From assembly GCF_021018805.1 (NCBI RefSeq), contig NC_086266.1, forward strand, positions 7,130,001 to 7,194,000: a stretch of 64,000 nucleotides of DNA, given 5' to 3'. The position numbers were made by a program, and so were the translations under genes. Shown piece by piece: positions 1 to 64,000 of the stretch (position 1 is its first letter; every line of letters begins with the position of its first letter). The notes beneath the pieces are model-generated. The model ran no database searches, was not told the origin of the DNA, and saw nothing but the letters and a program-made list of their open reading frames with translations. This DNA is from Prinia subflava. Lineage: Eukaryota; Chordata; Aves; Passeriformes; Cisticolidae.

Positions 1-1559
1 ACTCTTTTTCCACCTGAGCCTGGTGTCCTCCAGGGCCAGGATTTTCCCCTGTGCTCACCCCCACACCTGCAGGTTTGTAGTCAGGCAGAGAGCACCCCTG
101 TTTGCAGAGGTTCTGCTGAACTGAAAAGTCTGTGCTGGTGTCAGTATTTTTGTTTGTACATAGACAACTAACCCTAATCAACACAGATTATTCCCCTTAT
201 TTTATTTTATTATTAGCTTACTTGAACCAAACTTTGCTTTGGATTGCAACAATGTGATGGATTCACACTGCTCTGTGCCAAGATCTATGAAAGCAACATC
301 TTCATGCCAAGAAAAAGGAATTTCCTTGTGATGTACTTACAAAATAGCCTTTTCAGAAGTAATATTTAATAACCAATGTTTAATAACACAAAATTACAGA
401 ATATCAAGTTGCCTTTTACCTTGCTTTGAACCCTAAATTAACTGCTACTGTAACATCACCACTGCAGCTCAGAGTCATATCAGGGATAAAAATAGCATGC
501 CTGGCTTGGACTTGGGGCCTTATCTGGCAAATTCTTCCCAAAATTCCACACACGAGCCTTCCTCTCTCCCCAGCAGCAATTAAACCCCTTAGGAAGCTTC
601 CCTGTAGAAAGCAAGAGGAGTGCTGAGCTAATTTCCACAATTAACAAAAGAATAAAGACAAATAGAAGCGGATGTAAATAAAATAAAAGCAGCTCCTTGA
701 GATCTACTAAACCCGTTCTTTGTTGTGCTGTAGTGACTAAACTACAGTTTCTAAATCAGTAACCTGAACTGGAAACTGGGAGTCTGCCAGCAGGCAAATC
801 TGCACGTTAATATCTGAAAAGTGTGTTTTGATGATTAGGGAAAAAGAGATTAAGAAAGACTGAGTGTTATGGGTGAAGAAGACAAACTTGCCAGCGGCCT
901 CATCGGCAGAGGGGAACTGCCACGGCTGGTGAGGAATGCAGCTGGGCCAGAAATCAAAAGATGGCCCATGACAAAAGATGTCCCCTGAGCTGCACAACCA
1001 AACAAAAGCATCTTCAGCCACAGGAGGGAATTGCTGGATCTGTGAGATGGAGTAGGCAGTTGAAAATATTGTTCGGGTAATTCATTTTGGGGGATATATT
1101 TCAGTCCCACAGCTGAAGAAATTCTTAACTAGCCAAACCCTGGTATGCAGATTAATAGTTTGGATATCCCTCATTTAAGTGGGGATAGAATTGAAGAGGT
1201 TTGGCTTTTTTGCTTACTTGTTTCTTTTTGTTGTTTGTTGTTTGTTTGTTTGGGTTTTTAGGGTGGTTTTTTTAGTTTTTAATATATAATGATCATTACA
1301 ATGACCATTGCATCTTCTGAGAAATGTAGAAAAAATAACACTAGAAGTGAGCAGTGATTTCTGCTCTCGAATAGATTTAACGTCAAATCACTTCCTGTCA
1401 GCAAATACAGCAGATGATATTCCCAGAGCAGCTAAACACCCCTTCTCTGAGGAGGACAAACAGTGTAGCTGTTGCATTTCTTCTGAATTCAGAGCTGGGC
1501 TCCACATTACAACCAAAAGGGGAAGTTAAAATGGGCTATGACAAAAAAGCACAGATTTA
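1..1559. other. Intergenic DNA, no gene recognised
   Basis: Only short chance open frames occur here, none with splice context or a recognisable protein family. The one compositional feature is a T/G-rich simple stretch at about 1203-1285, made of repeated TTTG and TTG runs. I see no coding or RNA gene. Confidence 0.6.
1203..1285 (+). repeat. T/G-rich low-complexity tract
   Basis: Repeated TGTTTG and TTTG units merge into T runs, with a GGGTTTTTAGGG-like motif near the end. This is simple sequence and could be the decayed tail of a retroelement. Nothing further can be said. Confidence 0.6.
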
Positions 1560-1833
1560 ATTTATGTACCTCAGTGAATATTATATGACAGATCTGTGTT
1601 CCATTTCGCCTGACGTCCCTAGAGATTTTATTAAAATTATTATTAATTTCTGGAGTACACTTCTTATTTTACTGTGTAATAATGAGGAGGATATTGGCAC
1701 GGAGCAGGCTCTTTTCAGGTCCATCATAGGAACAACACCTTGGCCAAAGCATAAATGAAGGCTCTTCTGGTTAAAATCTATTTAAATATCTGCGGTCACA
1801 GACATATTCCATCTGACAGTAACTCTTTCACAT
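1560..1833 (+). repeat. Left arm of ~270-bp inverted repeat pair
   Basis: This segment matches the reverse complement of 4271-4541 at about 90 percent by eye. There are long identical blocks (for example from about 1621 through the TTAAAATTATTATTAATT stretch), two small indels, and mostly transition differences. Similarity stops sharply on the inner side (after about 1833) and fades on the outer side near 1560. Two inverted copies of one dispersed element, or an inverted local duplication, would both explain it. I do not recognise the family. There is no open frame of note and no obvious target-site duplication at either outer edge. Confidence 0.85.
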
Positions 1834-4270
1834 CAGATCCTGTAGTTTTTCCTGTGAAGTTTTTCCTGTAAGTGGTAAAAGTTTTTCCTGTAAAACTATT
1901 TTTATTTCTTTCAGTATTTTGAAGATCTTACAGGTGTGGATGACTGGGCTGGAGGCAGACGTGCCTCATCCCAAGCTCTTTTATTGAGTTCAGACAGCAG
2001 AATCTTAACTTGAGCCAAGCAAATTATTCATGGGCAAACCCCACCTGACTTAGCAGCACATTTGCTAGCACGGCACGGAAGAGGTGTGTTTTTTTCTTAT
2101 GCTAAGTCACCACTGGAATGTATTTAACGAGCTTGTTCTTCCTAAGTCATGCATAGCTTAAATTCAAGGCAGGCCGCTAAAACTGGTCAGAACAGTCTGT
2201 GAGGGCTGCCCTCAGAGTTTGAGAAGATGGGTCCATAAAATACCCTCAAACAGTCTTGTGGACAAAAGCACAGGATCCTTTATTTCCGCAGATGATGACT
2301 TGAGCGTTCAGGGGGAGAGCTGGCAGGAAGGGGAGCGCTGTTGGAATGTCCTGTGTCACAAGCAGCACCTTTGTTTTTAACCGGACTTACCCCATCGCTT
2401 GCATCTGAATTCAGCCTAATGGGGAGGCACGACAGAGGACTTTCATTACTGCAACAATCCGTAATTACGGCCAGCAAACTCGTGTAAAACATCCATCAAA
2501 CGCTGAGAAAATCTGTGGCATCGGTCCAGAGTTTCAGGTGGCAACTCTGCAGAATTATATTTCTCCAGAAAAGTGCCTAAAGTACAGGTTACAGAAGTAT
2601 GTAAGGTTTAATGACTGGGTCTGCCAAAACCCAGCTCCAGCTTGTGACAGAACTGTGTTAAAGTATTCCTATGAAAAGTTTATCTATTTTTACAGCTGTA
2701 TTATTGTTGTGACACTTCAGATTTCTACTTTAGAGGTCACCTAGAAAAGCAGAAGTGATGTACAAGTACAAAGATTATGTAAAGTCCTAGAGCTGGGGTT
2801 GCAGTGTCCTTTCCAAGGAATCTGGGACAGCAGCACCGAAGTTGTGGCTCCTTCTCACAACATCTCCAGTGGCACTGCAACAAGGAGAGGAAAACCAGAG
2901 CTGCAGGTCACCTGGGATGGTGCAGAATTCCTGACTGACAGCTAACAAAATGTAACCTCTGGATTTTGGAAACGAAGCAGCTTGGTCCAGGAGTGTGAGA
3001 AATAACTCCTCAGTTAAGAGGCCACAGTGGTATTTTCAGAGAATACTTATTAATTACATAATTGTACTTGAAGCAGCTGTATTGCTTCTTGTTCTGATCT
3101 CCTCTCAGTGCAGAATGAATTCTTGTGGATTAGCTTGTTAATAGATAATCCTATTTAGTGGGTATCTGTGCTGCAAGGCAGCCTTGGCTTCCCACCCATC
3201 CAGTGGGGAATGTTTATATTTAGCTATTTTCTGGAAACAGAGCTCCAGCTGCAGCACATAGCAATTATTTGGATGGATCTTGTTTTTCCTCAGGATATGT
3301 CTGTTTTTTTGGTGTAGACTGAACAGTCTCACTGGAAATATGTCACTTTGCCTGAGCAGAGTTTTGAAGAAAAGTGTGTTTAACTAGTATGGCTCCAGAT
3401 CTGTGTCAGAGCTTGATGAGACTTGCAGCCATCCCACATTCCTTTGGGATGTATATTACTGTTATTAAAAATTGATTTGTAAATACCCAAGGTATTCCAG
3501 GGCAACGTTGCTAACTGAAAACTCCAGGGAGAAATGTCAAATTATCTCAGTACATTTTGCCTCTCTAACAAACATCTCAACACTTCCCGATATTGAGATG
3601 CTTCTTCACTCTGTTGGAGGATGGTTCTAAACACTGTTAAAGAAATGGACACTGAGTCTCTCTTCTGTTCCAGAAGTGAGGGAAAATCAGGCACCAAAGG
3701 AGTAATCCCTATGGAGATATATTCTATATGCTCATTTAAATTGCTCTGGCACCTGCTGTGCTGAAGGGCTTGCAGCAAGCTGTGGATGAAGAAGTGATGA
3801 GAGGGACCTGTCAGTTTTTAGGAGTTTTAGGATCATTATCTTTATCCTTTTCCACTCTTTGCACAGCTGTCACGTTCCTGGCCCACTGCTGATGGCTGAT
3901 TTGACACTTGGGACTTGCTGTAGTCATTTTTTGAGCCCAGGTGTGAGCTGTAAATGTATGGCTGGGTGAAATACCACAAAAAAGAGACACCCTGAGAGAT
4001 TCTGCTTTTGAAAACGGTTTGAAAGCTGTTGTGGTGGCGTGAACCAAGGGGATCTCTGGTTTAATTTTCCAAATGGAGACATTTTCAACACATTGTATGG
4101 CCGAGCAGCCCTTGCTGAAGCAGGAAGGAGCCTGGGCCAAGCACTATCCTCTGGCAGACAGCTCCCAATGAAAGGTGATGGAACCCCCAAGCTCACACCT
4201 ACTGAGCATTTCGCATATGCTGGAGAAATGAAGGTGCTCTATTACCTTGCAGTAACGACAGAACAAGCCC
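1834..4270. other. 2.4-kb spacer between inverted repeats
   Basis: This is AT-moderate DNA without a recognisable gene. At 1850-1895 the motif GTTTTTCCTGT appears three times in imperfect spacing, a small local repeat. The rest shows no domain, splice-exon pattern or RNA structure that I can support. Confidence 0.55.
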
Positions 4271-4541
4271 TGGTGTGAAAGAGTTACTGTCGGATGGAAT
4301 ATGTCTGTGACTGCAGATATTTAAATAGATCTTCACCAGAAGAGCCTTCATTTATGCTTTGGCCAAGGTGTTCCTATGACGGACCTGAAAAGAGCAAGCT
4401 CTGTGTCAATACCCTCTCATTATTACACAGTAAAACAAGAATGTACTCCAGAAATTAATAATAATTTTAATAAAATCTCTGGGGATGTCAGGCAAAATGG
4501 AGCACAGATCTATCATATAATATTCACCAAAGTGCATAAAT
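4271..4541 (-). repeat. Right arm of ~270-bp inverted repeat pair
   Basis: This is the reverse-complement partner of 1560-1833. Relative to the left arm it has a 3-bp deletion in the AACAACACC segment and scattered C/T and A/G changes. The high identity means a young insertion pair, a recent duplication, or ongoing gene conversion between the arms. With 2.4 kb between the arms the locus could form a large stem-loop. Confidence 0.85.
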
Positions 4542-7500
4542 GAACGTGCTGAACGTGCATCCTGAACGTGCTCCAGGAATGCCACGCTGTGCTCTGTGTT
4601 CCGTGGTCACTGCTGCTGCTCCCAACACTCCTGCAGGGAGTTCCCAGCCCCGGAGCGGTGCTGCAGCCTTCCCCCGGCTCCTGCCCCTCCGGGAGGGTCA
4701 GAGCTGCACAGCCTCGCTTGGGACCCTGAGGGAAGCGTTTCCTGTCAGGGACAGGGTGACACCCCCGGACACACACAGCCCTTTCCTCTGGCCCGGCTGC
4801 CCAAGAAGCTCAGAAACACAGACATAAAATCAGGTTTGTTTTTAACCAGTTAGCAGAACTAAAGTGGCTGGAGGTCAAATTCTAAACCCTGCAGGAACAC
4901 ATTATGTATTACAGACACTGTATCAGAGAGCAGCAGTACCTCCCAGGCACAGAACTGTATAGATAATATTCCTGAATTGGATCAAGTCTCCTTAGTATCT
5001 GTTATCAGCTTTAACTAGGAGAATAGTGTTGTTATTACAGGTTATAAAGTAAATTGAGCACCATACTTGCTATATAGAAATAATTGCTGGAAACTTGGTA
5101 CCTTATCTCTTTCCTTCAAGAAATTAGTAAGGGAGTCAGGCTTTTGGACTAAGCACCACAAAGATCAAGTCCACTCCTGTAAAATAATAAAGGAGTATTC
5201 AGTGGGAGCTGAAATTGGCCTAACAAAATATTATTTCATTTATTGCTACAGTATCTTTTTTTGGTAGGTGAAGTATTTCTGATCTCTCACTGAAAATACT
5301 GCAACAGCAGCATTATGACAAAAAGAAATCTGAGTTGGTTACAAAGCAGCTGCAGCATTTCAACAGCATCATTTAAAAATTAAGGGAGAGGCATCAATCT
5401 TATTCACAACAGCAAACCCAGAAAGTGATTTTCTTCATTTTTTTTTATTCTTATATTACCATATCTGGTCCACTGCAAAATGCCAGATGGGTTTTTCCCT
5501 TCCTAAGAAAAGCCAGATGCCCTCTTCATATCTGCCAACAGGCACTTTTCTGGAAGCAGAGTATCAGTCTGTTTACATCTAATGAAAACATCCTACAGAT
5601 CCATCAAATAAAGTACTCCAACATTGTTAATAACTGCCCACTGTTAATAAAACACCACGAGGAAAGATAATGTAAAAGAGTCCTAAATCATTACTAACAC
5701 ATACAAGATTCTTGTGTTTTATTTCTTAATAGTCTGTTCCCATTTATAAATCCCAAACACTGGGACTTTGGCCACTCCCTATAAAACAGTTTGCAATGCA
5801 CAGGTAGAAATTATTTGCAGCAAACATAACAAATATTGCAAAAGCAACAAAAAAGGTTATAAAATCTGGCAGAATGAATCCCAACAAAGCGTTTGGGACC
5901 TTGGGTTCACCAGAATGCCTTGGGTCCTCATGCACACATGCTTCCATAGCTCTGCTTTCCACAAAAGGGAGATTCCAGGGTATTTAATCATAAATTCCTG
6001 GGATGACTCTCTCTCCTTGTTTGTGGGATTTGTTGTTTAATTGTGTTTACATTCTTGTGTGTGGGTTGGGAATTTTGGTTTGTTTGTGATGAAACATCAA
6101 AGTTGAGTCCCAAATTAATACCATGCACTCTTATATTCCTTGCACCATCCCACAAGAGGACAGCCACACACACAGTTACCAAGTTTTATGCAACTTTAAT
6201 GGGATTAAATTTATCTAGAAATCTTTGTGTGATGTGTTTTTGCTTTCTCATCCAATTTTCCTGCTGTTATTTTTCCAATTATCTTGCTTACTGAATACCT
6301 ATTTTCAAATTTAAAAAAAGCTATCTGAATCTTCTGAAATAAAAGAATTCATAATCTGTAAACATGCAGGTTTATTCAGTTGATATTTTGATTTCTGTTT
6401 GCCAGAAAGCTGCAGTTTAACCCTAACACATGCACTGCACAGGTGTGTGGACAATAATCTTTCCCACACAGTGGTTACTGTACAAATCACACAAAGGAAA
6501 TTATCAGCAGTGAAAACAGATAAAACTCGACCTGAGATTGCTGGATTTCATGACAGAGAGTCTTGGCAGCTCTCTAAACTACACAAGTAATTCAACAAAA
6601 CTGCTAGTAAGTAAAAACTCCTTGAGTTATGCAGAATTTTGGTGTTTCAAAATCAATAGTGAAGACAGAGTGTGGGGTTTGTGAGAGGTGCCAGAGAAGG
6701 CACAGCTGACTGAGATTCTCACCAACATCAATTTAACCAAAGTCACCATTTGAGTGTTACCCAGACACTATTTCTCTCCCAAATATTGAGATGTTTTCCA
6801 TGCAAAACACTTACACCTGAGCTTTCTCTTCAGGTTTACACAACACATTAACTGCCAGCACAACAACCCAGTGGAACAATTAATTTACACTTTGCAAACT
6901 GAATATTCAGCTGTGGTTTGGGATCCTTCTTCACCACTTTAGCCACTTTGCTCCTCTGACTGCTTCCTTAGCATTTCTAGGGAAGAATCTCATCCATCCA
7001 TTTCACCTCTGAATTATAAATTATATTGGGGAATGCCATCTGGCTTTAAAAATATATCCATCTATTTTAATTGTGTTTATATATTTAACATAAAATATAT
7101 TTATAGAGATTTTCATCTGGTTTGTTTTTCAGCTGGATCAGTGTCCTGATCTGGTTCACTGTGCAGAGCTAAGGGTTGGTGTGCTTTGTTGCCAGGGCAG
7201 GAACAGGAGCAGGTAGGAACCAGTAATACAGCAAAGCCTTCGTGTCATCAAGACAAGCCCTATTTAAGATGTGGCTGCTATTGCCTGGGCTAAAACCCAA
7301 ATTAATTTCAGTTCCTTACATTTATGTTAGCTCTGCAGAAGAGACCCGTGTCCTCTATGAGTCCATTTAGTAGCCATGACTCAGTGGGACTCCTTTATTA
7401 TAAAACCAAACCAGAATTCCAGCACGCTTATACAATAAACTTTCACCAGATCTTAATTATGTATGGTCACACTGTCCACTCAGAAACACCTGATAAAAAT

Positions 7501-8353
7501 CTCCAGCGAGTGCTAGCTTGACAGAATTCCTCATTTTGAAGATTTGCATCCATAGGAGATTTCCCTGGGGTTGGTCTCCCCAATACCCCAAGTTCACCCA
7601 CACATTTCCTGTCCTCACCCTGGAGCTGCACAGAAGAGGGAATGGTTCTGTGCTAAGGTTTAAACCTCTCCCCTTGGGAGTTCTCCAGCTCCACAGAGCT
7701 CAGCTTAAGCTTTGCCTGTTTACAGGCCAGGCTGTGCAGTATAACAGTTCTGGATTGATGGGCTCAGGCTCAGCTGTGAGGTTGGGGTGCAGACCCAGCC
7801 TGAAGTCTCTGCACCAAGTTCTGGTGTGCCTGTCTGAGCTGGCAATGCACTTCCAGATTTATTCCTAAAATATTTTTTGTTCACAGTGATCTGATGGATG
7901 CTGCCGAGCCTCGCCAACCTCAGTGCTTCAGAGGAAATCCTATCTGACATTTAATTTATCCTAACCAAAATCGATGGGTTGGCAAAGCAGGATCATAGTT
8001 CTCAGCTGAGCCCTACAAAAACACCCTACACTTCACGTCCAGTGGAAACATGGATCTCCTGTGGGCAAAGATGGATTGTTGATGTGCCTCAGTTCCGTTA
8101 GATTTCCAACAATAATCTAAATAAAATAATGAAAAGGCCTTGCTGTTTTTTCAGTACATGGCGTACCTCCTACAGGCTCACCTGTGCAGCAGAAAGATCC
8201 CTCAGTCACTCCCAAGCATAGCTCACAGCCCCTCACTGGAAGACTTCAACAGACAAAAACAGGGAATGGAATGAGTTAATGAGGCAGCAAAGAACCAGAA
8301 AGACTCAGTAGGAAAGTTGACACAAAACAGACAAACTGAATTTAAAAACTGAG
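4542..8353. other. Intergenic DNA, no gene recognised
   Basis: 4545-4830 is locally GC-richer but holds no convincing exon. The remainder is AT-rich with short chance frames only. I see no repeat family or RNA gene. Confidence 0.5.
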
Positions 8354-8413
8354 ATAAAATCATACACTGGCTTGGATTGGAAAGGACCCTAAAGACCATT
8401 TAGTTCCTGTCCC
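8354..8413 (-). mobile_element. CR1 LINE 3'-end fragment
   Basis: The segment reads as a diverged copy of the reverse complement of the avian CR1 3' terminus: an AATCATA-like start, a GGCTTGGATTGGAAAGGACC core, then AAAGACCATTTAGTTCC. CR1 elements are usually 5'-truncated, which fits this short fragment. It carries no coding capacity. Confidence 0.7.
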
Positions 8414-9020
8414 CAAATAAAAGGTGATCTCTCATTTTTTAGATATTACTGAGTAACACAGATCCCCAGCCCTATTGAGGCAGACAAGGTCTTTTCAGGA
8501 CATGGAAAGCACTTTCTCCTCCTTTGATTTGATTTGATATCAGCAGCTCTGGGATATGCTAAATGATCAAGTGCAGACAGGCGTGTGCTTGTTCCATCTA
8601 CACTATGTTACCTCTCAGTGTACAAAGGTTCCCTTCCTAATAAATCCTCCTCTAAACCGCTGGTTTAAAGTTCTATTTTCTTTTCTTTATTGTCAGAAAC
8701 GTCATCTCCTTTATTACTTCATGACCCTCTTGTCTGCAGAAGGGCAATTCCAAGGCTGTGCGGTGAACAAGAGAAAGAAATTATAAGCCAGAAACTCTGA
8801 TGGGTTGGTCTCTTCCTTTGGGAGGAATTCCAAGCTTGGACATAGTGCTAACAGAGCCTGGAAATTTTTAAACCCCACGTGTGTGGTTTGTCATTTTGCT
8901 GGTTTGAAGCAGGAGAGTTCCCAGGAGTTGCCTGAATAGGAACACTGGAACCTGGACCTACTTGGAGTTTATAGAAACAACAGGGAAACCAGCACTCCCT
9001 GGTATCCAGTGCCATCCCTT
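8414..9020. other. Intergenic DNA before LNX3 island
   Basis: I see no gene here. Composition shifts from AT-rich to GC-rich at about 9000, where the minisatellite begins. Confidence 0.5.
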
Positions 9021-9021
9021 C

Positions 9022-9520
9022 CCCTGAGGAGAGAGGGAATTGCCCCCGAGGAGAGTGGGAATGCTTTGAGGGGAACAGGGATGCCCTGACAGGAGCGGGA
9101 ATTGCCCTTGAGGGGGACGGGAATGGACCTGAGGGGAGCGGCATTGCTCTGAGGGGAGCAGGGATGCCCCTGAGGACAGCAGGATTCCCCTGAGGGCTGA
9201 GGGAATTTCCCCCAGAGCTGTGGGAATTGCCGCGAAGGGAAGGGAAATTGATTTGAGGGAAGCAGGGATGCCCCGAGGGGGAGAGGATTGCCCTGAGGGC
9301 AGCGGGGATGCCCCGAGGGGAGAGGATTGCCCTGAGGGCAGCGGGGATGCCCCGAGGGGGAGCCGGGATGCTCTGAGGGAAGGAGGAATGCTCTGAGGGG
9401 AGCGGGACTGCCTCGAGGGGGAACTGCGCCGAGGGCAGCGGGGATGCCCTGAGGGGAGCGGGAAGCCGGGGCCAGGACGTGCCCTGAGGGGCAGCAGGGA
9501 TGCCCCGAGGGCAGCGGGCG
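9022..9520. repeat. GC-rich ~22-27-bp minisatellite with AP-2-like palindromes
   Basis: About twenty degenerate units carry the core GCCCTGAGGGG or GCCCCGAGGGG followed by AGCGGGGAT-type spacers. Two units contain the perfect 13-bp palindrome TGCCCTGAGGGCA (9289-9301 and 9328-9340), which is the textbook AP-2 (TFAP2) binding consensus. Many others match at 9 or more positions, such as 9479-9493. The array abuts the probable LNX3 CpG-island promoter. Regulatory function is inferred from motif match and position only. Confidence 0.85.
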
Positions 9521-9689
9521 GTCGAGGCCCGGGATGCGCCCCAGCCCCGCGGCTCCTCTGGCGGGGCGGGCCAAGGCCGCCGGGGAGGCCCGGGGAGGCG
9601 GTGGCGGAGGAGGCGGAGGCGGCGAGGGGAGGGCAGGGCTGGGCTGAGCCGTGCCGGGCGGGCGGGAGAGCGAGTGACACCTGGGCGGC

Positions 9690-9862
9690 TGCGCTGCCTC
9701 CTCCTCCTCTCACGTAGGTTTCGACTTTCTTCCCCGCCCGGAAACTTGGTGGAGGCGCCGCGCTCGCCGCTGTCGCAGGCCGGCTTGCCGCTGGGCTTCC
9801 AGCGCCTCTTCCCTCCCCGTCCCGGGGGCGAGCGAGCCCATTCCCGCCCCCGGCGGCCGCAG
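9690..9862 (+). other. LNX3: Probable non-coding first exon of LNX3
   Basis: The right edge is set by the consensus donor at 9863 (GTGAGCGG). The left edge (transcription start) is a guess within the CpG island. LNX genes have 5' non-coding exons, and coding begins in the next exon at 22196, which starts with a clear acceptor at 22164. Joining the two would give an intron of 12.3 kb. No transcript evidence is available here, and further small 5' exons could exist in between. Confidence 0.4.
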
Positions 9863-10120
9863 GTGAGCGGGGACGGTGAGGGGGTCCCGTGAGGGGGTCC
9901 CGCCGGGACCGAGGGACGTGGGGAATGAGGAGGCGCGGGGCTCCCAGCGGGCTGAGGTTTCCCGAGGGGCTCGGGGTGTCCCGACCGGCCGAGCGCGGGA
10001 GTCCCTTCAGGGGCTTGGGGGGGGGTCCCACCGGGGCTGAAGGGATGCGGAGTCCCTTAAGGGGTTCGGGGGGTCCCGCGGAGCTGAGGGAACGCGGGGC
10101 TCCCTGAGGGGACGCGGGGT

Positions 10121-10214
10121 CCCCTGAGGGTCACGGAGGTCCCTGAGGGTCTCGGGGGTCCCCTGAGGGTCTCGGGGGTCCCCTGAGGGTCTCGGGAGTC
10201 CCCTGAGGGTCTCG
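10121..10214. repeat. 20-bp tandem repeat in CpG island
   Basis: The unit CCCTGAGGGTCTCGGGGGTC repeats head to tail in exact 20-bp register from 10141. A diverged copy precedes it and a partial copy ends at 10214. It shares the CCCTGAGGG core with the 9.0-9.5 kb array, so both probably come from the same local expansion process or carry the same AP-2-like motif. Confidence 0.9.
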
Positions 10215-12230
10215 CCGGGCTGAGGTCGGGCGGGCGGGTCCCGAAGCTCCCCGTTCCCCCAGCGGAGGGCTCTCGGCCGTGACCGCGGCCAATGTCCCTT
10301 ATCAGTGACACGGGCAGCGCAGGTGAAGGCTCCCGGCCCCAGAGTTTAACTCTTCACAGGACCCACCAAACACGGCCATTTTCTGCTTGTGAGGGGTCTG
10401 AGGGAGGCAGCGGGGCAAAAATGTCTTTGCTAGGAGAGGGAGAGCGGCGAAGTCGGCGAGTTCGCTGGTAATTAATGCAGGGGGGAGGGAAAAAGCCTAT
10501 AAATAGAAGTTGAGATAAATAAGCAAAGCATGACAAGGTGAGGATGTGGACCTTTTGGAAATACCTTAAAGGTAAGAAGTACAGGTGATGATAAGGTTTA
10601 GTTTAACCCAAAGAGTAACCATCTGTCTGGAAAGATTTTTATATGAAAAGGGTTTGTTTTTTTTTTTATATGAGGGATGTAAAGCGGGGTGAGGCTGTGT
10701 GCTGCTGAAGGGGTGATCCTGCTCTGCTTGGCTGGGTGCACTTGTTATCTCGAGGATAATGTCAGCAGGAGAGAGATCTGATGGAGAAGGAGCAGACCAG
10801 GCAGCAGCCAGCTGATGCCAGTGCAGGAGGTGGCAGGGACAGCGGGACTGCCCCTTTCGGTGGCACTGTAGGCTTAGTTGGCTTTAAACTCTGCTTGAAA
10901 TGGCACTTTCAACTCCTTGAGCGGTTTTTGGGACCTACTTTACCTCGGGAAAGTAAGAAATGCAAAATAAGCGCTTCCCTGCTGCTTACCAAGCCCAAAA
11001 AGTGTCATATTTAAACTTCTGCGAGGCAAAAGAACCAGAACATAAAGTTTCCGTAGAAAAAGCTATTCCAGCTCAAGTGCAGCCGTAAGTGGTAGGGGAG
11101 GTCTCTGCTGTGCAGGGGGTGTGTCGCAGCAGGGGCACAGTGGAGATAATTGGCCACCCAGAGAAGTTTCTGTCGCTGTCACAGAAGCCCAAAGTTGTCC
11201 TGTGTAATCCTTAAGCCCCTGGGGGCTCAAGCAGCCCAGGGTTTGGGTGGTGTAGAGAACTGGAGCTCTCCTGCAGCAGCGCCAGTTGTGTGCTGTGCCT
11301 TTGAGGGATGGCGCTGACGTTTGTCCTTGATGCCGGAGCTCTTTTGGCAGCTCTCCAGCCAAGAGAGAGCAGATTGCACACATGGCTCCTTCAAAACAAA
11401 ACTTCTTTCTCTGAAGTCGCACACTCCAAGTCGTCTTTCACAATTCCCCTGAGCAGATGTAGTGTGTCTGCTGCTGGAGAGGCCTAAGGCAGTGGGAATA
11501 TTTATTCCCTTCCCCGAAGGGATTTGCTCCCTGGACCAGCTTATGGAGTCAGAACAGCACCAGTGCTTGTGCAGGGCTAAACAAAGGGGTCATATGGCTG
11601 GGGATGGAGCAGGGAAGTGATAAACAGGAGGCCAACCTTCTCTGGGGACTCCCCAGCTGGAAAACTCAGCTGTGCTGGAAATCCACACCTTCTCCCTCCC
11701 TGTCTAAGTGTTAGCATGCAAACGGGGTGCAGATGGGATTCATTTAAATAGCGGTGATACACTGGCATAAAACCCATGGGATGAACAGGAGAGGAGGACC
11801 TGTGGAGTGCAGCAAAAAGGAGCATCTGTTGAATTAAAAATCTCAAGTTTTTAATCAAACAATTACTGAGGGAGGTGAGCAAGAGAAGAAACCAACCCAG
11901 CCATATGGCCTGGGGAATGAGGGCTCAAATGTGGAAGAAACAGCTCCAGAAGGGACCTGGCAGCTACTTGACCTCTAGAAAAACCCCCGAAGTTTGAAGA
12001 TACCTGAGGAAACAGGTTGAGATTGATTCTGGATAAATTTAGTGCTCCCTGAATGGCAATTCCAATAACTCCTAAAAATTTTAATTAATGGATTTGTAAA
12101 CTGCAGTAGTGCAGTACTTCCCCAAATGTGGTTAATAAAAGACTTTAAATATTTATGGGGTTGTAGAGTCTTAGACTTCCATACATAAAAGAATAAATAT
12201 CACTGCATAATGTAATACCTGTAGCTCATG

Positions 12231-12242
12231 AACCCCCCCCCC
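12231..12242 (+). repeat. Poly-C run
   Basis: This is an uninterrupted C tract interrupted by G only at its end. Similar tracts occur at 20104-20117 and 21161-21176. These are mononucleotide runs prone to length error in sequencing. Confidence 0.8.
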
Positions 12243-15200
12243 GCTGTAATTTCTCTTCTCCTTGCACTGCCACGTATATCTTATTTTTTGCATTAAAATA
12301 AAAACTTCCTGCTGCAACAGCTTTACTGATTTCACTTTGAAAATGAAGCTGCATCATTTCATTCTGCTCGTGTGGATCTCCCTAGAGGAGCTGCAGCTGT
12401 TGCCTTACTCACAGGCCTGAATATGTTTTGCTGGTTTAATACAAAACCCTCTTGTTTGGCTTTTCCTTCTCAGCTTACTTTAGTGGTGCTGCTCATACAG
12501 TTGTTAGGAATTGTGTTTGACAATCCCTCGTCAGTTTGTGGTCCCTGATTTGCAGCACGTAAAATGTTGCTCTTGGCTTAGAAATTTCTTGACACGAATG
12601 AAGTTTGAAAATATCTGGCAGTTTTTGTGATATTTCAGATAAGAAATTGCTCATGAGTCAGTATCTCACAAGCCATCTAAAGGGTTAGAAGGGATCTAGA
12701 TAAATGAGCAGTAAGAGTAACTGTGCTAGTCCAGGAAAAAGCACTTAAGGTTGGAAGGAGGGAAATGGAATAAAGCTGGACAAATTTGGAGAGACAATCA
12801 GCAGCTCACAGACAAAGGCTTTTAAAAAATCTTTTAATATATGTATTTATAAAGTGATCCCCTAAGTTTAGAAGTTCCCTGTGCAAATTTTGTTTGGAGA
12901 GTGCAGCATTCTGTATTTGGAATATTCTGGAAGGGAAGCACGAGAAGGGATTGTGTATTTTTTAAAAGTGTTTTCTAACTTTGCTTACTCTTTGCCTGTA
13001 CCTCAAATCATGCAGGTTTTGTAAACAGCTGGAGTAGGGCCTCTTTGAAAGCAGATTTTCTGACAATTAAAAAGGAGTTGAGATAAAACTTGCCCTGTTC
13101 CCTGAGGGTTCAAGGGACTCACCTGTGACATCAGCGTGGCCGTTGCTGAAAGCCCAGTAAATCATGAGCAGCCCTATTTGTAAAGTTCTCAGACTTATCT
13201 AAGGGTGGGGGGCTGATAACAGAGAAATTCTTCTCACCCAATAAATGTTATTGCAGATCTCCACACAGCAAATAAATAACGGCAGCAGTCCCTGCCCTGG
13301 GAACTGAGAGCTGAGGATTTCCTCCTGTACATGATCACAACTGAGCAGGAACAAAAATTGCAGCGTGATTATTTCGAGGAGGATACATAAAAATAAACAT
13401 AATGGCTCTCCTGGGCCTTTTAGTCCTTACGCTAAGCCCCAATTCCCTGTGAGAGCAACACCTGGGGCTACTTTAGTCCCAATCTCCGCGGGGTGAAAAC
13501 CGAGCGGAGAGAGGAGATTCCTCCCCCTTCCCTGCCCGCAGCGGCCGCTCAGGAGGAATGTGGCTGCTGCACTCATTTGGGAACAGCTCAAGGACTTTGC
13601 TCTGTCGCTTCAGCTCCTTTAGCTGATGAGGCAGCCGCTCCCCATTTTAAAATTATTTTTAGAACAAGAGAAAATATAATTATCAATTCACGTGTATTGT
13701 AAATATGTGCCCAGTGTGGCAGAATAACAATGGGTTTTAAAGTCCTGCTGCTGGGACCAGCTTGGACACAGCCTTAAACTGGGATAAGATTTGAAAAGAA
13801 AGAAATGCATCCCAAATGCAAAATGCCTCTTGCAGTTTTGCTTCCCCCAGCTGTGAGGGTTGTTTGAAGTCAGTAAGACACACCAGGAGAAGCTGTATGA
13901 AATTGGGTGAAAAGGCACCTTCAATTCCATGTGCAACTGTGTAAACTCATAAACCATTAACACAGGTGTCTTTCTTAGACAGTAGAATATGTCTCAAAAC
14001 TTTAAAAAATGAGATATAATACAGTTCTGTCTCTAGGGGAAGGCAATCTTAATCTAGAGACTTTTATTTTTTTATTGTTTTGACTTCTGCTGTTTCATGG
14101 TTTACTTAGGAGCTGTCACCTGAGGTGCAGGGCATTTCAGCTGCTGGTTACAGCAGCTCTGCCTACCCAGAGGCACTGGCAGAGTTTAAGTTCACTTCAA
14201 ACTCAGCTGCAGCTGCCCTGGGGAGCCACAGTTTGAGAAGGTTTTGTTTAAATGAAGGTAACTTGTTTTCTTTCTTTCCCCTTCACCGCTATCTGGGGGT
14301 GAGATGGAATGTAAAGGGGAATTACAGACTTAATTAGCTCGTAATTCAGCTTTTTTAGTTAGTGTGAACAAGCTTGGGCTGGAAAGTACTTTGCATAAAA
14401 AGCCCTCTTACCCCGTGGAAGGAAGTCTGAGCAGGGTAATGTGTCCTGCTGTCCCCCTGCTGTCCCCCACAGCACCGGGCACGGGAGCTGTCAGGACAGA
14501 AGAGCCGGGCAGGGGAAACCTGCTGCTCCCTCTGGAATGACTCTCAGCCATCCTGCCCTGGGTTTATTTTGTGGACCTGAGATTCCAAGTGCCAAACTCT
14601 TTAACTTTAAACAGAACTCCCTTAAGAAAAATGGTGCTACTGAAATTGAGACTTGGACCAGGTAACGAGGAGCTCTGTGCTGCTTTGTCCTGCAGCAAAG
14701 CCCTAATCTGGTGTTTCTGGTGTTAAAAACTGTGTCTGTTGATAGGATGTGTTTCATCTCCAGGTGCAAAACTGCTTTCATGCTGCTGGATTGCTTGTGG
14801 TAAAGTTTTGTAGAAAACAAGAGTTCCTTGTTTGTGTTTTAACTGACTTAGAAAATGAGTTATTTCATGCTTAAGGCTCAGAGTAGCCAAGATGAATTTC
14901 TTTTAACTGAAATTAATTTTAATGTAACACTTTGATAGAATGTGATAAAGATTAAAGCTCTGTAGGAGTTTCTCACAAGACAGCAAGGCTTAGAGCTACA
15001 GAAATACCTTTTGTCTCCCAGAAGCAAGAGTTTCTCTCTTCCTGCCTCCTCCCTTCTCACATTACTTTTAAATATCTCTGATGTGACCACCCTGGTGAGG
15101 ATATTCAAACAGGGACTTTTAAAAGTTATCCAGTTATATAAAATGTAGTGCACAGTCTGCTCCTTCTCCTGTATCCTTTGGAAGTGCCGTGCTGTGAAAC

Positions 15201-18200
15201 CATTGCCTGTCTCTGACCTGTATGACACATACAGATCACAAATGGACAGTGCTGTGCAGGTTTGCTTTCATCTCTCTCTGTAAAGAAGGAATTTGGAGGT
15301 GGGCACACAGACAGTGATGAGGTAACAGCATCTGATACTCATTTATAGCCTTCAGACACTCGATCTTTGCCTCACCTTCCCAGAGGCAAAGGCAGCTCTT
15401 TGGAAAGTGAGTGTGCTCCCAGATATTCAGATGAACCCAAATCTTAACATCACATCTCCTAATCCCTCTTTGTTTGGTTTGGGGCTTTTTTTGTTTGAGT
15501 TGCAGGAGAAGCTTTGGTTATTAATTACTGATTAAATCCTTAAATAATAGCACTGGGTTCCTTCTTTCTTTGTAACAAGCTTCTCCCACAAGCATCAAAC
15601 TGATTTTTCGGGATAGAGTTGCAGATAGCTGCCAAATTGAAAATGCAGGTGAGGGTGGAGGTGGGAGTATTTAATTTCCTGGAGAGAGATGATTATAGAC
15701 ACATTAGAAAAAAAAATAAAGACAATCCACCCCTGTGGAGGTAAAACTTCCATAGGAATATTTGGGTCAAATTCTGCAAAGAAGCAAATTGATTTAAGTG
15801 ACTGAAGAATTCCTGTGAGCACAAAATGAGCAACTTGCATGTTTGTGTGGAATATGCTGTAGAAAGGAGGGTGGATATAGTGGAAGCATCTTGCAAAGAT
15901 GGGAAAGCAGGAAGAAATACATCAATAAAACAACTTTTTCTGCAGCACTTCCATTTGATGGCATTTAATGTATCCGTTTTTCTGGGCACTATGTTAAAAT
16001 AGTCACTGTTGGATCCCCTTTTGAAGAAGAGTGTAGGTGGAAAGCTTAATTCCTTAAAAGGAGAGGAGAGAGGAAATTTATGCTCTTGTTGCCCAGTTAA
16101 TATTAACAGAAAGGTAGCACCAGAACCTCCTGCTCTGCAGAAAGAACTGGGATTAATTTTTGAGATTACATTTGTTTAGCCCTGATACTTTAATACTCTG
16201 GGTCCTGTGAGACAGTTACTGTTCAGTGCAATCATTAACAGAGAGAAGCAAATGTTCTGAGGATGTGGTAGTGAGAGAAATAAATTAGGAGTACCAACTC
16301 CTTAAGTTTTCATTCTCCTCAAACTAAAAATGCTGGCAATTTAAGCTGTTGATTGCTAGTAAGATTTTTAAACTGAGTATTACAGATCTTTCCTTGTGTC
16401 AAACTTTCAGATATACTAACCAGACAGGATTTTTTTAAAAGTCTGGAAGATTTTTATAGAAGTTTTATAAATCTGTCTGGAAGTGAGTTATGTTAAAAAT
16501 GGAAATCCATCAATGCTGCAGAGCTGATCCTGCAGAAATTGCTCAGCAGAAAACTCCTTGGGATTGTCCTGCTCTACTCCAGCCTTTTAGCTCATCTCTC
16601 AGGATAGGGTTTCCTGGGATAATAACCCTTTTCTGGTCTAACAGGATAATGATTCTGATTATAATTAATGAAAATACAACTGGCTTTCTGTTTTCTGGTG
16701 GAGAAAACAGATACTTCCCCAGAAGCTGAGGCAGATAAAATACCAAATTGTTTTATGAGCACAGAAACACCAGGGAGTTAAATGCAACTTATTTTCACAC
16801 TTATGATTAAAGAATGGGTATAAAAAATGATGGGAACAATGGAAATTTTAATTTCCATTTTTCTTGACATTGATTACAGTGAAGCAGCTTTGATTTAGAG
16901 TTTGAGTCAAAATGTTCACACAAGAGCTGAGCAGTTTCTCTTGGAGGTGGCTCATTAGAAATCCTGGGGCTTCAAGGCAAGCTCAATTAGTGAAAGGGTT
17001 GCCTCGTACTTAGCTGTATAAATGCACCATTTCCAGAAGATTTTTACATTCAGTGGCCTGATCTTCAGCCAGATCAGAAAATAATAAAGATAATAGGAAA
17101 TTGTATCAACACTTGAAACCATTCTCAGGTTTGGTGTTGTTTTTTTTTAATTGACCTCCTTCAATATTGTTTATAAAAATCTTCTTGCTCTTTCAACACT
17201 TTTCTGTGCCACTGTTGTAAACTAAGGACAGTTCAGTGAGGGTTGTGAAACTGTGTGGTAACACTGGAAGTGTTCAGTCAGGACTGTGGTGCCTGGCCTA
17301 GAAAACCTGTCTCCTTCCATGACCCCTGCTTCACAGCAGTGATGAAATCCAGCAAACTCCCTCCTGTTACAGAACACATGTTCAATGCACTTCTCTGCCT
17401 CTGGAAACACAAAACTCCTTAACTGAGTGAAAACTGGTTGAAGAAAGTTGAAGAAAAGCTCTGCCCCTTTTTCTCATGTTTTATTTCTAGAGGATTGGGT
17501 TTGCTCCATCAGAATCCATCTGGAACTTGCTTTTAGGTTTGGTCAGTGCTCTGCTGGTGTGTGCCCTCAGCCATCTTCATCCAGATTGTGCTGGCTTGTT
17601 TTGTCCACCCCCCAAAAATTAATTAATTGTTTAGCCTTTAGCTGGAATGTTGCAATTCCAGTCTCCCAGGGAAATGTTGTTATAAATATAATAACTGACA
17701 TAATTATTGCAGTGAAGTGTTACATAGCAGGAGACGTGGGGCACATGCCCCGCAGTCCCCAAACCAGCTTTTATTTGGATTTTCAGCCCAATATTTCTAT
17801 ATCACCATGTCAGTGCTATCCTACATCTGCCCAAAAGCATAAACCATGGCATTTCTAAAATATTTCCCACAGTACAACTGTTTTTTTAATAGAGAACCAC
17901 TTATCTGATGAATTTTTTGAAAATTGTTTTTTCACTTCAGCTGTTTGAGACATTCTCTAGTCACCCATATCCTTCAGGGAGAATTTTACACTTCTGTTTT
18001 GTGTCCTTGCTGCAGACTGGCTGCATGGTTGTGTTTTGCAATATGGAATGTGCTCTGCTTACTCACCATATTTGTGGTTTTAGAAATCAGTTAGTTGATA
18101 GAGACAGGCTGGATTTTATTGTTTTTAGTTTGGGTTCTTCTTTTTCCCCCGGAGTTTCCTGTGTAGTCTTAGGTAGGTCTCTTGAGATCCTCTTCAGAGC

Positions 18201-18607
18201 CATAACAAAGTGTTAAATTCCCAGGAGCTGCTGCCTCTGTGGGTCTGTTTTAGCCTCTGCTGATGTAATTTCTCAGTTTTTAAATGGGAATAGCATCAAT
18301 GTTACCCCTCAAAGAAATGAAATTCAGGTAGATACGTTATGGCTAAAATTCACTTGTACCAAATGCTGGAATTGTGTGAGCAGACAGGCCTGGTTTGAAT
18401 GGAACTTTAATTAGTGCTCCACACTGACGGTGGCACAGTGCAATGCCCTAAAAGCAGGAGGCAGAGCTGTGTTTGGGAATGCTGGTGATAAGCTGGAATG
18501 CTGCTCTTGGGTAGCCAGGTACCACAGGCACAGCTCCTGCCCAGTCACAGCACAAGTGGAGGCACGGGACTGGGAAGATTTCTTAGATAATCACACTTTT
18601 TAAAAGG

Positions 18608-18658
18608 CGCTTTTTTTTCTTTCTTTCTTTTTTTTTCTTTTCCTTTTTTTTTTTTTCC
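18608..18658 (+). repeat. Homopyrimidine T/C tract
   Basis: About 50 bases are only T and C (TTTCTTTC-type runs). The strand asymmetry could support triplex (H-DNA) formation. There is no coding content. Confidence 0.8.
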
Positions 18659-20103
18659 AAGCTGTACAAGTGAGTCATCAGTTCTATTTCCAAGTCTGGT
18701 GAGCAGGGAATGAGCAGTTTGCCCACCAGGAATGGTGCCCAGGGGTTCAGTGCTGGTGTGGCTCTTGGCAGATCCCTTCCAGAGCTATTAACAGTGTTGG
18801 AGATGTCCAGGGGGGGCAGATCTGAGGCTCTGGGCCCTGGCAGAGCTAAAACAAGAATAGGCAATGTGCTAATATTGTCAGGAATAGTCTTGCTTTGGCA
18901 GGAATACAGATTAGACTACCTGATAAGTCATCTTAAAAAGTCTAGTCTTTGAGTCAGTATTACAGTACCAGGAATTCTACTTAAAAAAAGAAAAAAAGCC
19001 AACAGTGATATGCTGATTTTTTTTTTTAATACAGTAAAGATAAGGGTGATCCCAAAGAAGTCCTTATGGGATAAGAAATTAATAAATATAAAGATATTTC
19101 TGCTGCTCTATTTCCTTCAATTCTTCGTTACGCACGGGGTGGGGTGTGTTACTCTCTAAATAATTCTGACTCTAGAGGCATTTCTTGTATTACCCTTTTA
19201 GAACAGCAGAGTCCATTGGAGCAGCACATGTACATGTCAGGCTTTAACAGTTTTGTGCAGTCCCTGTGTAGTAACTGGGGAGCAAGCTGGAGCCTGATGT
19301 TGTGATTCCCTCATTACATGAGTGAAAAGCCACGGAGAGATTCCAGTACTTGGGAGAAAGGCGGGAGCAGGGAAGGGGCCACCCTTTACTGGGAGGAAGC
19401 TGGAGAGGGGGGAATGATGGAACAAAGAAAACAACACAAGGATGTAGGGGTTGATTGGGTTGGTCTGGCCTTTGGAGGTTAGAGTGAGGAACTGAGACTG
19501 GATTGCAAAGGATTGGATTTGTATCAACCTCCCCTCCAGCTGGAATCCTGAGGACTCTGGACTGAATTCTGAGAGTGGCTCATTGAAGCTGAGGGGAGCC
19601 AGGCCTGTTGTGATGAAACAGTGATTTTCTACACACTTCAACTGTGCCTTGTTGGGCTGCAGCAGCATCTGTGCTGGATGAGATCTTAGCAGTTCTCCCC
19701 TTGCAGAAGCCCTGCTTTGTGCCTGAGTCCCTGAGCGAGGGAGGCTTGTTTGAGCCTGCTGCCCTCCTCGTGCTGCTCACTCAGCCCTGCCTTGCCCAAG
19801 GCTCTGGGCTGGGTTTCATCACAGAGGTGTCAGCCTTGGGTTCCCTGGTGTCTGCAGGAGTGTCCTCCTCACTGAAGGGACAATGGTGTAAAAGGAATTT
19901 TCACCTGGGCGCCTTCAAATGAAATCTTCACCCCTTGTTTTCAAGCATCTAGAAGTGAGACAGCAGATCAGCTTGGAGCAGCAAAACTGTGGTGACATTT
20001 TTATCTTCCACAAGTTATTACTCAGAAATTACTCATCAGTGAGATTCATCTTGTGTAACCTTTAAACATAGAGCAGAGAATGAATTTGGTAAATAATCTG
20101 AAC

Positions 20104-20117
20104 GCCCCCCCCCCCCA
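20104..20117 (+). repeat. Poly-C run
   Basis: This is an almost pure run of about 14 C residues within the LNX3 5' intron. It is simple sequence only. Confidence 0.8.
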
Positions 20118-21160
20118 ATAAAAGTAGTTTATCAGCAAAATTACTGTGAGGTTTGTTTTTGCTGAGAAAGTGGATTTGTTTCATCACCAGCCAAAGTTTT
20201 ATGCAAATAGTCCAACCCGAAGCACAAGTATTTCTGATTGGTACTGTTTGCCTTGGAAGCTCTTTGTTTCATTAACTGCTGGTGCTGAGCTGATTGATTA
20301 GAATTGGTAGGAGATGTTAAGTGATGTCTGATGTTGAAATGTTCCTTTTGCACCTGTAAGATGGTTCAGGATCAGCTGAAGGCTGGCAGAAAGGCCGCTC
20401 AGGCAAACAGAAGGGCTGCCTGTTTTAGTTGGAGGCAGCACCAAACAGCAGGGGGATTTCTGAGAGAGGAGGGCAGGGACACTCTGCTTTCATTTCCATG
20501 GGTGCTGTCTGAGAGCTGTGCTTTGTTTTGGGGAGCACTGAGCCAGCCAGGCAGGAGTTAAGGAGGGAATGCAAACAGAAGATCAGGGGTGTTCACCCAG
20601 CCTGAGTGTTTCCCTCAAGGGGAAGATGCTTTCCTGGCACTGCAGCAGCAGAGAGAGGAGCAAATAACTCCTGTTGTAGCCACCTGGAACCGTGACAGTG
20701 ATGTTTTAATCTTTTGAAGTGAACAAGTTCCTATGGCTGGGTAAAAATTCGCCTGTGAAATGGCTGATTCTGTTGGTGATACGTTCTCCCTTTAATTAAA
20801 TAGCTGACTTACCTTGACAATTAATTGGAGTGATGTATGACTTTTATTAGAAACCCATGACTAATTTTTTCTTGCCGTTCCTGCTATCTTATTGTTCTTG
20901 TCTCCCCTCCTCCTGAGTTCTGCTGTGTGCCAGCTGTGTCCTCCAGGCACTGGTGCAGACCAGTGTTCCCTCTTGCTTGGGCTTTTACCTGTTCCAGATA
21001 AAGTCATTGTTTTCAGGTATTTTCCACATCATCTTTCAGAAATTTTCCATTTCATCACAGTTTTGCAATTTTTTTTGTTTGTTTTGTTTTCAGAGTCTGG
21101 GATTCTTTACTTTAAAAAACCCCACCAATCACAAACTCTTCAAAACATCACCACAACGCC

Positions 21161-21176
21161 CCCCCCCCCCGCCCCG
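21161..21176 (+). repeat. Poly-C run
   Basis: This is a C run broken by one G, the third of its kind in this intron. It is simple sequence only. Confidence 0.75.
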
Positions 21177-22163
21177 TGTAATGTAGTTTGCTTCCTTTAA
21201 TACCACATTTCCTACTTCATTAAAATAACTGCCAGGTTAAAAAAATCCTCCCTGCGGTCATCCCTGTGCCTCTAATCTGCTAGGAAACTCAAGTGAATTT
21301 TATATTTAATTACAACAGGCAAGATTCAAAATGGATGTGACTGAGGACACTTCTGTTAAAATCAGAGCAGCAGCTACAAGTACTCACTTTGTCCCTTATC
21401 CTGCTTTCCCTGGCTGAAAGGAGCTGAGGCTCAATCCTCTGTAACCTTTCAACAAATGATGTGGACTATTCTTTACGTTTTTTCCACTTAGGAAGCTTTA
21501 GTCTTTTTATAGGAAATTTGTTTCCATGGGGGAACTTAGGCCTGGATGAGTGGGGAACAATGCATTGTTTGCTAAAACAAATTTTTTTTAAGGGAGTGGG
21601 CTTGAAAGGAAGGAAATGTGGTTTAGATTTAAGTTTCTTTTGAATTTTCTTCCTCTTCTTTTGCCTCATCCTCTCTACCCTCCCAAATACAAAACAAAAA
21701 TCCTAACAACCAAAAGTCCCCAAACTGGCATTTCCCCACACATGTCTTTATAAGATTTGGTATAATCTGGAAAGCCAGTCAAAGTTTAAAAATCACCGTC
21801 TTGTGTATCCTTCCTTTCCCTTCCCTCTCTGGGTTGCTCTCCCTCAACAGCATGCAGGTTTTGTCTCAGCTTTTCTAGTCCCTGTGTTGGGCAGGGTTTA
21901 TTTAGTCTGTCTCTGGCGTGTGTGAAGTTTAGGCCTCGGTTTATCTGCATGGTTAAACCTTGTGCTGAGTGAGGTCCTTGCATCCTCTGAGCTCTGGGCT
22001 GTTCATTCACTGGGAGCTTCTGGAGGGAAGGGCCCTGGGGGGGCAGGTGGGGGTGCAGATTCTGGGGAAGGAAGCTCAAGGCAGGAACACAGTTTAATTT
22101 TGAACTGGCTGGATTTAAAGCAGGCAGTTTGCTGGAAATCTCTCTCTCTTTCCCTTTCCCTAG

Positions 22164-22195
22164 AGGTCTGTGTGCCAATCTCCTTCCCTGCTGCC
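22164..22195 (+). other. LNX3: LNX3 5' UTR part of first coding exon
   Basis: The exon opens after a polypyrimidine tract and TAG (22161-22163). The start codon at 22196 has a good Kozak context, GCTGCCATGG. The frame is open further upstream only by reading through the intron's CT-rich acceptor, so the ATG at 22196 is chosen. The conserved LNX N-terminal region follows it directly. Confidence 0.75.
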
Positions 22196-22584
22196 ATGGC
22201 TGACCCCGTCCCTGAGGAGAGCGTGTCCCAGGCCCCCGAGCTGTGCTGTGAGTGTGGCCAGGCACACCCCTTGCTGGACAATCACCTCTACAACTTCCAG
22301 GACGAGGTGGACGACGAGCTCATCTGCCACATCTGCCTGCAGCCCCTGCTGCAGCCCATGGACACGCCCTGTGGGCACACGTACTGTTTCAAGTGCCTTG
22401 AGAACTTCATGCAGGAGTACAGCTTCTGTCCCATGGACCGCAAGAAGCTCTCCTTCCAGCAGTGCCACAAGTCCAGCCTCCTGGTGAGGAACCTGCTGGA
22501 TAAGCTGCTGGTGCTGTGTCCCTTCAAGGCCGAGTGCCAGCAGACCATGCAGCGCTGTGAGCTGGAGGCTCACCTGCAGAACAG
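22196..22584 (+). CDS. LNX3: LNX3 coding exon 1: RING and zinc finger start
   Basis: This exon encodes residues 1-129 plus two bases of R130. The RING ligands are C44, C47, C59, H61, C64, C67 and C78, with D81 at the eighth place; Asp there is also seen in LNX1 and LNX2. An upstream CxxCG motif (C17-C20) and the [13 protein letters not shown] stretch are LNX hallmarks. Zinc-finger residues C108, C114 and H126 follow. The donor is ACAG then GTGCGT at 22585 (phase 2). Confidence 0.93.
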
Positions 22585-25500
22585 GTGCGTTCCCTTTCCA
22601 TCCTGTTATGGCCGGGGCTGTCGTGCTGCTCGTCAGAACCAGCCATTCTCAGAGCAGCTCCTGAACTGGGGCAAGGTGGGACTCCAGGGATGGCAGGGTG
22701 AGGCTGCAGAGGTGGGTGGTGAGGACAGTGTAATTGTGTGTGTGCTCTGGAGGAGAAGTTTCTTATGGAGAAGAGCTGCTCACCTTCAGGCCATCTGCAG
22801 ACACTAAACCTGTCAAACACCCAGACATTTGTGGCTCCGGAACTGGGGCACCAGCTCTGGAGCTGTTAGAAGCAAGCTTATTCTTGTTTCCCTTGTGCAG
22901 AAGAGAAAGGCACAGAGTCAAGGCTCTGAGAGCAAGGGATTGTGCAGTGCTGCCAGTTTAATTGGTCCAATTAAGATGTGCAATACATAAGTCTTTGATT
23001 CAAATAGTGCAAGTCCCTCCAAGCTGCACATTATGCACTTGCTGAATCACCTACTTATAATTCCATTATCTTCTCTCATTCTTTTGCTGAGAAAGAAAAG
23101 CAAATGAAAATTCCTGTGTTTTTTTCTGTTCCACTTGTGTAGAGGAAGGGAGACTTCTGGTGCTTCACTGCAGGTTGAGCTGTGGGCAGGAAGAATATTG
23201 TCACTTTAAAAGGAGTGCAGGTGACAGAGCTCTGGTGTGGTGTGTGGAGAACCCTTGTTCCTACCTGGTTAATTATTTCCAGGGAACGGAACTAAGTGCA
23301 AGCCCTGCTGCAGGTGGAACAGACCTTCCCTGGCAGGGTGTATTTATCAGCAGTGAGAAATGCCACGGCCTTGTTTCATTCAGCTGTGTTGTAGTTTGTT
23401 GTGGCAATGATATATTTTAAAAATAAGCCAACCAGGGAACAGGTACACTTAGGGTACCTTTGCAGCTGCAGCCAAGGATGTACCCTTGTGGTTTTTGCTT
23501 GTCTTCAGTCCCCATGAGCTGAGAGCTCATGTTAGAACCAGGGGAAGGGATGGAAGGAGCCTGGGTGCCCCTTTCCCCTCAGTGAAAGTTGATAATCTCC
23601 TTTTTCTTGAAGCAGCCCTTTGTCCTGGCTACTGGTTCCAGGCTGCAGGGCTGGGGCCGTGGCTCACACCAGGGCTGGCCCTTCCTGTGCTCTGCAAATC
23701 TGCCCTGCTATCAGTAAACTCCTGTCCCTGGTAATCCGTCTGGCACAGGAGTTACACACAGGGGAGAGAGGGAGGCTCCTCCAGTGTTTACATTAGAGAC
23801 CTGCCTGGAAACTGTATCATTCTCTTACATATTCCACAGTTGTTTGTATCTTTCTTGGGGACAGAGTACTCGAAGATTGGAGGCTATTTCACCTGGGCTG
23901 TGGGCGCAGTCAGACTGGAAAATAGGGGAGGAAAAAACCCCAAAAAACCCCCACAAAAAACCATAAAACAAAATAACAAACAAACAAACAAAAACCACAA
24001 AAACAAAACAAAAAACCAGATAAGAAATTTGCCCTGGGATTTGGGTGTTTTCTTGTTTAAAGTGAGAGTAACTGATAGGAGAAGATTTAAGGAAATAAGA
24101 AGCACATAGTGACTTATTTTCTTGGGGGATTTCCCTGCTATTTGCAAATTGAATTTGTGTTTTGGTATCTTAGGAGGGGCATGTGCACAAGTGGATCATT
24201 CATTTTCTGTCACTAAGTTCAAGGTTATTTTACTGCTTGGAGAATAAATGAGTAGGAATAAACCAGAGGCAGTAATACTGGGATAAGACTTCTTTAGCCA
24301 GAGTGTAAGTAGTTCAGTTTAATTTGAAAAATGACTCTGATAAACACCCAATACTTATATCTCTGAAAGTGATGTTTTTGCATTTATCACCTTCTTGCCT
24401 GTCACCTTTTTTTATAAATAGTTGTGATAAAAGAGCTGTTCTTCCTCACCTGTTAATACCAAGGCAGGTTGGTGATGTATCTGCATCCAGGGCACATTTT
24501 GTGTGTACAATTACATCCCAGTTCTGGGATCTTTGTGGGAGCACTCAGCGGGATTAGGAGTTAAATTGCTCCCATTCAGGTAGAGCCATCACCTGCATGG
24601 ACTGGGCGTGCACCAGGTCCAGGGTCAGGTCTCATTCCACAACAGAAAATGCCCAATCCTCCCTTGCTGCCCTTGTGTGTTGCTGGTGTGTTAAAACAAA
24701 GCCTAATTCAAGGCTGAGCTTGAAACTTGAGCCACTTCCTTTGCATCAAGGTACAGTTCACAGGGATCTGTACAACGTCAGAGCTCAGTATTTGCTTCTA
24801 TTTAAGAAGGGTTTTTTCTTCATGGAATGTTTGCCAGGTAAATATTTAGCAAGGGAGACTCCTGTTTCTGTTATGTTCTTCTTTTTCAAATAATTTGCTT
24901 AATAATTTCAAAAGTAGTGAAGTAACAAGCCAGCACTTAAGCTGGTACTTGTACACATAGAAACTGAAGGTCAAATGAGAATCAGTTTTATCATCTGAGA
25001 AACCAGCTCTGCACTGGTGAGATCTGGAACCAGCTTCTTCTCAGGGTTTGTCAGAGCTTTCATGTGCTGGGTCACCTGCCCAGGCAGAGCCTTCACTGAC
25101 AGTCCCTGCCAATCTCTCTCCAGGTGTCCTGGGTTTAAGAAATACAAATCTGAACTGCAGAGGAAGAAGAATCCCATTTCCAAAGGGAAGGAAGATCCTC
25201 CTGCCAGGGGGGAGGCAAACACGCCCAAGGATCCAGAGGTCCTGAGTGGAGGCTCCTCACTTGTGGCAGAAAGCTCCGGAGCTGCTGTGGTGTCACTGGG
25301 CACTGCCGAGCCTGGACTGGTTAATCCAGCTTTTGAGGAGACTGAGGAAGGTGAGAGTTCAGTACAGAAATGTATTTACCTTTGATAATATACAAATGAG
25401 GCAGTTATCTCAGAAAATTCAAATTTTAAGTGTCCCCAGCACTGTCAGACATCCTTAATACCACTCAGCCATTAGTAGCCATCCCTTCCTTGAGCAGAAG

Positions 25501-28500
25501 GGAGATGCATTCATGTGCAGCAGGGGTGGCAGAGTCTGCTCACAAGCACAGAACTGTACAAAACCATTTGGAGAAACTCTGTGAGATTGCAGTATTTGCA
25601 GTATTCTGTGGAGAAACAAAGGCAGTCCCTGTCAATGTGAACATCGAGCACTTAAAGCCCTTGCAGAAGCCAGATAATTAGTAACTAGGAAGTGTTCCAG
25701 GTTCTTTTTAATCTTGTTAGGAAAGTTAAATATACAGTCAGTTTCCTGGAGGGGTCAGTACCTCCCTCCTGGTGTTTTTCTAGCATAAGTTAGGTTTTGG
25801 ATTAACAGGCAGCTCTGAAAGCCTTGCAGATCACATCACCATCTCCACTCCAGTGTAGCAGCCCTTGTCTCAGCTTGGTAGGAGGCAGCAGCGTGGAAAC
25901 CTCAGTGCCTTGTCTCAAAGTTAGGCTCAGCTTCCACCCCCTGTGCCTGGGACAGAGGTAACTCACAGGTCAGTTCAGTTCCCTGTTGGCTTTTTCCCAA
26001 AGCACACCTGGAGCAGGTTTTGCATCCCTGTGTGACACCTGCCTTTCACCCTGCTGGGCCTGCCTGAGTGTCCCTGTGCTGGAGATCTCAGCCCGCTTGC
26101 TAACAGCAACTTTCATCTTCAGAATGCAGCATTGCTTAATCTCCAGAATGCTGTGAAACAGCCAAACATTCCTCCTGTTTTACAGGGGGGATGGGAAGAG
26201 GGGACCAAAGGAAATTAGAGGAAGGAAGTTGCAGAGCAGTAATTACAGCTGGGTAGTCCCTTTCCCTCGTGGGCATCATGGAAACTGGAATTTGTTGTGT
26301 GCGTGTTTCTAGCAGGCCAGCTGTCACAGGAGAAAAATAAATCTCTAAATATAGCCAAACCATACTGAATGTCTTTTAATAAACCCCAAGCAACACCAGT
26401 AAGGAGTTTGAATTCACCAAAAGCTAGGAGAAAATGGGAAAAATTCTGGAGCAGCTCTAAAGAAAGAAAAGAGGTTTAAGCTTTTTACGTGACCTTAGTT
26501 CTCCTGATAGCTGCTTTCCCTCCAGATGCTACACTGAACACAACCTGCCAGGGGTTTGAACCTTGGGGTGCTGTGAAAAGGAAACTTCTGTTACTGTGTT
26601 TCTTTTTCTCTTCAATTTCCACAAGCAGACCTTCCTCAGAGAACCAGTCTTGTGGCTGAAACTACCACCATCGAAATCCACCGGGAAGATCCTGAGGAGG
26701 AGCTGGGGATGAGGATAGTTGGGGGTAAGGACACCCCCCTAGGGAACATCGTTGTTCAGGAAGTGCTGCGGGACTCTGTGATTGCTGCTGATGGAAGAAT
26801 TGCTCCTGGAGACCACATCCTTGAGGTAGGGAACCCCCCTGGTGGCCCCATGGCTTCCCTTGACTGCGGGAGGAGAGTGCCTGGAAGAACTGGGAAATCT
26901 CTGCAGCTGAGGGTTCAGAGCACTGATCAACCCTCTGTGTCAGCAGCATTGTGAGTCTGCTGGGGCTCAGGAACACTGCTGGCATTCCTTCCAGCCAGAC
27001 TCGCATTTCTCTTGCATATTTGACAGCTTTTTGAAATTTGGGCCATTTTGGATAAAGTAAAAGATTCCTGCCTGACAGATTTCATGCAGCAGCCCCATTT
27101 CTCTGCTCTAGTTAGGAAGTCTCTTAATTGCTTGTTCCACTGTGTTGCTTAAGCTGCATATTCTCCATGGGCAGGTCCAGGGTGAGAGCTGCTGGCTGGC
27201 AGTGAGTGTCAGCTCCAAAATGTGAGTAAACGCAGAGCTGCAGCCCCAGCCCAACCCACAGCCAGGGCACTGCCCACACTGGCAGGGCTGTGAGGCCCTG
27301 GGTGACCGAGGTGACACCTTGTACACACAGTGACAACACTTAGCACCTCCAGCCATGGCTGCCCAATCATCTGCCAAGCCACAGATCCTCGTTATCCCAT
27401 GGGACTGGGCATCAGGAAGGGCTGGCAGCCCCCACACACCAGTGGCTGATGAGATCTCCGAGTTGGTTTCTCAGACCAGTGGAGTGACTCCTGTTTTATC
27501 CAGCTGGGTGTCCGTGTCTCAGTCTCAGCAAACAGGACAGGGCCCACCCTTAGGAGACCTGTTAACATCCTAAAAGGCTGCACAGAATCTTGTGTGACAA
27601 CAGGCAAAGCAAAGTGTTGCCTTCTCAGAGTCACCCTGGTGAAACCATAATTAGATGGATGATTCCAGAAGCTTCCAGAACCACTCAAAAGTGGAGATTT
27701 GGGACTTCTCCAAGCCTGTACTGAATGCTGGAAATAAAGGAAAAGCAGATCTGCATTTCCATGGCATGGAAGGAATGACTGAACATTTCTAGATTTGTTT
27801 GTTGTGCTGGTTGTCTTGTCTTGTCCCTGTGCTCAGCTATTCACCAATTATAGTCTAATTCCATCAGGTTTCTTCATTCTTTTTTAGAAAACTTTGCTCC
27901 CTAATGTGCCTCAGAGTCAGAGAATTGCACAGGGAGTTTTCCATCCTGCTGAAGCCTGGCCATGCCCCACGCTGTGGACAGTGCCTAATTAATGTGGGCT
28001 CTGATTAGTGAGTGCTTTGTTTGTCTTTGTAGGTGAATGGCGTCAACATCAGCAGTGTGACTCACTGCCAGGCTGTCTCCTTCCTGCGCCACCCAGGGCC
28101 TGTTCTCCACCTCATGGTCCTGCAGGAGAAGGGCTTTTCCAACAAGAGTGCCCAGCAGGACTCTGCAAGCCGGGAAGTGATCCACGTCACCCTGGTAAAG
28201 AGAGACCGATCTGAGCCCTTGGGAATCAAACTGATCAGGAAGACTGATGAGGCAGGGATTTTTATTCTGGATCTCTTAGAGGGAGGCTTGGCAGCCAAGA
28301 ATGGGAAGCTGAGTCGGAATGACAGAGTGCTGTCAATAAATGGCCAGGATCTGAGGCAAGGAACTCCTGAGGCTGCTGCCCAGATAATCCAGGTGAGTTC
28401 ATGGAGAGGCTGTGTGGAGATGGCTGTGAGTGGCTGATGGCAGAGCTCCTGTTCTGAGCCAGGGCTAACAGAACACACCAGGGCAAGCTGCATCCCCCAA

Positions 28501-31500
28501 ATCTCTCTCATGGAAAGTGATTCCCTTCTGGATGTGTGGGAAGCACTGCTTCCAAATGAGGAGAAACACCAAGAGTGGGAATCTGTGGTGAGTCACCCTG
28601 ACAGGTCTGAGGGGAAGCCGTGGCTCATGGAACAGGAGTTCATCTGGGGAGACTGCATCTCCTGTGGGGTGTTTGCAGCCTCTCAGCCTTGCAGAGGCAA
28701 TGGTGGATGCACTGTGTGGATTCCTGCAGCAGACAGGGAGGGATCAGGGCAGCCTCTTGTGCTTCCAGCAGTCACACTGAGGGTGCTGCTGGGAGATGGG
28801 ATGGGCTGGCAGCACAGAACAGATCCCTTTGGACTGATTTGAAGCCATTTCTCCCCATTTTACCTGTATTTATGAAGAGAGACTGGAAAACGACCTGAAA
28901 ACATTCCAAGGTACTAAATGGGTAGAAGAGGGGTGGTCTTTCCCTGTGGAATGTGCTCCTGTTGCAGCATGCCAGAGGTTTTGGTGGAAGGAGTGGGCAA
29001 GGAATTCTAGTTAAAGGATTAAGGACTGCTGCATGTACAGCAGATATCACATAGATCAGTTTAAATTCTTTATCTCCCCAGGCGAGTGCCTCCACTTTGT
29101 GTTTTTATCTACAGATCCCGACACAATGCACCTCATCCCACTCTGTTTATGTCCCAGAAAGGATGTGAGGTCAGCAGGAGGGAGAGTTCTCTTCACAGTT
29201 ATCAGAGGAGTGCAGTGCCATGGGAGAAAGAGCAGAGTTCCAGCACTGAGGTCCTTTTTCATGTTGTGCTTCCGTTCTGCGGCCTCTTAGAATTTGTTTG
29301 CATCCCACAAGTGCTGCTGCATTCCTGCTGCAATGTGCACACACAAATCCCATACGAGGAACTCTTTTGATCCCACTGGAACCAGCAACCAAAGTCTCAG
29401 GATTGGCTTCAAGAGGTTTGATTGAATCTCTTTGGAAGTGATATTTGTGTAAAACTGCAACAGTTTTCCAAAATGGTATTTGTGTAAAACTGTGACAGTT
29501 TTCCAAAGTGATATTTGTGTAAAACTGATGGTTTTCCAAAGTGATATTTGTGTAAAACTGCGACAGTTTTCCAAAGTGGTATTCGTGTAAAACTGTGACA
29601 GTTTTCCAAAGTGATATTTGTGTAAAACTGATGGTTTTCCAAAGTGATATTTGCGTAAAACTGTGACAGTTTTCCAAACATGGTCTGTTCCTGAGGGCTA
29701 ATTGAAATCCTTGCTTAAGTGTAACTTAAAGAGTCCCTGTTCCAAGGCCAGGGAATTCTCTCTGCAGGGAGCAGGGTCCTGTGGCAAGGAGTGAGAGCAG
29801 CAACTGCATTTCTGTCATCCGAGGCAGGAAACGCCCCTGAGCACGTGGGCCTTCCCCAGTGAGTCCTTCACAATAAGGTTCTGTCAGGTGATCTGAAGGA
29901 ACAAACTGGAGGAGAGCAGCAGGAACAATGGGAGCACTTCCCCTGCAGCCCTGCCAAGGCCAGACCCGCAGCTGGTGAAGTGTTTAACCAGAGGCACTCT
30001 GGGGAAAAAATGGATGGGAGATGGTGAACAATAGATGAACAAAGCTGGGAGGGAAAGAGCTTTAACAACTTCCCGTGCAATAAAAGCATCCAGTGCTTGT
30101 CATGGCCACTGTGTGTGCACCAGCCAGGGTTCCAGCTCTGCTCATTCTGTAGCTGTTTTGGTTGTTTGTACCCAAGTGCAGAATTAATCATCCCTTTCCA
30201 CCTTCTCTTGTTTGGTGTTTGTGGGGGAGGGAGGCACGAGTGAAGAGTGAAGGCTGCCTCTACTCCTGTTCCTTCTGACTCACGTTTGCTAATTGCCTTT
30301 TTTCCCAATCACATCCCCTGGCTCATCACAGGAGACTTTGCATCACACTGAGGACCTGTTGGAGAACCTCTGCAGGAAATGATGCCAGCCCTCCTCTCTC
30401 CCCAAGGCAATGAGCGCTGTCCTTCTTTTCTAACCCATTTTCTGTCTCTAATTTCCACTCCTCGTTTCTCTGGGCAGACCACGGAATCCAGAGTGAACTT
30501 TGTGATCCTGAGGCAGCCTGGGGTGCAGCTGGGGGAGCCACTGGAGGATGGCAGCACCTCCAACAGCAGCAGCAGCAGCAGCAGCAACGGGGGGAGCCCA
30601 GTGCACCACCGGAGGAGACCGGACCAGAACCACTACAGACGGAAATCCAACTACCAGAAGGTGGGGCTGGAACATGAGGCCAAGGTGCTGCTTGTTCCTG
30701 GTTTAGTAAATGCACTGAGTTATTCTGTGATGGTGTTTTATCTCAGAACACTCATCAGCAGCTCCATTTCTGCTCGGGCAGGTTTGGGGGTTTTGGTACT
30801 GAAGAACCACTTTGTCATCTATAGGGAAACATGATTTTAAGGGAAAAAGGTAACAAAATTTCTTCAGTGTTAATGCAGAGCTGGTGTTTAATGCTTTGTT
30901 GTCTGGAAAAGGCAATGAGAAATTTGCCATCCATGAGATTTTTTGGGGATTTGTTTCTTGACGTCCATCAAGCCCCACACGCTGAGGGTGTTGCAGTGAC
31001 ACCCAGCTGAGCTGGTGTGGAGCCAGGGGCCTTTGTGGCCCAGGAGAAGAATCCCCAGGTGGCCCTGTGCTGCTGCTGTGACTGCAGTGTGGCTCTGCCA
31101 CCCCTTTGTGGGGCACAACAAACAGCAGGAGCAAGAGGACAATCCCCAGTGTGCTGAACCCAGAGAGAAAACCTGTGTGTAGAGCTTCCAGCTGAGTGAC
31201 AAGGCTGCTGCAGCTGCTGAGTGCTGTGTTTCAGTGTCCCTGGAGCTCAGGGAGTTGCTGTCCTGTGTGGCTGGAGTGTGGTTCCTGCATTTAAATCCCT
31301 GAGTAGCATTTACACCCTGTTGTACAGCCTGTGCTCTAATGTGTGCCTTCATTGCAACCTAAACATTCAGTCAGGGAGAGTTTCATTGCTTGAGATGAGC
31401 TCATCACTTGTTCCTCAGTGCCAAATTCCCCTCCTCAGAAGGGGCATCTCCCTACAGCAGATGGATTTGGGATCATGAGGACAGCACTGACGGGTCACCT

Positions 31501-34500
31501 CAGAAATGCTGCTCTGGATTCCCACCCACAGCAAGGACATGGGAAGCTGACTTTGCCCTCCAGCAACGTTGCTGGAATGCTCTGAGTGAAGGAGACAAAT
31601 GTTGTCTGCCAGAGCTGGGCTTTTCCTGTTAAATGCATTAATGGAGCTGCATTTTGTGCTGTCATTGCTTCGTAGGATTTGCCTCAGGGATATGTAAGTC
31701 ATGAGAAGACAGTTGCAATAAAAAAGGAGCCAAAGGAATCTTTGGGAATCACAATTGGAGGTGGAAGGGATAACAAAAACAAGCTCCCTATCTATGTGAC
31801 AAGTGTGCAGCCCATTGGATGCCTCTTCAGGGATGGCAGAATCAAGAGAGGTAAGGGGGGCTCTCAGACCCTTTATCCTTCAGGAACTGTGGGGTATTTT
31901 CAATGGAAGAGGCCCTGGGCACTAAAGAGAGGCTGGAAACAGGGCTGCCATGACCCTGGGGGCTGAAATGGGCTCCACAGCCAAAGGTCTGTAGTGGTCC
32001 CACTCTGTTTCACCAACAGGGGATGTACTCCTGAGCATCAACGGCATCGATCTGACACATCTCAACTACTATGAGGCTGTGTCAGCACTGAAATCCAATG
32101 CAGCTTCCCACTCAGTCACACTGAAAGCTTTGGAGATCCTCTCCCTGAACTGCCCAGAGCCATCCCTGGACATCAGGGAGCAGGGATTCAGCTGGGCTCC
32201 CCTCTGGATCACGTGGCTTGGACTGCCCAGGTATGTTTGTCAGGGACTAGATGGATGGCTGTTAATTACAGGGTTGACTTTCACTCAAACACTAGAAATT
32301 AATTACTTTGTTGATGAACTTGGAAGCATTCCTGGTATTCCCGTTTAGCTGAAAGGCAGTGGAAAGCCTCATTTGCCAATGAGATCATAGAATAATGAGT
32401 ACATAAGGAACTTCCACTGTTTTTCTGGAGTGACCCATCATTCCCACACTCATGTTGGACACTATCCATGCTTTAGAAGCCCTGAAACTCCCTTTTTAAG
32501 AGACAAATAGTCCATGTTAGATACATCCTTGCTAAAGTACTGACTGAAATCTCCTGTGGCTCTTTCTGCATCCCCTAACACAAGCCAAGAGACACCTGGG
32601 CTGTCTGGGAGTTTCTAATCTGATCATCTCACTTAGGGGCAGACATTCTTTCAGTCTAACTCTTCTTGGCTGTTGTAACTGTGTCATCTTCAGCATGAAG
32701 CAGAAATGATTCTGCACAGTTGTGTTTTCCTGCTGCAAAGCTTTGCAGCACAGGCTTGGCACAGGTTTTAACCTAGGAAGTTCCAAGAGAAGCTTGAATT
32801 TCCCTCTCCTTCCTGGAGAGGTGAACCTCTGGCTCCCACCCTTCAGCATTTAGATCAAAACACTGTGAAAGGCAGTCTGGTGTCATCCCAGCTGCCTGCA
32901 GGAGCATCTGCAGGTGGAGCCAGACCTGCTGTGGGAAGCCTGGATCATTTACAGCCTTGTTCCTTGAGACACCTAAAGAAGAACCACTCACAAAGGCTCT
33001 GTTGTGTTACTTAGCAGACTGTAAATGCTCAACAGACCAGCCCAAGGAAAGGCAGCTTTTGTGTCTGCTGTGCTTGGCCTGTGCTCAGCACCTCCTCCCA
33101 TCTCCCTCTGCCTGCTCCAGGCAGGTCTGGTGTGAGCTGGCCCTGAGCTGCACCTGGAGAGCCCAAACCTGGGCACAAACCCCCAGATGCTGCCTGGTGT
33201 TTGTTCTTGAGCTGCTGCTGCAGTGAACTACAGCAAAGCAAAACCTGGCTGGGCCTCTTTTCTTCCTTTCCCCGTTTTTGTGGCTCTCAGGTGCCTTGCA
33301 GCTTCCCCACACTCTGCTGCAGGGACTGGGCTCTTCTCTGCTCCTGGATCTCCTGCCTTCATTTCAGGAGTGTCCTGACATTACCTGCACTTACTGCATT
33401 GCTGGGAAGTCCTTTGCTGCTGGTATTGATGTTCCCCTTCATTTGACTCCTGAAGTAAGAAGTGATTTCAGGTGCCCTTTCTGCTCTTCACTTTTTTACT
33501 CCAGCCTGAGTCCTGGCCTTGGAAGGTGTCTGCAGCTCTGGCTGTGAGGGTTGGCAGGATGCACACAGCAGGGTTATTCCACTTTGGGGTCTGACAGAAT
33601 GTTCCTCCTGTTTCCAGCACTGAAAAAGGCTGCCATTCCTGTGCTTCCTCACTCCTTTTCCCATCTGCTCCCAGTGAGTCCTGGTAGGCCCTGGCTGCTC
33701 ACCCAGAGCCTGTGTTTGTCCCCTGGGGATGTTCAGGGTGCCCCTGGCGCTCCAGGCTGGCTCAGGGAGGTCCCAGTGCCCTCACCTGCTGTGCTCTGGC
33801 TCCCATTGCAGAGGTCCTGACCCACCCAAACTGGGTTTGCTTTGCACAGGACCAAAGCCCCAGTGCTGCAGGGGATCGTCCTGTGGCCCTGGCAGAGCCT
33901 GTGTGCCCCACAGTGACACAGAAACCCCCAGAAATGCGCCCACACTGGAGCCAGCACCAGCTCTGCCACTGGGAGCTGCTCCTTTGGGCTGCCCTGGCCT
34001 CACTGGAATGTCCTGCAGGCTGAAAGCTCAAAGTTAATTGCACATGCAATTTTGGGTTTGTTCAGCTTCTTCCCCCTCAGTTATCTCTCTGCTCCAGCAG
34101 AAATATCTCTTTCTTTTTAGAGGAATGTGTTTCTCTCTAGTTTGATCCCAGACCTGATGCTGGAAGATGTGAGTTGAAATCAGTGCTCAGGGCTGGGGCA
34201 GTGTATTTGATCCTTGTAACTCTTGAGCTCACCGTGCTTCATTCCAGCCTTGATCCTTGTATCCCTGATTTCTGTTTCTGTCAAACAGAAACTTTGATTT
34301 CTTCCTAGCATTGTGTTAAATCCACGCCAGCCATAAAATCCATGTTAAATCCACTGCTAGCATAAAATACCATCTCACAATCTGCTGTGGACTGGGCCCA
34401 TGTTCTAATCCAATACACCCTGCATCCCAAAGGTGCCAAAACAAAAGCTTCCAGATTGATTTATCTTTTCTCTCAGAAACCTTTGTCTCTTGAAAACACA

Positions 34501-37070
34501 ATGCACAGTGGCTTGTGGAGAAGTCCTGGGGGTGGAAAAGCAGTTTTCCTGCTGCCCTCTTCCCTGGGGTTTATCTGCCTCCACTCTGACACTTCCACAA
34601 CAATGTGGAGCTCCCAATCCCTCCCCGCTGCAGCTCCCAGCTCCAGCAGGGACCAGGAACTGCCAGCTCAGCAGCGTGCTTGGCACCATAAAACCTGCAC
34701 CTCGACCTTCCCTAAACTCTCCAGTTCTTTTCCCACAGTCATTTTTGGTGGTAATAAATTAAAGTTTCTCTTCCTAGAACCCCTTTTTAAGATGGAAAAG
34801 GGATTCCTAGCAAACAGCCCTTTCCAGCTCCTGGAGAACGTGCCCCATGTTTTTATTTCTGCCCTGTGCTGACGCAGCCTTGCCGCTGTTGCTCTTGGGG
34901 CTGCTTTTTTGCAGAAGCTGCCACAGCCATGGCTCAGAGCTGTGTTTTTGCACTTGTGTGGCACCTGTGGAGGGAAACCGTGCAGGAATCTGTAAGCTCG
35001 AGCTGGGTCTCCTGGTGTTTATGTGTGAAAAACTCCAACAAAAGTAAATTACAGTTTGAAAGTAGATAATTGGATCTTTCTCTTGGTGAGAAGTTAACTG
35101 GGAAGGCTTTTGAAATCTGAAACTCCGCTGCAAACTGCTCAAGCAAAGCCCTGGAGGCAAAAACGTTTATTAGGAACAGTTTAGCTGCTGGAAGAGCTCA
35201 GCGGGGTGATGATGAGCAGCAGCTTCACAGCTCCGCGGTGCCAGGATGTAACCTGAGCTGGAGCCGGCCTGGGAGCCGGGACACCAGACGCTGCTGCCAC
35301 ACCTTGTGTGTCACCTGGCCAAGCTCCGCGGGGCTCCGTGCCACCAGCTCGGGCTGCTGGCACTGCCACCCCACACTGCCCGGGCTCCCCGAGGAGACAA
35401 ACGGCGCTGGCTGGCATCCAGAACCAGGGAGCTCCACCACGGAGCCCAGGATTGGAACGGGACATCCTGGAGCCCGCAGGATTCCCTGCTCTCCTCTGCA
35501 GCTGCTGCAGCTCCCATTTGCTGCCAGCGATGCTGAAAACCTTCCTCGTACCAGTGCCGTGCACAGAGGGGATAAAACCCTCTACTCTCACTGATTGCAC
35601 GGGTGTAGCTGCTGCTCTCTGTTAATTTGGGTTTGTCACCGGTGCTGTGGGGGTTCATTAGCAGAATTCACAAAGTTATTCAGGAGTCTTGCAGGTCCCA
35701 AATCTCTTTAGAGCAGGGTGATTTCCTCTTAGCTCTTAAAACAATACTCAGATTTCTAAAGGACTGGCATCATCTCATTTGAGAATTAACCCTGTGACAT
35801 GCCTTGCAAAGGGGTGTCTCAAATCCAAAAAACAGGAGAAAGGCTGTTTACAGCTGTGCTTTCCATGAGGGAAAACATAAACTCCTGCTCAGGCAATTTT
35901 CCTCATAATTTCTGTTTTTGACACAGCTACCTTCACTTCTGTCAAGACGTTGTCCTCACTAAAGGAAACCTGGAGAGTTGGGGCTTCAGCATCGTGGGAG
36001 GCTTTGAGGAAAGCAAAGGAAACCAACCCTTCTTCATCAAAACCATCGTGCCCGGGACTCCGGCATTCCGGGACAGGAAACTCAAGTAGGTGTGAGGTAC
36101 CCGGGGAATCATCACCCGCGGCTGGGGGGTTCCCAGGCTCTGTGACCCTTGGAAGGAGCTCAGCTCCAAGTTAATGACTCTGTCTGGCACTCATTCGAGC
36201 GTTAATACTGCTGCCAAACTTGTAACAAACTAAGCCCTGCGTTAAGCAGTGTTTGGTTTCTTCATAAAGGTGCAACGAAAAGGAATTTACAGCCCTTTAA
36301 AACCTAACTGTGAAGGGTTTAATTAAGTAATCAGGTAAAAGTAGAATGGGGATATTTGAGATTAATTTTGGAGGTTCCAGAGTATAAAATCTCTTTGATT
36401 AGGAAAAGTGTCCCAGCACAAGCACCACATGCCCTCCTGCAGGACCCGTAACTGGAGTTTGCTGACTGTTGGTGGTCCCAGTGAGAGGAGCAGGGGGGCT
36501 GCAGGAGCCCACAGGCATCCCCGGGGGGGCTGAGCTGGCCCCGAGGGCTGCCACAGGCACTGCGGGGGACACAGCTCGGTGCGGGGAGCTGGGCTCTGCC
36601 CCAGAGCCCAGCTGGGCTCCTGAGGCTGGGACAGGCTGTGGGGCACAGCCCCGCTCCCCTCCCAAGGGGCTGGGTGTGCCTGAGGGGGGCAGGCCCCTCT
36701 CACACCTCGGATGGCCGCGGGAGAGCAGCTCTGAGCGGGGCTGGCAGTGCTCTACCAGCACAACCCTCCCTGCTGCCCCTCAGTGCTGCCACCCCAGCAC
36801 CAGCAGGGTTCTCCCTTCCCTCTGCCTCAAGGGAAAAAGTGCTTTCGAGGAGGAGTTGATTTGGCTCAGGGTGGGCACAGGGTTAATGCAGGGTTAATAA
36901 TGAGCCCATCCTGACTGGATCTGTCTTTGGGCAGGTGTGGAGATGAAATCGTGGCAGTGAACGGAGTGCCAGCAATAGGAATGAGCAACTCGGAATTAAT
37001 CCCAATGCTGAAGGAGCAGAGGAACAAAGTCACCCTGACCGTGGTGTCGTGGCCAGGGAGCCTCGTGTGA
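22196..37070 (+). CDS. LNX3: LNX3, RING and four-PDZ E3 ubiquitin ligase (9 coding exons)
   Basis: The joined CDS is 22196-22584, 25124-25350, 26629-26825, 28033-28392, 30478-30660, 31676-31850, 32020-32230, 35927-36085, 36935-37070: 678 codons plus TGA, all GT-AG and in frame. LNX1 is 728 aa and LNX2 690 aa in human. Domains in order are RING (44-81), TRAF-like zinc finger (108-131), NPAF (197-200), PDZ1 (~217-304), PDZ2 (~318-402), PDZ3 (~463-551) and PDZ4 (~588-672). LNX proteins ubiquitinate Numb and other PDZ partners in the cytoplasm and at junctions; this role is inferred here. The sequence is nearer LNX2 than LNX1, but the neighbour is a FIP1 gene, as for LNX1. The best fit is the third ohnologue, Lnx3, protein-coding ancestor of part of eutherian XIST. 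The name LNX3 is also an alias of PDZRN3, a different gene. Confidence 0.88.
22585..25123 (+). other. LNX3 intron (2.5 kb)
   Basis: The intron holds an A/C-rich simple stretch at 23934-24018 and nothing else recognisable. Its first 200 bases stay open in frame but show no LNX homology. Confidence 0.7.
23934..24018 (+). repeat. A/C-rich low-complexity tract
   Basis: Runs of A alternate with C clusters and with AAAC repeats (ACAAACAAACAAAC core). This is simple sequence inside an LNX3 intron, possibly the tail of an old retroposon. Confidence 0.8.
25124..25350 (+). CDS. LNX3: LNX3 coding exon 2: zinc finger end, NPAF motif
   Basis: This exon encodes residues 130-205. C131 completes the TRAF-like zinc finger. 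A poorly conserved basic and serine-rich linker follows, then EPGLVNPAF (192-200). The NPAF matches the LNX2 version of the Numb-binding NPxY/F motif (NPAY in LNX1). The acceptor follows TCTCTCTCCAG and the donor is GTGAGA at 25351 (phase 1). Confidence 0.9.
25351..26628 (+). other. LNX3 intron (1.3 kb)
   Basis: I see no gene, repeat family or RNA element inside. Confidence 0.65.
26629..26825 (+). CDS. LNX3: LNX3 coding exon 3: first half of PDZ1
   Basis: This exon encodes residues 206-271. TTIEIHRED opens PDZ1. The carboxylate-binding loop reads ELGMRIVGG, and [16 protein letters not shown] is the standard PDZ core that runs into the next exon. The acceptor is ACAAGCAG and the donor is GTAGGG at 26826 (phase 0). 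Confidence 0.92.
26826..28032 (+). other. LNX3 intron (1.2 kb)
   Basis: I see no recognisable gene or repeat. It ends in TTTGTAG before 28033. Confidence 0.65.
28033..28392 (+). CDS. LNX3: LNX3 coding exon 4: PDZ1 end and most of PDZ2
   Basis: This exon encodes residues 272-391, exactly 120 codons at phase 0 on both sides. [11 protein letters not shown] completes PDZ1. PDZ2 starts near REVIHVTL (318), with binding loop PLGIKL (333-338) and the [14 protein letters not shown] and NDRVLSING segments, close to LNX2. The donor is GTGAGT at 28393. Confidence 0.93.
28393..30477 (+). other. LNX3 intron (2.1 kb)
   Basis: The intron contains the 36-bp hairpin-unit satellite at 29440-29680. I recognise nothing else. 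Confidence 0.7.
29440..29680 (+). repeat. 36-bp tandem repeat with hairpin in each unit
   Basis: About seven units of AAGTGATATTTGTGTAAAAC plus a short second half form the array. Full 36-bp units contain AAAACTG-NNA-CAGTTTT, a perfect 7-bp inverted repeat with a 3-base loop. Two shortened units keep only AAAAC-TGATG-GTTTT. The long and short units alternate in part, suggesting duplication of a multi-unit block. Confidence 0.92.
30478..30660 (+). CDS. LNX3: LNX3 coding exon 5: PDZ2 end and polyserine linker
   Basis: This exon encodes residues 392-452, 61 codons at phase 0 on both sides. [12 protein letters not shown] is the last PDZ2 strand. The linker to PDZ3 contains seven serines in a row (421-427) from an AGC trinucleotide run, then a basic [14 protein letters not shown] stretch. 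This linker is the least conserved part of the family. The donor is the less usual GTGGGG at 30661. Confidence 0.88.
30661..31675 (+). other. LNX3 intron (1.0 kb)
   Basis: I see no gene or repeat inside. Confidence 0.65.
31676..31850 (+). CDS. LNX3: LNX3 coding exon 6: first half of PDZ3
   Basis: This exon encodes residues 453-510. [20 protein letters not shown] carries the PDZ3 binding loop (SLGI), and [23 protein letters not shown] the core. Both are close to LNX2. The acceptor is CTTCGTAG and the donor is GTAAGG at 31851 (phase 1). Confidence 0.93.
32020..32230 (+). CDS. LNX3: LNX3 coding exon 7: PDZ3 end and linker
   Basis: This exon encodes residues 511-580. [20 protein letters not shown] and SVTLKALEI finish PDZ3. 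The linker ends in [12 protein letters not shown], the counterpart of the conserved WSPSWVMWL segment before PDZ4 in LNX1 and LNX2. The preceding intron is only 169 bp. The donor is GTATGT at 32231 (phase 2). Confidence 0.92.
32231..35926 (+). other. LNX3 intron (3.7 kb)
   Basis: This is the largest intron inside the coding part. Segments such as 33060-34030 and 35220-35600 are GC-richer, but no exon, repeat family or RNA gene can be supported. A CATAGAAT motif at 32387 hints at an old CR1 end but is too short to call. Confidence 0.6.
35927..36085 (+). CDS. LNX3: LNX3 coding exon 8: first half of PDZ4
   Basis: This exon encodes residues 581-633. [20 protein letters not shown] holds the PDZ4 binding loop (WGFSI), followed by [16 protein letters not shown], nearly identical to LNX2. 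The usual DGR turn reads DRK here (629-631). The donor is GTAGGT at 36086 (phase 2). Confidence 0.93.
36086..36934 (+). other. LNX3 last intron (0.85 kb)
   Basis: GC-rich at 36470-36800. I see no coding signal or repeat family. Confidence 0.6.
36935..37070 (+). CDS. LNX3: LNX3 coding exon 9: PDZ4 end and stop
   Basis: This exon encodes residues 634-678. [20 protein letters not shown] and [19 protein letters not shown] complete PDZ4; the C-terminal SWPGSLV is close to the LNX2 end. TGA is at 37068-37070. Confidence 0.94.
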
Positions 37071-37310
37071 CAGCTCCAGCACACCCCCAGCACTTCCAGG
37101 TATCCCCTGCAGCTGGGCACAGCCAGGCTGCACTTGACAGGAAACAGGGACTGTCCACTCCTGTCCTGGTGCAGTGCCATGGAAGACTCCTCGCTTCCTT
37201 TTGATGGAAAACCTTTTACCAACAAATCTGGATGCTGAATTCAAAGTAAGGGTTAATCCAACAGTTGTTGGAGTTTCCCAGGCTCATTAAAGCTCCTTAG
37301 GACTGGTGGT
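37071..37310 (+). other. LNX3: LNX3 probable 3' UTR
   Basis: The UTR would be about 240 bases if the ATTAAA at 37286-37291 is used. The actual end could be further right, since no strong AATAAA follows soon. Confidence 0.4.
37286..37291 (+). terminator. LNX3: Candidate poly(A) signal ATTAAA for LNX3
   Basis: This is a common variant hexamer 216 bases past the stop codon. It is followed within 20-30 bases by a GU-rich stretch (GACTGGTGGTG). It is the first plausible signal, unconfirmed. Confidence 0.4.
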
Positions 37311-40300
37311 GCACAGAAAGCTCTTCCCAGTGTTTCTCCACAACCTGCCCTGGAGGCTGCTGAGGCTTGCCTGGATTTTAGGGCTCTGCTTTCCACTGAG
37401 TATCTGAACAGGTTAAAACAGAGGCTTTTAGAAGCAGCTGCTCAATCTGTAAGGATGGGGACCCAATTTAGGCACTTCTGTCTCTCAGGATTTCCCAGTG
37501 CTCATTTTTCGGTGACCCCAGGAATGAGTTCATACCCTAAAACCCCACGGTAACTCAGAGCTGGGCCAGCCTCTGCAGCTGTCACCTGTAGGAGGGTCCT
37601 GTCACAAATCCCAGTTTAGGATCCTGCCACCTCCCCTGATTCATTGTAAAGGGACAATTGCAACAGCTTAAAGAACCTCACCACTGTCACCGGTATCAGC
37701 AAGAGGGACTTCATTGAAATATGATGTTGCAAAATGTGACTTTACCAAAGGTCAAGGGCAAGGTTCACACAATTATTGCACACAAGTTTCCCTGGTTTTG
37801 GGATAAAAGCAGTTTTTTCCCCAGAAAGAGGGTGAGGAAGGGAACAGGCTGCTATCAGCCATCCCTGGCCCAGCCTGTCTGATTTTTGTGTTTCCAGTGA
37901 TGAGGGGCAGAGTTCAGGCAGGGGCAGGAGCACCTGAGATTTCCCCTGCAGTTCTGTTCATGTCCCTCTTGCACCTGGAGCAAAATATCAACCCATGGGA
38001 TCAGGGGAAGCTCAAAGGGTCCTTGGCTGCAGGAAAAGTCACCTCCAGAAGGAGACTGTGCCCAGCCTGGCTTCAGCTCAAACCCACTGTGCAGTGAGAA
38101 TTGAGAACTAAACTGAAGCCCAGGCAGGGAGATTTGACCTCAGACACTGTGAAAGTTCCTACCTGCAAACTCCACCTGAAGCAATTCCCTTTTTTAGCAG
38201 CTTAATGAGCAGTAGGAATGATGGATTTTTCTCAAACCAGGTTGCACTGAGAGATCTTTCCTCCTGTGCTGCACCTTGTGCAGGAGAACCCAAGGAGTGT
38301 GTCCCCTGTGCAAATGCTGCCTGGAATGAATGTTCAATTCCTTGTAGCAGCTCTGCAGACAGAGCCCAGCCCTGGCTGAAGCCTCTCCTGGGCTGGCAGT
38401 TTGTCCATTGCTGTCCCTGGGCCTTGTTCACACGCAGGGACTTCACCTCCTGCCCGGGAGCTGTGGGCAGGGACAGCAGGGCCTGTCCCAGAGCCCAGGA
38501 CACAGCAGGACCTCGGCTCCATCCTCACAACAGCCCTGGCTGGGCTGGGGAACACCTCTGGGGGCTCTGGCAGCACAGCTGGGGCTGCCTGCACTGCAGG
38601 GCTGCTTTCCTGTTCCACTGAATGCTGAGCAAAATAATCCACAAACGAAAACTCATCACTGACCTCGCTGCGACACAAAAACATGAAGCAATTTTTTATC
38701 TCTTTCCAATCAATGTGCAGAATCTGTGCCTGGAACAGTAAATACTGATGTGGACAGAGAGAGGGTGATTCCCACTGCCTGCTCCAAATGTGGGGAAAGG
38801 GCAGGGGGGAAGAGCTGTGCAGCTGCTGGGCTGGCAGTGGAGGGAGGAGGAGGCTGCAGAACCATTTTTACTCCATCTCCTTTCAAGGTGCCTTCAACTT
38901 CACCAGAATGTCCTCGTAATTTAAATTTTGTTTCCAAAATCAGCTTGTTAATAGATGTTGGATTTGTTTTGATGCCTTTATAAATTATTGTAATATTGCT
39001 GAAAAATATGCATTAGAGGTGTGGTCTTTATCCTTTCTTTAAATGTAGCAGCTAATGCCCTCAAGACTGCTCCAAACAGTGACCCCGTGGCAGGAAACAG
39101 TGTGATTGTCTTTGCTTCTCCCAGGAAAGGAGCTGGACTATCCTGAAAGAACTGGCTGGGAAAAGCTCCTCAACAACAGTAAACCCCACACCCCAACACC
39201 AGTGAAGCTGCAGCAGCTTCCTGATGTGAGTACAGACTGTATCCAACACCCACTGTTACACTTCCCTGATAGCGAGGGCAAACAATTTAACTCTGCCTAA
39301 TGAAAAGAAACCAATTAAGAACTATTTACCTTAAATTCACGGCTGCTCCTGGCCCCAAAAGCCTGCCCTCGTTAGTGAGGGTCCCCTCAACCTCAGCATG
39401 TTCTGTGAGTTGGGTCCAGCTCGTCCAGGTAATGCAGGAGGAGGTGCAGCCCTGGCTGAATCCATGCTGGATTCCTGCTCCCACGGCACCACCAGGGCTG
39501 GGGGCTGCAGCCCGGGTGTGATCACCATTAACTCAGGAGCTCAGGGAGGGGGTGTGGAACAGCCCTGGAGAGGCACCAGGGACACCTGAGCATGCAAAGG
39601 TGGCAGAAATGCCCTTGGCAGGGGCCGGGCCGCACTCACCTGGGTGCAGCACTCCCGTGGCAGCTCCACTGCTGATGCAGGCAGGCAAAGGCAGCTCAGG
39701 GGGGCTGGGGGCACTGCCCGGGCCCCCTCTGGCTCTGCCCAGCAGGCTCAGAGCTGGAGCAGGCCAGGCTGTCCCAGCACCCCTAACGCAGCTCCTGAGG
39801 GAGCTGGGCCGGCCTGGGCCCCTCTCCCCCGGCACTGCCAGGGACCAAGCGCTCCTGAACCCTCCCCACCGCTCTGGTCTGATTTCTCCTGGGGCACAGC
39901 AAGTCCAGCCCATTCTCCCAAAAGCTTCTGGGCACTCCCAGCTGCAGCCCTGCCCCAGCTGCAGCCCCAGCAGGATTCCCTTGCTCCTTGCACGCCCAGT
40001 GCCGGGAGCTGGGGTTGCTGCCACCTGCAGAGCTGCCAGGGGCAGTGGGGAGATTCCTAAATGTGGGTTCCACCATGGCTGCAGAGGCAGGAGCAGCCTG
40101 CAGCCTGCTCCCAGCTAACCCTGCCTCAGGGCACACACACTTCCCAAGAGCTCAAGCACATGAAAAAAACTCCATGAAAACCAAAACCCAGCAGAAGCCC
40201 CGGTTCTCCTCTTCCCCTGGGCTCTGCAGTTACAAACCCATCACTGCACTGTCACAGTGCTGAACCTGAACCAAAGGGCTCTCCTGGCACAGGCTGGGCA

Positions 40301-41004
40301 CTGCCCAGTGCACTCAAGGCTTCTAAGATTACAATACCAAAAAATACAGAACATTTCAGAACCATATTATTTTAAGACAAATATTTCAGACAGTTTTAAA
40401 TAAGTCAAAGGAAAATGAAACATTTTTGGGCTCACACGAACAGAAGGGCAGGATCCTAAGGACCAGACAAACCAAAACCCCTCAAAATTATTTCTCTTGT
40501 TCTTCCCACCCAGAAATATCTCTGTTGCCCTTCCCCAACCAATACTAAGTCCAAAGAAACTTTGGAATTTGACTAAATTTATTTTGGGATCTAAGGGAAA
40601 GGAATGCATTGGACAGGAGTGTCGATGATACCCAAATAGAAACGCCAACCCCACGAGGGCAAGCTGCTAACTGGGACTTGGTGTTCTCTACTGCACTCTA
40701 GGTTATTCAGTCAACTCAGAGTAAAAAAAGGAAATAAAATAGTTAAGTCAAAAGGAATTAAAGAGAGATTCATGCTCTTGCTCTGGATCTTCGTTGATTC
40801 CCCACGTAGAGGTGTAATATGACAGAACTGCCTTAGCCATGGATAAAAAAAGCCATTTTTGGAGTCTCTGCACACTCTGTGTGAACGCTCTCAGCAGCTT
40901 CTGGAAGCTGCCACATCCAGGCAGGCCCCTGTGCCCACCTGGAGCAGATCCTGCAGCTCCTCCTGACACGTCCAGCTGGCCATGGAGAAATCAGAAGCTG
41001 CTTT
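37311..41004. other. Intergenic spacer between convergent genes
   Basis: About 3.7 kb separates the two probable 3' ends. 39560-40140 is GC-rich and open in several frames by composition alone. No protein family, repeat family or RNA gene is recognised. An AATAAA at 40733-40738 (+) could serve a longer LNX3 3' UTR. Confidence 0.5.
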
Positions 41005-41519
41005 TGTAGCTATAAACAAATTTATTCAGGGATGAGACTTGTCACTACTGGACACCAGACTCTAAGCTGGCTCCCGGCATCTAAATCACGCTGTTCTTTG
41101 GACAATAAATTTCAAGTTGCACTTACTGTCCTAGTTCTCAAAAAGGAATGATGATGACAAAAAGAACCAAGAACTATCACCTAATTGCGTTAGTTTCAGC
41201 TGAAGCCATCTTCCATCAGAAACCATAGGATCTGATACACCAAAGTTCTCCCTAGGGACGTGGATGAGTAGAGCAGCTCAGTGCTTTGTAACTAGTACTG
41301 CTGTATTGTCTTGTATCAAAAACCAACAAAAAAGGGAGTTTGAGGGCACGTGCAGCTCCTGCAGCGCTGCCGGCTGTGCCCCGGCTCGCCCCGTCAGCCT
41401 CTTCCCTTCGGAGAAAGTAAAAAATAACAATAAAAAAAAAATCACCCCCCAACTGAAACATCACCAATGCCACGCTGGTTCCACAGGAGCGAGTTCCTGC
41501 CGAGGGCCGAGGGGCTGCC
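41005..41519 (-). other. FIP1L2: FIP1L2 probable 3' UTR
   Basis: This runs from the stop codon at 41520-41522 down to the poly(A) signal at 41021-41026. It includes an A-rich (+) tract at 41418-41440. No further coding or repeat content is seen. Confidence 0.5.
41021..41026 (-). terminator. FIP1L2: Candidate poly(A) signal AATAAA for FIP1L2
   Basis: A canonical AATAAA on the - strand lies 494 bases past the stop codon. U/GU-rich sequence follows downstream on that strand. A second AATAAA exists at 40578-40583. Confidence 0.5.
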
Positions 41520-41652
41520 TCACTCCTTGGTGTCCTGCTCCTCGCCCTCCTGCGCCCCGTCCTCGCTGGCCTCCTTCTCCTCCTTGCTGCGCTTGTTCTT
41601 TTTGTGCTTGTGGCGCCGGTGGCTCTCCCCCTCCTCGCTCTCGTGCTGCTTC
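41520..41652 (-). CDS. FIP1L2: FIP1L2 exon 16: basic C-terminus and stop
   Basis: This exon encodes residues 521-564. [25 protein letters not shown] matches the FIP1L1 tail closely in character, then an acidic end. The Lys/Arg cluster looks like a nuclear-localisation and RNA-binding region. The acceptor is CCTGCCCAG. Confidence 0.93.
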
Positions 41653-44600
41653 CTGGGCAGGGACACAGGGGACAAAGGGACATCAGACACAGCCCTGCCA
41701 CAGCAGGGAGCCAGGGACGGGCACAGGGCTTTGATCCCAACAGCAGCACTGAGGGCACCGCAGGGGTTTTGTGATGCACCAGCACTGACACTGCCACTGT
41801 CACACTGTCACACACTGCTACTGCCACACACTGACACTGTCACACACTGCCATGCCCACACACTGCTACTGTCACTGTCACACACTGCCACTGCCACACA
41901 CTGCCACTGCCACTGTCACACACTGCCACCGTCACTGTCACACACTGCCACTGCCACACCACTGCCACTGTCACACTGTCACACACTGCCACTGCCACAC
42001 AGTGACCCTGTCACACACTGACACTGTCACACACTGCCACTGCCACTGTCACACACTGCCACCGTCACTGCCACACACTGCCACTGCCACACACTGACAC
42101 TGCCACACCACTGCCACTGTCACACACTGCCACTGCCACACACTGACACTGTCACACACTGCCACTGCCACACCACTGCCACTGTCACACCACTGCCACT
42201 GTCACACACTGCCACTGCCACACACTGCCACTGTCACACCACTGCCACTGCCACACCACTGCCACTGTCACACACTGCCACTGCCACACACTGCCACTGT
42301 CACACCACTGCCACTGTCACACCACTGCCACTGTCACACACTGCTACTGTCACACACTGACACTGTCACACACTGACACTGTCACACCACTGCCACAGTC
42401 ACACACTGCCACTGCCACTGTCACACACTGCTACTGTCACACACTGACACTGTCACACACTGACACTGTCACACCACTGCCACTGTCACACACTGCCACT
42501 GCCACACCACTGCCACTGTCACACCACTGCCACTGTCACACACTGCCACTGCCACACACTGCCACTGTCACACCACTGCCACTGCCACACCACTGCCACT
42601 GTCACACACTGCCACTGCCACACACTGCCACTGTCACACCACTGCCACTGTCACACCACTGCCACTGTCACACCACTGCCACTGCCACTGTCACACACTG
42701 CAACTGTCACACACTTCCACTGCCACACACTACAACTGTCACACACTGACACTGCCACTGTCACACACTGCCACTGTCACTGCCACATACTGCCACACAC
42801 TGCCACTGTCACACACTGCCGCTGTCACTGCCACACACTGCTACTGCCACACACTGCTACTGTCACACAGTGCCACTGCCACACGCTGCCACTGTCACAC
42901 GCTGCCGCTGCCACACACTGCCTCTGCCACACACTGCCACAGGCTGTCACACGCTGCCACAGGCTGTCACACGCTGCCACTGTCACACGCTGCCACTGCC
43001 ACTCCTGGCAGTGTCCACAGGCAGTAATATCTCAGTGTTCTTCCACTCCCAAGCAGCTCCAACAATCCTGACACAGCTCTGAGGCTGAGAGGAGGAGTCC
43101 TAAACTCAAGATGTGTTTGGAACTTTCACTCCTCTCAACACGCAGGGGAAATCCCTGGACTAGAGGCAGCAAAGGGATCAGTGGAGCGAGAAAAATGTGG
43201 CTTCCCATGGGGCAGATCCTGTTTCTCCTGCTGACTCACACCTGACCTGGCTCTTTGCTGCCTTCGTGCTTTACAGCTCCTTTATCTCCCCCGGTTTTCC
43301 AGATGTGGGTGGGTAACCGGGGACGTTTCCCAGGATTTCTGTGATGTGGGAACAACCCCAGGCAGAAGAGGCCTGGGCAGGCCGTGCATGCCCTGAGCCT
43401 GTGCCCTGCCAGCTGCTCCCTGCAGCCAGCACAGCCCAGGAGCAGCTCTGCCTCCCAGCAGGAGAAGGGAGCAGCTTTTGGCCCCTGCTGGGAGGAGATT
43501 TTCTGCTGCTTCTCTCACAGGTTCAAACCAAGGCAGCTCCCAGGAGCTGACCGTGGTGTGAAGGTGGCAGAGTTAAAGCACAGCCCAGAGAACAGGAACA
43601 GGCAGATGAATTTATCCCAGGATAAACTGTGACTGTGCAGGCACAGCTCATGAGCAGAGACAGCAGCAGGTGTGCAGAACAATTCCCAGCACAGCTGGAA
43701 TTCCAGTTTAGCAGCAGACACAGAACTGGCTGAACCTGGCTGAAAAGCTCCTGGCTTCAAGTAATTTTCTGACTGGTTTAATAAATGGTTTCACAGTCAT
43801 TAAAGGCAAAAAAAAATAGGGAAAAATAAAAGGCTGCTGCCTCTCCACAAAACACCCTCAGCCACCTCGTGGCCAGTGTATCAGTGGTTTATGCTGGGAC
43901 AATGTCCTTTAATACTGAAACCAGCGTCAGTGATTTCCTCCAGACTGCTCAGGTTGCAGGAAGCTGGAAACGAAACCCTTTCATCTGCAGATGCCTCAAA
44001 CAGGCTCAAAGCCCAGCGTGCCTCAAGCAGGGAATCCCAGAATGGTTTGGGTTGGAGGGGACCATGGGCAGGATTCCTGCAGTGAGGTATCTACTCCAAG
44101 GTTCCAACTCTGAGCAGAGGAAGCTGAGAAATAACCCTAAAGCCAAGACTTGTTTGTCTGATACCAGCTCAGCTTCCAGTTGCTCTGTATTCAATTTTTA
44201 TTATGGTCTTAGTCTTTCTTCCTATCATTTTGCTTCCAACCCTTCAGCAATCAGTCCTTCCTTGAAAACTTACTCATCTCCTTAAGGACAGAAACAGCCT
44301 TTTTCCTCCAGTCATTACGTAGGAGTTTTTCTGATACCAGTTTCAAAACAAGGGTAATTACCTACAGACCTGACAGGAATTTCACCTAAAAGAAGGGAGC
44401 TGAAGCACCAAGAAAAAAAGAGCAAGAGCAAGTCATTAATGGGATGTGAAGTGAGACAGGACCTGAGCACAGAACCTGCCTCAGCTCAGAGAGCAGAGCT
44501 GCTGCTTTGCTGGGGACTGCTCTTCCAGGAGGATCATCTGTTGCAAATCCATTTTCTGCAGAAAAGCTGTGATTTCAGGACGTGCTGCTCTGCCCCAGAG

Positions 44601-47600
44601 GTTTCATTTTTGTGCAGACCATCACCCCCCTCACTATCAGGCTCTGGGCAAGAGCTCTGCTCCTGCTCAAGAGGCAATTTCTGAGTGCAGGCAGAGGAAA
44701 TTCTTCACAGAAAGAGTGACTGGGCATTGGAATGGGCTATGCAGGGAGGTGATGGAGTCACTGTCCCTGGAGATGTTTAAGGAAGGGCTGGATGTGGCAC
44801 TCAGTGCCATGGTGTAGGTGACAAGGTGGTGCTGGGTCACAGGCTGGACTCTTACAGGTCTTTCCCAACCAGACTGATTCTGTGAGCTCTGCCCTGGCGC
44901 ACAGGAGCAGCAGGACCAAAAGCCAATGCTCCTGTCATGGCCTTGCACCCCCTCTGTGTGTGCTTTGTTAAGATGGGAGCTCTGCTGGGAGCCTGAGCCC
45001 GGCTCCATCCCTCCTTCACCCTCCGAGTGCGAACACAACCCCGAGGTCCCCTTCCCCCATCCCAGCAGGCTCCTCCCGCCCAGGGCTCTGGGACAGCGGG
45101 AGCTGGGATGATCCAGGCTCATCCCAGCACGAGCAGGGGGAGCTCCTGCCAGCACTGACCTGCGGGAGGATTTGTGTTTGCTGCTGTCGTCCTTGTCGCG
45201 GTGGCGGCGCTCGCGGTGCCGCTCCTCGCGCTCGCGGCTGCGGTCGCGGCTGCGCCGGTAGTCGCGCTCGAAGTCGTAGCTGCGCTCGCGGCTGTAGTAG
45301 CGGTACCGCTCGTCGTCGCTGCGGGGACAGGGACACAGGGACACAGGGACACGGCCCCAGGCCTGAGCACTGTGCAGGGCTGCTCTCCCCAGCAGCCCCC
45401 AGCTCCTCTCACTGAGCAGGAATGCGGCCACACGCTGCTCTCATCGCGCTCCCTCCCGCTGCTGCGTTCCCCTCGGCACACACTCCCCACACGGCCTCTC
45501 AGCCTCTTGTGGAACGGGCTCTTTTCCTCCCCACAAGCTCAAAAGCTCAAACTGTGAGCACAGCGTTCTGTCTGCACCTCTCTACCCGCTCAGAGCGCCT
45601 CATTCAATCCCCAGGAGGGGCAGGGTGAACCCCAAACTGAGACACATCCCACACTCCCCTCTACACCCCCCTGGTCAACTCCTGAAAGCCAAAATCAAAG
45701 GGTTAACAAGTCCCTCTGTGGGAACAATACTCAGACTTGGGAGAAAGCAAGTCAAGAGACATTGTTCTGACACTCCTGGAAACAAAGCTGGGCAAATAAA
45801 TGTCCAAGATCAATCAGCTGGGCGTGCTCCAAAGGACTGCATGGCCACTTGCCCTGCTTTGACCTGCACCAGGGTGCTCCACACCTCCCAGAAATGCCAG
45901 CAATGTGCTCAGGAGTGCTGAACCCAGGCCTTGGCTCCAGCATCGACCAGGAAGTGGGAGAGTCTGAGCTCTTCCACTTTTAGCAAGTTTGTCTCCTGTT
46001 CTCTTTCCCCCCCGTCCCATTCACAGTGCCCAAAAGCTTATAAAGGAAAAAAATACATTAAGAGCACACTGCCCTGTTTGCTCCCTCCCTGGGCTGGGAA
46101 GCTCCCTGGCAGGAAGTACCCTGTGCCAGGAATGCACATTCTGATCATGTTTTGAATGATTATTGGCATTTCTGAGCCCAGAGCCTGCGAAACAGCGACA
46201 CTGCTGCTGACTGAACACCAAAGGGATGGATTTGGGAAGCCTCTGCGGCCCAGCCTCCACCTCAGATCAACACATGGAGGCTCCAAGCCCCCTGTCCTTT
46301 CCCAAGTACTCTGTCACTGCTGTCAGCCGAGGTCACAGCAGCTCCCACCAAGGTGGTCTCTCCAGCCCTGCTCCCATTTCCTGGCTGACTCCCAGGGAAT
46401 GGCACTCCCAGCCCCACAGGAAAAGCAGAGCAGGCTGTTTGTCCTTTGATCTGACAGTGACATTTAGAAGACAAGAAGCAGCAGCTCCTACAGCCAGTGC
46501 TTCACACCGAGCTGTGAAACACTGAGTAAACACAGAGGGGCTATTTCATTGACTGGCCTCGTGGGAGAGCAAGAGGAACTGGTTCTGCCGGATTTAAACA
46601 ACAAAAACCCCAGACCCCAAGAGAGGAAATCAGCCAGTGACACTGCTCCGGTCTGTGCTGTAGTTATTGACGCAAAGGAGCTCTTCCCCAGCCATTCCAG
46701 GGAGTCCAGCTGGTGTCCTCTATAACCCAGCCCTCGGCCAGGCTCGCTGGGTGCCCGGCAGCAGGGCAGGAGGGCAGCACTCACTTGTTGTATTCACTGG
46801 TGGTGGGGGTGCGGTCGCGGTCCCGCTCGCGCTCCCGGTCCCGCTCCCGCTCGCGGTCCCGCTCCCTGTCCCGCCGGGAGCCCGAGTATTCCCAGTGGCT
46901 GCTGCTGGAGCTGCTCGTGCCCTTGTCCACCGTGGTCACCCAGGGCGTGTGGGACGTGGAGATGGGGGGGTAGCTGATGAAACCTGAATCTGCAGGCAGA
47001 GAGCAGAACCCTCCGTCATCCAGAGCATGCTTGGGACCCCCTCTGTCCCTCCCTTTCCGAAGATCCCCTCTGGCAGCAGAGCTGGATCCAAGGAGGCAAT
47101 GGCCCAGCTCCCTGCTGTCCTTCCCTTCACTTCCAGTTCACTAAGAACAGGAACTCCTTCTCCCCGAGGGAAGCACAGGATCAGGCATTTACAGGCAGCA
47201 CTGCAGGGTCTCTGTCAGCCCTGGGCCCTTGGTCACCTGTCCCACCAGGTACCTCCTGCTCTAGGGTGGCACCTGGGGAAGCCCAGGGACACCAGCTGCC
47301 GGTGAAGGATGTCACCTGAGGAGCCCAGAGCCACCAGCATCTCCCTGGCAGAGGTGGCCAGCTGGAGCAGCAAGGTCGTATCCAAAGCAGTGCCACATCT
47401 GGCAGCACTGGAGGCTCCTCTCCTTGGGAAGGGCTGGCACTGCCACTCCTCCAGCCCTGCCCTGCAGGCCCTGCAGGGCTTCCTGGGCTTCCAGAGGGAG
47501 CCACTCGTGGTCACCACAGCACTGGGAGAGAACTGGGGCTGCACCAGGGAAGGGAAATTGCTGAAATCCCAGCACTGCCTCTCCTGTTACAAAACCGCAG

Positions 47601-50600
47601 GAGACGGTGCCTGTAGGCAAGGGAGAGGATGAAGTGGGGCAGGATTCAAAAGCTCAGGGAGGAGGTGCCAAGCTCAGTAGTGGATGGTTGTGCTACTCCC
47701 TGAGGGTGGGGAAAAAGGGAGAGAATGTGAGTGAGGGTGAGCACATGTGTGTGCAAACGGGCAGGAGAGCACTGCTGAGGCACAGGGGAAGCTTCTCTGT
47801 GCTGGGGACCTGCCCTTGACAGTGACCTGAGCCTCAGCACTCAGCCACAAAACTGCATCACCACACTGAGGGCAACAAACCCAGCGTGTGCTCCTGACTG
47901 GGACTGTCTGGGACACAACAAGGCCCTGGAGCCGCAGCAGACATGATGTGTGTCAGCCTAGAAAAGCCTGGGCTGCCAGGAACCAGGGCAGAGACAGCAG
48001 CAGCTGGATGTGTCCTGCCTGGTGCTCACCTGCGGAGTTGTAGCCAAAGGGAGGTGGCTGCCTGTTGTTGTAGCTGGCTGGCTGCCTTTGGGAGAGAAAA
48101 GGGGGTGAGTTACTGACATCAGGGACCCCCACAGCTCTGGCTCTGCTCCATCTTCACCCTGTTTTTCCTGGAGGTCTGTGGAGTGTTCTTATGGGAATCC
48201 CACTACCAGAAATGCTCACGGGTTTTGCCCACAGCTTCCAAACCTGCCACAATCCTCCTGCTTGCCCTGGGAAAGCACCTCTGCTCACAAACTACCCGGA
48301 GCACCTTCAGAGAAAGCATCTGCAGTAAAAATCAAACTCTAGGCTTCACTTAGATTTTACTGGCTCCTTCCTGTGCCTTGACTATGACAAATCCAGGTGA
48401 ATGCACAGAGGATTCCTGACGCTCTGCTCTCACTCCCCACCCAACCCAAGACCAGACCATGCACCCCCAGCACTGATTTTGGACCTGTTCTCCCTTCCTC
48501 CCTCTCGGGGAGCTGCTCCATGGTGTGATCTTACCCAGGTGTGGTCTTACCCATCCAGGGTTGGGATGAGCAGAGCTGGTGGTGGTGCCAGAGGTGGTGG
48601 GAACAACCCTAGACACAGAAGGGGAAATCAGCACCAAGACCTTGCAGCTTCACAAGAGCTGCTCACAGTTAGAAACCAATAAAGAATCTTTTTACTCTAA
48701 ACAAGGCCCTGTTTAAAATTGAATCATTTTCCTTCGGGGCAAGATCTCCTTCCCAAATTCACACCCTAAAGCTCTCTTAGTTTTGTAGGGATATGGGAAG
48801 AAAAACAAAGCAAAAACTACCTTCTTTTGTTCTGAACAAAAGATTCATCAAGGAGTAAAAATTAACTCTTACAGCCCTATGGAGGAAAAGTGGTTCTTGG
48901 GATGCAGACACATAGCATTCTGATCAGAATGTAACAATCAAGTGATTCTGACCTACAGAATTATATCAGAATAGAAGATAAGCAGCTCAGGTTCACTGCT
49001 GAGTTGGAGTTTATTAAATTTAAATTAATTGTGCTCTAAACTTGTGCTATCCTATTTCATGTTACTTAGTCCAAATGCTCTGAATCTGTGTGATCAAAAT
49101 TGCTGCTTGTATTAAGAAAAAGGTAACACCCACCTGGAATTGGACCTGGAGGTGGCAGGCCTGTGGAAATAAGCAAGGAAAACAAGTGAACACAACAGGG
49201 AAAGCATGGCCTCTGTGTATTTCAGGGACTCTCTGTACCTCCAGCTAAGCTTCAAAGGACAATTTTGAATAAATCTCACATCCTGGAGCAAACAGAGCAG
49301 CAGAAAAATTGGTGCCACTAAGCAGGAATTAGCCTATAAATTATATAATTTTCCCAAATGATGATCTCTTTACCTTTATAATTTAAAATGTTGCTGTTCC
49401 CTTACACTGGGAGCTCCTTTCTGAGGGTGAACACAAGAACAATTGATTTGGTCTTCAGAACAACTGAAGGAGCTGGAGAGGAGAACCTGCTGCAGGTGCC
49501 ACTCCAGTGTTTCCATCTCGATTTTGCCAAGCATTTTAATCCAAGGCAGTAGGAAAAGCTACCATGGAAAAGTTACCAGGGAAAAGAACCTGTGAGTGCT
49601 GCAGTGAATCCTCCTCAGGCAGGAGTCACTGCATGAAGTGCTCCTGGTGCCTTCTCCAGAGCCTGGCTGCTGCTCCAGGACCAGGAGAAGCACAGAGTGT
49701 GCCCCCTTCACTTCAGCCTGGTGCATTTAAGCCACAAGCAACAGTTCTCAGATTCCTGCAGACAAACAGGAACCTGCCTCTTGACATTTATCAATAGAGC
49801 AAATGGATCAGTAGCACTGGAAGGTTCCCTCAGGGCAACAAAGCTCAGAGGAGTTTTTTTCCAAGGAGCAGCTGCCATTTTTAAGTATTCAGGACAAGCA
49901 TTAAACAGGCTGATGGAGACATCCATCATAAACAAAGCCTGGCCGGGGTAAGGATGTGTTCCCTGAGAGCTCACCCATCCCATGGCACTGACCACCTTTG
50001 ATTTGCTCCACGCCTGGGACATCCCAACTCACGTTCCAGGAGTGAACACGTACCTGGAGGATGCAGGGGAGGTGGAACAGAAGTCACTGGAGGAGGAGGG
50101 TGCAGGAAGTGAGGAGGAGGAGGCCCGGCGAGCGGGGGAGGAGGAGGCCCTGCTGGTGGAGCGAAGGGCTGCTGCTGAGGAGGCTGCTGGGGCTGCGAGG
50201 GCTGCTGGGGCTGCTGTGGGGGCTGGGGCTTGCTGCCGTGGTCTCCCAGGACCTGGGGGGCACAGGAACGAGAAGAGAGTGTTTTAATCCCTCTGCCCCT
50301 GCAGCAGGGCCCTCACAGTGCTGGCAGCAGCACCAGAGCAGGGCTGTGGCCATGCCTGCATGGGCAGAGGCACCACAGTGACCTGAAGTGCAGCTGCCAG
50401 TGCTTGTGAGGGGAAGAAACAACAAACAACCTCTCCCAGCAAATTCTGTCTCTCAGGAAAACTCTTCTGGTTCGCAAAATCTGGAAAACTGACTACTGAA
50501 AAAATAAATGGACCACACAACCATGGAGAAAACCCAAGGAATTGTGCCTAGGAAGGGAAAGGCTCCATGTTTAGGTCTTTCTGGCAAGTTAGCAGCTTGG

Positions 50601-53600
50601 CAGGAGGAGGGTGGTTAAGAGAAGGGGGTTTGGCAGATGGTCCTCAGACCCTGCAGCTTCCTGCCTAGGAACCAACCAGAACATTGTGGTCACACACTGG
50701 GCAGGCAAGCCCAGAACTGAGACCAGCTTTAAACCCAGGCTTTCATTTCTTACAAGGGACAAGGTCCTATAACACAGGCCTAGGCTCAGTCTGAGGTGTG
50801 GGCTGCACCACTGATTTGAGACTCAATGTTACTTTAAAGTACAAAGAAACACCAGCCCCAGGTGCAAACCCTCCACTGCAGATTTGAAGATTCCAACCCC
50901 ATGGTAGAAAGGAAGGGAATAATCCACAGAAGAGATTCCCAGCTACACACTCCTAGGAATACTTTGGGAGAGGTGATCTTGAAAGAACTTGGGCCTTGCC
51001 ATTCCAAAGGGAAGACTCGTCTTTAAAGCATAAAACTGGCTCCTAGCAAGACCAAGCTTTTAACCCAGAAATTAACTGAGCCTGCAGAGGGGAATGATCC
51101 ATGCACACACCTAACAGGGTCAATGTTTTACCTGCTGCTCTGCAGGTATGAACTGGGATACGGGAGGTCAGGAACACACAGATATTTGCCAGGGTTCACC
51201 AGCAGTGCCATGAAATCAGCAATTTGTCAAGGCAGCCCAGAGCTTTACCTGGATGGGGTTCTCCTCCGAGGCATGCTTGTCGCGGCGTCTCCCTTCCACC
51301 CTGCGGATGGTGCCTGCCTGGCCCCCGATCACATCGATGGTCCCACCCAGCTTCCTGGTACAAAGCACAGGCGTCTTTTTAGCCTCAGAAGCACCAGAAG
51401 GAGCAATTTTCCCTGCTGTCAGCAGATTTCTTTCATGCTTTCTTTCCCACCAGGAAAACATCTCTCAAATTGGGACGAGAAGCCAAGGAGAAGCCCGTTT
51501 GCATTCCTCAACAATTTTCCTCTGAGCAGGGGTGACTTTGGGCTCTCTGAACACCCAGAAATGTGATCCAAAGAACCACCATGAACAGGTGTGAAAACAG
51601 GGATTACACACCGGGACAGAAATGCCCCCAAAGTGCTCAAATCCAACAGACTGAGCAGAGCTTTAATGCTCATCCTTGAAGCACAGAGTTGGTTCCCAGA
51701 CAAGGGGTAAAGCTGGGATGCAGGGCTGCTTTCTGCAAGGCAGGTGTGCAAAAGCTGTTTTGTCAATGAAGCAACAGCAACACCCCGAGCCCAAAGCTCT
51801 GGCTCATCTGGTGTGTTCTTCTGAAGCTTTTGATAAAACCCCATCGATCTCCTAAGGGCCAAGCAGTTTCCCCAGCAGAGGCTGCCCCTAGAATGACTCA
51901 GTTGTTTTACCACACGTTTACCACACATCCAGCAGCGTCGCACACAGGCTCAGGAACCAACAGCTCCTCTTATCCTCTGCCAAACTCGTAATCCACTTCC
52001 ACTTGAGGAGGCAAAGATTAACATCGTGGGAGTAGGAATAAGCCAAGCAAGCACAAGCAATGTCAGCAGTGTGAGCCCTCAAAGCTGAGGTGCTTGCCTG
52101 GCTCCTTCCACTCCCAGAGATGTGTCCCATCAGCTGGGATCCAGGATTCCCCCCCTGCGCCAAGGAGGGGGGAATGGGCAGGCAGGGGTTGCATTGCTGG
52201 AGGTGACACTGAATGAGTGACCACAGCAGCTTCCTGCCAAGCTTAAAAGCTTCTCTTTAAGGCTTGAGGAGACTCAGACGTTCCCAGGTGATTCCCAGGT
52301 GCCCCCATGAAAAACAGGCTCCTCTCTTACCTGTTGGGAGGAGGCCCAGCCTTCATTCGTCCTCCCACCAGAGCCAGGAAGTCTGTTTTGAACTCTGTTT
52401 TGATGATGTTGTTTTCCACTTCTTTTTCAGCATTTCCTGTTCTTCCCTGCTGAACCTATGGAAGGTAATAGATAACACATGGGTGTTGTGCCCTTCTTTC
52501 AACTGAATGGAGCACCAGAGATTAACCCTCAGCAAAAGAAAAAGAACAGCAGCCTATTCTTCAGTCAAGGCGCAGTCATTTCTGTCATTCAGCCTCAGCC
52601 TGCTGCCCACTGTCTCCCATCAGAAATCCTGTTATGAGTTTATTAAACTCAGATCATTTTCCATGGAGTCACTAAGTCAAAACTGGAAGGTGCAATACTT
52701 GCTGTGCTGACACTTGGCTGAAGTTCTGACGGCCACCATGAACTCCTGCAAGTTTGATGGCCAAAGCAGTCTGCAAACACACAAGGCTGTCACACCACTG
52801 CAGCAGGCACCAGCAGTGAGCAGAACAACCCTGGGGGCCCAGCTCCCCTCCCTGCATTCCTCTCATCCAGAGGGTTTTCCAAGCAGACACCCCTACAAGT
52901 CAACTGGAAATTCACTCCAGTCTTGCTGCTGTAGTGGTTCAAACCTGCCAGGCTGATGGAACTATTCCTTCCACACAGAGAAGATTTTCACCAGAGACTT
53001 AATCTTTAAAGATTCATTTTTGTATTTCTCTTTGCTGACAGGACACAGAACAGTTCAGAGCTAAGGTATCCCCTGCTCTTACACCCTCATCTCTGTGACT
53101 ACAAACACAATCCCACTTTTCCTGGAGCCAGGAACAGGAGTCACACATCACCCACCGTGATCTTGTTCTCAGTGCTGATGGGAGGAGCAGGGTCCAGCCC
53201 CAGCTGAAGCCGCCGCTGCTTTTCACAATAAGCTTTCCATGTTTCTTCATTGAATCCATAATTAAAGTAATCAGAAAGATCAGCACCTGGCAGAGGGAGC
53301 AGGAGTTAACACAGAGGTTCTGCACACTTGCATTCTCAAGCTGTCCTTTAAGTGCTTAATAAAGGGTTAAGGTAACAAAAGATTTCAGGGAGCCCAGCTT
53401 GTGCCTCTTCCTGTCAGAAAGCCGTGGGTGCACAGAGCACACAGTGGCTGCACCTTGGGTGGGAGGGGGACATGGGCTGAGCAGCAGTGGGACCCCAGGG
53501 ACACAGGACAGGACAGCAGTGGGACCCCCTGGGATACACAGGACAGCAGTGGGACACACAGGACAGCAATGGGACACATAGGGACACACAGGACAGCAGT

Positions 53601-56600
53601 GGGACCCCCTGGGATACACAGGACAGCAGTGGGACACACAGGACAGCAATGGGACACATAGGGACACACAGGACAGCAGTGGGACCCCCGGGACACAGAG
53701 CACAGCAGTGGGACCCCCGGGACACACAGGACAGCAGTGGGACATAGAGGACAGCCGTGGCACCCCTGGGACACACAGGACAGCAGTGGGACACACAGCA
53801 CAGCAGTGGGACACACAGGACAGCAGTGGGACACACAGGACACACAGCACAGCACCTCCACAGCCATTGAGAGCTCCCTGCAATCATTTATTCACCAGCC
53901 TGATTTTTCCAGGCTGGTTTCTTCCAATTGCCCACATATGAGCTGCGTTCTGGGCACAGCACAGGAGTGACAGTTCCAGCCCCCAACACAAAAATGGGGT
54001 GGAGCCACAGAACCTTTCTCCTGGCAGAACTCTAAGCCCACACATTCTCCTCCAGACCATCACTACCTTTGCTGTTTTGAGAGGAGATTGTGGGGCGCCC
54101 ATTTTGTGAAAGGCAGCTAAAGTGGAAACTTTTTATTGATGCATCCCAGACTACACAAGTAATTACAGTTCAGTCACAACCCTAATTAGCCATCCCAGAG
54201 TGTTATCGCCCACTGCCAGTCTCCTGTGCAATGTGCTAATTCAGCACAAGCATTTCTGAATAACAGAGGTGACCACAAACTGCTTGCCAAGAAACCAGAG
54301 ATGCAGAGGAGCAATCCCAGCTGCAGGAATTCCAGGAGCACCCCTCCCACCTCCCAGCACTACAAAGCACCTCCTGCCCCTCTGAGGTGTCCCTCAAACA
54401 TCCCCCACACAAAGATATTCCTACACAGACCAGCTCCAAAACAAAGAGCTGCTACAAGAGCAAAGCAAAACTCTGCCTAAGCTGAGCTTGGTTTAACTGT
54501 GAGGTCTAAGCAGGGAGGTTTATCTCCTGGGCTGGCCACTCTTCCTGCTGTACCACCCAAACATGCAAACTGCATCCACACCAACTCAGCAACACATTTA
54601 CTTGTCGATTTTATCAGCCTCTATTTCAGACATCTATTAGTTCTTCCACACAGGATTTCTCCTTCCTCTCCCTCACTCAAAGACATACCAAGCTGCTGAA
54701 CAATTAACTGTAAATGATATAAACTTGAAAGGCTGTTGAGTAATGAGGTACTTGCTATCTAAAATAAACTTACAGACCACACAGCTCTGCAGAAATCTTC
54801 CCTCTATTGCATTCCAACACTTTTTTAGGGCCAGCTGGCTCTATTTTGGTCCAGGAATGACAACATGGCCACAACCTTGTCCATGCTTTATCTTTCCACT
54901 TCACTGTATTCTTTCTAACTCATCTTCTTCCCATTCCCCTCTGTCTCACTTGGCACTCAAGGAGAAATCCCTGCAGAAGAAAAGCCTCTGTTCCATTCTG
55001 CCTGCACTGTCTGCAGGGTGCTGGTTTGAAACCTGGACATGCCCCTGGAGCTTTCAGCACTGGAGTGCCCCTCATGTGGGCAGGGACACCCAGACCACAC
55101 CACAGGCAGGCTCAGGAAAGCTCTACTTACTCAGCACAGCAATACTGCTGAAAGGTAAATAAAATATAGGGGCTGGCAGGGAGAATAATGGTGGCTGAGA
55201 AAAGGCAAGTGCACTTTTTGTTTCAGTTGACATTTCATCAGAGCACTTTTTATGAGAGTAGCACAGCAAAAATCTGGATTTCTAGTTCCTTCAATTATTT
55301 TTGTATCAGAAGAAAAACAGCAGCTGATTTGTAGCATTCTACAATTGTAAGAGGAGAAATTTCCCTCATACAAATAGGTGTGGACAGCCCCAGGACTCAA
55401 ATAAGGAGGGACCACAGGGACAACTCTGGGCTTGGCCTGGGGACACAGAACAATCTGCACATGAAGAGGAAAACAAGTATCAACACCCAAATCCTGACCC
55501 CACTCAGCTGCCTTTAAGGCCAAACATTATTGGATTGGCATCAGTGCAATGTTCTCGGGAAGCAGGGAATTAATAAGATAGACCATTTAAAAAAAATAGC
55601 TGCTCCCTTTAGGGAAGTTCAATTACTAGAATAAATGCAACCCAATTTTACGTAGAGCATGGCTTGTTCAATCAGTAAATGCCATTGATTGTCTAGGCAG
55701 GCAGCAGAGGCTGAGCACATTGTTCCAGCTTCCCTGTTCCCTGGCAACAGTAAATGGACAGAAATTACATGTGAAAATAAAGAGACACAACTAGAACTGC
55801 AGAAAATATTTACCACAAGGAACTGCGAGGCCTCACCTGGTTTCCTCCATGGTTTGTCTTCAAATGAATCCAAATCCACTTCTATCACAGGCAATCCATT
55901 TATATTCCCTGCGGCATCCAGGTCAATACCTTTGGGCTGCAACTTGGCTTTGGGGAGAGAGGGACTGTTACAACTTTTAATGCAATGCCTTTCATCCACC
56001 CATTTGCTCAGGAAATTATTCCAGCAAAAACAAAGCACTGCAGTGAGTTAATCACTGGCTTTACAGCACGCAGGTAACCACAATCAGCTTTTTAATAAAA
56101 AGGACTCCAGTCACTCCATAAACAAACAGGGTGTGCAGCACCTGCAGCTGAACAGCAGAGAAGCAAATTCAACCCAGATTGGTACCACAGACAGAATAAA
56201 TCATTAGAACATGCATGAAATTTACCCCAAATGGAAATAAAATGAAATTATTTTTCTCCCCAGGCAAAGTATCAAAGTATTTCTTTTCCACTCCCAAGAC
56301 AGACACATCTCCTCATAACCAGAGACTTTTTCAGGATCAGTCTTCAGTAGACTAACAGGAGTCTGCAAAAATCTGTCAGGTACACAGCCTACAAAGGGAA
56401 TTTGTTCTTATTTTCTCAATCAGAAGATAATTCATTTGGATCAAGCAATTAGTGGAAGGCAGTAGATGAAGCCCATGAAAGGACAGTCTCACATATGTGG
56501 AAGGACAGAACCCAAGACTCAATTTACACTAGAAACTAAACTGAATGGTGTGGAAAATTCCAGCAGCCAAATAAGCACAGCTGATAGTCAAGGCCAAAGT

Positions 56601-59600
56601 TTGTTTCTTTTAGCACCTTACACTGCAAGTAGCTCAGGACACTGAGTTCCAGTCCTTCTTCAGGCCTGCAATGCTCAGCCCCAGTGCAACAATATATTTT
56701 AGAAATATTCTGTGGTTTTACTCTAAAAGTATCAATCAATTCATTTTTTCCTAGTTTAAATAGAATTATAATCACCTTGCTCATTGATGGGTTATTAAAT
56801 CACTCCATTGCATCCTGCCCCTCAGACTGGGAGCACTGATTTTTAACAGGAAATGCACTTCCTATTCCTGGTTTACATTAATTCTATATCCTTTTAAACA
56901 GAGCAAAATTTGCAGCTGCTGCAGCTGCCAGTGCCAGGTAGGTGAAATACTGCAAAGGTGAAGGATAAAAATAACAGCAATACCTGAAGCTGATGCTCCA
57001 TAGCCTCTACCCGTTTTTAAGTTTAGATTCATAGGAGTTCCCCTATTGGAAAAGAATCACTACGTTGGCATTTGAACAAATTACTTGGCTAAAGATTCTC
57101 ATGCAAAATATATTCAAGCCCTGACACCCTTCAGGAGATGCTTTAGTTCACCTGGGTTTGCTATTCAGAGTCATCCATCAGAGTGAAACCACCTCTACAA
57201 CAAGAGAAGGAAATTATCCATAAAGTGGAAAAATTAGAATATGCAGCAAAGCACAGGTAAGTCGTTTGTGAGAGAGGAAGGCAGCTAGCAGCAAGCAAAA
57301 GTGCTGTCTTATTATTTTTATTCAATGCACATTAGGCAGAGTTGTAAAAAATGTAATTTCCTGCTTCTCAAATCCAGCCTCGCCATTTCTGAGCCACAGA
57401 AAATCAGACAGCTGGAAGTTAGTAAATTCACAGCTAATGCAAATTCTTAGCAATACAGATTTAGGTTCTGGAAGTTTTCACAGATGAGTTAAACAGAACT
57501 TCCCATCTTTGATTCTGCCCCAGGGAGCCCAGGAATTAGTAAGTTAATTTTCCAGCAGCAGCCCCACGGACCACCATTCCCATTCTACAGATGGATTCTC
57601 CAACAAGCAACTGCAGGGCAGAGCTGCCCATCAGCTCCTGAGCCCACGGTGGTGTTCTGGCCACTGCTCCAGGAGCCAGAGCAGCTCTCAGCTCGCCCCC
57701 TTTCCATGGCACCATGCTGGGACCCCTGAGCCCAAAGCCCCAGCCAGCAGTACCCACATGTAGGACGGCGCTCCCGTCTTGATGTTGCCGATGGTGACCT
57801 TCACGTCATCGTCATCGCTGTCACTGTCACTGTCATCCTCATCGTCCTCACCACTGGGAAGGGCCTGCAACAGCACAGTCACACAGGAGCCCATCAGTAC
57901 AACTGAGAATTCCCCAGGAAGCCTCCTGAACAGCCTTCAACAGCAATGAGCAGCTGCCCACAGAGAAACTCCCGTGTCCTCTGAAGGATTGGCGCTACGT
58001 GAAATTTGGGGTAACATTTGTGAATGTGGGGAAGGTTTATCTCAGTTCTAAGAATTTCACCAGGTCCCTCAGTTCCTCTGTCCCACTCTTTTTGAGAGCT
58101 GGGGCTTTTCTGACACACCTCTTCCACAAGGGTCAAAGTCACAACCACAAATGAAAAACACCAAAATACATTCAGCAGGCTTCACCTAAGAACCTCAAGG
58201 CAAATATTCTCTCACCACAACTTCTGTGGTAGGAAGCTGCTGAGGAGTTTGGTTTGGCTGAATTAGCACAATCAGCCCCCAAGTCACTTCATTTTACAGA
58301 TCTGACTCCAGGGCAACCCCAGTGCTGAGCACAAAAGTCAAGGAATAGAAAAAGAAATCTTCCAGATCTGCAGCAAGTGCAGTCTTGTGAGAAGCATGAG
58401 TTGAATTAGCACCTCACCCTACATGAGGAAGGTGTCCCTCACGCTCCCTCCTTTTCCACAGCACATGGGTCTGTCAGAACCCTGAATGAACTCTCTTGAT
58501 GTGGCAGAACAGTGGCAGAAAACAAACCCACCAAAGAGTCCAGGAGAGGAGGGTGGGGAGAAGCACCCTCCTCCTCTTTCAGCACTGAGCACCCAGATTG
58601 TGTTCTAAGAGGTCTGAGCCTGAACCAAAACTGATTCCCAGCACCTTGGGCTTTCTGTCCAAGTGTTTCCCATATTTTACAGGTCCCTGAGAAGTCACAC
58701 TGAACACTGAGCTGGATCACACTGTGTTCTGCTTTTCCTACCAGACTGCAGCCTCAGAGACCCTGAGCTGCCTCCTGAAAGGGCACGAGCAGGGCCTGCA
58801 CGGGGCTCCCTCCTCACCACTCAAAGCAGGATGACAAGACAAGGCTGCTCTGGAGCTGCTTTGGGAATGGCTGGCAGTACATCCCAACACTGCAAATACC
58901 AGGTCTTAGGCAGTACCAGGATCCTTGCAGTCCCTATTTGTCCCCAGGAGTGCTGAAGAGCACAGACATCCCCACGTGGGCAGGGACACGTACGTGCTGG
59001 GCCATCTCCCTGTCCTCGTTGTTGACGGGCCGGCTCTCCTGGGGAGGGTCCTGCAGAGGGTGAGCAGATTCTGTGTGGCTGGGGAAGGGACAGAGAAAAC
59101 AAAGTGACCACAACACAGAAGAGACAGTGGACAAGCCCAGCCTAGAGGGTCACCTACAGCCAGTTCTAAACCTTTGCCCAGGTGACTTTCACACAATGCT
59201 TTGTTCTTCTTGTGTGTTTGTTCTGCTGGTATTTACTCAACTACCTGACAAAAAAATCCATCCTCCTGGCTTGGCTTTGCTTTTGGTGGGCAGAATCAGT
59301 TTCACACATGCAGAGAGCACCTGACAGCACTCACCAGCTCAGTGGCAGCTGGCTCAGCTCGAATTTGGCACAATCACAACTGATAAGAATAAGACCATAA
59401 TCAGCAAAATTTCACCTCCTCCTTAAGGATGCTAATAATTACACATGCATTTAGTCAGCAGCAAAGGCATCTGTCCCAGAGAAATGAAGGAAAAAGTTAT
59501 TTCAGTGTTTCTACAAATAGTTTACACTAAGTAGTTAAAATTACAAAAGAAAAAGTCAGATAATTATGCACCCATTCTTCTCACTTGTTACAAATTAGTC

Positions 59601-62600
59601 CTGATGAAACAATGGCCAGGTTTGGATTCACCTCCAGGTTAGGAGTTTGTACAAAAGTTAACATAGTTTTTTGCACTGGCCAAGCAAGAAAGTGGAATTG
59701 ATGTACACATGCTAGAAAAGGGTGTGCCAAGTGTTACAGAACTGAAATACAGAGAGCTCACTTGTCTCTAATGTCATAGGTAAAACTTGGTAGAGCTTCA
59801 AAATCTGAGTTTTTTCAAGAGAGACAATCAGAACAGCCCAGGCCAAGGAAACCCAATTCTCCACCAGTGCTTTGTGGAGATGTTGCTATTAATTTAAAAT
59901 CCCACATTGGACAACAAACATCCACAGGATTGTCTTCAAAAAGGAACAGGCAACACCTCACAGAATCCAGACACTGATCACATCAAAGCCACCTCAGAGA
60001 GACACGAGACACCATGCAAGAAAGGCAAAACAACACAACCCAACTGTTACTGAGCAAAACAAAGAATAAACAATCTGAGCATAACTGAAGCCCCGTTCTG
60101 GGAAAGTCCCACGTACAAAGACATTTGTAAGGCCAAGATCAAAAAGGGGGCTGGAGGCTGGGCAGCTGACCAAGCACAGGTCCCACGGGTGCCAAGTTCC
60201 TGCTGTGACACCTGCACACACTTTCAGGTATAAAAGGCAGCCACGATGTCAGAGGGAAAATCAGCCTCCAGGAATTTCCATGCTGCAAACACAGGCTGTG
60301 ACATGAGGATTAAAGCATGGACCACTGGAGAAAATCTCTGATGGATCCTAAACCTTTTTGCCCAATCCAAGTAAATCAGCATTGACCTCCACCCCAGAAT
60401 CTCCTTAAAACTCGGAGATAACTGCGTTCAGGAAGAGTGACAAGTGTTACCTTCAGCTTCAAGTCACATGCAGCATCTGTGGGTGTGCATTAAAATGTAT
60501 GAACTGGGGTTCAGAGAGACACTTGGGATCCAGGGGCCTTTCCCTGCCCTCTCTGCTCCCCAGGAATGAACCATCTGACAGGTCCCCAGCACTGTCTGGG
60601 CACAGAGAAACGGGCAGAGACTTCACCTCCTCAGAATGCCAGCACAACCCTGGGCACTGCTGACAGCACAGCATCCACTGGAATCTCACACATCCCTTGG
60701 GCTTGGGAGTGTCAGGGATGCTGCATCCCAAATCTGCAGATTTCTGCTTCCTGGCTGGGGACAAACACTCCAGACAAGGCAGCAGTGCACCCCTGGAGCT
60801 GCGCTGCTGACAGCCGAACAAACAAGAGTCATCTTTCTTAAAACACCCCACAGATCTTCATTTAGGTAGATTCTCATTGTGCAACAAAGAAATATGGGGG
60901 GAAACTAGTAAAAAGAGGGGGAAAAAAGGAGAGCCAGCATGACCACTAATATTCTTCCTTCCTGCATTTTGCAGTTATTGGAGACAGTTGCTGGAAATTC
61001 AGATTTTTAGTCCTCCTTGTAAAGTAAAATTACATTCAGATGAATGTGACAAGGAACAGCAGATTTATAGTAAAGCAGCTGTAAATTTCTGTCTAAAAGT
61101 TGTTCCTCCTCACAAAGCTCATCTGCTGTTTTTAGGTAACAATTTACCATGTTTTTTACCACTTGTTTATTTGAACAAGTTTTCATATTCCTTAAGCACA
61201 GAAGTAGGACAGTATCTGTAACAACCTCAACATTCCAGACACTGAATCCACAATGATAAAAAACACTAAACTGAATTTTGCAAGGGGCTGAACGCACACA
61301 AGCCCAGTGAGAACCAAGCCTTCTGAAAAATGTTACATTTAAAATGGCAAACAGGTAATCCTGTGCTGAGACCAAGCTCTGCTGGTGCCAAACACACAAA
61401 TAGAGAGAAATATAACCCAGGACTGACAATCCCTTCCACACACAGAAAGCCAAACTGATCATTGGTTTTATCTCCAAGTCTTACCCACACCACTTGAGAG
61501 ATCTCACAGAATGTGCTGGTTTGAGCATCTCAAGACTTTAAGCTCAAGGTTTTTACCTTTCCCAGACTAAAGCACAGGCCAGTTTCACCAACGCCAGGCC
61601 AGCACAAAAACCAATCCTCGGGGCATAGTTTTTCACAGGGAATTAAACTGGAAAATAGATCTGGTTTGAAACTAATTGCTGAGAGAAAAAAAGGGGCTAA
61701 AAGCTAGTTCTAAATCAAACCAGTCCACTCATCCAGTTCAGCTTTCACATCCATAAATGCCTGCCATCCCCAGAGGGGTGGCTGGGGATGATCCCATGGG
61801 ATGGGGACAGGACAGGCTGCTCCTGGCAACAGCACTGCTCTAAAGCACTCCTGAAGCTCTGCTCAACAAGGCTCAATCTTTACACCATGCATTGTTATAA
61901 TGAATAAACAGCCTCAGGACTCACCCAGAAATTGGTCCATCTTCTTGCTTAGCAGTGGTGTCATCTGCAAAAACAACAGTAAGAACAAAGGAATTATTCA
62001 AGTGAAAGAAAAAAAGATGAATGCATGCACAAAAGGCATCACAGGTACAGAAATACCCAGTGGTGCCAAGGCACTATAACCCCAATGCTCTCTTTTCATC
62101 AAAGTTCAATTAGAAATGGAACAACTAAAAATAAACCCAACCCAACAAACACCACCCATCTGCAGAGGTGATGTCTTACACCAAACAAAATCCAAAATAT
62201 GTATTCTAAGTCTCAGAGAACAGAGACAACTATTGGACAGGAACTGAAGTCACCTACGAAGGTCTCTATATTGAATGTTAACGTGCCAGGGAAGAGGAAA
62301 CATAAAAGCATTCATGTGGAAAGCCTATGGGGAGGACAAAGACGCTTCACTAAAGTCCTGTGGTTTATGCTGGCCACATCCCAGCCCCGTTAGCCCAGGG
62401 GTTCAGAAGGTTTGGGTGACTGGCAAACTGAAACTCTTAACAAAGCACCGCGTTAACCTCCCTGCATCAGTGTTATTGGTAAAAGGACAATAACGCACCG
62501 CCGCCCGCCCTGAGAGGAGGCCGGGGGCGGCCGGCGCTCCCTCTGGGGGCCCGGGGGCAGAGGCCGGACCCTCCGCGGGGCCCAGGGGGGAGATGCCGGT

Positions 62601-62806
62601 CCCTCCCTCCCGCGGGGCCGCCCCCGGTCCCGCACGGCCCCGCAGCCGGGGGCGGCCCTGAGGCGGGGCCGGGCCCGCTGCCGGCCGGGCCCGCGCTGCC
62701 CGCGGTACCTACCCCCGTACAGCCAGTGCTCCTCGTCCTCCTCCGCCTCCAGCGGCGCCGCGCCCGACACGGCGCCGGCGGCCGGCGGCTCCAGCTCGGT
62801 GGCCAT
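41520..62806 (-). CDS. FIP1L2: FIP1L2, FIP1-family pre-mRNA 3'-end processing factor (16 coding exons)
   Basis: The sixteen exons, listed below, join to 1695 bases, 564 aa plus stop, in frame with GT-AG ends; human FIP1L1 is 594 aa. In order: an acidic N-terminus ending in EEHWLYG; an Asp/Ser-rich block (79-93) followed by [11 protein letters not shown]; the Fip1 core (~133-195) with [20 protein letters not shown]; an [14 protein letters not shown] motif; a Pro/Gln-rich region (287-385); an Arg-Asp/Arg-Glu region (437-510); and a Lys/Arg-rich tail. FIP1 is a CPSF subunit in the nucleus that binds poly(A) polymerase, CPSF30 and U-rich RNA; this role is inferred by family. The core is clear, but linkers differ markedly from FIP1L1 (GAPSYMGTP instead of GAPQYGSYG). 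With the adjacent LNX3 this points to Fip1l2, the gene whose remnant is eutherian Tsx. A fast-evolving FIP1L1 is the alternative. Confidence 0.87.
41785..43010 (+). repeat. 1.2-kb CACTGY-based satellite
   Basis: The array is built almost entirely from hexamers CACTGC and CACTGT and longer blocks such as CACACACTGC and CACACCACTGC, in changing order. The longest well-ordered part is 42120-42700, where whole 80-150-bp blocks recur. Variants increase toward the right end (GCTGCC, CACACGCTGCC). It lies entirely in the last FIP1L2 intron. Confidence 0.95.
44033..44080 (-). mobile_element. CR1 LINE 3'-end scrap
   Basis: ATCCCAGAATGGTTTGGGTT followed by GGAGGGGACC is a typical reverse-complement CR1 terminus. 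Only about 45 bases are recognisable. Confidence 0.6.
44695..44887 (+). mobile_element. CR1 LINE 3' end
   Basis: The segment follows the avian CR1 3' region: ATTCTTCACAGAAAGAGTGA, then GGCATTGGAATGGGCT, GTCCCTGGAGATGTTTAAGG, the GTGGCACTCAGTGCCATGG palindrome, and the terminal GATTCTGTGA. It is 5'-truncated and non-coding, and inserted antisense to FIP1L2 in its last intron. Confidence 0.9.
45160..45318 (-). CDS. FIP1L2: FIP1L2 exon 15: Arg/Glu/Asp-rich region
   Basis: This exon encodes residues 468-520. [21 protein letters not shown] and [19 protein letters not shown] stretches correspond to FIP1L1 NSDEERYRYREYAE and [13 protein letters not shown]. Codons are very GC-rich. The donor is GTCAGT on the - strand (phase 2). 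Confidence 0.93.
45319..46784 (-). other. FIP1L2 intron 14 (1.5 kb)
   Basis: I see no gene or repeat inside. Confidence 0.65.
46785..46989 (-). CDS. FIP1L2: FIP1L2 exon 14: Ser-rich and RE/RD-repeat region
   Basis: This exon encodes residues 400-467. [20 protein letters not shown] is followed by a six-serine run, HWEYSGSRR, then alternating Arg-Glu and Arg-Asp dipeptides and TPTTSEYN. The RE/RD block is the FIP1L1 counterpart that binds RNA and other processing factors. The donor is GTGAGT. Confidence 0.92.
46990..48029 (-). other. FIP1L2 intron 13 (1.0 kb)
   Basis: GC-rich; I see no gene or repeat inside. Confidence 0.6.
48030..48085 (-). CDS. FIP1L2: FIP1L2 exon 13
   Basis: This 56-base exon encodes [18 protein letters not shown] with shared codons at both edges, near residues 381-400. 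It is poorly conserved against FIP1L1, where a Ser/Tyr/Pro-rich segment sits at this place. The acceptor TCTCTCCCAAAG and the donor GTGAGC are good, and the phase fits both neighbours. Confidence 0.8.
48086..48550 (-). other. FIP1L2 intron 12 (0.47 kb)
   Basis: I see nothing recognisable inside. Confidence 0.6.
48551..48608 (-). CDS. FIP1L2: FIP1L2 exon 12: proline-rich segment
   Basis: This 58-base exon encodes [19 protein letters not shown], matching the FIP1L1 PPPSLIPTIESG region in character. The acceptor is CTTCTGTGTCTAG and the donor is GTAAGA. Confidence 0.85.
48609..49133 (-). other. FIP1L2 intron 11 (0.53 kb)
   Basis: AT-rich; I see nothing recognisable inside. Confidence 0.6.
49134..49160 (-). 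CDS. FIP1L2: FIP1L2 exon 11: 27-base microexon
   Basis: This exon is 27 bases encoding [10 protein letters not shown] with its edge codons, near residues 353-362. Both splice sites are clean (TTATTTCCACAG; GTGGGT). Its length is a multiple of three and it begins and ends in phase 1, so it can be skipped without a frameshift. Confidence 0.82.
49161..50053 (-). other. FIP1L2 intron 10 (0.9 kb)
   Basis: I see nothing recognisable inside. Confidence 0.6.
50054..50252 (-). CDS. FIP1L2: FIP1L2 exon 10: Gln/Pro-rich region
   Basis: This exon encodes residues 287-353. [10 protein letters not shown] leads into alternating Gln and Pro runs, then polyproline blocks ([22 protein letters not shown]). 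FIP1L1 has a polyproline region here without the long Gln-Pro run. The donor is GTACGT. Confidence 0.9.
50253..51248 (-). other. FIP1L2 intron 9 (1.0 kb)
   Basis: I see nothing recognisable inside. Confidence 0.6.
51249..51354 (-). CDS. FIP1L2: FIP1L2 exon 9: IDVIGG / RRVEGRRR motif
   Basis: This exon encodes residues 251-286. [11 protein letters not shown] and [12 protein letters not shown] align with FIP1L1 LPGAIDVIG and ISRVEGRRRANE. This is a second strongly conserved block in vertebrate FIP1 proteins. The donor is GTAAAG. Confidence 0.92.
51355..52330 (-). other. FIP1L2 intron 8 (1.0 kb)
   Basis: I see nothing recognisable inside. Confidence 0.6.
52331..52455 (-). CDS. FIP1L2: FIP1L2 exon 8
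   Basis: This exon encodes residues 210-251. [12 protein letters not shown] matches FIP1L1 [12 protein letters not shown]. The following [20 protein letters not shown] segment is diverged and shorter than the Ser-rich FIP1L1 linker. The donor is GTAAGA. Confidence 0.92.
52456..53155 (-). other. FIP1L2 intron 7 (0.7 kb)
   Basis: I see nothing recognisable inside. Confidence 0.6.
53156..53286 (-). CDS. FIP1L2: FIP1L2 exon 7: second half of Fip1 core
   Basis: This exon encodes residues 166-209. [20 protein letters not shown] is almost identical to FIP1L1, followed by [12 protein letters not shown]. This is the central Fip1 motif that contacts CPSF30. FIP1L1 alternatively inserts an exon after this position; none is seen here. 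The donor is GTGGGT. Confidence 0.94.
53287..55836 (-). other. FIP1L2 intron 6 (2.6 kb)
   Basis: The intron contains the 20/80-bp minisatellite at 53490-53855. I recognise nothing else. Confidence 0.65.
53490..53855 (+). repeat. 20-bp minisatellite with 80-bp higher-order unit
   Basis: The basic unit is GGGACACACAGGACAGCAGT. Four variant units form an 80-bp block, copied in exact register at 53521-53600 and 53601-53680. More degenerate units follow to about 53855. It is intronic. Confidence 0.95.
55837..55947 (-). CDS. FIP1L2: FIP1L2 exon 6: first half of Fip1 core
   Basis: This exon encodes residues 129-165. [20 protein letters not shown] and [13 protein letters not shown] match FIP1L1 [20 protein letters not shown] and the invariant KPWRKPG. 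The acceptor is CTCTCCCCAAAG and the donor is GTGAGG. Confidence 0.94.
55948..56983 (-). other. FIP1L2 intron 5 (1.0 kb)
   Basis: AT-rich; I see nothing recognisable inside. Confidence 0.6.
56984..57042 (-). CDS. FIP1L2: FIP1L2 exon 5
   Basis: This 59-base exon encodes [19 protein letters not shown], matching FIP1L1 [20 protein letters not shown] with changes. The phase fits exons 4 and 6. The acceptor is TTCCAATAG and the donor is GTATTG. Confidence 0.9.
57043..57757 (-). other. FIP1L2 intron 4 (0.7 kb)
   Basis: I see nothing recognisable inside. Confidence 0.6.
57758..57864 (-). CDS. FIP1L2: FIP1L2 exon 4: acidic DS repeat and [11 protein letters not shown]
   Basis: This exon encodes residues 74-108. 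[20 protein letters not shown] and [10 protein letters not shown] match FIP1L1 [25 protein letters not shown]. The donor is GTGGGT (phase 2). Confidence 0.94.
57865..58993 (-). other. FIP1L2 intron 3 (1.1 kb)
   Basis: I see nothing recognisable inside. Confidence 0.6.
58994..59078 (-). CDS. FIP1L2: FIP1L2 exon 3
   Basis: This exon encodes residues 45-73, ending [19 protein letters not shown]. Two AG acceptors compete. The one at 59079-59080 (after TCCCTTCCCC) keeps frame with exon 2, whereas the nearer one at 59051-59052 would shift the frame, so the former was chosen. The donor GTACGT is good. The sequence is weakly conserved against FIP1L1, as is usual in this linker. Confidence 0.78.
59079..61924 (-). 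other. FIP1L2 intron 2 (2.8 kb)
   Basis: No exon, repeat family or RNA gene can be supported. An additional alternative exon here is possible but unsupported. Confidence 0.55.
61925..61964 (-). CDS. FIP1L2: FIP1L2 exon 2: 40-base exon
   Basis: This exon encodes [14 protein letters not shown] across its edges (residues 32-45). The acceptor is GTTTTTGCAG and the donor is GTGAGT. The phase (1 in, 2 out) links exon 1 to exon 3 without a shift. Confidence 0.8.
61965..62712 (-). other. FIP1L2 intron 1 (0.75 kb)
   Basis: The half next to exon 1 is part of the CpG island; the rest is AT-rich. No other feature is seen. Confidence 0.65.
62713..62806 (-). CDS. FIP1L2: FIP1L2 exon 1: start codon and WLYG motif
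   Basis: This exon encodes residues 1-31. The ATG lies in an optimal Kozak context (GCCGCCATGG). [12 protein letters not shown] corresponds to FIP1L1 GDEEEEWLYGD, the acidic N-terminus near the poly(A) polymerase-binding part. The donor is GTAGGT at 62712 and below. Confidence 0.92.
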
Positions 62807-63250
62807 GGCGGCCGCGGGGCTGCGGGGAGCGGCGCGGGAGGAGGAGGAGGAGGAGCGGCGGCCCCGCTCGGCTCCCGCCGGGCCCGGCGCGGCGCTCGGG
62901 CGGGGGATCGGCGGCCGCCCTACGGCGCCGCCATTGCTCCTTCTATGGCGGGAGGGGGGGCGAGACCCCCGGCGTGGGCGCGCAGGGCCCCAGAGCCGCC
63001 CGCCCCGCGCTGCCGGGCCCTAGAGCCGCCCACCGAGTCCCGCCGGGCCCTAACGCCGCCCGACCGCCCCGCGGGGCCCTAGTGCCGCGGCTGCACAGCG
63101 CTCGGGAGCCGCGCTCACGGCCCCGCCGGGCCCTAACGCCGCCTCAGAGCCCGCCGGGCCCCGGCGCCGCTCGCCCGCCAAACCCGCCCCGCCAAGCGCG
63201 CGCGCATGCGCGGTGCGGGAGCGCGGCCGTGCCCGCCCGCTCCATGCGCG

Positions 63251-63645
63251 GAGCGCCCCGGCCGAGCGGGGATTCTACCGCCCGCCGGAGCCTCGCAGGG
63301 CTGAGGCGCTGCCCGGAGCGCCCCGGCCGAGCGGGGATTCTACCGCCCGGCGGAGCCTGGCAGGGCTGAGGCGCTGCCCGGAGCGCCCCGGCCGAGCGGG
63401 GATTCTACCGCCCGCCGGAGCCTCGCAGGGCTGAGGCGCTGCCCGGAGCGCCCCGGCCGGGCGAGGGTTTCACCGCCCGCCGGAGCCTGGCAGGGCTGAG
63501 GCGCTGCCCGGAGCGCCCCGGCCGGGCGAGGGTTTCACCGCCCGCCGGAGCCTGGCAGGGCTGAGGCGCTGCCCGGAGCGCCCCGGCCGAGCGGGGATTC
63601 TACCGCCCGCCGGAGCCTCGCAGGGCTGAGGCGCTGCGCGGAGCG
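63251..63645. repeat. 65-bp GC-rich tandem array upstream of FIP1L2
   Basis: Six complete units start at 63251, 63316, 63381, 63446, 63511 and 63576, exactly 65 bp apart, with a seventh decaying after 63641. Units 1, 2, 3 and 6 carry GAGCGGGGATTCTACC; units 4 and 5 carry GGGCGAGGGTTTCACC. Since 65 is not a multiple of three, the open frames across it are not evidence of a protein. Confidence 0.97.
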
Positions 63646-64000
63646 CGGCCTGCGGGGAAGAGCCCGAACGGGCTCCCCGGGAAGGGCGTGAGGAGTCCCG
63701 CGGGATGCCCGGGGAGGCGTTGGGAAGGGACGGGGAGCGCAGGACGCCGTTCGGTGTCACTGCCGGCACTGCGGTGCTCCCCGGCACCTGGGGACACTCG
63801 GCACTGTCTGCGCCTCCCGGGTGTGGCTGTGCGGCCTCGCGGTGAGCGCTGAACTTCACAGCCTGGAGCTGCAGCGCCTGAGGCTCCTTCTGCGGCTCCA
63901 TCTGGGAGCTCCTGTTCGGAGCGTCGCCCTCTCCTCCGGAGCCCTTAACTCCATCGGTACCGCAGGGAAACTTAGAGCAAGCAGATTTTCAGCACTAATG
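63646..64000. other. Right flank, GC-rich to mixed, no gene recognised
   Basis: GC content declines toward the end. A - strand open frame ends here but has no recognisable protein family and runs into the 65-bp array. The first exon of a divergent gene could begin nearby, but nothing supports one. Confidence 0.45.

What the first reader, a model, noticed from the sequence alone, without database searches (positions are those of the whole stretch)
22196..37070. Intact, protein-coding LNX3: the avian counterpart of the gene that became part of XIST
The gene encodes a full RING plus four-PDZ protein of 678 aa with nine in-frame coding exons. It differs from both LNX1 and LNX2 and sits tail-to-tail with a diverged FIP1 gene. 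Published work (Duret et al. 2006, Science; Elisaphenko et al. 2008, PLoS ONE) describes Lnx3 beside Fip1l2 in non-eutherians, and derives some XIST exons and its promoter region from Lnx3. All four PDZ binding loops, the zinc ligands and the NPAF motif are present, so nothing suggests decay in this lineage.
Basis: partly seen in the sequence, partly recalled or inferred. Interest (0 to 1): 0.9.

Follow-up and report, generated by a model that had tools for sequence, protein, structure and literature searches.

The report
Songbird counterpart of XIST's ancestor gene
The stretch holds a complete, apparently working bird copy of LNX3, the protein gene whose remains became part of mammalian XIST; this was already known from chicken, so it is ordinary for a bird, although a neighbouring pair of caudal homeobox genes looks unusual.

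Summary
The protein falls in the LNX3 (= LNX2B) clade with shark, coelacanth, amphibian, reptile, monotreme and marsupial proteins, apart from the same genome's LNX1 and LNX2 (100/100). The gene order is the published proto-XIC order: WASF4, USPL, RASL11C, LNX3, FIP1L2, CHIC1, CDX4. The best Rfam match in the window is Xist_exon4, inside LNX3 coding exon 3 (30.2 bits, E 0.023, below the gathering score of 100). LNX1 and LNX2 exon pieces of the same genome give no such match. The genome is most likely Prinia subflava. This agrees with published work on chicken, so it is a further ortholog of a known gene. The XIST promoter claim could not be tested. In passing: CDX4 lies beside a second, old CDX4-type gene of tetrapods, and in several species the first exons of the two look homogenised.

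The parts
22196..22584 (+). LNX3 coding exon 1: zinc finger, RING, zinc finger
25124..25350 (+). LNX3 coding exon 2: linker with the NUMB-binding NPAF motif
26629..26825 (+). LNX3 coding exon 3: first part of PDZ1; the exon that matches XIST exon 4
26633..26754 (+). Match to Rfam RF01881 Xist_exon4, model 1-126 of 126, 30.2 bits (gathering 100), E 0.023
   Evidence: no such match in 14 LNX1/LNX2 exon pieces
28033..28392 (+). LNX3 coding exon 4: end of PDZ1 and most of PDZ2
30478..30660 (+). LNX3 coding exon 5: end of PDZ2 and serine-rich linker
31676..31850 (+). LNX3 coding exon 6: first part of PDZ3
32020..32230 (+). LNX3 coding exon 7: end of PDZ3 and linker
35927..36085 (+). LNX3 coding exon 8: first part of PDZ4
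36935..37070 (+). LNX3 coding exon 9: end of PDZ4, C-terminal SLV, stop
9201..10600 (.). CpG-rich stretch with GC-rich minisatellites; candidate LNX3 promoter (inference only, no transcript evidence)
41520..62806 (-). FIP1L2, tail to tail with LNX3; ends read by me from translations, several exons recognised with a recalled FIP1L1, gene not fully modelled
62201..63900 (.). CpG island at the 5' end of FIP1L2

Best explanation
The window holds the intact, protein-coding LNX3 (LNX2B) gene of a songbird, most likely Prinia subflava, in the ancestral proto-XIC gene order. Shown here: the gene structure, the domains, the orthology, the gene order, and a nucleotide match of coding exon 3 to the Rfam model of XIST exon 4. 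Inferred: the protein is a RING-type E3 ubiquitin ligase whose PDZ domains and NPAF motif choose its targets, such as NUMB, as described for the family. In zebrafish the ortholog Lnx2b degrades Bozozok and holds down cdx4; CDX4 and its twin start about 57 kb beyond the LNX3 stop here. Whether it acts on CDX4 in birds is unknown. In eutherians the same gene lost its coding role and some of its exons persist in XIST (published).
For: Gene model with GT-AG junctions throughout. Domains. Full-length relatives in birds, reptiles, amphibians, monotreme, marsupials, lobe-finned fish and sharks (120 of 1219 hits listed). LNX3 one side of a 100/100 branch in a 26-row tree. One LNX3 locus among the 65 of 97 candidates scored in the assembly, with LNX2 and LNX1 elsewhere. 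Gene order. Xist_exon4 match with paralog and flank controls. Zebrafish function from passages of PMC7373230; XIST derivation from parts of PMC2430539; chicken and frog Lnx3 expressed in both sexes according to PMC12101419 (passage).
Against: The Xist_exon4 score (30.2) is far below the family's gathering score (100). In the control search on 4.5 kb of paralog exons an unrelated family (SNORD23) reached E 0.084 by chance, so E-values near 0.02 are not strong by themselves. The exon does not fold better than its shuffles (z 0.01), so no RNA-level constraint is visible. No expression data for this species and no nucleotide orthologs were at hand, so constraint was judged from protein identity only. 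The published 'exon 11' of chicken Lnx3 does not fit my nine coding exons plus one upstream exon.
Confidence: 0.96

Rival explanations
1. It is LNX2 or LNX1, as the names given to its relatives in the databases ('ligand of Numb protein X 2', 'LNX2 protein') suggest.
For: The closest relatives bear LNX2 names, and an LNX2 chain is the best PDB match.
Against: The same genome has separate LNX2 (C3, near another CDX gene) and LNX1 (C7, near the other FIP1) loci. The tree separates the three groups at 100/100 each.
Confidence: 0.01
2. It is an LNX3 copy that is decaying or no longer translated in this lineage.
For: No expression data for this species; eutherians lost the gene.
Against: All splice sites and the frame are intact. 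Of 24 differing alignment positions against zebra finch (2 of them a gap), none hits the NPAF motif or a PDZ loop, and 15 lie in linkers by my reading.
Confidence: 0.03
3. The Xist_exon4 match is chance or reflects a shared PDZ coding pattern rather than descent.
For: The score is below the gathering threshold; a chance match of another family reached E 0.084 in the control.
Against: It is the best of 4227 families in 64 kb, covers the whole model and starts four bases into the exon. The next lowest E in bases 1-38000 is 0.88 against 0.014. The corresponding LNX1 and LNX2 exons give no Xist_exon4 match at E up to 10.
Confidence: 0.04

Closest known systems
Chicken Lnx3 (Elisaphenko 2008, PMC2430539, parts read; Duret 2006 known only through citing papers)
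   Same: Protein-coding, flanked by Fip1l2, Chic1 and Cdx4 on one side and Rasl11c, Uspl and Wave4 on the other; an exon resembling XIST exon 4.
   Different: Another species; nine coding exons modelled here, while the paper numbers exons up to 11.
Zebrafish Lnx2b (Lnx-like)
   Same: Flynn 2011 (PMC3162930, passages; author name recalled) treats it and bird 'LNX3' as one paralog, LNX2b; RING plus four PDZ and NPAF.
   Different: The known target Bozozok has no clear counterpart in amphibians, birds or mammals (PMC3162930, PMC7373230); function in birds untested.
LNX1 and LNX2
   Same: Same domain order; the exon junctions that could be compared fall at matching places by eye.
   Different: Separate clades, other loci, no Xist_exon4 match.
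PDZRN3, also called LNX3
   Same: Shares the name LNX3 and the RING plus PDZ plan.
   Different: One or two PDZ domains and not known to bind NUMB (PMC7373230, passages); not in my tree.

Membership tests
LNX3 / LNX2B | RING followed by four PDZ domains in one protein | tested here: met
LNX3 / LNX2B | NPAF (not NPAY) motif before PDZ1 | tested here: met
   NPAF at residues 197-200; LNX2 shares NPAF (PMC7373230), so this excludes only LNX1
LNX3 / LNX2B | Phylogenetic place apart from LNX1 and LNX2 | tested here: met
   16 of 16 LNX3 rows on one side of a 100/100 branch; LNX2 rows are birds only, LNX1 rows birds plus a recalled human one; Phascolarctos, Polyodon and Xenopus rows flagged as long branches
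LNX3 / LNX2B | Proto-XIC synteny: WASF4, USPL, RASL11C, FIP1L2, CHIC1, CDX4 | tested here: met
   in 264 kb and mostly with recalled human paralogs as queries; SLC16A2 not looked for
LNX3 / LNX2B | Nucleotide kinship of one exon with XIST exon 4 | tested here: met
   with negative control; score below Rfam's gathering threshold
LNX3 / LNX2B | Kinship of the 5' exons with the XIST promoter, and of other exons with XIST introns and exons | not testable with these tools
   No XIST sequence was at hand; none of the 14 Rfam matches in bases 1-38000 at E up to 10 is another XIST family
LNX3 / LNX2B | Absent from eutherians | tested here: inconclusive
   Of the 120 best of 1219 hits, 4 are named as mammals: echidna, koala (2) and Tasmanian devil; 5 rows have no name; the other 1099 were not listed
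RING E3 ligase | Ubiquitin transfer activity | not testable with these tools
   RING and flanking zinc fingers align with LNX2 5din

The most novel reading that the evidence does not exclude
The block around LNX3 also carries a second CDX4-type ParaHox gene next to CDX4, dating to early tetrapods and named 'CDX-1-like' or 'CDX-4-like' in databases. Its homeodomain and tail have stayed distinct, while in several species exon 1 has been made the same as CDX4's, probably by repeated gene conversion. Eutherians would then have lost a homeobox gene as well as LNX3 from the region that became the XIC.
Probability: 0.6. Interest if true: 0.6.

Novelty: already known. Interest (0 to 1): 0.3.

Why it matters
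The locus is a clean reference for what the X-inactivation centre looked like before XIST: the six neighbours that I looked for are in the published order and the ancestor gene is intact. It gives one more sequence for testing which parts of XIST come from coding exons. The block also probably stayed on the autosomal half of chromosome 4A when the other half joined the sex chromosomes of Sylvioidea songbirds (inference from contig lengths).

Tried and rejected
Rejected: LNX1 or LNX2 identity; decay; chance as the cause of the Xist_exon4 match (with the reservations told); an RNA structure in the exon beyond chance (z 0.01, 97 of 200 shuffles fold as well). PF10256 for CHIC1 gave only two matches, on C29 and C9; CHIC1 was found with a recalled CHIC2 sequence. 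A plan to show the 4A/Z fusion in this genome through androgen receptor (PF02166, seven requests) and DMRT1 (PF12374, two) got no answer. Literature, open-licence papers only: Cdx4 with gene conversion gave 1 paper, not read; ParaHox, Cdx4, tandem duplicat and Cdx gave 5, none read; Cdx4, duplication, birds gave 12, of which passages of PMC4471637 and PMC7373230 were read. The passages of PMC4471637 count six human ParaHox genes and three Cdx genes in coelacanth and mention no second tetrapod CDX4. LNX3 with Sylvioidea gave none. These searches do not show that the CDX pair or the 4A point is unreported.
Full report
Observation. Nine coding exons between 22196 and 37070 (+) join with GT-AG junctions throughout into a 678-residue reading frame. 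Pfam reports four PDZ stretches and a RING. The NPAF motif is at residues 197-200 and the four PDZ loops are present. The RING region aligns with solved LNX2 and LNX chains.

Which gene it is. A protein search returned 1219 proteins, of which the best 120 were listed. The list is led by zebra finch (96% identical) and runs through other birds, turtles, alligator, tuatara, lizards, snakes, amphibians, echidna, koala, Tasmanian devil, coelacanth, lungfish, sturgeons, paddlefish and cartilaginous fish. The 4 of 120 rows named as mammals are not eutherian; 5 rows carry no name. Many are called 'LNX2' or 'LNX2-like', some 'LNX2b'. I searched the same genome with the zebra finch protein: 97 candidates, 65 scored, 33 matches, of which 9 are LNX3 on contig C20, 7 LNX2 on C3, 7 LNX1 on C7, and 10 other places. 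So one LNX3 locus was found; the search is a lower bound. A tree of 26 rows was built: 15 of the 120 rows, 7 of the 120 rows (4 LNX2, 3 LNX1, all birds), the window protein, two joined proteins of this genome and a recalled human LNX1. It puts 16 LNX3, 5 LNX2 and 5 LNX1 rows in three groups, each at 100/100. The koala, paddlefish and frog LNX3 rows were flagged as long branches. PDZRN rows and non-avian LNX2 rows were not included.

Gene order. The window is C20:7130001-7194000 of an assembly of 1.12 Gb. Around it lie WASF4 (7018780-7023426, +), USPL (7058739-7072189, -), RASL11C (7094871-7104218, +), LNX3 (7152196-7167070, +), FIP1L2 (minus, about 7171520-7192806), CHIC1 (7200338-7215894, -) and two CDX genes (minus, about 7223.7-7231.9 kb and 7240.6-7254.5 kb). 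Except for the CDX genes and the FIP1 motif, the places were found with recalled human paralogs, in 264 kb only, and the names follow from the order. The other FIP1 match is on C7, as is LNX1. LNX2 on C3 at 37.70-37.73 Mb lies near a CDX gene at 37.88 Mb. This is the order that Elisaphenko et al. describe for chicken and frog (PMC2430539, Results part 1 of 3 and Discussion part 1 of 2 read). A 2017 study (PMC5577775, passages) reports the same cluster, under LNX3 'aka LNX2B', in chicken, lizard, Xenopus, coelacanth and gar, with two paralogous clusters. Duret 2006 was not available and is known here only through papers that cite it.

XIST. Rfam has a model of XIST exon 4. Over the whole window and 4227 families it gives the best match, at 26633-26754 on the coding strand of exon 3: 30.2 bits, E 0.023. 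The score is well below the gathering threshold of 100. In bases 1-38000 the next lowest E of 14 matches is 0.88 against 0.014. The 14 pieces of LNX1 and LNX2 exons (counterparts of coding exons 1, 3, 4 and 6-9) give no Xist_exon4 match at E up to 10, though an unrelated family reached 0.084 there by chance. Seven of the 20 fetched flank pieces, 70 kb, give no match of any family at E up to 1. The exon is 197 bases long; XIST exon 4 is 209-213 bases in seven species (Table 1). With one untranslated exon upstream, coding exon 3 would be the 'exon 4' of the papers, but their 'exon 11' then has no place in my model. The exon folds no better than its shuffles. The promoter claim could not be tested.

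Species and chromosome. One of the CDX proteins is 100% identical to 'homeobox protein CDX-4-like [Prinia subflava]', listed with a contig of 8,985,111 bases, exactly the length of C20. Prinia is in Cisticolidae, Sylvioidea. The best LNX2 hit was Hirundo at 99%, but my LNX2 lacked linkers, which distorts those identities. In Sylvioidea the first 9.6 Mb of chromosome 4A joined the sex chromosomes, and the second half segregates autosomally in great reed warbler (PMC8662655, passages); 4A is sex-linked in all 14 Sylvioidea species of a 2026 study, among them Cisticola but not Prinia (PMC13333021, passages). The contigs listed for LNX3 or its CDX neighbours are 19.5 Mb in zebra finch and 19.7 Mb in Zonotrichia, but 9.0 Mb in Prinia and 9.7 and 10.1 Mb in blackcap. 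So LNX3 most likely lies in the autosomal half. This is inference; the marker searches did not complete.

How it works. By family knowledge the protein is an E3 ubiquitin ligase scaffold. Its zebrafish ortholog degrades Bozozok, acts on Notch signalling through Numb, and opposes E4f1 so that cdx4 stays repressed (PMC7373230, passages). It is notable that cdx4 is also its chromosomal neighbour, but no result here links the two in birds. A review says that chicken and frog Lnx3 are expressed in both sexes (PMC12101419, passages).

CDX pair. C20 has two complete three-exon CDX genes about 9 kb apart. Their first exons share a 441-base stretch at 96% identity. In a tree of the homeodomain and tail (45 rows: 45 of 120 hits plus copy B, less coelacanth) copy A forms one group of birds, reptiles, frogs, salamanders and caecilians (98/93); in a second tree with recalled human CDX1, CDX2 and CDX4 (28 rows) the group has 98/95 and lies on the CDX4 side. 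The A and B labels were assigned after seeing the first tree. In the tree of the part before the homeodomain (25 rows) the labels mix. Of the five species with both copies in it, three pair with themselves (Prinia 100/97, Cyrtonyx 99/95, Manacus 100/100), Rhinatrema's two fall in a caecilian group of three (94/93), and the two of the frog Ascaphus stay apart, against the general rule. Coelacanth fell out of all three trees because its sequence missed my search pattern. In species other than Prinia, annotation of one first exon for both genes could mimic the effect; in Prinia both exons were read from DNA.

Verdict. The gene is a further ortholog of a published case, so the interest is modest.

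Noticed in passing
G000:C20:7223500-7254560 (- strand), 30-60 kb beyond the window; loci L003, L004, L011-L015: Two complete CDX genes in tandem. Homeodomain and tail trees separate them as two old tetrapod paralogs, while first exons pair within species in Prinia, Cyrtonyx and Manacus (96% identical over 441 bases in Prinia) but not in Ascaphus, as repeated gene conversion would give. The second is named CDX-1-like or CDX-4-like in databases.
   Followed up: yes
contig C20 (8,985,111 bases): Contig length suggests that the proto-XIC block lies on the autosomal half of chromosome 4A left after the Sylvioidea neo-sex fusion; the other half of 4A became sex-linked.
   Followed up: partly
window 37070 to G000:C20:7223.7-7254.5 kb: CDX4 and its twin lie about 57-87 kb beyond the LNX3 stop; in zebrafish the LNX3 ortholog represses cdx4 (PMC7373230, passages). 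A link in cis has not been tested.
   Followed up: no
29436-29684: Minisatellite of 35-base units (103-base higher unit, 95% matches) in the intron after LNX3 coding exon 4.
   Followed up: no
9019-10214: GC-rich minisatellites of about 20 bases inside a CpG-rich stretch upstream of LNX3; long open frames there look like repeat translations.
   Followed up: partly
41783-43002, 53482-53854 and 63245-63646: Long minisatellites in two FIP1L2 introns, and a 65-base repeat (95% matches) by the FIP1L2 CpG island.
   Followed up: no
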